A DNA stretch of 34,421 nucleotides, taken from assembly GCA_018970165.1 (NCBI GenBank), contig JAGWWZ010000040.1:1-34421 (forward strand), read 5' to 3'. This DNA is from Planctomycetota bacterium. Its GTDB lineage: Bacteria; Planctomycetota; Planctomycetia; Pirellulales; Pirellulaceae. The position numbers were made by a program, and so were the translations under genes. The notes under the pieces are model-generated. The model was not told where the DNA came from. It saw only the letters and a program-made list of their open reading frames with translations, and ran no database searches. Shown piece by piece: positions 1 through 34,421 of the stretch; the stretch's first letter is position 1, and each line of letters begins with the position of its first letter.

Positions 1-176
1 CGGCCATGGGATGGCCGATTGTCGGCGATAAACTCTATGGGGCTCGAGAGTCGTTTCCGCACGGAATAGCACTTCACTGCGGCCGCCTGAGTCTCGAACA
101 TCCAACCACCAAAAAATCGATCGATGTGTCTGCACCTCTTCCTCTTTACTGGCCCGCATGGGCTCACTTCACATAA
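1..176 (+). CDS. RluA-family pseudouridine synthase, C-terminal fragment
   Basis: The window opens inside this gene; it is read from base 3 and ends at TAA 174-176. The remaining 57 codons contain GWPIVGDKLYG and ALHCGRLSLEHP, which match the end of the catalytic domain of RluA/RluD-type 23S rRNA or tRNA uridine pseudouridine synthases, where the family has G-D-x-x-Y-G followed by L-H-x-x-x-L-x-x-x-H-P. The catalytic Asp and any S4 domain lie upstream of the window, so the substrate RNA cannot be named. Its stop is six bases from the stop of the convergent DUF420 gene. The family assignment is fairly safe; the subfamily is not decided. Confidence 0.8.
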   Translation, partial: AMGWPIVGDKLYGARESFPHGIALHCGRLSLEHPTTKKSIDVSAPLPLYWPAWAHFT

Positions 177-182
177 ACGGGA

Positions 183-743
183 TCACTTCACGTAGTAGGG
201 TGAGATCATCAGATAGGCCAGGACTCCGGTCACGGATACATACAGCCAGATTGGGAATGCGAATCGGGCGACGCGGCGATGGGACTCGAACATGCCACAC
301 CACGCAAAGGCAAATGCTCGCAGCACCAAAGGCAACACAACCAGAGATAAGGCAATGTGCGAGATCAATATGAAATAGTATGCGTAACGGATCATTCCAA
401 CTCCTCCATAAGATGTGGATGGATTGGACAAGTGATACGTGACGTAGCAAACCAAGAAGAGGGCTCCGAGCCCGATTGCGGATGTCATGCAGACGCGATG
501 GACAAGAATCTTTCGATTGCGGACCGCGACAAAGCCGATGATCAGGAGGATCGAGGTAAGCGAATTGATGCCGCCGATCACATGAGGGATCATCTTGGTC
601 CAGGTCCCAAGGTCGATTTTGGTTCGAATTCCCAAGAGGACCGCCACAACGATCGGAACCGCAACGGAAACGACGTTGATCAACACGATACTCCTTTTGT
701 CTCTCAACTTGGATTCCGTGCGTACGTTGGAGTCATCGGTCAT
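183..743 (-). CDS. DUF420 family membrane protein (CtaM/YozB-like)
   Basis: A 186-residue integral membrane protein with about five hydrophobic segments and His residues at helix ends. The C-terminal part, with FESHRRVARFAFPIWLYVS, is the typical DUF420 signature. Family members include CtaM/YozB of Firmicutes, which are needed for assembly of haem-copper oxidase; that role here is inference. I chose the ATG at 743 (MTDDSNVR) because the 49 codons upstream in the same frame are rich in Cys, Arg and Pro, and DUF420 proteins begin shortly before the first helix. The gene ends six bases from the convergent RluA-type gene. It lies 153 bases downstream of the signalling gene on the same strand, so it may have its own promoter. 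Confidence 0.85.
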   Translation of the reverse strand: MTDDSNVRTESKLRDKRSIVLINVVSVAVPIVVAVLLGIRTKIDLGTWTKMIPHVIGGINSLTSILLIIGFVAVRNRKILVHRVCMTSAIGLGALFLVCYVTYHLSNPSTSYGGVGMIRYAYYFILISHIALSLVVLPLVLRAFAFAWCGMFESHRRVARFAFPIWLYVSVTGVLAYLMISPYYVK

Positions 744-861
744 GGGTGAGTCTCTCGCTGGTTGCTGCTTGTTGCCAGTGCGACCATTGCAGGAAAGTTG
801 CGGAACGCACACTCGAAATAGAATAGCGTTTAGGCAAGCGGCGAGGCTGAGATACGGAGGC

Positions 862-888
862 GCGGATATCCGGAAGTCTCCGATCCGC
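862..888 (-). terminator. Hairpin between the GGDEF gene and the DUF420 gene
   Basis: Nine bases after the stop of the signalling gene (minus strand) there is an inverted repeat: outer arms GCGGAT/ATCCGC and inner arms CGGA/TCCG around a GACT loop, with a three-base bulge on one side. No U-run follows, so this may be a Rho-dependent end, a processing site or a 3' stabiliser rather than a classical terminator. Confidence 0.3.
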
Positions 889-896
889 ACGCTAAC

Positions 897-3089
897 TTAG
901 TAACGAGAATCTTTCACAGGCTTGATGACCCGTACTAGGTCCGCTTGGAGCGCCTCGGTAAACGGCTCGGCGACTAAGTAGGACTGCAGTGCTCTCATTA
1001 ATTGGACGCCTTGATTGTAATACGCCTCTTCGCGACGATCCCTAGAATTCAAAGGAGAAACTACTACTTGCAGGAGCGTGGCCTGACGGAGTTTGGACTT
1101 GTCGCGTCCACCTCGCAACTCCACTTCACTGACATTCACATGGAATCGATGCTTTCCCGGACGATCGTTTGGCTCGCGATGAATCGGTGCGTTTCGTGAA
1201 TCGACTTCAAACACAGTGAAGTTCTCTTGCGTATCGGTGACGATCGCTGAGAACTCGCGGGCAAATCCTAATAACTTGTCGTACACAACCGCTTTTGGGA
1301 CGAAAGAAAGGAATTCGCCGTGAACACGATACTTGTTTTGCTTCTCATCCGTAGGTTCGGGAAGATAAATCTTATGCTCGGCGGATTTGAGAGCGGGCAT
1401 TTCTTCGTCGCTGGCGATGCAAACAACCCGATCTCGACCGTTCTCTTTGGCGGTCAGCAAGCCTCGGTCTGCACGTGCCATCGCCGACTCGTCGCTATCG
1501 CCAGGTCGGACCACGGTTACACCGAAGCTGGCCGTGATACATGCCCCTCGCAGTGCCGGGATGGAAGTCCTTTGGATTTTACGTCGGAGCGTTTCCGCCA
1601 GATCCATCGCTTCCGCGAGATCGCATTGCGGACAGAGCATGACGAATTCCTCACCACCATAGCGTGCAACGAGATCTGTGGAACGGCACGAGTCCCGAAG
1701 AAGTGCGGCGAAAGACTTAAGCGCCTCGTCCCCCGCTTGATGGGAGAAATGATCGTTGATGCGTTTGAAATAATCGATGTCGCAGATGATGATCGCACCG
1801 GGTGGATCGTTGTCGGCATGATTCTTGATAAACCCAGGCAACTGGCGATTGAGTTCGCCCCGATTGGCGACCTTGGTCAATTGATCTTGCGAAGCACGCT
1901 CGTTCAGATGGATGATCGTCTGCTCGAGAACTCGCTGTTCGCTGATGTCGTTGAGAATGATTGCTCCGCCGGTCAGTTTGCCGCGATCATTCGTGAAAGG
2001 AACCACCTCCACTTTGACATCGATAAAGGTTCCATCCCCGCGACGGATCTTCATCTTCTGTTGCGATCGCTCCCCCGAGGAGAGCATCGCGAGGAACGGA
2101 CAGGAGTGGTCCGGCAACGGTTGACCGTGCCGATCGCAAAACCCCACCAAGGACGGTCGCCAATATTGATGCAGGACCGATTCGCTAGCTTGTCCAGTCA
2201 GTTGCACTGTCGCTTTGTTCCACTGCAGGATTCGGAATTCGCTGTCGATGAAAATCAACCCTTGCTGGACATTGTTCAGCATGTGCCGATAGAACGTGTC
2301 GTTCATGTTGCTGACCGAGTTCGATGAATCAAACGAAGCATGCAGCTCGTTGATGTCGAAACGAAAACGGAACTTCGCGGCGATCTGCGGGAACATCTGA
2401 TTCCAGTGTTCTTGCACTCGGTCTTCAATTTCCGAATGAGGCTTGAGAACCAGTTGGGCGAAGGAACGAGCGAGTTTAGGATCGAATTGAGATCCTGCAT
2501 TTTTTAGTAGTTCGCTAACCGATTCCTCAGCGGTCTTGGGATCGCGATAGGCGGACCGAGAGGTCATCGAGTCGTAGGCATCGATCACTCGGATCAAACG
2601 GGCTGCCATCGACCAGGATTCGGTCGCCTGAGGATTCGGCAGGACGGAGAAATCTTGACCGACGATCCCAATCGCATTGAGGAGAGTCTGAGATGCACCC
2701 GCTGCCTTGAGTATTTCTATGCCGACCTGAGGTTGCAATTCCATCATGGAACGCTCCTGCTCGCTCAGGCCATCGGGCTTTTGCAAAACGCGATCGGGTA
2801 TCCCTATTTTGCCGATTTCGTGGAGCAAACCTGTCATCTCGAATAGATGAACATGTGCGTCCCTCAATCGATACGCATACCCCCATGCGGTGGCGTACAT
2901 TCCCACTCGCAAAGAGTGCGCAGCGGCCGGCCCGTGTTTGGCTCTGAGCGCAACATGTAGTGCTGCCGCGGTCGCAAGCTGCACCGGCTCAAAGTCGGCG
3001 CGCACCATCGACTCCCCTCGCGGACTGGCGAGAGTTGTCTCATGCTCAAAAGGTATGGATTTCGTTGCCTCGGTCATGAAGTCCCACAT
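897..3089 (-). CDS. Degenerate HD-GYP + PAS + GGDEF signalling protein (probable diguanylate cyclase)
   Basis: About 730 residues, no membrane segments. Residues ~35-220 are an HD-GYP-like helical domain, but the metal ligands are altered: the HD pair is H-E (LHEIGKIG, ~89-96), the next conserved His is Gln (ELQPQVG), and the HHE..GYP segment is replaced by VGQDFSV, so c-di-GMP hydrolysis is unlikely. Residues ~265-390 look like a PAS domain with HGQPLPDHSCPF. Residues ~395-560 are a GGDEF domain with an intact active site (RYGGEEF, ~478-482) and an I-site RSTD five residues before it, so c-di-GMP synthesis with product feedback is expected. A ~165-residue C-terminal region resembles a PilZ-like fold (RxxxR is not clear) or is unknown. 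Start candidates are ATG 3089, ATG 3077 and TTG 3176; 3077 overlaps the stop of a short leader ORF. Confidence 0.85.
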   Translation of the reverse strand: MWDFMTEATKSIPFEHETTLASPRGESMVRADFEPVQLATAAALHVALRAKHGPAAAHSLRVGMYATAWGYAYRLRDAHVHLFEMTGLLHEIGKIGIPDRVLQKPDGLSEQERSMMELQPQVGIEILKAAGASQTLLNAIGIVGQDFSVLPNPQATESWSMAARLIRVIDAYDSMTSRSAYRDPKTAEESVSELLKNAGSQFDPKLARSFAQLVLKPHSEIEDRVQEHWNQMFPQIAAKFRFRFDINELHASFDSSNSVSNMNDTFYRHMLNNVQQGLIFIDSEFRILQWNKATVQLTGQASESVLHQYWRPSLVGFCDRHGQPLPDHSCPFLAMLSSGERSQQKMKIRRGDGTFIDVKVEVVPFTNDRGKLTGGAIILNDISEQRVLEQTIIHLNERASQDQLTKVANRGELNRQLPGFIKNHADNDPPGAIIICDIDYFKRINDHFSHQAGDEALKSFAALLRDSCRSTDLVARYGGEEFVMLCPQCDLAEAMDLAETLRRKIQRTSIPALRGACITASFGVTVVRPGDSDESAMARADRGLLTAKENGRDRVVCIASDEEMPALKSAEHKIYLPEPTDEKQNKYRVHGEFLSFVPKAVVYDKLLGFAREFSAIVTDTQENFTVFEVDSRNAPIHREPNDRPGKHRFHVNVSEVELRGGRDKSKLRQATLLQVVVSPLNSRDRREEAYYNQGVQLMRALQSYLVAEPFTEALQADLVRVIKPVKDSRY

Positions 3090-3121
3090 TTTCCAATCAC
3101 GGAGATGGAAAAGGCGTACAT
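3074..3121 (-). CDS. Possible 15-codon leader ORF coupled to the GGDEF gene
   Basis: On the minus strand, ATG 3121 is preceded at 3135-3125 by GAGGAGAGAGG, the strongest ribosome binding site near the start of the signalling gene. The ORF encodes MYAFSISVIGKCGTS and stops at TGA 3076-3074. That stop overlaps ATG 3077, an in-frame start of the signalling gene, giving ATGA. None of the starts in the large frame has a comparable ribosome binding site at the right distance. This suggests translational coupling, but a 15-codon frame can arise by chance. Confidence 0.35.
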   Translation of the reverse strand: MYAFSISVIGKCGTS

Positions 3122-3519
3122 TTTCCTCTCTCCTCGAACCTTTAAAGGTTGCTTGCGGAAAAGAGGCCGGGGCCAAACTTCACCAGATACCACCTGACAT
3201 GGGTGTTCTGCGTGAAAAAATAAAACGATGGTGCAGGTTGTAGCGGCTGTGCAGGGGTTTTTCCCCCTGGTGAACCCTCTCAATCCGGCAGTCGGGCCCC
3301 TGACGCACCCCTGCAACACGATCCGGATCCATCGCATCTGGGCCTGCTGTCTGCTACACTCAGGTGCGTCGCAATTTGCGAACACAGCAAAAACCGCATC
3401 GCACAAAAATGTTAACAAGTCGGTGCGCCGAAGTTGTCAAACTGGCACCTGCCATCGCATCTCGCAAAGCTGCCGCAATACCGTCCCGAAGCCATTTTCC
3501 CGAAATCGCGTTGAACAGC
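3122..3519. other. Divergent intergenic region between the GGDEF gene and floA
   Basis: About 400 bases with no convincing gene. It holds the ribosome binding site of the leader ORF (3125-3135), a hairpin with arms CAGGGG 3252-3257 and CCCCTG 3264-3269 around a T-rich loop, and the promoter/palindrome pair at 3352-3381. Open frames crossing it on both strands are Cys- and Arg-rich and do not resemble known proteins. The floA frame stays open upstream to GTG 3364, but flotillins begin just before the membrane segment, so that extension is not counted as coding. Confidence 0.5.
3352..3381 (+). promoter_or_regulatory. Candidate extended -10 and 13-base palindrome upstream of floA
   Basis: TGC-TACACT (3352-3360) fits an extended -10 element; there is no good -35 at the usual distance. 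Nine bases later TCGCAATTTGCGA (3369-3381) is a perfect palindrome with 6-base arms and a single central base, placed where an operator would cover the transcription start. If used, floA mRNA would have a leader of about 150 bases. Confidence 0.3.
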
Positions 3520-4566
3520 ATGAATCAATTAGTCACAGTAATCCTCAGCGTCGTGGCAATCTTTGCCTTTGTGTTCTGCCTGATCTTCCTGGCAGTCTTC
3601 TATCGATATTTCTGGTTGTGGATCCAGTCTGTCACTACAGGCGCACGGGTCGGAATCTTCGATTTGATCGGCATGCTGTTCAGAAGAGTCGATGCGAGGA
3701 CCATCGTTCGAAGCAAGATCATGGCTGTTCAGGCAGGTATCCAAGACGAAGACTTGACCTCCAAGGCACTTGAGGCCCATTACTTGGCCCGCGGCAATGT
3801 CCCTCAAGTGATCCGCGCCTTGGTCGCCGCTCGCAAGAGTCGACAAATCACCCTGTCGTTCCGAGAGGCGGCAGCGATTGATCTCGCAGGTCGTGATGTG
3901 CTCGATGCAGTGCAAACCAGCGTTTACCCCAAAGTCATCGACTGCCCGCCACGGAATGCATCCTCGGCATTCCTGGACGCGATCGCCAAGGACGGTATCC
4001 AACTCAAGGTCAAAGCACGCGTGACGGTACGAGCAAACTTGCAACGATTGATCGGTGGCGCTACCGAGGAAACGATCATCGCTCGAGTCGGTCAGGGTAT
4101 CGTATCGGCGATCGGTTCTGCCGAGAGTCATAAAGTCGTTCTCGAAAATCCAGACATGATTTCCAAAGAAGTGCTCAAAAGCCGGCTCGATGATCAGACG
4201 GCTTTTGAAATTGTTTCGATTGATATCGCAGATATCGATGTCGGCGAAAATATCGGAGCCCGACTCCAAGCGGACCGAGCCGAAGCCGATACGCGTGTCG
4301 CTCGAGCCAAAGCCGAAAGTCGAAGGGCCGAAGCCGTCGCTATCGAACAAGAAATGATCGCAAAAATCGAAGAGAGTCGGGCGGAAGTTGTGGCTGCGGA
4401 AGCCAATGTCCCGATCGCAATCGCCGATGCGCTGCAGCAAGGCAAAATGAAGATCATGGACTATTACAAACTACGAAACATCACCGCCGATACCGAAATG
4501 CGACAAAGCATCGCTGGTACCAGCACGACCGGTCCTTCGGCCTCCCAGCGTCAAGGTGCTCAATAA
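3520..4566 (+). CDS. floA: Flotillin-like protein FloA
   Basis: 348 residues. A single hydrophobic membrane segment (residues ~5-30) is followed by an SPFH/band-7-like domain, then an Ala/Glu/Arg-rich coiled coil (~245-310, repeated RAEA and AKAE steps) and a polar tail ending in a Ser/Thr/Gln-rich stretch. The motif series [30 protein letters not shown] and [16 protein letters not shown] is that of the FloA/YqfA (UPF0365) family. These proteins form oligomers in functional membrane microdomains of the inner membrane. ATG 3520 places the membrane segment at the N-terminus as in the family. It is the first gene of an operon; the next start follows its TAA by 18 bases. Length is close to the family's usual ~330, the extra being the tail. 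Confidence 0.95.
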
Positions 4567-4584
4567 TTACCAGAGCGGATAACC

Positions 4585-5175
4585 ATGAGCGACAATCTCG
4601 ATGATTTTCTCCGCCAAGCCGCCGAACGGCGAGCCAAGCGGCAACAACAGAAAAGCGGAAGTAGCGGGCAGGGGGCTTCAGGAGGGCAGAGCGCCTCAGG
4701 CCCAATACAGCGGAATACCTCCACTCCTCAGACACCAACACCTCAGCAGGTTCCGTCACAGAAACCAACCACTCAATCGACTTCTTCCCAATCAACCCCC
4801 TCTCGGCCTCGGCAATCGGTCCCCTCACCCAATGCACGGACCAACAAAGGCCCCGTCGTCGCAGATGTTGTCAAGGAAACTCGGTCGACCGTCGGCAATC
4901 TTCGAACCACTCTCGAACAACGTCACGTCGAAAGCGACCTCGAATACGCCGATGAACGTATGGAGGGGCATCTCGAGGAAGCCTTCAGCAGCGACTTGCA
5001 GCGAAGCGGCAAGAGCAATCTGCGCCCCAGTTCCGCTCCGGCACCCACCGCAGCCAGCATCACTCCTACGCAAAGAAGCCCCACTTCGGGCGACCTCAAA
5101 GATCAATTGCGCAATCCGCAAACACTTCGACTCGCCATCCTCGCTCAAGAGATTCTCAAACGACCCTACCAGTGA
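4585..5175 (+). CDS. Low-complexity protein in the floA operon, unknown function
   Basis: 196 residues that I do not recognise. Residues 1-25 are a charged helix ([18 protein letters not shown]). Residues ~26-85 are Ser/Gln/Pro/Thr-rich and probably disordered. Residues ~95-130 form another charged helical stretch ([12 protein letters not shown] onward). After a second disordered part comes a compact tail, [20 protein letters not shown], that looks conserved. No signal peptide or membrane segment is seen. It starts 18 bases after floA and its TGA overlaps the GTG of hisI (GTGA, 5172-5175), which supports this frame. A position as FloA partner or scaffold is inference from the operon. A second 196-codon frame (4601-5191) overlaps it and was rejected. 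Confidence 0.75.
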
Positions 5176-5582
5176 ATCAGTCTCAAAATGAAATCCGCGA
5201 GCCCGATTTTGCGCGAGGGAGCGATGGGCTCTTGCCAGCTATTGCACAAGATGCCCAAACGCATCAGGTCCTCATGCTTGCTTGGATGAACCGCGAAGCT
5301 TTCCAAGAGACCTTCCGAACTGGGCAAGCGACCTACTACAGCCGATCCCGGGGTAAGCTATGGCGAAAGGGCGAAGAAAGCGGCCATCGACAAAAGGTCC
5401 TTGAAATCCGGATCGATTGCGATGCGGATACCATTCTCTTATTAGTGGAGCAGCAGGGAGCCGCTTGTCACGAGGGCTATGCATCCTGTTTTTTTCGAAC
5501 CTGCACCGCCGACGGATTGGTCGTGAACCAAACACGACTCGTAGACCCAGAGAGTCTCTACCCACGTTCGCAATCTACCTAA
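5172..5582 (+). CDS. hisI: Phosphoribosyl-AMP cyclohydrolase
   Basis: 136 residues, a normal length for stand-alone HisI. It opens the purine ring of phosphoribosyl-AMP, the third step of histidine synthesis, in the cytosol as a Zn/Mg-dependent dimer. Visible family motifs are [32 protein letters not shown], the metal-binding DCDAD and the Cys-containing [11 protein letters not shown]. No HisE domain is fused. The GTG start overlaps the stop of the preceding gene (GTGA), so translation is likely coupled. No other histidine gene is nearby, so it sits in a mixed operon between a flotillin gene and a DNA repair gene. Confidence 0.95.
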
Positions 5583-5601
5583 AGTCGTATCTGAAACCGC
5601 T

Positions 5602-6444
5602 GTGCCAGAACTACCCGAAGTCGAAACCATGCGGCGAGGTCTTGTGCCTCTTATCGGAGGCGTCATCGAGTACGTCGAGTTTCCTGAGATTCCATATCGG
5701 CCGATTCAGCGAACTCCGAACGCAGATGCCTTCTCCGAAAGAACCCGTGGCAGGACGATCGTTGCGGTAGAACGCATCGCAAAACGGGTATTGGTTCGCT
5801 TGGACAGCGGCGACTGCATCGTCATGCAACCCAAAATGGCGGGACTCGCGCTCATCGCCCACCCCCCCAGCCAGCAACACGTTCGGATGGTGGTCCATGT
5901 ACAAGGTGCGAGCGCGAGTCAATTTATCTATTGGGATCGTCGAGGTCTGGGGACGGTCCATCTCTGGACGCCCGAACAATGCTCCCAATATCTCGGTCCG
6001 GATCATTTAGGCCCCGATGCTCTTGCCATCGAACCCAGTCAATGGATTTCCCGTTTCTCCGACTTGAATCGACCCATCAAGCCTGCGTTGTTAGATCAAA
6101 AACGGGTGGCGGGTATCGGCAACCTCTATGCTTCCGAAATTCTTCACCGCTCGCGCGTCCATCCCGCCCAGTCGTGCTCCACTATATCCAAGAGACTATG
6201 GGTTCGATTATTCAATAATGCTAAGGAAATACTCCTCGAAGCGATCGCTGCCGAGGGGTCCACACTCCAAGACGGTACCTACCGAAATGCTGTCAATGGC
6301 GAAGGGGGCTACCAGCATCATCACCGGGTCTACGCGAGGGAGGGCGAGAAGTGTTCGACCTGCAAAAAAGGGGTGATTCAGCGGATCGTCCAAGCTCAAC
6401 GCAGCACGTTTTTCTGCCCCAAATGCCAGCGCCCTAGGGGATGA
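5602..6444 (+). CDS. mutM: Formamidopyrimidine-DNA glycosylase
   Basis: 280 residues. Fpg/MutM removes 8-oxoguanine and formamidopyrimidines and nicks the abasic site. After fMet removal the catalytic Pro is first, followed by Glu (MPELPEVETMRRGL); the conserved Lys is in AKRVLVRL at ~61. The H2TH region contains QKRVAGIGNLYASEIL (~166-181). The C-terminal zinc finger has CSTC (~251-254) and CPKC (~272-275) with the DNA-contacting Arg between them. Two points differ from E. coli: HLGMTG is QPKMAG, and the RRFG intercalation loop is RRGLG (Phe to Leu), as also happens in distant Fpg proteins. GTG 5602 is the only start that gives MPELPE. It follows hisI by 19 bases and closes the floA operon. 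Confidence 0.95.
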   Translation: MPELPEVETMRRGLVPLIGGVIEYVEFPEIPYRPIQRTPNADAFSERTRGRTIVAVERIAKRVLVRLDSGDCIVMQPKMAGLALIAHPPSQQHVRMVVHVQGASASQFIYWDRRGLGTVHLWTPEQCSQYLGPDHLGPDALAIEPSQWISRFSDLNRPIKPALLDQKRVAGIGNLYASEILHRSRVHPAQSCSTISKRLWVRLFNNAKEILLEAIAAEGSTLQDGTYRNAVNGEGGYQHHHRVYAREGEKCSTCKKGVIQRIVQAQRSTFFCPKCQRPRG

Positions 6445-6458
6445 CCAGAGATTTTTTG

Positions 6459-6486
6459 TTGACTTCAAAGGGTTACGGCGGATAAT
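6459..6486 (+). promoter_or_regulatory. Promoter-like site upstream of the small secreted protein
   Basis: TTGACT (6459-6464), a 16-base spacer and GATAAT (6481-6486) form the best sigma70-type match I found in the window (5 of 6 in each box). It lies 15 bases after the mutM stop and would give a leader of about 65 bases before ATG 6557. The -10 box falls inside the hairpin listed next. Confidence 0.5.
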
Positions 6487-6506
6487 GACTCGTTATTCCG
6501 GTTTTT
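6479..6506 (+). terminator. Possible intrinsic terminator after mutM
   Basis: Arms CGGATAA (6479-6485) and TTATTCCG (6493-6500) pair with one bulged T around a 7-base loop, and a run of five T (6502-6506) follows one base later. The stem is short and half A-T, so it is a weak terminator, but its place 34 bases after the mutM stop is right for ending the floA-hisI-mutM transcript. Confidence 0.4.
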
Positions 6507-6556
6507 GCGGATCTTCCTCTTCCTTGCTCCTTCGAGCCCTGTTCACCTGTTGATCT

Positions 6557-7030
6557 ATGCGCGACTCGTCCCCCTCAAACCGATTTTGCGGGAACACCAT
6601 CGCTGGTTTCTTAGCAGCATTCGTTTTGTTTTCGGGATTCGGTACGGAGCTGGCGTATGGGAAATGCGGCAGAGCTGTTAACGGATCTGCTTGGAAGTAT
6701 GCGAGCACTGCTGAATTAATAAACTGGGATGGGCGGTGGTGGGCTGATCCATCTCTCGGAAGCGAGATGCTAGGCGAATCGCATTCGGACCCAGAAACAA
6801 ACCCATGCTCGCATTGCGGGGGGCGTCCAGCCGACAAAAAGGGGGAACCAGTACCCGCAACCGTGGTTCGAGTTGATAGCCAGACTGTCGTCTTCGGATC
6901 TCAAACTTCGCTGACAGATCAAAACACGCCACCTCCGTACGATGTCGTTCTCTCAAACGATTTTCTTCGAAGTCGAGAACTCGAGGTTGCTAAGAGACCT
7001 CCGAAAAATCTTCTCTCGTTCGCGGCGTAG
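6557..7030 (+). CDS. Small secreted protein of planctomycete type, unknown function
   Basis: 157 residues. Residues ~10-35 form a signal peptide (GNTIAGFLAAFVLFSGF, then an Ala-Tyr-Gly cleavage region). The mature part contains Trp pairs (WDGRWWADP), a CSHCGGRP motif at ~82-89, a stretch of beta-prone residues (VPATVVRVDSQTVVFG) and PPPYDVVLSNDFL near the end. Similar small exported proteins with a CxxC-like centre are frequent in planctomycetes, but I cannot name a function. A good promoter lies upstream at 6459-6486. The reading frame stays open for another 66 codons after its TAG. It could be a shortened copy; see findings. Confidence 0.6.
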   Translation: MRDSSPSNRFCGNTIAGFLAAFVLFSGFGTELAYGKCGRAVNGSAWKYASTAELINWDGRWWADPSLGSEMLGESHSDPETNPCSHCGGRPADKKGEPVPATVVRVDSQTVVFGSQTSLTDQNTPPPYDVVLSNDFLRSRELEVAKRPPKNLLSFAA

Positions 7031-7281
7031 TGCTGCGCTTTTGCAGTCCTCACCGCTCTTGTCGAACGGCATGTGACCGAGCTCGTTTTGGTCGCTGCAC
7101 TGGTGTTGCTAGTCCATCTAGCCCAGAAGCCGCAAGTGAACTTGGCAACCATTTCGAGCGTCGCGATACGACGCAAGATCAACGGGCCAAGATCTAGCCT
7201 GAAATCGCCGATCGATCCCGGCGAAAAGTAGGCATCGACTTTCAACCAGATAATCTAGGTCTAGAGATAGAAGATTTTATT
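7031..7281 (+). other. Intergenic region before the DUF1559 gene
   Basis: About 250 bases. The first 201 (7031-7231) remain open in the frame of the preceding gene and include a hydrophobic stretch beginning at GTG 7073 (ELVLVAALVLLVHLAQ). GATAAT at 7249-7254 could be a -10 box for the DUF1559 gene but has no -35 partner. No clear ribosome binding site precedes ATG 7282 (AGAAGATTTTATT). Confidence 0.35.
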
Positions 7282-8277
7282 ATGCAATCATTATTCGTTC
7301 GTCGTCGTGCCTTCACTCTCGTAGAGCTTCTCGTGGTGATCGCGATCATTGGTATTCTCGTCGGTTTGTTGCTTCCGGCAGTACAAGCTGCCCGAGAGGC
7401 TGCTCGCCGGATGCAATGCACCAACAACATGCGTCAAGTCATGTTGGCTGCGTTGAACTACGAGTCTGCGTTCAAACGTTTACCAGCGTCGAGAATTTCC
7501 AGTACCTCCAACTTGCTTGGGCCTGCCAGTTCTATCTCAGTCCATGCGAGACTGCTTCCCTACATGGAGCAGAATCAGATTTACCAGTTGATCAATTTCG
7601 GAGTCGAATGGAACCATCCGCTCAACGATGCGGCTCGACTGACCAACGTTCCAACATTTCGTTGTCCATCGGATCCTTCATCGGATGTACCCGCAACGGC
7701 AGGAGGAATCAACAATTACTATGTGAACTCAGGCACGGTCCCACTATGGTCTCGTACAGTCGCTAACCCGATGCCTCAGGTTCCCAACAATGATGGTGTT
7801 TTCTATCGCGATTCGTTTCTCAAGCTCGCTTCCATCGTGGACGGCTTGAGTAACACAGCGGGAATTTCCGAGCGACTGACTGGGGACTACAACCAAAACA
7901 GGGTGTCGCGACTAACCGATACCTTCCAGCCAGGGACTCAGCCATTCACGGCGGACCAAGCGTACACGGATTGTTATGCAACCAATTTGGCGGACGTGTC
8001 CAAGCAAGGATTCTCGGACGTGGGTGCGCCGTGGATTCGCGGCTATCATTCGACCTCCGAGTACTACCATATTGCCCCGCCTAACGGGCGTTCATGCATG
8101 TTTCCGCCGGGTAGAATCATGACCACCGCAAACTCCCAGCACGGTGGACTTGTTAATCTTGTTTTCTGTGATGGGTCAACCCACACGTTAGCAGCGAATG
8201 TTGATATCGTCGTATGGCGTTCGATCGGCACACGCGGAGGGGGCGAAGTCGCAGGCTCCTCGCGTATCGTTGAGTAA
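7282..8277 (+). CDS. DUF1559 family prepilin-like secreted protein
   Basis: 331 residues. The N-terminus has the type IV prepilin/pseudopilin signal: basic RRR, then [21 protein letters not shown] and Glu at the fifth mature position. The residue before the cleaved Phe is Ala instead of the usual Gly. It continues with [20 protein letters not shown], the signature of the very large planctomycete DUF1559 family, and ends with [21 protein letters not shown], the family's C-terminal repeat of His-Gly-Gly and Phe-x-Asp-Gly. These proteins are thought to be exported by a type II/IV-pilus-like apparatus and held at the cell surface; the exact role is unknown. A strong hairpin follows the gene. Confidence 0.93.
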
Positions 8278-8295
8278 CAACCCTAACCTCGATCG

Positions 8296-8329
8296 GCGGT
8301 AGCCATGGGAGGATTCCTCTGGCTGCCGC
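8296..8329 (+). terminator. Long hairpin after the DUF1559 gene
   Basis: Arms GCGGTAGCCA (8296-8305) and TGGCTGCCGC (8320-8329) pair with one G-U pair; inside them GAGGA/TCCTC (8309-8319) extends the stem. It begins 18 bases after the stop codon and is followed by TCTTCCTC, a poor U-run. Placement and stability suggest a transcript end or 3' protective structure. Confidence 0.5.
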
Positions 8330-8380
8330 TCTTCCTCGTATACCTTTGAGACAATTCTTTTCAAACCCCGGTACTCGTTT

Positions 8381-9895
8381 ATGCGATTCGTAAAGACCTT
8401 ATTGGCTGACCACGGTTCCATTCGTTTCATCGCAATTTTCTTGGCGGGAACCAGCCTGCCGTCTCTGAGTCTCGCACAAGACTCGAAATCCAATCTACCC
8501 TCGGCATCTCTGCCGGATGTGACCAACAACGCTCCCGATCAACCACGCCCAACGCCGCTCACACGCGAGATAATGAAACAGTATTTGGAAGACTTGAAGC
8601 AACGCACTCCTCGAATCCCTTTGCCCGAAATGACGGAGGACGAGAAGAAAGCGGCATTGGAAGATCCTCGAGCTGGCACGTACGAGGGGCGTTTGCGCAA
8701 GCAGTATCTTCCGGAAAGCCCAACTTCCAGCTACCTTCCCTTTAGCGGTTACGCCCCCAACAACCGCCAATCAGCAAGCCGCATGGGACCACCAGAGCCT
8801 CTATTGACTCTCGACTACGCGTTCAAGGTACGATTGTTTTGGATCGCGGCCCGTGCAAACAACTGCCAGTATTGCTTAGGGCATCAGGAATCGAAACTTC
8901 TCGCAGCGGGAATGAGCGAGGATGACATTGCAGCCTTGGATTCCGAATGGGAATTGTTCCCCGAGAAGGAACAGGCCGCCTTCGCGCTCGCAAAGCGTTT
9001 AACACTGGAACCCCATCTGATTTGCGATGCAGATATCGATCGCTGCCGACCCTTCTACAACGATGCTCAGATCATCGAGATGATCGGTTCGATTTCTGGC
9101 AACAACGCCATCAATCGCTGGAAAGAAGGATCGGGCATCCCGCAATCGAGCAACGGCGGCGGGTTCGGCAGTCGCGACGCAGGTGCGAGCAGCACGGAAG
9201 AGCATTCTTACTTAACCGCTACCTCGAAAAAATTCGCAGCCCGCCGCAGCAAGATCGTAGCTCTGGATCCGTCAGATGCTTCGCTTATGCAGGCTTCACC
9301 CACAAAGTTTCAACGCATGCCGCTGGAATCGAAAGAGGTCGTCGCCGCGAAACTGAAAGAAGTGCAAACACGAAAGTCACGGTTGACGCTGGTTGATACG
9401 CAGCGAGCTGCTGAAGTCATGGGGGACACCATTGCCGATGGACGCGTTGAACAATGGCATCGTCTGCTGGCTCACTTTCCTGTTGCAGGAAAACGATTCG
9501 CGGATGGCATGCGGGCCGCATCCACCTCCGACATGCTCTCTCCATCTTTGCAATCTCAAATCGATTGGGTCGTTGCGAGACAGGATCGTGCGTGGTACGC
9601 GGCCTCGCTTGCGATGGATTCATTGAAGACCCACGGCATAACCGATCTACAGATCGACAATCTGGATCGAAACCTAGGCTCACCGATTCCAGGAATGGAT
9701 GATCGAGATCGAGCCCTGCTCAATGTCGCTCAAAAACTGTGCGCCTCGCCGATTGTGCTGACCGACAAGGAAGTCGCCGATGCCGTCAAGTTGGCCGGTC
9801 CAAAAGCAGTGACTCAAACCATCAACTACGCTGCTTACCGAGCCGCATTTAACCGCATCGCCGAAGCTGCTGGACTGGGTAGGCAAGATGATTAG
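8381..9895 (+). CDS. Secreted tandem carboxymuconolactone decarboxylase / AhpD-like protein
   Basis: 504 residues with a signal peptide (residues ~1-32, ending SLSLAQ). The first alpha-helical domain (~140-250) carries NNCQYCLGHQE with Cys162, Cys165 and His168. This is close to the AhpD redox motif (C-x-x-C-x3-H) but one residue shorter before His. The second domain (~355-490: LLAHFPVAGKRF, DWVVARQDRAWYAASLA) repeats the fold but has no Cys pair, so it is probably structural. AhpD-like proteins act as disulfide-based peroxidases or general thiol oxidoreductases; here it would work outside the cytoplasm. Its TAG overlaps the last codons of the convergent gene by four bases (9892-9895). Substrate unknown. 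Confidence 0.8.
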   Translation: MRFVKTLLADHGSIRFIAIFLAGTSLPSLSLAQDSKSNLPSASLPDVTNNAPDQPRPTPLTREIMKQYLEDLKQRTPRIPLPEMTEDEKKAALEDPRAGTYEGRLRKQYLPESPTSSYLPFSGYAPNNRQSASRMGPPEPLLTLDYAFKVRLFWIAARANNCQYCLGHQESKLLAAGMSEDDIAALDSEWELFPEKEQAAFALAKRLTLEPHLICDADIDRCRPFYNDAQIIEMIGSISGNNAINRWKEGSGIPQSSNGGGFGSRDAGASSTEEHSYLTATSKKFAARRSKIVALDPSDASLMQASPTKFQRMPLESKEVVAAKLKEVQTRKSRLTLVDTQRAAEVMGDTIADGRVEQWHRLLAHFPVAGKRFADGMRAASTSDMLSPSLQSQIDWVVARQDRAWYAASLAMDSLKTHGITDLQIDNLDRNLGSPIPGMDDRDRALLNVAQKLCASPIVLTDKEVADAVKLAGPKAVTQTINYAAYRAAFNRIAEAAGLGRQDD

Positions 9896-10857
9896 CTTAC
9901 GACGGCGGCCATCGCTGCCTTGGTCTTTCTCAAGCCTTCGGTAGCGTTCTCCAAGGGATCCCGCTCCCAGTATTTGCGGTTGAACAACTCGAGCGAGATC
10001 ACACCGCTGAAACCGCTCGACATGACGGTCTTGAATACCTTGGCGATCGGTGCAATTCCGTCTCCAGGATAGACTCGGTCGGCGTCCGTGATTTTGTCGC
10101 GAGGAATATCTGGGTAATCGTTGATATGAAACACATGCACCTTGGTTCCGGCTAGAAGGGCGAGATCTTCAAAGTTGGAACCTCCCTTGTACAAGTGATA
10201 AACATCGGGAAGGACGCAAGCATCGGGATGTTGCGATGCAGCAGCAACGTAGAGGACTTCGGACAGTTTGGAAAGGTTCTTGGAAAACCCCCACACTTCA
10301 AGCTGCGGGATACAGCCAACTTCACGACCGACTTCGAGCAGAGCACGGTAGCGATCTCCAGCCAGATCGAGATCCAGCTTTGCTGTATCGACGGCACCCA
10401 CAGGAGGTGCAGCGATTCGCGTACCACCAATTTCGACGAGCATCCCCATCTCCCGTTTGGCTTGCTCGAGTGCTTTCATGTGCGTTGCTTCATCAGCGAC
10501 AATCCAAGGGGCAAAGGCGATGGCGCTCTCGATGGTGAGCCCGGCATCGGCGATCCTCTTCTTCAACTCGCCGAGTGTCCCGCCTCCGTTCAAATACTTG
10601 TCGATGTCTCGAAGCCATAACTCCATCGAGTCATAGCCAGCCCGCTGGGCGATAGAAATCTGATCCAACAGAGGGATCACTTCACCATGAATGGTGCTGG
10701 TGTTCAGGCAGTATTTGAGAGCCGCACGATTTTGTGAGGCGACGGCCTGTGCTGAGCCTCCTAAGGCTCCTAAACCGATGGCGGTTGCCGAACTACGGAC
10801 TAAGAAGTTCCGGCGATTACGATCGGACTGGGTATCTTCGGATGAGTTGTTCATCAT
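9892..10857 (-). CDS. Tat-exported sugar phosphate isomerase/epimerase-like TIM-barrel protein
   Basis: 321 residues. The N-terminus has a twin-arginine-type signal (RRNFLV followed by SSATAIGLGALGGSAQAVA), so export in folded form is likely. The rest is an AP-endonuclease-2 / xylose-isomerase-like barrel with metal ligands in order: Glu in QLEVWGFSKN, Asp and His in VLPDVYHLYKGG, His in VFHINDYPD and Glu in VISLELFNR. It is probably an exported metal-dependent sugar epimerase, isomerase or inosose-dehydratase-like enzyme; substrate not visible. The ATG at 10857 overlaps the stop of the HTTM-like gene (ATGA), so it is the third gene of a coupled operon. Confidence 0.85.
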   Translation of the reverse strand: MMNNSSEDTQSDRNRRNFLVRSSATAIGLGALGGSAQAVASQNRAALKYCLNTSTIHGEVIPLLDQISIAQRAGYDSMELWLRDIDKYLNGGGTLGELKKRIADAGLTIESAIAFAPWIVADEATHMKALEQAKREMGMLVEIGGTRIAAPPVGAVDTAKLDLDLAGDRYRALLEVGREVGCIPQLEVWGFSKNLSKLSEVLYVAAASQHPDACVLPDVYHLYKGGSNFEDLALLAGTKVHVFHINDYPDIPRDKITDADRVYPGDGIAPIAKVFKTVMSSGFSGVISLELFNRKYWERDPLENATEGLRKTKAAMAAVVS

Positions 10858-11774
10858 GTTGACGTTCGCTCAGCGGTAGAACAAGGTGTGGAACTCGGTG
10901 CAGAAATGAAAACGGTACCCATGGCGATGAGTGCCAAGCTGTAAAGCCAGTCTCCAGCCAAGAGTGCGACCGCAGTGGCAAAAGTGGCCAGACACACTAG
11001 CCCCAAAGCGATTGTGCTGCGCCGCGCCAGAAAAAATGCTCCCGCAAGTTGCAATCCTGGAATTGCCATCGTACAGAATTGGCCAAAGTGACTGTCGCTG
11101 GATATTTCGCCAAGCCAACCATTGATTTGTTGCGAAAGAACCGAGACCGCGCTACCGTTCCACCATACGTTGTACTGAAACATGCTGATGGCGCTGAAGA
11201 CCAACCACATCAGCAGATGGACTTGACCACACCGAACGGCCAGATTCGCGCTGATGCGTTCGGTAGAGTCGTCGAAACCCGGGCGGACCGTCCAAGTGGT
11301 TCGTCCCGTGTCAATAAGGAGATAGAACAAACCCGCGGTGAGCAGGATTTCACCGGGCATGGATAACCATGGAGCCCGATGTTGGATGGTCAGCATGCAC
11401 AGCCAGGCAACGAGTGGGGCCAGTCGGGCCCCCATGCCAAGAACCGCAACGATGCTTGCGAGCAGTCCCACAGCGCAGACCATGTAGCCAGCCCAAGGTT
11501 GCGTCGCGACAAACAGTGGAGACCAGCGATATTGGCTGCCGGTGTCGGGCAATCCAACACCGATCAGATATCGACCTGTTTCCAGATCAAACCATCCATC
11601 TCCGCACAGCCACTGCGGAACCCATGCGAAGAACGATAGGAAGTGAATCGCGGCGACCGCACCTACGGCAAATCGGAAGACCGATGCTCTTCGGGTAGGA
11701 GCGGCTCGGAACCAAAAGCGGTCCCATGCTTCGGGAAGCTGATAGAACGATTGGGACAACTCTTTCGCGATCAA
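10854..11774 (-). CDS. HTTM-like integral membrane protein
   Basis: 306 residues with about seven hydrophobic segments. The arrangement FRFAVGAVAAIHFLSFF, a conserved QHRAPWLSMPGEILL region and a second group of helices with QVHLLMWLVFSAISMFQYN resembles the HTTM family, membrane domains related to vitamin K-dependent gamma-carboxylase and DoxX-like proteins. The start is TTG 11774, overlapping the TGA of the gene before it (TTGA); GGGAG seven bases upstream supports it, and there is no ATG in the first part of the frame. It ends in ATGA with the isomerase-like gene. The biochemical activity of most bacterial HTTM proteins is unknown; carboxylation is not proven here. Confidence 0.75.
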   Translation of the reverse strand: MIAKELSQSFYQLPEAWDRFWFRAAPTRRASVFRFAVGAVAAIHFLSFFAWVPQWLCGDGWFDLETGRYLIGVGLPDTGSQYRWSPLFVATQPWAGYMVCAVGLLASIVAVLGMGARLAPLVAWLCMLTIQHRAPWLSMPGEILLTAGLFYLLIDTGRTTWTVRPGFDDSTERISANLAVRCGQVHLLMWLVFSAISMFQYNVWWNGSAVSVLSQQINGWLGEISSDSHFGQFCTMAIPGLQLAGAFFLARRSTIALGLVCLATFATAVALLAGDWLYSLALIAMGTVFISAPSSTPCSTAERTST

Positions 11775-12391
11775 TTTCCCTCTCCCTTGGCTACGCTCGT
11801 AACAGGGACCGATCGAGTCGGCTCGATCTGCGGTATCAACGTGACATCGGAATCATTGAGTTTAATGACCGATGCCTCATAAACCGATTCGAGCTGATTG
11901 CTGATCGAGGGAATCTTCATGGCGAACCGGATGCGATGAATGTCCGTTCCTTCTTTTGCTGCATGGGTAACCAGCGAGTGCGCAATCAAGCCAAGCCCAT
12001 CCGCATCGTCGTGGTCTGCCAGGGCGCCCGCTAACGCTACCAGTCGTCTCCAGCGAGCATCCGCCCGTCGCGAGTCGACCCAAGTTGTCCAGTTGGTATC
12101 TCTGCGATTGGTCTTGTACTCAATCGTCATCGCCTGATCAAAGGTTTCTCCCGTCACCAACGAGACAGGAGCCAATTCCGTATACCACCCCAGAGTGATC
12201 AGGTAGGGTTGCATGGAAACCAGTGTTTGATCGGCGAAATCGGAGCGTCGCAGACTATTGTTGGATACGTAGTTAAAAGCCAACATCCCGAAATGGGCCA
12301 CTAGCACCAGGCTGATCAACACGCGAACCGTAAGCGACCAGTTCTTCGAAAGATCGGAGGCGGAAGAGGGAAGGGGCTGGTTGGAAGGCAT
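11771..12391 (-). CDS. Membrane-anchored companion of the HTTM-like protein, unknown function
   Basis: 206 residues. A short cytoplasmic head is followed by one membrane segment (~22-43: VRVLISLVLVAHFGMLAFNYV). The soluble, probably periplasmic, part contains DQTLVSMQPYLITLGWYTELAPVS (~55-78), a Trp-rich patch (TNWTTWVDSRRADARWRRL) and Val/Ile-rich strands near the C-terminus. I do not recognise a family. Its TGA overlaps the TTG of the HTTM-like gene, a tight linkage typical of proteins that act together. It is the first gene of the operon and is divergent from purA with 224 bases between the starts. Confidence 0.75.
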   Translation of the reverse strand: MPSNQPLPSSASDLSKNWSLTVRVLISLVLVAHFGMLAFNYVSNNSLRRSDFADQTLVSMQPYLITLGWYTELAPVSLVTGETFDQAMTIEYKTNRRDTNWTTWVDSRRADARWRRLVALAGALADHDDADGLGLIAHSLVTHAAKEGTDIHRIRFAMKIPSISNQLESVYEASVIKLNDSDVTLIPQIEPTRSVPVTSVAKGEGN

Positions 12392-12541
12392 GGTGATCCG
12401 AAATGATTGCGTGTTCGAGACGCTCGGTTGGCATCAAGCAATAATCGATATCGTACTCAAGGGACCGGAATGCAACAGATCCCTGCGAGGCTGGAAAATG
12501 CAACACTCGTCCCCATATTTGCCCCCGCATCCACTTAAGCC

Positions 12542-12571
12542 TTGACGCTTTCAGAGCCTCCCCCGTAAACT
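12542..12571 (+). promoter_or_regulatory. Candidate purA promoter
   Basis: TTGACG (12542-12547), 18 bases, TAAACT (12566-12571), followed 45 bases later by the purA GTG. Five of six and four of six positions match the sigma70 consensus. The remainder of the 12392-12615 divergent region shows AT-rich GATATCGATT-type sequence but nothing else that I can name. Confidence 0.4.
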
Positions 12572-12615
12572 TTGGAGTTTTGCCCTGCCCGCCCCTATTT
12601 CTTGAGAGTTTAGTT

Positions 12616-13905
12616 GTGCCTGCAACCTGCGTGATCGGACTTCAATGGGGTGACGAAGCCAAAGGGAAATTGGTGGATCTCCTCGCACCGCGTCATGACA
12701 TCGTGGTGCGATACCAGGGAGGAGCCAACGCGGGACACACCGTGGTCTTTGGCAAGGAAGTGTACAAACTGCACCACATTCCATCCGGAATCCTTTCGCC
12801 GCAGATCACCAACGTGATTGCCCCCGGCGTGGTCATCGAGCCCAATATGCTCATCAGAGAGCTCACAAATCTCGAGGATCGCGGCATTCAGCCTCGACGC
12901 AATTTGATGATCAGCCAACGAGCGCACGTCGTAATGCCATGGCACATCTTGGAAGATCGTGCGATCAATAAGACCGTTGTGAGTGGTGAAAGTATCGGTA
13001 CAACCAACCGAGGCATTGGACCATGCTACCGCGATAAAGTAGGGAGAACCCATGCGGTGCGTATGGCGGATCTGGTTCGCCCTGACCTGACCACACGAAT
13101 CGCCGAAATCGTTGATGCCAAACGTGTGCTGCTTTCCTCCATCGCATCCAAAGAAGACATGGAGGAACTAAACGCAGAGAGGATTGCTCAGCAGTGCCAC
13201 CAATGGGCCGATACCCTCGGACCCATGCTCGCCGATACGACCTACTTCCTACTCGACAATTTAGATGCCGGACGAAAACTGCTCATGGAGGGAGCGCAAG
13301 GGTCATTGCTCGATATCGATCATGGCACTTACCCGTTCGTGACCAGCAGCAATGCATCGGGCGTCGGAGTATCGAGTGGGTCGGGAGTTCCAGCCCGTTG
13401 GATCGAGCGAGTCATCGGAGTGGCTAAGGCCTACTCAACACGCGTCGGAGGAGGCCCATTTCCCACGGAATTGCTCGATGATACCGGTCAGAAAATTCGT
13501 GAAATTGGCCGAGAATATGGTACGACAACGGGTCGCCCTCGCCGTTGTGGTTGGTTTGACGCAGTCGCCGTACGCTATACTGCTCGACTGAGTGGAGTGC
13601 ATTATCTCTCCCTCATGATGCTGGATGTCCTCAGCCACTTTGAAACCATACAGGTCTGCGTAGCATACGATTTGGATGGCGAACGAGTTGACAGACTCCC
13701 CAGCGAGGCAGAGACGCTACGGCGTTGCAAGCCGATTTACGAAACGCTCGATGGCTGGATGCAAGATGTCTCAGAAGTTCGATCGCTCGATGCCTTCCCG
13801 ACCAACGCGAGGCGCTACATCGATCGCATCTCTGAGTTAATTGCTGTGCCGATCGGCGTCCTATCCGTAGGCCCCGATCGCGAACAAACAATTTTTTTGA
13901 TTTGA
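12616..13905 (+). CDS. purA: Adenylosuccinate synthetase
   Basis: 429 residues. It joins IMP and aspartate using GTP, the first committed step to AMP. Motifs in order: [15 protein letters not shown] (P-loop, ~10-23), [11 protein letters not shown], the IMP-binding [49 protein letters not shown] and [13 protein letters not shown], then [13 protein letters not shown]. The P-loop is GDEAKG where most bacteria have GDEGKG; I recall the Ala form in other planctomycetes. GTG 12616 ([11 protein letters not shown]) gives the family's usual N-terminus; an upstream TTG at 12580 would add twelve unlikely residues. uppS begins 22 bases after the stop, so the two probably form one transcript. Confidence 0.96.
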
Positions 13906-13927
13906 GCTTCCGTCGCGGGTCCCCTCC

Positions 13928-14695
13928 ATGGCTCTCTTTCAACGCAAAGTGGCCACGCCTAAACTGCCTCCCAAAGAACGAATGCCACGCCATGTTGCAA
14001 TCATCATGGATGGGAATGGTCGTTGGGCCAAGGCACGCGGTCTGCCTCGTATCGAAGGGCATCGACAAGGGGTTCTCGCGGTCGAACGGATCCTGAATCT
14101 GTGCAAAGAGATCGGTATTCGTTACCTGACTCTCTACTGCTTCTCCAACGAAAACTGGAAACGCCCGCGCCCGGAACTCGACTTCCTCATGGGACTGCTC
14201 AAAACCTATCTCATCAAGCAATCCGAATCGTTGGTTGCACAGGGGGTCCGACTGCAAATCATCGGACGCAGAGAAGGACTGCCCAACGAAGTTCTCGAGA
14301 TCATGGATCGTACCGTGGAACTCTCGTCGAAATCGGATCAATTCACCCTGTGCCTCGCGATCAACTACGGCTCGCGACAGGAAATGGTGGATGCCATTCG
14401 CTCGATCGCGAATCAAGTGAAAGACGGGCACCTGTCGCCGGATGACATCCATGAATCGACGATCCAAAACGCCTTGTATACGCATGGCGCGCCTGATCCA
14501 GACTTGGTAATTCGAACCAGCGGTGAAATGCGATTGAGCAATTTCCTTCTTTGGCAAATCAGCTACAGCGAGTTGTGGGTAACGAAAAAGCTGTGGCCGG
14601 AATTTAGTCGCGAGGACTTCATCGAAGCGATTCATGATTTCGCAACCAGGCAACGCCGATTCGGCGGAGTCGATTCCGATGAATCTTCATCCTAA
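13928..14695 (+). CDS. uppS: Isoprenyl transferase (undecaprenyl diphosphate synthase type)
   Basis: 255 residues, usual length. It is a cis-prenyltransferase adding isopentenyl units to farnesyl diphosphate to make the C55 lipid carrier for cell envelope glycans. The five family blocks are visible: HVAIIMDGNGRWAKARG with catalytic Asp28, GHRQG, LYCFSNENWKRP, LAINYGSRQEM, and RTSGEMRLSNFLLWQ followed by YSELWVT and WPEF. The canonical Gln in RTSGEQRLSN is Met here, a common variation. It follows purA by 22 bases. After its stop a 174-base gap has a TATAAA at 14783-14788 that might serve the next gene. Confidence 0.95.
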   Translation: MALFQRKVATPKLPPKERMPRHVAIIMDGNGRWAKARGLPRIEGHRQGVLAVERILNLCKEIGIRYLTLYCFSNENWKRPRPELDFLMGLLKTYLIKQSESLVAQGVRLQIIGRREGLPNEVLEIMDRTVELSSKSDQFTLCLAINYGSRQEMVDAIRSIANQVKDGHLSPDDIHESTIQNALYTHGAPDPDLVIRTSGEMRLSNFLLWQISYSELWVTKKLWPEFSREDFIEAIHDFATRQRRFGGVDSDESSS

Positions 14696-14869
14696 GTTCA
14701 CGCAAGCCTTGAATCGTTCATCCCGCCGAAAACAAACGAACGCTTTCGATGCAATCCAAGTGGTTTTTTTAGGTCATGTAACTATAAAGACTCTGTGTGG
14801 AACTGGATTCCCGAAGCGCTACCGCCCCGAACTCTCGCCCCTCTTACTCTTAGAAAAGACACCATCTCG
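14696..14869 (+). promoter_or_regulatory. Gap between uppS and the lipoprotein gene with a possible -10 box
   Basis: TATAAA at 14783-14788, following a T7 run and AGGTCATGTAAC, is the only promoter-like element seen; there is no matching -35. No terminator hairpin with a U-run was recognised. The lipoprotein ATG at 14870 is about 80 bases downstream. Confidence 0.2.
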
Positions 14870-15994
14870 ATGAAGTTGCTACTCGATGATTACTTTGCGC
14901 CCACCGTCCTGATCCTGATGTTCATGGTGATCATGATCGGTTGCTTCAATTCCAACTCTCGCCAACGCACAGGGACTCGGGAATCTCAAACCGGTAACTC
15001 GCAAACCGACTTGCCACCGCAGAATCCTGAGGCTCAACCTGTCCAGTCGCCAGAAACCCAGTCTCCAGCAAACCAAGCTCAGCAAATCCGTATCGGTGCA
15101 TGGAATATCGAATGGCTCGGCTTCCCCGATCGACGCGGGCGACCGGGCAAAGACAACCCTCAGACCCCCGAGGATCTCGCCGATTACATCCAATCGTCAG
15201 GCGTTGATGTCTTGGCCTTGTCGGAAATCGGTATCGATTCCGAAACACCTCCGCTCCGAAGCAATCAATTGGATCAGGTGGTTCGTTCCCTACAAGATCG
15301 TCATCAACAGCCATGGGAATATGTTCTGTTCGATAAGACTAATTACCCGGACGAAGCGGACGAGTACATGCGCCGCGGGCAACACGTTGGCATAGCATGG
15401 CGCACCGATCGTGCGACCATCGTTGGCACCCCGTGGGAGATCCCTGTCGGTTCACATCCCGAGTTTGGAATAAAGTTCTTCGAACGACGTGCGAACGCCA
15501 TCAAGCTCTCATTCGGTGAGGGAAAGACCGATGTAGTGTTCATCCCAGTTCATCTCAAATCCAATCGAAGAGATGATGACAATCAGGATGCAACCTACAC
15601 AATGCGACAACGCGAGGAGGAACTCAAGGCCTTCGCAAAATTCCTTCCCGAACTTCGCGACCAATTCCAGGACGAGGATATCGTCCTGCTAGGTGACACC
15701 AACATTCTCGATGGCCAAGATACCGGCCGGGTTCTCACCGAACGAGGCTTTACCGATCTCAATGGAGACGAACAAGGAACGACCGCAGTATGGGGAGATG
15801 GCAGCACCGGGTATCGGACCGCACCCTTCGATCGGATCTTCGTCCCGGGAAACCAAACCGAGTTTGCGAACAGCAAGTTGACGGTCCATCGAACCGCTAC
15901 TGGGAGCGATGATGAGATCAAGGTGTTTCGTCGCAAGCTGTCGGATCACTATTTGATTTCCAGTGTTATTGAAATCGGCTCTGACGACGATTGA
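14870..15994 (+). CDS. Lipoprotein of the endonuclease/exonuclease/phosphatase family
   Basis: 374 residues. The N-terminal membrane segment (TVLILMFMVIMIGC) ends in a lipobox-like I-G-C at about residue 25, so the protein is probably an anchored lipoprotein. A Gln/Pro/Ser/Thr-rich linker (~28-70) follows. The catalytic domain shows the EEP series: IRIGAWNIEWLG (Asn), LALSEIG (Glu), FIPVHLKSNRR (His), LLGDTNILDG (Asp and Asn), FDRIFVP (Asp) and SDHYLIS (His). All key residues are present, so it should be an active Mg-dependent phosphodiesterase or nuclease acting outside the cytoplasm; substrate could be DNA, nucleotides or phospholipid head groups. ATG 14870 is chosen because it starts the lipoprotein signal; the frame is open upstream to 14795. 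Confidence 0.85.
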   Translation: MKLLLDDYFAPTVLILMFMVIMIGCFNSNSRQRTGTRESQTGNSQTDLPPQNPEAQPVQSPETQSPANQAQQIRIGAWNIEWLGFPDRRGRPGKDNPQTPEDLADYIQSSGVDVLALSEIGIDSETPPLRSNQLDQVVRSLQDRHQQPWEYVLFDKTNYPDEADEYMRRGQHVGIAWRTDRATIVGTPWEIPVGSHPEFGIKFFERRANAIKLSFGEGKTDVVFIPVHLKSNRRDDDNQDATYTMRQREEELKAFAKFLPELRDQFQDEDIVLLGDTNILDGQDTGRVLTERGFTDLNGDEQGTTAVWGDGSTGYRTAPFDRIFVPGNQTEFANSKLTVHRTATGSDDEIKVFRRKLSDHYLISSVIEIGSDDD

Positions 15995-16094
15995 CACCGG
16001 GGCGTGTGCGCTCACGCTTCGGGTTATGATGATCCGAGGAGAATTACTGACTGTTCGCAGTCGCGACCGCCAAAAAAGCAACTTCGAAAGAAAG
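15995..16094. other. Convergent gap with a UUCG-loop hairpin
   Basis: The 100 bases between two convergent genes contain GACTG-TTCG-CAGTC at 16049-16062, a perfect 5-bp stem with the very stable UUCG tetraloop on the plus-strand transcript, and GCGTG/CACGC arms near 16002-16017. No U-run follows on the plus strand. On the minus strand a T6 run lies just after the sulfatase stop. It may end one or both transcripts. Confidence 0.35.
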
Positions 16095-17639
16095 CTATGG
16101 TTGCGGCAGTTGGGGAAGTACCCGCTGGCGATCGCTATCTACCGGGTAAAGAGCATCGGCAGACTGGAGTTCTTCGATCATGCTTCTCATCATGCGAGAC
16201 AGTTCCTCTGGGCGAGTTTCCGCCAGATTGATCTGCTCGAAGGGGTCCGAACGCAGATGAAAAAGCTGGTAATGCGATCCCTCTGATGCGACCGATGGAA
16301 AATAATGGTAGATCACTTTCCACTCGCCATTTCGATAGCTGGTCCAGTAATCGCTACGGTGCGGCGCATGGGGATAATGCATCAGGAATGATTCGCGCCG
16401 AGCGCGATCCGGCTTGCCAACAAGAAGCGTGTCGAGTCTCGCTCCATCCACCCTGTGATCGCTCGTGATCTCCGTGCCGGTGATTCCAGCAATGGTCGGG
16501 AACAGGTCAGGAACCGATGCCAGTTGCGTCTGTATCGCATCCGCGGGAATGGGGAGTCGTTGCTGGAGGGGATTGTTTTCATCTCGTTTTCCCCAGGCTG
16601 CGATAAACGGTACGCGAACGCCTCCTTCGTAATGCGACCCCTTCTTTCCTCGCAGCGGTGCGGCGCATGCGACCGCATGTTCATGGCCCAGCGGCGCATC
16701 GGAGCCATTGTCGCCGACAAACAATATTAAAGTACTCTCAGCGACACCCAAGGCTTCCAGATGATCAAGCAGGTCGCCGAGCGATTTGTCCATCCCCTCG
16801 ATCAATGTTGCGAAAGCTTGGGCTGCCGGTGGCTTGCCCGAATCCTTGTAATGCGCCGCGAAGCGAGGATCGGAGTTGAAGGGCGAATGGACGGCGTAGT
16901 GGGCGAAGTACAAGAAGAAGGGCTGCTTGGTTTCGACCGCATCGGTTAGTTGCGATTTCGCTTCGAGGGTCAGTGCCTCGGTGAGAAACGTTTCGGTGCC
17001 ATGGTACTTGTCGAGTCCCGGCACAGCCGCGGGTGAACGCTCCTTCGTTTCACCTCCTGCATTGCCATAGTTTCGTTCGCCGTAATACGTGGCTGGGGCT
17101 CCGATCGATGCACCGCCGATGTTGACATCGAAGCCGATGTTCCGTGGGTCCGCACCGTCGGAATCGCGAGGACCAAAGTGCCCCTTGCCGACATGAATCG
17201 TCCGATAGCCATTGGACTTCAGCAGTTTCGGTAAGCTGACATCGCTGGGCCCAAGCCCTCGCCAATTCCAGTCCGGTGGCCCCATGGCGCCACCATTGTT
17301 CTTGTCGGGAGCGATCCAATTGGTCGTACGATGCCTCGCCGCATTCTGGCCAGTCATGATCGCGATGCGAGTCGGCGAGCAGACACTCATCGCATTGAAT
17401 TGGCTGAAGCGAATTCCTTGACGAGCCAATCGCTCCATATTCGGAGTTCTGTAAAAATCGTTCAGGGGATACCTTCGAGGTCTACCAGATTCGTCGGCGA
17501 GACAAGGAAGGGACGTGTCCATCACTCCCATATCGTCGACTAACATCAAGATGATGTTCGGCTTGCTTTTCTCTGCGGTGTGCGCTACAGGAACAACGAC
17601 GCAGACTATGGTGAATATTAGCGGAACAAAGCGATTCAC
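16095..17639 (-). CDS. Secreted sulfatase (arylsulfatase family, S1)
   Basis: 514 residues with a signal peptide (~1-22, VPLIFTIVCVVVPVAHTA). KPNIILMLVDDMG supplies the two metal-binding Asp residues (35-36). MSVCSPTRIAIMTG at ~84-97 is the sulfatase signature in which Cys87 becomes formylglycine; the C-x-P-x-R pattern is complete. Later metal ligands are in VGDNGSD, and KGSHYEGGVRVPF is typical of the C-terminal part of this family. It removes sulfate esters, probably from algal or other polysaccharides, a trait of marine and freshwater planctomycetes; the exact substrate is unknown. The start is GTG 17639, since the frame upstream has no ATG before a stop. It follows the next upstream gene by only 20 bases. 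Confidence 0.92.
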   Translation of the reverse strand: MNRFVPLIFTIVCVVVPVAHTAEKSKPNIILMLVDDMGVMDTSLPCLADESGRPRRYPLNDFYRTPNMERLARQGIRFSQFNAMSVCSPTRIAIMTGQNAARHRTTNWIAPDKNNGGAMGPPDWNWRGLGPSDVSLPKLLKSNGYRTIHVGKGHFGPRDSDGADPRNIGFDVNIGGASIGAPATYYGERNYGNAGGETKERSPAAVPGLDKYHGTETFLTEALTLEAKSQLTDAVETKQPFFLYFAHYAVHSPFNSDPRFAAHYKDSGKPPAAQAFATLIEGMDKSLGDLLDHLEALGVAESTLILFVGDNGSDAPLGHEHAVACAAPLRGKKGSHYEGGVRVPFIAAWGKRDENNPLQQRLPIPADAIQTQLASVPDLFPTIAGITGTEITSDHRVDGARLDTLLVGKPDRARRESFLMHYPHAPHRSDYWTSYRNGEWKVIYHYFPSVASEGSHYQLFHLRSDPFEQINLAETRPEELSRMMRSMIEELQSADALYPVDSDRQRVLPQLPQP

Positions 17640-17659
17640 AGAATTTGTCGGAATGAATA

Positions 17660-19138
17660 CTAGAACTGGATCGAGTATTTTTCAGTCATTCGTCGGCGCA
17701 TGTCGGAGACGGATTGTTCCATGGCTCCCATCATTTGCTTGAAGGCTGTGTTACCCTGGGCTTGGCCGAGACTGTAATACTTCATCGGAGAGTTGGGATC
17801 ATAGTAATTGCCCCCGTAAGCTCCGCCACCGTAATAGCTGTTATACCTACCCGAGTAGGCACCGGCGATGGTTCCGAAACCGGTCGCGGTAGAGTAGCCG
17901 CTGGTTCCAGCATCGTTGGCAACCGCCTGGGCACCGGTCGCAATATTTGTCATCTGCATTGAAACCATATTGGTGCGTAGAGCCTTTCCGACCTCGGCCC
18001 CGAATTGCACCATGTCCGCGTCGACGTTAAGGGTGGGGATTTCGTCGATACGGTTGGCCATATTGCCGTTCCACTGAGCCCGCTCACCAGTATTGCTGGC
18101 CGAGTAATCGCGAACGCGATGGATGATATTCACAAGTTTTTTGAAATAGTCGCGAGTGTTTTCAGCAACGACGCTTTGGCTCGTTTCCTTGGCTGGAACA
18201 TCCGGTTGTTTCGCATGATGTTCGATGTCTGCGGTTTGGCGGTGGACGGTGAAAATTCCGAGCACGTCGTCGAGAAACTGGGGAGTAACTGAGCCCTTGA
18301 ACTGCAGTTTCTTGGATTGATCGTCCATAGACATCGACCAGGAAGCGAAGTCTTGGATAGAAGATCCTCGTCTTTGCAATAACTCTTTGAAGAATTCCTT
18401 GGCGACTGGTTGCAGAGTCTTGGGACTTTCGCGAAACGTTAAAGAGATGGTTGTTCGCGTGAGAGTATCTCGTCCAACTTCCAGGGTGACTCCACGGAGA
18501 TTGGAAAGATCCTTCGCGATGTCAGCAACGTTCTTTCCTTTAAGTGAGTCGTACTGTTTCAACGGTTCCATGATGGTCTGCGGGGAAATCATGTCTTCTA
18601 CATCGACGGCAATCATCAGCGAAAGGGAATCGAGAGCAGCACCAGCGGCGCTTGTAAGAAAATCGCTACTGTTAGGATTGCGATCTTTACGCAGCCATTG
18701 GCTGAGGAATTGGCGATCCGCAGGCCGAATGATTGATAGAACTCGATCCGGCAGTGGGACCAAATACATTTGCTCCGGAGTCCAAACAACATCTCGGTTC
18801 ACGACATTCTCAACATATCCGCCGGTTGCCTTGGCAACGGTTTCTGGACTCGGAATAGCTTTCATCGTGCCATATCCCACCTCCCATTTCGGTTGCAGAA
18901 GTGCAATGTCGACTTCACAAGCGATACGGACCTTTTCGATATTGGCAGGAAGATCTGCTTCCAACGGAGTCCCAAGCGTGAGTTGACGCAACGACACCAA
19001 ATCCGCGTGCATCACGGTGTTTGCAGGACGTGGAGTCGATCGTAAAACATCCAAAAGCGTTGGTTCAGCGGCGAGAGAGTTATATGTGAGATTGGCAATC
19101 AAGCCGAAGAGAAGAGTCAGTTGAAACAAACGATTCAT
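17660..19138 (-). CDS. Large secreted protein of unknown function
   Basis: 492 residues that I cannot assign. A signal peptide (MNRLFQLTLLFGLIANL, cleaved near SLAAE) leads into a mixed alpha/beta region with TVMHADLVSLRQL (~43-55), VVWTPEQMYLVPLPDRVLSI (~120-140) and SLSLMIAVDVEDM (~170-185). It looks like planctomycete proteins that measure 'levels' of self, with repeated beta strands. The C-terminal ~90 residues are rich in Gly, Tyr, Ala and Asn (YSGRYNSYYGGGAYGGNYY), probably flexible. ATG 19138 is preferred to an in-frame start four codons earlier because it begins the signal peptide. The sulfatase follows after 20 bases, so they may be co-transcribed. Confidence 0.75.
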   Translation of the reverse strand: MNRLFQLTLLFGLIANLTYNSLAAEPTLLDVLRSTPRPANTVMHADLVSLRQLTLGTPLEADLPANIEKVRIACEVDIALLQPKWEVGYGTMKAIPSPETVAKATGGYVENVVNRDVVWTPEQMYLVPLPDRVLSIIRPADRQFLSQWLRKDRNPNSSDFLTSAAGAALDSLSLMIAVDVEDMISPQTIMEPLKQYDSLKGKNVADIAKDLSNLRGVTLEVGRDTLTRTTISLTFRESPKTLQPVAKEFFKELLQRRGSSIQDFASWSMSMDDQSKKLQFKGSVTPQFLDDVLGIFTVHRQTADIEHHAKQPDVPAKETSQSVVAENTRDYFKKLVNIIHRVRDYSASNTGERAQWNGNMANRIDEIPTLNVDADMVQFGAEVGKALRTNMVSMQMTNIATGAQAVANDAGTSGYSTATGFGTIAGAYSGRYNSYYGGGAYGGNYYDPNSPMKYYSLGQAQGNTAFKQMMGAMEQSVSDMRRRMTEKYSIQF

Positions 19139-19179
19139 AGGGGTACCCAAGGAAGAACTGGCTAGCTAATCACGGCGTT

Positions 19180-19208
19180 ATTCTGCTTCATCCCATCTCT
19201 AATTGCAA
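19180..19208 (-). promoter_or_regulatory. Candidate promoter for the secreted protein / sulfatase pair
   Basis: On the minus strand TTGCAA (19208-19203), 17 bases, CAGAAT (19185-19180), 41 bases before ATG 19138. Each box matches four of six consensus positions. Its place in the 83-base gap after the FAD oxidoreductase gene would separate this pair from the prp operon. Confidence 0.3.
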
Positions 19209-19221
19209 TCCGATAAACGGA

Positions 19222-20880
19222 TTAAGGGCTCTGGAAATCGAGGACTTGTCCAGCTTCCATCAAGAGCGGCTTGAGTGAATCGTAGGGTATATCCTGTACG
19301 GATCGTTCGCTTCGAATACCGATCGATGCCGCAATCGCGGAACTCTGTCCCAAAACCATGAAGACCGGTTCCATGCGAATGCTGCCGTAAGCGATATGAC
19401 TGGCGGAGAGACAGACGGGAACCAAGAGATTCGTACATTGCTTTCGCGGCGGGCAAATGCTTCGGTAAGCGATAGGATAGGGTTTCGTCGGGATCTGAAC
19501 GTCTCCTTCGTTTCTCACAAAGCCGTCATCTGTGACATGGCGCTGCGTGTTGTGGCTGTCCATGTTGTAGGCCCCCATGCCGATACTGTCCTCGACCACC
19601 TCGCGTCGCAGGCAGTTCTTCTCGCTCATCACATATTCCCCGATCATGCGCCGCGCTTCGCGAACATACATCTGCGGCGGCCATCCGCCGGTCTCACGAA
19701 ACTCGTCTGCGGCCAAACCGTTCTTCTGAAAGATCTGACGGATCGCTTCAGGAACACGCGGATGGTTTGCCAAACTCCACATAAGTCCCATCTGGTAGCG
19801 TTCATGTTCGCGCCAAATAGCGGCTCGTTCTGCGTACGAGCCATCCGGGTAGCGATAATTCATGCCGATGAAATCGGTGCTGAAGGCGAAATTGTTGTTC
19901 ACATCGGTTTTGCGATTGGGCATATAAATCGGCGCCCATGGCACTCGCATATCCCCCGCTTCAAAATTCCGGAACAGCAACTCAAAGTCCCTTTCGTCGT
20001 AGTTTTCCGGCTTGGGCCAAGGCAAACGATTCTCGGGTACATCGGTCGTGCACATACGGAAGTTGTAGGCTTGAATGCGATGATCGCCGTCTCCATCGAT
20101 TCCCTCCGGCTTGGCCGTCACGAAAGGAAGCAATCCGCTTTTTGGATTACCTCGTTCCAGGAAGGGATCGACCTGCTTGGTGAATTGGTGATGAATGGTC
20201 TTGGCTCGTTGCAAGCCATTGATGGTTTCTCCGTAAGTCGCATTGGCTTCTCTGCCTACGTGATAGCTGACCCCAGCGGTCGCCATCAAGTCTCCTTCAT
20301 AAGTCGCATCGATGAACATCTTGGCCACAAAGGTCTTGCCGCTCTCCATGCGGACTCGCTCGATACGGGTTCCGGACTTGATCACACCTTGGGCGCGATC
20401 GAGGCGTTCATTCATCAGCAGCACCACTTGGGACTCGGACAGCCAGGCTCGGAACACTTCGCTCGCGATATGCGGTTCAAAGGTCCACATCGAATCTTCG
20501 TTCTCTTTATTGAACGTTTTGCCTCGGAAGTAGTCCTCGCGTGTTTCACGGGACCACCGATCGGGATTTCGGTAGACGCGATGGATCCGTTGATAGAACT
20601 CGCGAGCCATGCCGCCGATCGCTCGCTTGTTGCCGATATCGGTCGCGCCGAGCCCCCCAGTCGTCAATCCCCCGAGATGCCCAGAGGGTTCAATCAATAC
20701 GACGGAATATCCACGTTTGGATGCCGCGATCGCTGCCACGATGCCGCCGCTGGTTCCTCCATAAACGACGATATCGTATTGAGTATCCTCTGCATGTGAC
20801 CTTGAGGTCGTTGAGACACTCACCAGAATCAACCAAGCAACACTCCACCAAGCAACACTCAGGAAGCTCCGCGCGAACAT
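19222..20880 (-). CDS. Secreted FAD-dependent oxidoreductase
   Basis: 552 residues. A signal peptide (SVAWWSVAWLILVSVSTT, to ~30) is followed by YDIVVYGGTSGGIVAAIAAS, a Rossmann dinucleotide-binding motif, and then VVLIEPSGHLGGLTTGGLG, which together define the FAD-dependent oxidoreductase group pfam12831. CPPRKQCTNLLVPVCLSAS and MEPVFMVLGQSSAIAAS near the C-terminus are the second FAD-contact region. The signal indicates export, and many planctomycetes carry several such secreted FAD proteins, perhaps acting on sugars or xenobiotics; substrate unknown. ATG 20880 has GAGG seven bases before it; TTG 20904 is not used. It is 8 bases downstream of the PqiA-like gene and closes the prpB operon. 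Confidence 0.85.
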   Translation of the reverse strand: MFARSFLSVAWWSVAWLILVSVSTTSRSHAEDTQYDIVVYGGTSGGIVAAIAASKRGYSVVLIEPSGHLGGLTTGGLGATDIGNKRAIGGMAREFYQRIHRVYRNPDRWSRETREDYFRGKTFNKENEDSMWTFEPHIASEVFRAWLSESQVVLLMNERLDRAQGVIKSGTRIERVRMESGKTFVAKMFIDATYEGDLMATAGVSYHVGREANATYGETINGLQRAKTIHHQFTKQVDPFLERGNPKSGLLPFVTAKPEGIDGDGDHRIQAYNFRMCTTDVPENRLPWPKPENYDERDFELLFRNFEAGDMRVPWAPIYMPNRKTDVNNNFAFSTDFIGMNYRYPDGSYAERAAIWREHERYQMGLMWSLANHPRVPEAIRQIFQKNGLAADEFRETGGWPPQMYVREARRMIGEYVMSEKNCLRREVVEDSIGMGAYNMDSHNTQRHVTDDGFVRNEGDVQIPTKPYPIAYRSICPPRKQCTNLLVPVCLSASHIAYGSIRMEPVFMVLGQSSAIAASIGIRSERSVQDIPYDSLKPLLMEAGQVLDFQSP

Positions 20881-20888
20881 AAATTTCC

Positions 20889-21512
20889 TCACTCTTCCGC
20901 CCAAATCGAATGGGGATCAAAACTCATCGATGCGATCATGCTCATGACAACACAGGCGCTGAAGGCGACGACGGCAGGTCCCACATGGAACTCAACAAGC
21001 CCCGACAGTTTGACGAGCATGACAAGGAACGCGAGGAGCATCACATCCATCATGCTCCATCGCCCGGAAAACTCGATCACGCGGTACGCCCACGCCCGGT
21101 GGTGATGCTCGAGGTATCGAAACCAACACAACTCGAGCAGCGTCACCAACTTGATCACTGGCAAAACAATCGAGAAAAGGAGAATGACTGTAGCGATGAA
21201 CCAACTGCCGCTATGAAATAATTCGATGATGCCGCTCAGCAGACTACTGGCATACCGATATCCCAGCCGTTCGATTTCGAGGATCGGCAGAGTGATCGCA
21301 ACCGGAAACAGCAATAGGGCTCCCATCGCTGCGGCTGCGGTCCTTTGGGAACTGAGATCTTTTCCATGACCTCGATCGACCACCATGCCGCAGCGCGGGC
21401 AACGCGATACTTGATCTTCGCCATGTTCGACCACCCGCTGGATCAATCCGCAACATGGGCATGCCTTGAGTCGCCCAGCATCGTCATTCGGGAGCGAAGG
21501 CGGAGCACTCAT
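20889..21512 (-). CDS. PqiA-like membrane protein with zinc ribbon
   Basis: 207 residues, one PqiA domain (E. coli PqiA has two and is twice this length). A cytoplasmic zinc ribbon uses CPCC (18-21) and CPRC (38-41). Four membrane segments follow: ALLLFPVAITLPILEIE, the WFIATVILLFSIVLPVIKLV hairpin, MDVMLLAFLVMLVKLSGLV and AVVAFSACVVMSMIAS. PqiA partners the MCE protein PqiB in lipid transport between membranes; here no MCE protein is next to it, so the role is unclear. ATG 21512 overlaps the stop of the enoyl-CoA hydratase gene (ATGA), which fixes the start; the frame is open far upstream but that part overlaps the previous gene. Confidence 0.85.
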   Translation of the reverse strand: MSAPPSLPNDDAGRLKACPCCGLIQRVVEHGEDQVSRCPRCGMVVDRGHGKDLSSQRTAAAAMGALLLFPVAITLPILEIERLGYRYASSLLSGIIELFHSGSWFIATVILLFSIVLPVIKLVTLLELCWFRYLEHHHRAWAYRVIEFSGRWSMMDVMLLAFLVMLVKLSGLVEFHVGPAVVAFSACVVMSMIASMSFDPHSIWAEE

Positions 21513-22414
21513 GAGGATGACGCAGGCTTGCGCGGCGCGAAACGTTGCAAACCTTGTTGTACATCCGGTTGCGAGAGAAGACTGTAAAACAGTTCTCGCT
21601 CGCATCGACAGCCAGCCGCGAATCCCTGCTCCAAACCGACGGTGATTGCCTTTGCAATCGTCTCTCGAGATCGCAGTGTCATCGCAGGTACGGAATCGCT
21701 CGATGAGTCGATCGACGCGGGATTCGAGGCGATGTCCTTCCATTGCTGAACGCGATCGACCGAGGGCGAGGGCTCGCTGGTGCGCACGCCTGGATGCGAT
21801 AAGACGCGCTGTACGAAACTGGTCAAGCAATCCTCTTCGAGGTTGGCATCCCATAATCCGTCGACCAGCCCGATTTCGAGTGCTTTTTGGCTGGAGATCG
21901 AATCGCCGAGCGCCAGCATGCGCCATCCCTCAGCTAGACCGACCCATCGGGGCAATCGCTGTGTTCCACCCCAGCCTGGAAGTAACCCGAGTTTGCATTC
22001 GGGCATCCCCAAGACAGTGTCGTTATCGCTGCATGCGAATCGGTATTGACAAGCCATCGCCCACTCGAGTCCGCCACCGAGGCTTGCGCCGCGAATCCAG
22101 GCGATCGTTGGAAAGGAAACATCCTCCCATGCTTGATAGACATCCTGGCCCCGTTTCAGGAACGCTTGTATCTGGGCATCGTTTTCCACGGCGAGGATTT
22201 CTTTGATGTCGGCTCCAACAATGTTGCCTCGCGCCTTCGCACTGCGCACGACCACCGGCTTCGTGTTATTCGCTCCGCATAGTTCGCGCGTCACTTCGTC
22301 GAGTTCCTGAAAGACCTCGCTCGACATCACGTTCAGAGAACGGTTTTCCACGTCAACCCACAAGTTGATCCAAGTGGGGTTCGAGGAATCGAGTCTTAAA
22401 TGGCGGAGGTTCAT
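21509..22414 (-). CDS. Enoyl-CoA hydratase/isomerase family protein
   Basis: 301 residues, crotonase fold. The oxyanion hole is formed by NIVGADIKE (~64-72) and RGASLGGGLEWAMAC (~108-122). Both catalytic Glu residues of true hydratases are in place: Glu117 (GGGLEWA) and Glu139 (GMPECKLG), followed by LLPGWGGTQRLPR. It should hydrate a trans-2-enoyl-CoA; an HMG- or isohexenylglutaconyl-CoA-type substrate is possible in this context but not shown. The C-terminal third is longer than in FadB-type single-domain enzymes and includes a Ser-rich stretch. ATG 22414 overlaps the prpC stop (ATGA); the TTG at 22438 is not preferred. Confidence 0.88.
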   Translation of the reverse strand: MNLRHLRLDSSNPTWINLWVDVENRSLNVMSSEVFQELDEVTRELCGANNTKPVVVRSAKARGNIVGADIKEILAVENDAQIQAFLKRGQDVYQAWEDVSFPTIAWIRGASLGGGLEWAMACQYRFACSDNDTVLGMPECKLGLLPGWGGTQRLPRWVGLAEGWRMLALGDSISSQKALEIGLVDGLWDANLEEDCLTSFVQRVLSHPGVRTSEPSPSVDRVQQWKDIASNPASIDSSSDSVPAMTLRSRETIAKAITVGLEQGFAAGCRCERELFYSLLSQPDVQQGLQRFAPRKPASSS

Positions 22415-23562
22415 GATCGCGATTCGAGTGGTTGCCAAGGTCGAGGCTCGGGCCCGACATACTCCGCCAAGGGACGGATCAATCGGTTATTGGCTCGCTG
22501 CTCGAGGATATGAGCGGACCAACCGGAGACTCGGGACAGGACGAAGATCGGCGTGAACATCGGGGTCGGGATGCCGAGGCTGCGGTACATGGAAGCGCTG
22601 TAGAAATCGAGATTGGGAAACATCTTCTTTTCCCGGCGCATGACCGCTTCAATCCGCTCTGAGATGTCGTATAGAAGCATGAGATCGGTCGCTTCGCAGA
22701 GCTTGCGTGCCCAGACCTGGATGATGTCGGATCTCGGATCGCACGATTTATAGACGCGATGCCCAAAGCCCATGATCTTTTCTTTTTTGGCAAGCATCTC
22801 GAGCAATCGGGCCTCGGCGTAATCGGGATCCCGCATGGAATCGATCAGTTCCATCGCCGCCTCGTTGGCCCCGCCGTGAAGTGGCCCTCGCAAGGCTCCG
22901 ATGGCTGCGGTGATGGCCGAATAGAAATCAGACAGCGTCGAAGCAACGACGCGGGCGGTAAATGTCGATGCATTCCATTCATGTTCGGCGTAAAGAATCA
23001 GCGACACATCCATCGCTCGAACATGCAACGCTTCGGGCGGTCGACCGTGGAGCAACCATAGGAATTGCTCGGCGATCGAATCTCCGCCGATGGTCGGATC
23101 GATCCGTTGGCCGCTTTGATGAAAGCGATACCAATAGAGCAGAACCCCCGGCATGATCCCGAGCAATCGCTCGCTGACGTGCAAGGCTTCTTGTGGACTC
23201 TTCTCCGGTTCGAGCGTCCCGAGCATCGAAGTCGCGGTTCGAAGTACATCCATCGGATGGGCGCTGCTCGGGATCCGTTCGAGGACCTGGCACAATTCAG
23301 GCGGGATGCCACGGTGGGCTACGATTCGATCGCGGAACGCCTTGAGTTGCGGTTGCGTAGGCAATTGGCCATAGAGCAGCAGATAAGCGACTTCTTCAAA
23401 AGTCGCATGCTCCGCAAGGTCTTCGATCGAGTAACCCAAATACGTTAGTCCGACGCCAGTAATACCGACGGTGCTCAATCGGGTTTCTCCCGCGAGAACG
23501 CCATCGAGGCCCGCTCGCAGCGTTGCTGTACCGGTGGCAGGGCGGTTGGATACGTGGCTCAT
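22411..23562 (-). CDS. prpC: 2-methylcitrate synthase / citrate synthase
   Basis: 383 residues, the short citrate synthase type. It condenses propionyl-CoA (or acetyl-CoA) with oxaloacetate. It opens with RAGLDGVLAGETRLSTVG, which is the PrpC/methylcitrate form. Active-site parts are visible: AEHEWNASTF (His), GPLHGGANEAAM (His), MGFGHRVYKSCDPR, and NLDFYSASMY (Asp). Because the adjacent gene is a methylisocitrate lyase and prpD is divergent, methylcitrate is the likely product; the sequence alone does not exclude citrate. Its ATG overlaps the stop of prpB (23559-23562), and its stop overlaps the hydratase start. Confidence 0.93.
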   Translation of the reverse strand: MSHVSNRPATGTATLRAGLDGVLAGETRLSTVGITGVGLTYLGYSIEDLAEHATFEEVAYLLLYGQLPTQPQLKAFRDRIVAHRGIPPELCQVLERIPSSAHPMDVLRTATSMLGTLEPEKSPQEALHVSERLLGIMPGVLLYWYRFHQSGQRIDPTIGGDSIAEQFLWLLHGRPPEALHVRAMDVSLILYAEHEWNASTFTARVVASTLSDFYSAITAAIGALRGPLHGGANEAAMELIDSMRDPDYAEARLLEMLAKKEKIMGFGHRVYKSCDPRSDIIQVWARKLCEATDLMLLYDISERIEAVMRREKKMFPNLDFYSASMYRSLGIPTPMFTPIFVLSRVSGWSAHILEQRANNRLIRPLAEYVGPEPRPWQPLESRS

Positions 23563-24434
23563 GTTCGTTTCTTCTCCGAATCGATGCGTTGTTCCGCTTC
23601 GTAGTAATGCAGCAGTTGATAAAGCTCCTCGCGCGTCTGCAGACTGCCGAGGATCGATGCTTGGTTGCCATCGCGACGAATCGCTTGATATGCCATGCTG
23701 GCCGCACGATTCATCGCGCGAAAAGCCGTCAATGGATAGAGCGCCATACGAACACCGGTTTGCCCGAGATCCGATAGCGACAAGGTCGGCGTTTTGCCGA
23801 ACTCGGTCAGGTTAGCCAAAATCGGGACCGGCACGCGCGATGCGAATTCGCGATATTGACCGAGACTGGTGAGGGCTTCCGCGAAGATCATGTCGGCACC
23901 GGCGGCGACATAGGCATTGGCCCGTGCGATGGCAGCTTCTAAACCTTCGACGGCTGCGGCATCGGTGCGGGCCATGATCGCAAACGCGGGATCTTGTCTA
24001 GCCCCCACGGCTGCTTGAACGCGAGCAACCATCTCTCCAGTATCCACAAGCTCCTTGCCCGGTCGATGGCCGCAACGTTTGGCCGAAACCTGGTCCTCCA
24101 TGTGGACGGCCGCAACCCCAATCCGTTCCAGTTCGAAGATCGTGCGGCGAATGGTTTCCGATGTCCCCCAGCCGGTGTCGATATCGACCAGCAGAGGCAG
24201 TCGGCATGCAGCCGTGATACGGCGGGCATCCTCGACGACATCATCCAGATGCGTGATTCCCAAATCGGGCAACGCATGCGAGGCGTTGGCAACTCCCGCC
24301 CCGGACAAATAGATCGCTCGAAAACCGGCTTGCTCGGCCAGCAACGCGCAAAGTGGATGAATCGCACCCACGATCTGCAGCGGACGTTCCTCTTCGAGCG
24401 CTAGACGAAATCGTTGGCCGGGTGAATCAGGCAT
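23559..24434 (-). CDS. prpB: Methylisocitrate lyase
   Basis: 291 residues, PEP mutase / isocitrate lyase superfamily. It splits 2-methylisocitrate into pyruvate and succinate. Motifs: IYLSGAGVANASH, DIDTGWG (metal-binding Asp), VHMEDQVSAKRCGHRPGK with the catalytic Cys in KRCGH (~119-123), FAIMARTDA and MIFAEAL. KRCGH and the ~290-residue length fit PrpB and not the longer AceA. It is the first gene of a five-gene overlapping operon on this strand and is divergent from prpD. Confidence 0.95.
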   Translation of the reverse strand: MPDSPGQRFRLALEEERPLQIVGAIHPLCALLAEQAGFRAIYLSGAGVANASHALPDLGITHLDDVVEDARRITAACRLPLLVDIDTGWGTSETIRRTIFELERIGVAAVHMEDQVSAKRCGHRPGKELVDTGEMVARVQAAVGARQDPAFAIMARTDAAAVEGLEAAIARANAYVAAGADMIFAEALTSLGQYREFASRVPVPILANLTEFGKTPTLSLSDLGQTGVRMALYPLTAFRAMNRAASMAYQAIRRDGNQASILGSLQTREELYQLLHYYEAEQRIDSEKKRT

Positions 24435-24793
24435 CTCGAGGGTTTTCAGTGCGAGAACAAATGGAATTCGGTATGCCGGTCGACGACTTCGGTGCAGTTA
24501 CTTGTTAAGGAGCATGCACTGCGAGTTGCCGCGCGATCATGGGAGCGACTCGCGGCCGATACGGTACGACGCGAGGATGCGAGTTTGACGCTAAGGAAGA
24601 GACAGAGTGTATCAAATTCCGCCCCAGTTTTCCAAGGAGGCCTCACAGACCGCCCTTAATTCGCTACATTAGGACTTGATCCCAAAACATGAGCCGCATT
24701 GGCGTTAGCCGTGGTTTTCTAGGTTTTGGGATAGGCTTTTCGAACGCGCAATTGTTTGGTGAGTATTCTTTCTTCGATCCGATCCTTCATCCT
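24435..24793. promoter_or_regulatory. Divergent control region between prpB and prpD
   Basis: 359 bases with no supported gene. Toward prpD, TTGACG (24585-24590), 17 bases and TGTATC (24608-24613) are a weak promoter candidate. An imperfect dyad, GTGCA (near 24491) and TGCAC (near 24513) around TTACTTGTTAAGGAG, and GTCGAC near 24480 could bind a regulator. If prpD starts at ATG 24689, the region shortens to 254 bases. No regulator gene (PrpR or GntR) is adjacent. Confidence 0.35.
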
Positions 24794-26299
24794 ATGGGTT
24801 CCAACCACGATTTCTCTTCCGCGGCGGCTCCGCGACCGTTTGATTCCGTCATCGCGAGCATTGCGGAATATGCGTCCAATGCCGATTGGAAACCGAGTGC
24901 CGAAGCGGTGGAAACCGCTCGCTATGCGTTGCTCGATAGCCTTGGATGCGGGCTTCTGGCACTCGAGTATCCGGCCTGCACCAAGTTGCTTGGGCCGTCT
25001 GTCCCGGGAGCGACCCTCGTCAACGGCTCGCGTGTCCCGGGAACCGGATGGGAACTCGATCCTGTTCAAGGTGCATTCAATATCGGTGCGATGGTTCGTT
25101 GGCTTGATTTCAACGACACGTGGCTCGCCGCAGAGTGGGGGCACCCCTCCGACAACTTCGGTGCGATTCTCGCGATCGCGGATTACCTCGATCGATCCGG
25201 GAGTAACCCGTGGGGAGCACCAAGCCAGTGGACCGTGGAGCAAGTGCTTCACGCGGCGATCCAGGCTTATGAAATCCAAGGTGTGTTGGCGCTGACCAAC
25301 GGTTTTAACCGCGTTGGCCTGGACCATGTTTTGTTGGTCAGGATCGCATCGACTGCGATCGCTTGTGCGATGCTCGGAGGGAATCGGCAAAAAATCGCGA
25401 ATGCGGTATCGCATGCATGGATCGATGGGGGCGCGTTGCGAACCTATCGCCATGCACCCAATACCGGTTCTCGCAAGAGTTGGGCCGCAGGGGATGCGAC
25501 GCGTCGCGCGGTGCAGTTGGCTCTATGGACCATGACTGGCGAGATGGGATATCCGACTGCACTGACTGCCGAACGTTGGGGGTTCCAGGATGTACTGATG
25601 CACGGCAAGCCGATCCAACTGTCTCAGATGTTCGGTTGCTATACGATGGAGAACATTCTGTTCAAGGTGGCTTATCCCGCCGAGTTCCACGCACAGACCG
25701 CTGCCGAAGCTGCAATTGCACTTCATCCCCAAGTGCGAGATCGACTCGATGCGATCGAAACAATTCGGATCCATACTCAAGAGTCGGCTGTCCGCATCAT
25801 CGATAAAACCGGACCGTTGAATAACCCTGCGGACCGCGACCACTGTATCCAATACATCGTGGCAGTATCGCTGATCCAGGGAGATCTCAAAGCCGAGCAT
25901 TACGAAGGGGAATTTGCGACCGATCCTCGCATCGATGCGTTGCGGGATAAAATGCAAGTGATCGAGGACACACGCTTTACCCAGGAATACCTCGCTCCGG
26001 ACAAACGATCGATCGGCAATCGGATCGAGATCTTGTTCCGCGATGGTACTCGCACCGATGCGGTCGAAGTCGAGTTTCCGATCGGGCATCGGCGTCGACG
26101 CGAAGAAGCGTTTCCGCTGCTGATCGATAAATTCCTCGCCAGTGCGAAGTGTCGACTGTCGAGGGATCATGTCGATCGCATCATGGATCGATGGAGCGAT
26201 CCGAATCGCATGCTGAAAATGCGCATTTCCGAATGGATGGAGTTGTTTGTCGTTCCTGATCATCGTCCGTGCTGGTCGCACGGCAAAAACAAAGGCTAG
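24794..26299 (+). CDS. prpD: 2-methylcitrate dehydratase (MmgE/PrpD family)
   Basis: 501 residues from ATG 24794. The family dehydrates 2-methylcitrate to 2-methyl-cis-aconitate without an iron-sulfur cluster. Family motifs are [80 protein letters not shown] and [14 protein letters not shown], and the end has [17 protein letters not shown] 24689, 35 codons upstream, is also open, but the extra residues are unlike the family; neither start has a clear ribosome binding site. It is the first gene of the plus-strand operon; the carboxyltransferase starts three bases after the stop. Confidence 0.93.
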
Positions 26300-26302
26300 T
26301 TC

Positions 26303-27889
26303 ATGGCAACATTGCGTGAGATTACCGACGAGATACAGGGTCAAGAAGAAGTATTGCGTCAGGGGGGCGGACAATCAGGGATCGCTCGCCAGCGGAAACT
26401 GGGGCGATTGCCGGTGCGCGAACGGTTGGCTTTGCTCCTCGATCCCAACCGACCCTTCTTGGAACTGGGATTGTGGGCCGCGCATGGGATGTACTCCGAT
26501 TGGGGCGATGTGCCTGCCGCCGGAGTGATCACCGGGATCGGTTGGATCGAAGGTCGCCCCTGCGTGGTCGCAGCCAACGATGCGACGGTCAAGGCTGGCG
26601 CGATGTTCCCGCAATCGGTTAAGAAACTGATTCGCGCTCAGAAGATCGCTCATCGTTTGCGCCAGCCCTTGGTTTATCTCGTCGACTCCGCAGGAGTGTT
26701 CCTGCCTTTGCAGGATGAGATATTCCCCGACGAAGACGACTTTGGACGCATCTTCCGCAACAACTCGATTCTCTCGGCCGAAGGGATACCGCAAATTGCC
26801 GCCGTGATGGGGAACTGCATCGCAGGCGGCGCATATCTACCCGTACTGTGCGACAAAATTCTGATGACCGAAGGAAGCCAGTTGTGCTTGGCAGGGCCAG
26901 CACTTGTGAAAGCTGCCATCGGACAGACTGTCGATCCCGAGGAACTCGGCGGTGCGGCGATGCACTCGCAGATCAGCGGCACCGTCGACTTTCATGAGAA
27001 GAACGACGCCGACTGCATCAGCCGATTGCGCAAGCTGGTAGGATTGATGCCCAAGGGGCCATGCTCTGAACAAGGGACTGCACCGGAGCGATTGGGATCG
27101 GATCTTTACGATATCGTTCCTGGGGATGGGATGCGTGAATACGATGTGCGCGATGTCGTACGTTGCTTTGTCGATGCAGGAAGCTTCGAAGAGTTTCGTC
27201 CCGATTACGGCAAGACAGTAGTGACCGGTTATGTTCGCATTGAGGGGCGACCGGCGGCGATTGTCGCCAATCAACGCAAACGTTCGAAATCATCTCAACA
27301 AGAAGTGCAGATCGGCGGTGTCTTGTATGGCGATGCCGCTGAGAAAGCTGCCCGTTTTGTGCTGGACTGTGATCAGAATCGTATCCCTCTGATCTTCTTG
27401 CAGGATGTGCAGGGCTTCATGGTCGGTAAGCAGTCCGAGCAATCGGGGATCATTATGTCGGGTGCCCAATTGGTCCGCGCGATGAGCATCGCGACGGTAC
27501 CGAAGTTCACGGTCGTTATCGGCAGCTCCTACGGTGCTGGCAACTATGCCATGTGCGGCCGCGCATACGATCCCGCTATGATTCTTGCGTGGCCCAATGC
27601 GCGCTACGCCGTCATGGGAGGCAATCAAGCCGCCGATACTTTGCTGACGCTACGAGTGCGGGACGCTGAGAAATCGGGTAAGACGATGACGCCCGAAGAG
27701 ATTCAATCGCTTCGCGACACCATTCGCCAGCAGTATTCCGATCAAACCGACATCCGATACGGTGCGGCCCGCGGTTGGGTCGATGCGATTATCCCGCCCG
27801 ATGCGACCCGTACATGGCTTGGGGCGGCGCTGCTGCTCGCCGACTCCGCGTATCCGTCGGTATCGCCAAGCCTGGGGAGAGATGTGTGA
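26303..27889 (+). CDS. Acyl-CoA carboxylase carboxyltransferase (beta) subunit
   Basis: 528 residues, carboxyltransferase fold in two halves. The N half has RLALLLDPNRPFLELG, IGWIEGRPCVVAANDATVKAG and VMGNCIAGGAYLPVLCD; the C half has VVTGYVRIEGRPAAIVANQ, FLQDVQGFMVG, SSYGAGNYAMCGRAYDP and NARYAVMGGNQAA. These are the acyl-CoA/biotin binding motifs of methylcrotonyl-, geranyl- and propionyl-CoA carboxylase beta chains; GFMVG and GNYAMCGRAYDP are closest to the methylcrotonyl/geranyl group. The biotin carboxylase/biotin carrier subunit it needs is not in this window. It lies three bases after prpD and overlaps the AtuA-like gene (TGATG). An AtuC-like or LiuB-like role is inference. Confidence 0.9.
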   Translation: MATLREITDEIQGQEEVLRQGGGQSGIARQRKLGRLPVRERLALLLDPNRPFLELGLWAAHGMYSDWGDVPAAGVITGIGWIEGRPCVVAANDATVKAGAMFPQSVKKLIRAQKIAHRLRQPLVYLVDSAGVFLPLQDEIFPDEDDFGRIFRNNSILSAEGIPQIAAVMGNCIAGGAYLPVLCDKILMTEGSQLCLAGPALVKAAIGQTVDPEELGGAAMHSQISGTVDFHEKNDADCISRLRKLVGLMPKGPCSEQGTAPERLGSDLYDIVPGDGMREYDVRDVVRCFVDAGSFEEFRPDYGKTVVTGYVRIEGRPAAIVANQRKRSKSSQQEVQIGGVLYGDAAEKAARFVLDCDQNRIPLIFLQDVQGFMVGKQSEQSGIIMSGAQLVRAMSIATVPKFTVVIGSSYGAGNYAMCGRAYDPAMILAWPNARYAVMGGNQAADTLLTLRVRDAEKSGKTMTPEEIQSLRDTIRQQYSDQTDIRYGAARGWVDAIIPPDATRTWLGAALLLADSAYPSVSPSLGRDV

Positions 27890-29709
27890 TGCGTTCGATT
27901 CGCGTCGGGAATGCGCAGGCGTTCTGGGGCGACCGACCATCGGCCGCGCGCGAGCTGCTTACGCAAGAGCCCGAACTGGACTTCCTCACGATGGATTATC
28001 TGGCCGAGGTATCCATGTCGATCCTGGCCAAGCAACGTCAACGGGACTCCGAACGCGGATACCCGCGTGACTTCGTAGATGTGGTGCGCGATCTCGCCAG
28101 CTATTGGGCCGCGGGTGGTCGCTGTCGATTGATCGCTAATGCTGGTGGATTGAACCCTCGATCATGTGCGACGATGTGCCAGCGAGCGCTGGAAGAAGCA
28201 GGTTGCCGTGCGCTAAAGATTGCGATTGTTTATGGCGACAATGTCCTGGAGTTACTAACCGTCAACGATGGAACGTCGGGCCCGTTCTCGAATCTTGATG
28301 ATGGCCGACCGCTGAGCGATGTCCAAGACCGACTCGTGACCGCAAACGCCTACATGGGATGCGAGGGAATCGTGAAGGCCCTCGAGGCGGGTGCCGATAT
28401 CGTTATCACGGGACGCGTTGCCGATCCGTCGATGGTTGTCGGCGCATGCGCGCATGCATTCGGATGGAAGCTTGATGATTGGTATGCTCTGGCAGGTGCG
28501 ACCGTAGCCGGACACTTGCTCGAATGCGGCACTCATGTAACCGGAGGTATTGCCACCGATTGGCTGATGTTCCCAAACCATCAACATATCGGATTTCCTA
28601 TCGCTGAGATCTCCCAAGATGGATCGTGCGTCGTGACCAAAGGCCGAGGCTCGGGCGGGGCTGTCAATGAGCAAACCGTCAAGGAGCAATTGGTCTACGA
28701 GATCGGGGATCCGGCCCGCTACATCAGTCCCGATGTATGCGTATCGTTTCTCGGTTTGAAGTTGGAAACGGTCGGGAAAGACCGTGTTCGAGTCTTTGGT
28801 GCCATCGGAAGCCCATGTCCCTCAACTCTCAAAGTAAGCGCAACCTACCGTGACGGTTATCGCGCTGCGGGCATGTTGACCGTCTTTGGCCTCGACGCAG
28901 CAGCCAAGGCACGCAAGGGTGGCCAAGTCGTCTTGGGACGTTTGGCTGAAATGGGTTGGCATTATCGCGATGCGATTGTGGAGGTGCTGGGGCATGGAGA
29001 CAGCGTGCCACGCGCGGATGCAACCTCGTCACTCCCAATCATCGAAGCTGTCCTTCGCATCGCGGTGGAGTCCGAAAGCTCCGAGCCGATCGAAGCCTTT
29101 ACTCGCGAAATGATTCCACTGGTCACTGCAGGCGCGCAGGGAACCACCGGTTATGCCGATGGGCGTCCCAGTGTGCAGGAGATCTTTCGCTATTGGCCTT
29201 GTTTGATCGAGACGCGAGCGATCGAACAGCAAGTAGAAATTTGGGAGACCCGCGATACGCTGGCGAACAATCCGGAATCTGAAACAAGCAAGAGAACGAT
29301 CAAGATAAGTGCTGGTCCGTCAAAGCAAGCGGTCCATGCGGAGTCTAATGCTCCGTGCGTATCGAAATCATCATCGAGTTCGCTGGCTGGCCATCGGCTG
29401 ATATCGGTGGCTTACGGGCGGAGCGGCGACAAAGGAACCGGTGCCAACGTCGGAATCTTGGCTCGCACGGAATCAGATTACGCCAAGCTGTCGCAGTGGC
29501 TGACCGCCGAGCGAGTCCATGCGTATTTCAAGCCACTCGAAATCGAGTCGGTCGAGCGAATCGCGATCCCGAATTTGCTTGGGTTCAACTTCTTGTTGCG
29601 CGGTGTTCTGCGGCGAGGGATTCGGAACGATGCCCAGGGCAAAGCGATTGCCCAAGCGTTGCTGCTTATGCCGCTCGACGATTACCCCAGCGGGGCGGCA
29701 ACCTCTTAG
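27889..29709 (+). CDS. AtuA-family (DUF1446) protein with C-terminal AtuA-like domain
   Basis: 606 residues. The DUF1446 domain (~1-445) has NAQAFWGDRP, DFLTMDYLAEVSM, IANAGGLNP, ANAYMGCEGIVKALEAGADI, ITGRVADPS and THVTGGIATDW. After a Ser-rich linker (~455-500) comes the short AtuA-like domain with AYGRSGDKGTGANVGILAR. AtuA is encoded with geranyl-CoA carboxylase in the acyclic terpene pathway of Pseudomonas, but its reaction is not established. ATG 27889 overlaps the carboxyltransferase stop (TGATG), indicating coupling. A few residues before this start are open but overlap the previous gene. It closes the prpD operon. Confidence 0.9.
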   Translation: MRSIRVGNAQAFWGDRPSAARELLTQEPELDFLTMDYLAEVSMSILAKQRQRDSERGYPRDFVDVVRDLASYWAAGGRCRLIANAGGLNPRSCATMCQRALEEAGCRALKIAIVYGDNVLELLTVNDGTSGPFSNLDDGRPLSDVQDRLVTANAYMGCEGIVKALEAGADIVITGRVADPSMVVGACAHAFGWKLDDWYALAGATVAGHLLECGTHVTGGIATDWLMFPNHQHIGFPIAEISQDGSCVVTKGRGSGGAVNEQTVKEQLVYEIGDPARYISPDVCVSFLGLKLETVGKDRVRVFGAIGSPCPSTLKVSATYRDGYRAAGMLTVFGLDAAAKARKGGQVVLGRLAEMGWHYRDAIVEVLGHGDSVPRADATSSLPIIEAVLRIAVESESSEPIEAFTREMIPLVTAGAQGTTGYADGRPSVQEIFRYWPCLIETRAIEQQVEIWETRDTLANNPESETSKRTIKISAGPSKQAVHAESNAPCVSKSSSSSLAGHRLISVAYGRSGDKGTGANVGILARTESDYAKLSQWLTAERVHAYFKPLEIESVERIAIPNLLGFNFLLRGVLRRGIRNDAQGKAIAQALLLMPLDDYPSGAATS

Positions 29710-29872
29710 CTCCGAGCCATACATGCTAGGGTGTTTCCCCGTACGACGGACTTCCTAGTCGGTCGTCGTGGCAGTCAACCGTAAGGCTGTTGTACGAAAG
29801 CCGGGTCGCACAGCACGCACCTCTTTGTTTACCTTGCTGCGCACTTCTTTTTCTGCCCAAATCGGGTCGCGA
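29710..29872. terminator. Convergent gap with a hairpin
   Basis: 163 bases between convergent genes. ACGAC-G-GACT (29743-29752) pairs with AGTC-G-GTCGT (29757-29766) around a TCCT loop, with one G-G mismatch. It lies 33 bases after the AtuA-like stop. No U-run follows on either strand, though T-rich sequence lies near 29829-29850. It may serve both transcripts. Confidence 0.3.
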
Positions 29873-30982
29873 TTACTCGTTGCCTGCGAGCAACCGAGAG
29901 AGATTCTCGACATGCCACGATCGAAACGGAACGGCAGTCCTCGGTAGCGGATGATCGGGAACCAAGGACAGCGAAATCGCCTTCATCAATTGCTCGATGC
30001 CAGCCCCACTCACTGCACTGACCAGATACGCAATCGAAGGTATGTTGGATGGCGGAGATGATGAGTCATCCCTGTCCGACTTGGTCCGAACCAACAAACA
30101 CTTGCTCGAGTGGGATTGCCAAATCGCCTGATGCTCGTCTGTCCAACCTGCGTCGGGATCGATTAGCAACAAGAGGCGATCCGCAGTATCGATGGCGCGT
30201 CGTGCTCGCTCGATCCCGAGGCTTTCGACTTCGTGCTCGGATTCCCGAACTCCAGCACTGTCAATTAATGTAACGGGCCAACCTTCGATGCTGGTCGATT
30301 CTGCCAGGAGATCCCGAGTCGTCCCCGCCTCGGCATGCACCACTGCTCGCGAGTACCCCAAGAGCCGATTCAGTAAACTGCTCTTTCCGACATTGGGTGG
30401 GCCGCACAACACCACGCGCCACGGATGAATCAAATGCAATCCGACATCCGACCATCGCCAGATGCCATCCGCAATCCTGCGAGCTTCGGCGAGTCGTCCC
30501 TCTTTCGCATGCTTTTCGATTTGGTCCAATGCTTCATCGAGTGCGCCGCGAACTTGATCCATCAAGATACTCGCCGTGCGAACCGTGGATGCTCGAAGCA
30601 GATCCTCGGTTGCTTCAGCGGCTATTTGAGTTGATGCATGGTGTGCGATCCATTCGCTTCGTTGCCTCTCTTGGGCACCTGCGCTGACTAAAGTGCGCAA
30701 GATAGTCAACGCAGCGGCTTGACCGCCATGGCAATGCAATTCACATACTTCCGGTCCCCGTTGTACAACGACGATCGACTCTCCAATTGCAACTCGATCG
30801 TTCCTCTCCGAACGAAACATGCCGTAGCGAATTCGATTGACTTGCAACTCAGGTTTACCCTGTATGGGAGACCAATAATGTTGTACCAGTTCAATCGCCT
30901 TCGGACCTTGAATTTCGATGACTGCGATCGCAGCGGGCGCCGACGAGGTCAGTCGAGTTACCGTAGTGCGCCCATCCGTCAT
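29873..30982 (-). CDS. Shortened MnmE/TrmE-like GTPase
   Basis: 369 residues; ordinary MnmE is ~450. The G domain is complete: GPPNVGKSSLLN (G1, 194-205, including the Asn used for K+ activation), EAGTTRD (G2), DSAG (G3, usually DTAG), TKSD (G4) and SAVSGAG (G5). The N-terminal domain retains CELHCHGGQAAAL, but the folate-binding loop and the PGEFTKRAFLNGK segment are missing. The C-terminal helical domain is truncated and the final C-I-G-K motif, whose Cys is needed for U34 modification in MnmE, is absent. It may be a paralogue with another task or a lineage-specific minimal form. Its ATG overlaps the ackA stop (ATGA). Confidence 0.85.
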   Translation of the reverse strand: MTDGRTTVTRLTSSAPAAIAVIEIQGPKAIELVQHYWSPIQGKPELQVNRIRYGMFRSERNDRVAIGESIVVVQRGPEVCELHCHGGQAAALTILRTLVSAGAQERQRSEWIAHHASTQIAAEATEDLLRASTVRTASILMDQVRGALDEALDQIEKHAKEGRLAEARRIADGIWRWSDVGLHLIHPWRVVLCGPPNVGKSSLLNRLLGYSRAVVHAEAGTTRDLLAESTSIEGWPVTLIDSAGVRESEHEVESLGIERARRAIDTADRLLLLIDPDAGWTDEHQAIWQSHSSKCLLVRTKSDRDDSSSPPSNIPSIAYLVSAVSGAGIEQLMKAISLSLVPDHPLPRTAVPFRSWHVENLSRLLAGNE

Positions 30983-32085
30983 CGGTTCGCGGCCTCCGAC
31001 CTCTTCAGCAATCGAATCGCATGCCCGGCGATGACCTGTTGTTCATCGGTTGCGATTCGGAGGATTTCAAATGAACTTGACGATGTATTCAATCGTGTCT
31101 CTCCAAGATGATTTGCTTGATTGTCGATCGCTCCTCCAAGCCATTTCAGTTCAGCAACGACCTTTCGCCGCACGATCGCACTATTCTCACCGATCCCGGC
31201 AGTGAATACCAAACAATCGAGTCCTCCGATCGCGGTCGCAGCTGCAGTCACTTCTTTCGCGATCGATCGGCAAAACATGTCGATCGCAAGAGCACAGCGA
31301 GGATCCGTATCGGCCCGTTCGACGAGTGTACGCATATCGCTGGTTCCCTTCGATAAAGCCGCCAGTCCCGATTCCTTGGTGAGGATCTTCTCGATCTGCT
31401 GCGCGTTCATTCCTTCGCGCATCCAGTGGATGGCAACACCGACATCAATACGTCCGCACCGAGTGCCCATGATCAAGCCGTCGATCGGGGTTAGCCCCAT
31501 CGTGGTATAGCGACTGATGCAACGGTCCAGCCCGCACAAACTCGCGCCATTCCCGAGATGGCATACAATTGTTTTGCCTTGGGCTGCTCGCTCCGAAATC
31601 TCTGGCAATTGGGACGCGATTGATTCGTATGAGAGACCATGAAATCCATAACGCCGGATGCCAGCATGAAAGTACTGGTCGGGGATCGCGAATCGCTGTT
31701 CTACCTCGGGGAGAGTTGCATGAAACGCAGTGTCGAAACAGGCGATGCGAGGTGTGCCCGGCAGAAGCGAGCCCACTGTTCGTATAGCGGACAAGGCCGG
31801 AGGTTGGTGCAGTGGCGCTAAGTGAATCGTGCGATCGAGCGTCTCGATCACAGAGTCGGTAACAATAGCCGGAGCATTCAGTTCGTTGCCCCCATGGACT
31901 ACGCGAAATGCGATCGCGTTCCACGAAGCATCCCTCAGTAATCGGCCGATCGCGGACGGGTAATCTGCTTCGCCGCACTCGATGGTTCCTTGGCTCATGC
32001 AGTGCATGCCGTGATAGCCTGCGTGCTTGAGCGTCGAGGAACCTGCATTCAAAACGAGAGTGAAGGGATCGCGATCGGGGACCAT
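30979..32085 (-). CDS. ackA: Acetate kinase
   Basis: 368 residues, shorter than the usual ~400. It converts acetyl phosphate and ADP to acetate and ATP. Key residues are present: NAGSSTLK (Asn, 13-20), FRVVHGG (Arg), DTAFHATLP (Asp), RRYGFHG (His), HLGNGASL (His), MGTRCG (Arg), FTAGIGENS and DEQQVIAGHA near the end (Glu). The usual SGDID is CGRID, a change from Asp to Arg in the loop next to the catalytic Arg. A related short-chain acyl kinase such as propionate kinase is possible. No phosphotransacetylase gene is in the window. It overlaps the M3 peptidase stop by one base (TAATG) and the GTPase start by four. Confidence 0.92.
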   Translation of the reverse strand: MVPDRDPFTLVLNAGSSTLKHAGYHGMHCMSQGTIECGEADYPSAIGRLLRDASWNAIAFRVVHGGNELNAPAIVTDSVIETLDRTIHLAPLHQPPALSAIRTVGSLLPGTPRIACFDTAFHATLPEVEQRFAIPDQYFHAGIRRYGFHGLSYESIASQLPEISERAAQGKTIVCHLGNGASLCGLDRCISRYTTMGLTPIDGLIMGTRCGRIDVGVAIHWMREGMNAQQIEKILTKESGLAALSKGTSDMRTLVERADTDPRCALAIDMFCRSIAKEVTAAATAIGGLDCLVFTAGIGENSAIVRRKVVAELKWLGGAIDNQANHLGETRLNTSSSSFEILRIATDEQQVIAGHAIRLLKRSEAANR

Positions 32086-34253
32086 TATTTCAAGCCGCGG
32101 CGGATCAATAGTGCATCAACCGTCGGCTTTTGACCTCGGAAGTCGATGTACTGCTGCATCACATCGCGGGAGTCACCGCGTGACAGGATCGCCTTTCGGA
32201 AATCCTGGCCATTGGACTGCTTCAATCCACCCCGTTCTTTCCAAGCCGCGAATGCGTCTGCGGCAAGGACTTCGCTCCAAAGGTATGCGTAATAGCCAGC
32301 AGAGTACCCGCCGGACCACACATGCGCAAAGTAGGAAGAGCGATATCTCGGAGGCACAGGGGCAAAGTCGACTCCAAACCTGTTGAGCAATTCTTTCTCG
32401 AATGATTCCACATCCGATGGGATTTGTTCTTCGGTCAACGAGTGCCACCCCAAATCGACCAGGGCCGCCGCCATGTATTCCAGAGTCTCATATCCCTTGT
32501 TGAATTTGCTGGCAGCGATTGCTTTCGCGAGAAGATCCTTCGGAATCGTTTGCCCCGTCTGGTAGTGTCGAGCGTAATGGGCCAGGATCTCCGGGTCGAT
32601 CGCCCAGTCTTCATGGACTGTTGACGGGAACTCAACGTAATCGCGAGGAACATTGGTACCCGATAGCAGCGGATACTCGACGGAGGAGAATAGCCCATGC
32701 ACGCCGTGACCGAGTTCATGGAACATGGTTGTCACTTCGTCGAGGGTTAGCAATGTAGGGGTTCCAGGTGCGGGTTGGGGGATATTCATGCAGTTGACAA
32801 CCACGGGTTGATGACCGCGCAGTCGCGATTGCGATACGAATGCATCCATCCACGCTCCACCCCGCTTGTTTTCGCGGTGGTAGTAATCCGCATAGAACAA
32901 GCCGATTGTCTTGCCACCGACATCGATCACATCGAACACTCGCACCGTTGGATCCCACACCGGCAGATCCTTTCGCTCGCGGAACGAAATGCCGTACAGC
33001 TTCCCATACGCATAGAATACGCCGTTCTGCAGCACGCTCTCCATTTCGAAGTACGGTTTGACAGCGGTTTCATCGACGCTGTAGTCGCGGGCTCGAACGC
33101 GTTCGGCGTAGTATTCCCAGTCCCAGGGTTCCACGGGACCATCGATTCCATCGGCTCGCATCGCTTCGAGGATTTTCTCCGACTCGATGCGAGCCTTGGC
33201 CATGACACCGGGAACCAAGTCCTGCAGCATCTTGAAAGCAGCTTGAGGATTCTCCGCCATTTGGTTTTCAAGCGTATAGGCAGCATGATTGGCGTAGCCG
33301 AGTAACTTGGCTCGTTCGGCCCGCAGTTTCGCGAGCTTGAGAACGATCGGACGATTGTCGATGCCCCCTGCTTCGCCCATAGCTCGATTGGCCGATGCCA
33401 GCCAAACCGCTTTGCGAGTTTCACGATTCTTGAGGCTCGTCAGGACCGGTTGCCGAGTCGTGTTTTGCATCGAGAGAAGGTACTTGCCTTCATGTCCGCG
33501 AGCGGCAGCCCCTTGTTTGGCAGACGAAAGATCCGATGCGCTCAGACCTTCGAGTTTGGACACATCTTCGATCAAGAGCGAACGTTCCTTGGCGACGGCG
33601 AGCAAGTTGTTCTGAAATTGCGTAGTGAGGGTCGAGAGCTCTTCGTTGATGGCGCGAATGCGGGCTTGTTGATCGGCCGTGAGTCGAGCTCCCGCCCGGA
33701 CAAAATTCTCGTAGTACTTTTCGACCAATCGCTTCTGCTCTTCGGACCAGTTTCCCTGTTCCCGTCCCTTCCATAATGTTTCGACGCGTTGAAAGAGCTT
33801 TCGATTCAAGTAGATATTGTCAGAGTGGGATGCGAGCTTGGGGGCGATCTCTTCCTCGAGTTTTTGAATCGCATCGTTGGTGTATGCTCCAGAAAGATGA
33901 AAGAACACCGGAGCCACGCGATCGAGGATTTCGCCGGATCGCTCCATGGCGATGAGGGTGTTGTCCAATGTTGGGGGAGCGGCTTGATTGGCGATTTCAT
34001 CCATTTGCGCTAACTGTTGCCGCATTCCCTCATCGAAAGCCGGCATGAAGTGCTCGACCTTGACCGCCGCGAAATCGGGAGCGTGGAATGGTAAGGAACT
34101 GGGGGCAAAGAACGGGTTGGAATCATCCATGGAAATGGTATCGGGTGAGCGAACGGGATCGGAGGCAACAGCCCACAAGCCATTGCAGGGAAAAACGACG
34201 ATCAGTGCCAAGCCTCGCGTCAGATGCGAAGCCCAATTCAATCGCATGGTCAC
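32085..34253 (-). CDS. Secreted M3-family metallopeptidase (oligopeptidase / dipeptidyl carboxypeptidase type)
   Basis: 722 residues. A signal peptide-like N-terminus (RLNWASHLTRGLALIVVF, to about AVASD) is followed by the helical domain of M3 peptidases. The zinc site is TMFHELGHGVHGLFS (HELGH at ~512-516) with the third ligand Glu in DYVEFPSTVHEDW. The C-terminal motifs HVWSGGYSAGYYAYLWSE and DVMQQYIDFRG are characteristic of the Dcp/oligopeptidase A branch. It cleaves short peptides, here probably outside the cytoplasm. GTG 34253 has GGAG 7 bases before it; ATG 34247 two codons later is the alternative. It starts just after the stop of the DUF1559 gene and overlaps ackA by one base. Confidence 0.92.
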   Translation of the reverse strand: MTMRLNWASHLTRGLALIVVFPCNGLWAVASDPVRSPDTISMDDSNPFFAPSSLPFHAPDFAAVKVEHFMPAFDEGMRQQLAQMDEIANQAAPPTLDNTLIAMERSGEILDRVAPVFFHLSGAYTNDAIQKLEEEIAPKLASHSDNIYLNRKLFQRVETLWKGREQGNWSEEQKRLVEKYYENFVRAGARLTADQQARIRAINEELSTLTTQFQNNLLAVAKERSLLIEDVSKLEGLSASDLSSAKQGAAARGHEGKYLLSMQNTTRQPVLTSLKNRETRKAVWLASANRAMGEAGGIDNRPIVLKLAKLRAERAKLLGYANHAAYTLENQMAENPQAAFKMLQDLVPGVMAKARIESEKILEAMRADGIDGPVEPWDWEYYAERVRARDYSVDETAVKPYFEMESVLQNGVFYAYGKLYGISFRERKDLPVWDPTVRVFDVIDVGGKTIGLFYADYYHRENKRGGAWMDAFVSQSRLRGHQPVVVNCMNIPQPAPGTPTLLTLDEVTTMFHELGHGVHGLFSSVEYPLLSGTNVPRDYVEFPSTVHEDWAIDPEILAHYARHYQTGQTIPKDLLAKAIAASKFNKGYETLEYMAAALVDLGWHSLTEEQIPSDVESFEKELLNRFGVDFAPVPPRYRSSYFAHVWSGGYSAGYYAYLWSEVLAADAFAAWKERGGLKQSNGQDFRKAILSRGDSRDVMQQYIDFRGQKPTVDALLIRRGLK

Positions 34254-34255
34254 AT

Positions 34256-34421
34256 TCAGTCTCCTTCCCAGTTGGAGGTGTCGTCGGCCGCAGCACGCGT
34301 GCACAAGGCTGCCATAACATTAAGCGAAATAGATTGATTCATGAAGGTGACATGGCCATCTGCGAAAAGGGCATGCATGCCGCCCGCGTGAAAGGAATAG
34401 GGTTCGTTATCGTTTCGAGCA
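34256..34421 (-). CDS. DUF1559 family protein, C-terminal fragment
   Basis: Cut by the right edge of the window; the start lies beyond 34421. The 54 visible codons read through YSFHAGGMHALFADGHVTF, the closing signature of DUF1559 proteins (His-x-Gly-Gly, then Phe-Ala-Asp-Gly-His-Val), then end in TNWEGD-like sequence at TGA 34258-34256. The pilin-like N-terminus cannot be seen. It is the most upstream visible gene of the operon that continues with the M3 peptidase; its last codons contain the ribosome binding site for that gene. Confidence 0.85.
   Translation of the reverse strand, partial: ARNDNEPYSFHAGGMHALFADGHVTFMNQSISLNVMAALCTRAAADDTSNWEGD

Follow-up and report, generated by a model that had tools for sequence, protein, structure and literature searches.

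Two routes of acyl-CoA breakdown, the leucine (Liu) and acyclic terpene (Atu) pathways, are among the closest described relatives of the gene cassette reported here. According to the accessible part of PMC4673880, the acyl pocket of 3-methylcrotonyl-CoA carboxylase (MCC) is marked by a Phe and three extra residues, and in the β subunit of geranyl-CoA carboxylase (GCC) Gly replaces this Phe and the three residues are missing. AtuA of the Atu cluster is tentatively named an acetate lyase in the accessible part of PMC4847356. Our literature searches on AtuA (DUF1446) found no paper with a proven reaction, albeit titles of PDB entries point to one.

The window analysed, the whole stretch of 34,421 nucleotides from a planctomycete of the Pirellulaceae, carries on its plus strand prpD for 2-methylcitrate dehydratase (24794..26299, with the longest frame from 24689; NCBIfam PRK09425, 763 bits, cut-off 575; TIGR02330, 726 bits, cut-off 458). 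After a spacing of 3 bases follows a gene for an acyl-CoA carboxyltransferase (CT; 26303..27889; Pfam Carboxyl_trans, 453 bits), which PDB scores and a tree place in the MCC class and which has no dedicated α subunit. The next gene (27889..29709) overlaps the CT gene at TGATG (27887-27891) and fuses, in one frame, an AtuA domain (Pfam, 482 bits) and an AtuA_ferredoxin domain (60 bits) into a proposed C-C lyase. On the minus strand lie prpB for methylisocitrate lyase (23559..24434; NCBIfam PRK11320, 454 bits, cut-off 353), prpC for 2-methylcitrate/citrate synthase II (22411..23562; TIGR01800, 496 bits, cut-off 421; PRK12351, 547.5 bits, just below the cut-off of 550) and a gene for a crotonase-family hydratase (21509..22438; Pfam ECH_1, 100 bits). 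Coordinates and family matches agree with the original prediction that prpD, CT and AtuA form a single operon divergent from prpB-prpC-crotonase, and this layout is confirmed. The gene calls of the cassette are full-length family matches, and chance is ruled out. An acetate kinase gene at 30979-32085 was rejected as a cassette member, as it lies on the opposite strand and the window copy was matched only in L053 and L055 among 54 loci.

In the PDB search, the CT scored 449 bits against MCC-β versus 289 bits against the β subunit of Thermotoga propionyl-CoA carboxylase (PCC). It also scored 443 bits against 9tps, deposited as propionyl CoA carboxylase beta, and 469 bits against AccD1, deposited as acetyl-/propionyl-CoA carboxylase; from the alignments, we read both as MCC-like despite their deposited names. 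The CT stands on the MCC side of the tree and does not group with PCC-β, a branch (100/100) separating it from four plasmid CTs that we labelled as PCC. The original prediction had named firm clustering with PCC, together with a lack of conservation beyond this strain, as the outcome that would speak against it; on PDB scores and tree position, the PCC identity was set aside. The pocket stretch of the CT, FPDEDDFGR, has the MCC form, with both the Phe (Phe191, which we placed as residue 191 of human chain 8j4z in a structure-relative alignment) and the three extra residues, and shows neither the Gly nor the three-residue gap of GCC-β. This form is kept in 59 of 59 CTs of the window's kind (type-2 CTs); the CTs at L114-L118 read FLPG---G or FVPG---G at the pocket, a GCC-like deletion. 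Because of its MCC signature, the CT is unlikely to take a geranyl-sized substrate, and the terpene substrate first suggested is disfavoured by the pocket marks given in the accessible part of PMC4673880. The structure model of the CT has a pLDDT of 83.3. The motifs A174-G175-G176 and G411-A412-G413, which we take to be the active-site glycine motifs, are invariant in the CT comparison.

The CT possesses an extra loop in its C-domain (residues 324-337, codons at 27272..27313 on the plus strand), opposite which all five solved relatives shown in the alignment have a 14-residue gap. The loop is filled in every one of the 59 type-2 CTs, and 7 of 7 type-1 CTs have only one or two residues at the same place; on these sequences, it is common to the type-2 CTs and missing from ordinary MCC. 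The biotin carboxylase partner, reported as absent from the window, was found neither near the cassette nor, as a matching enzyme or dedicated MCC-α, in the own genome (95.9% complete), where an MCC holoenzyme with a dedicated α subunit bearing biotin carboxylase and carrier was likewise not found. This genome carries only one large CT, and its biotin carboxylases are AccC, with AccB adjoining, and one pyruvate carboxylase-like frame. The latter frame (C226, on another contig) was discarded as a dedicated biotin carboxylase, as it continues into what we recognised by eye as the C-terminal domain of pyruvate carboxylase and is cut off at the contig edge. An MCC-α-sized biotin carboxylase occurs in a single one of the 38 genomes with a type-2 CT; the missing biotin carboxylase is a trait of the lineage.

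The predicted model of AtuA (pLDDT 90.3) matched PDB 9evf in Foldseek (E 2.4e-24, TM 0.79 on target, 15% identity), and AtuA also matches PDB 9erq by sequence. The title of 9evf, "Citramalate lyase - ADP - pyruvate complex", is what links this homologue to ADP and pyruvate here. The window protein has an AtuA domain together with the fold of citramalate lyase CmlA, to which its AGG, GR..DP and LEC stretches align. Across the AtuA alignment, 26 columns are invariant. Since the homologue is so titled, the cut by AtuA is, by analogy, probably ATP-dependent. The earlier view that the reaction of AtuA is established nowhere thus needs tempering: the 9evf and 9erq matches, as well as the tentative name in the accessible part of PMC4847356, mean that the record is not wholly blank. 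AtuA was found in 59 of 117 genomes of the window's order and in 162 plasmid records. Other AtuA genes adjoin transporters, CoA-transferases, PTA and acetate kinase, and such varied neighbours suggest that the family has several substrates.

In an MCC operon, AtuA occupies the position of HMG-CoA lyase: the Bacteroidales locus L040 reads CT-ECH-BC-AtuA-ACAD, and the Azospirillum operon used for comparison reads CT-ECH-alpha-HMG-CoA lyase. No HMG-CoA lyase match was found in the L040 genome, and the L040 crotonase scored best, below cut-off, to the gamma-carboxygeranoyl-CoA hydratase model. In plasmids of the haloarchaea Halalkalicoccus and Salinigranum, a gene for a degradative HMG-CoA reductase (435 bits to TIGR00532 in Halalkalicoccus, cut-off 260) overlaps AtuA by 4 bases. 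A Natrinema cluster looked leucine-like, but was set aside as a clean leucine cluster, as the CT tested there fell on the PCC side with a long branch. The best score for classical HMG-CoA lyase in the own genome was 47 bits to NF004283 (cut-off 246), far from the lyase of the Liu pathway. No lyase exceeded the cut-off in any of the 117 genomes of the order (59 with AtuA, 58 without), and the enzyme was over it in 2 of 145 genomes of a phylum sample around G152 that was scored for the lyase only. Among 40 cassette-side genomes, two exceeded the cut-off and a third scored 213 bits. As absence is the base rate in both order and phylum sample, it proves little by itself, and we rejected it as proof of replacement by AtuA.

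The CT-AtuA pair is conserved in 38 of 41 close loci from Planctomycetota, Verrucomicrobiota and Chlamydiota, and the set accordingly extends beyond one strain, the point on which the original prediction had asked for a check. At L031, a sensor kinase stands at the expected place of the CT. Dehydrogenase and crotonase genes adjoin CT-AtuA in relatives, and the own genome has relatives of both (81% and 66%, respectively), the dehydrogenase relative lying away from the cassette. The methylcitrate cycle is represented by complete prpB, prpC and prpD, all with family-level matches, and no methylmalonyl-CoA mutase match was found in the own genome, in which the methylcitrate genes are the sole route seen for disposal of propionyl-CoA. 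prpD exceeded the cut-off in 25 of the 40 genomes searched. Of 27 planctomycete loci, 9 have it ahead of CT-AtuA, and at L012, L015, L026 and L060 prpB and prpC run divergently; a crotonase relative takes the same place at L012 and L060, and at L010 stands beside CT-AtuA without prp genes. The dedicated prp-linked pathway first proposed is weakly supported, given the nine planctomycete loci on one side and, on the other, none of 14 loci from other phyla and none of 35 order-mate loci. To our knowledge, leucine breakdown yields no propionyl-CoA, and the prp genes may therefore be a neighbour module.

Gene order, families, the fold match and gene absences were observed directly, and on these we sketch a pathway of putative steps. 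We somewhat favour the possibility that the cassette encodes the lower part of a leucine/isovalerate-type route, in which AtuA substitutes for HMG-CoA lyase and AccB/AccC charge the CT. An acyl-CoA dehydrogenase would make 3-methylcrotonyl-CoA, which the CT would carboxylate to 3-methylglutaconyl-CoA; as no MCC-α was found, carboxybiotin would be supplied by AccB, the general carrier, after charging by AccC. A crotonase would hydrate the product to HMG-CoA, and AtuA, fused to a small ferredoxin-like domain, would cut HMG-CoA instead of the missing lyase, probably at the expense of ATP, to yield acetoacetyl-CoA together with either acetate or acetyl phosphate. Disposal of propionyl-CoA would fall to the neighbouring methylcitrate genes. 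The cluster first seen as a new terpene route is thus better read as an unusual leucine-type breakdown beside propionate genes.

Breakdown of an acyclic terpene or isoprenoid acyl-CoA would involve a geranyl-CoA-type carboxylation, release of acetate by AtuA from 3-hydroxy-3-isohexenylglutaryl-CoA, and β-oxidation of 2-methyl-branched pieces to propionyl-CoA for the methylcitrate cycle. The membership of AtuA in the Atu cluster, with its tentative acetate lyase there (accessible part of PMC4847356), an acyl-CoA synthetase gene at 18 of 27 planctomycete loci and the upstream prpD all fit this route, which is nevertheless unlikely in view of the MCC pocket form in all type-2 CTs. In order-mates, moreover, CT-BC-AtuA occurs as a cluster of its own, and all 5 of those examined show the GCC-like deletion, although one such CT scores higher overall to MCC (579 bits) than to GCC (492 bits). 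The family scan covered some of the neighbour genes, and terpene genes may lie among the others. Phytol-type breakdown was dismissed, as the literature search found nothing and the CT pocket speaks against it. Likewise, E1/E2 genes near L032 and L036 were not accepted as proof of branched-chain oxidation, because their best model scores are to pyruvate dehydrogenase.

If the substrate were not isovalerate but another short branched compound, such as 3-methylvaleryl-CoA, the prp link would have a chemical explanation: through dehydrogenation, carboxylation, hydration and cleavage by AtuA, it would be converted to 3-oxopentanoyl-CoA and from there to propionyl-CoA, which prpBCD could consume. 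The prpD-CT-AtuA order and the divergent prpB and prpC agree with this scheme, but most loci lack an upstream prpD and in 15 of the 40 genomes no prpD exceeds the cut-off (among these, G134 has two pieces at contig ends), and we regard it as rather improbable. We give little credence to an orphan CT that takes no carboxybiotin from AccB and whose loop alters the chemistry (e.g., decarboxylation or transcarboxylation), with AtuA acting on citramalate or a related acid. The universal loop and the near-absence of MCC-α-sized biotin carboxylases in type-2 genomes would suit such an enzyme; the invariant glycine motifs, as well as the adjoining dehydrogenase and crotonase genes, which fit an MCC sequence, argue against it.

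Returning to the leucine-type reading, it is tempting, if still doubtful, to extend it: AtuA may represent another type of HMG-CoA lyase, without kinship to the classical one, that spends ATP to split HMG-CoA (or alkyl homologues of it) into acetoacetyl-CoA and acetyl phosphate, and the leucine-type pathway across Planctomycetota, Verrucomicrobiota and Chlamydiota may run on AtuA with a loop-modified MCC CT borrowing AccB/AccC. If this AtuA branch is truly a C-C lyase for 3-hydroxy-3-alkylglutaryl-CoA, it would provide organisms that lack the classical lyase with a last step for the breakdown of leucine and mevalonate. AtuA proteins are common and take their name from a terpene pathway. The orphan CT offers a clean case for studying how a single biotin carrier might be shared between two carboxyltransferases.

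Compared with known systems, the cassette resembles the Liu pathway (with the Azospirillum operon for comparison) in its MCC-class CT and in the dehydrogenase and crotonase genes that relatives carry close to CT-AtuA, but the own genome has neither MCC-α nor an HMG-CoA lyase over the cut-off, and AtuA is present. It shares with the Atu pathway a CT, AtuA, a hydratase and a dehydrogenase, as well as the acetate release proposed in the accessible part of PMC4847356; unlike that pathway, its CT has the MCC-form pocket and no α subunit, and an AtuC/AtuF pair was not found. The methylcitrate cycle is present with all three genes complete, whereas in the window the prpD operon also contains CT and AtuA, neither of which belongs to the cycle. 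As for CmlA (PDB 9erq, 9evf), the fold and the three conserved stretches are shared, but the window AtuA, at 15% identity and with a putative activity, stands in an acyl-CoA gene context and carries the fused small domain.

Each gene and joint of the original prediction was found in the window, where all of the genes gave full-length family matches. The prpD gene ends at 26299 on the plus strand and is followed after 3 bases by the gene for an acyl-CoA carboxyltransferase of the 3-methylcrotonyl-CoA carboxylase (MCC) class (CT; 26303-27889, plus strand), whose stop codon TGA overlaps the ATG of AtuA in the TGATG at 27887-27891. AtuA, which carries a C-terminal AtuA_ferredoxin domain, extends to 29709 on the same strand, and prpB, prpC and a crotonase gene lie divergently on the minus strand. 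A TrmE-like GTPase gene (29873-30982) beside AtuA and an acetate kinase gene (30979-32085; Pfam, 313 bits), both on the strand opposite to AtuA, are not conserved with the cassette, and neither an FAD-dependent oxidoreductase (19222-20904) nor a sulfatase (16095-17639), both on the minus strand, has an evident tie to it.

Scanning named genomes yielded 54 AtuA loci, of which 41 were counted as close to that of the window (type 2; AtuA identity of about 47-63%) and 13 as more distant. CT lay at most 0.5 kb upstream of AtuA on the same strand in 38 of the 41 close loci, in Planctomycetota, Verrucomicrobiota and Chlamydiota (37 of 40 when limited to loci with at least 2 kb upstream of AtuA); L031, L039 and L042 lacked it there. 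In L031 (Parachlamydiaceae) the place between acyl-CoA dehydrogenase and AtuA, held by CT in relatives, is taken by a Cache-domain histidine kinase (7349-8983), and the frame upstream of AtuA in L039 (Hydrogenedentota) had no Pfam match. Among 35 loci of order-mates, CT was at most 0.5 kb from AtuA in 16, farther away in four and absent from the stretch in 15, some stretches being ended by contig ends. Of the set of prpBCD, CT and AtuA, the CT-AtuA pair is the conserved part, and prpD joins it less often: it was upstream of the pair in 9 of the 27 loci from planctomycetes (7 of 23 when limited to those that reach at least 3.6 kb upstream), in none of the 14 close loci of other phyla and in none of the 35 order-mate loci. 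prpB and prpC diverge from prpD as in the window in four loci (L012, L015, L026 and L060), and prpD exceeded the cut-off genome-wide in 25 of 40 genomes.

Other genes recur beside the pair. The 27 planctomycete loci, many on short contigs and with neighbour families assigned by example, contained acyl-CoA synthetase in 18, crotonase in 15 and acyl-CoA dehydrogenase in nine, and five of the seven loci in Chlamydiae (L032, L034, L035, L037 and L059) had the order dehydrogenase-CT-AtuA-small AtuA_ferredoxin-crotonase. The window crotonase may belong to the CT-AtuA pathway, as its relative adjoins CT-AtuA in L010, where prp genes are absent. On contig C160 of the window's own genome (GCA_018970165.1), the crotonase (66%) and the dehydrogenase (81%) of the planctomycete loci each have a relative; that of the dehydrogenase is broken off where the contig ends, and another piece lies on C301. 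Neither a methylmalonyl-CoA mutase match nor a second large CT was found in this genome, so methylcitrate is its sole visible propionyl-CoA route; the prp genes are therefore useful beside branched-acid breakdown, and the cassette itself need not make propionyl-CoA. Within the window's family, AtuA was found in one of 14 other genomes sampled (G083), whose CT falls in the other type-2 subclade, the window CT grouping with uncultured Pirellula. Transfer, or many losses, would explain both facts.

In a comparison with solved structures, the window CT scored 469 bits against AccD1, 449 against Pseudomonas MCC-beta, 443 against 9tps (propionyl CoA carboxylase beta by its deposited name), 356 against geranyl-CoA carboxylase (GCC) and 289 against Thermotoga propionyl-CoA carboxylase (PCC) beta. 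In a tree of 78 proteins, 58 type-2 CTs formed a single clade (100/100), sister to a Bernardetia CT (97/77), adjoining MCC- and Atu-type CTs and set apart from four plasmid CTs that we labelled PCC; the clustering with PCC that would have spoken against a dedicated pathway was not seen. According to PMC4673880, MCC-beta has Phe191 preceded by three extra residues, and GCC-beta has Gly and lacks those three. The pocket comparison proposed with the original prediction gave the MCC form, FPDEDDFGR or FPDDDDFGR, in all 59 type-2 CTs. Three pocket residues were missing in five of the seven CTs of the other type compared, type 1 (L114-L118; L040 and L043 lack the deletion), and one of these five, L117, scored higher against MCC (579 bits) than GCC (492 bits). 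L114-L118 are separate CT-BC-AtuA clusters with this GCC-like deletion, possibly Atu-type loci within the window's order. Residues 324-337 of the window CT form a loop of 14 columns, filled in 59 of 59 type-2 CTs, reduced to 1-2 residues in all seven type-1 CTs, gapped in the five solved relatives shown and present in the Bernardetia CT; our guess is that it docks free AccB. The Bernardetia plasmid gene (L130, 5902-7608) is a Bacteroidota CT with the loop, and no AtuA or biotin carboxylase is annotated in the 13.6 kb shown.

No partner biotin carboxylase was found, in line with the original prediction: besides one large CT and accA- and accD-like matches, the own genome has just AccC, with an adjoining biotin-carrier gene, and a frame resembling pyruvate carboxylase. 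Our search covered 40 of 41 genomes of unstated completeness, 38 of them type 2 (36 with CT seen beside AtuA). An extra frame of 665 residues was found in one of the 38 (G133), longer frames (803-1299 residues) being taken for pyruvate carboxylases by size or an internal HMGL-like domain match; G143, of unstated completeness, had no biotin-carboxylase match. Both type-1 genomes, those of L040 and L043, had such a frame, 665-667 residues long. Of the 15 type-1 genomes in the order sample, 13 had three biotin carboxylases, and among the matches listed at least 11 of the 15 had one on AtuA's contig; the 35 type-2-only genomes had one (7), two (22) or three (6), at least two of the last six having a frame of MCC-alpha size (G018 and G083). 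The lack of a dedicated biotin carboxylase in type 2 is therefore general, though with exceptions.

We lean slightly towards a leucine/isovalerate-type breakdown in which AtuA replaces HMG-CoA lyase and CT is charged by AccB/AccC. Several results count against this. HMG-CoA lyase was above the cut-off in none of 117 genomes of the order, 59 with AtuA and 58 without, and in two of 145 in a sample around G152 in which AtuA was unchecked (a further two reached 219 and 243 bits); its absence is therefore the base rate. The Opitutales genomes of L036 and L044 have both AtuA and HMG-CoA lyase, that of L057 has a 213-bit lyase match, and for the E1/E2 genes near L032 and L036 the best-fitting models were those of pyruvate dehydrogenase. 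Natrinema carries a crotonase-AtuA-small run near dehydrogenase, CTs and E1/E2 genes. Our confidence in the leucine-type reading is reduced because the Natrinema CT tested falls on the PCC side of the tree, on a long branch, and the L040 crotonase leans, below the cut-off, towards the gamma-carboxygeranoyl-CoA hydratase model.

Several contexts point to HMG-CoA or bear on acetate release. Bacteroidales L040 has the order CT-ECH-BC-AtuA-ACAD, its genome giving no HMG-CoA-lyase match, and Azospirillum has CT-ECH-alpha-HMG-CoA lyase. On two plasmids of haloarchaea, AtuA shares four bases with the gene of a degradative HMG-CoA reductase, and a small gene comes next; on the plasmid that was scanned, this reductase passes TIGR00532 and the small gene encodes AtuA_ferredoxin. 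A four-base overlap also joins AtuA to a phosphate acyltransferase gene in Rhodococcus gordoniae, and in Rubrivivax gelatinosus (L055, 1759-9135) a CitMHS transporter, AtuA and a small subunit precede two CoA-transferase subunits, a MaoC-PTA protein and acetate kinase. Judged from these neighbours, both loci would fit acetyl phosphate or acetate release, whichever the substrate. The L055 row, which L053 resembles in its AtuA and acetate-kinase matches, represents another AtuA pathway, whose substrate may be a citramalate-like acid. A Veillonellaceae row (L049, 7297-13251) comprises a Sigma-54 activator, AtuA, a small subunit, a class III CoA-transferase and a CitMHS transporter, at least its first three genes being shared with Megasphaera (L050).

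A study of E. coli (PMC4682846) reports a DUF1446 gene beside methylaspartate ammonia-lyase and does not settle the fate of citramalate. A sequence search led from AtuA to PDB entry 9erq, which bears the names AtuA family protein and citramalate lyase subunit A, at E 0.009 with the single sequence and 1.3e-5 with a profile. The AlphaFold model of AtuA (mean pLDDT 90.3) had a single Foldseek match at E <= 0.001, 9evf (E 2.4e-24, probability 1.00, TM 0.61/0.79, 15% identity), entitled 'Citramalate lyase - ADP - pyruvate complex', the functions of both entries being as given by their titles. Citramalate and HMG-CoA each have a tertiary alcohol that carries a CH2-carboxylate arm, so the same type of cleavage could act on both.
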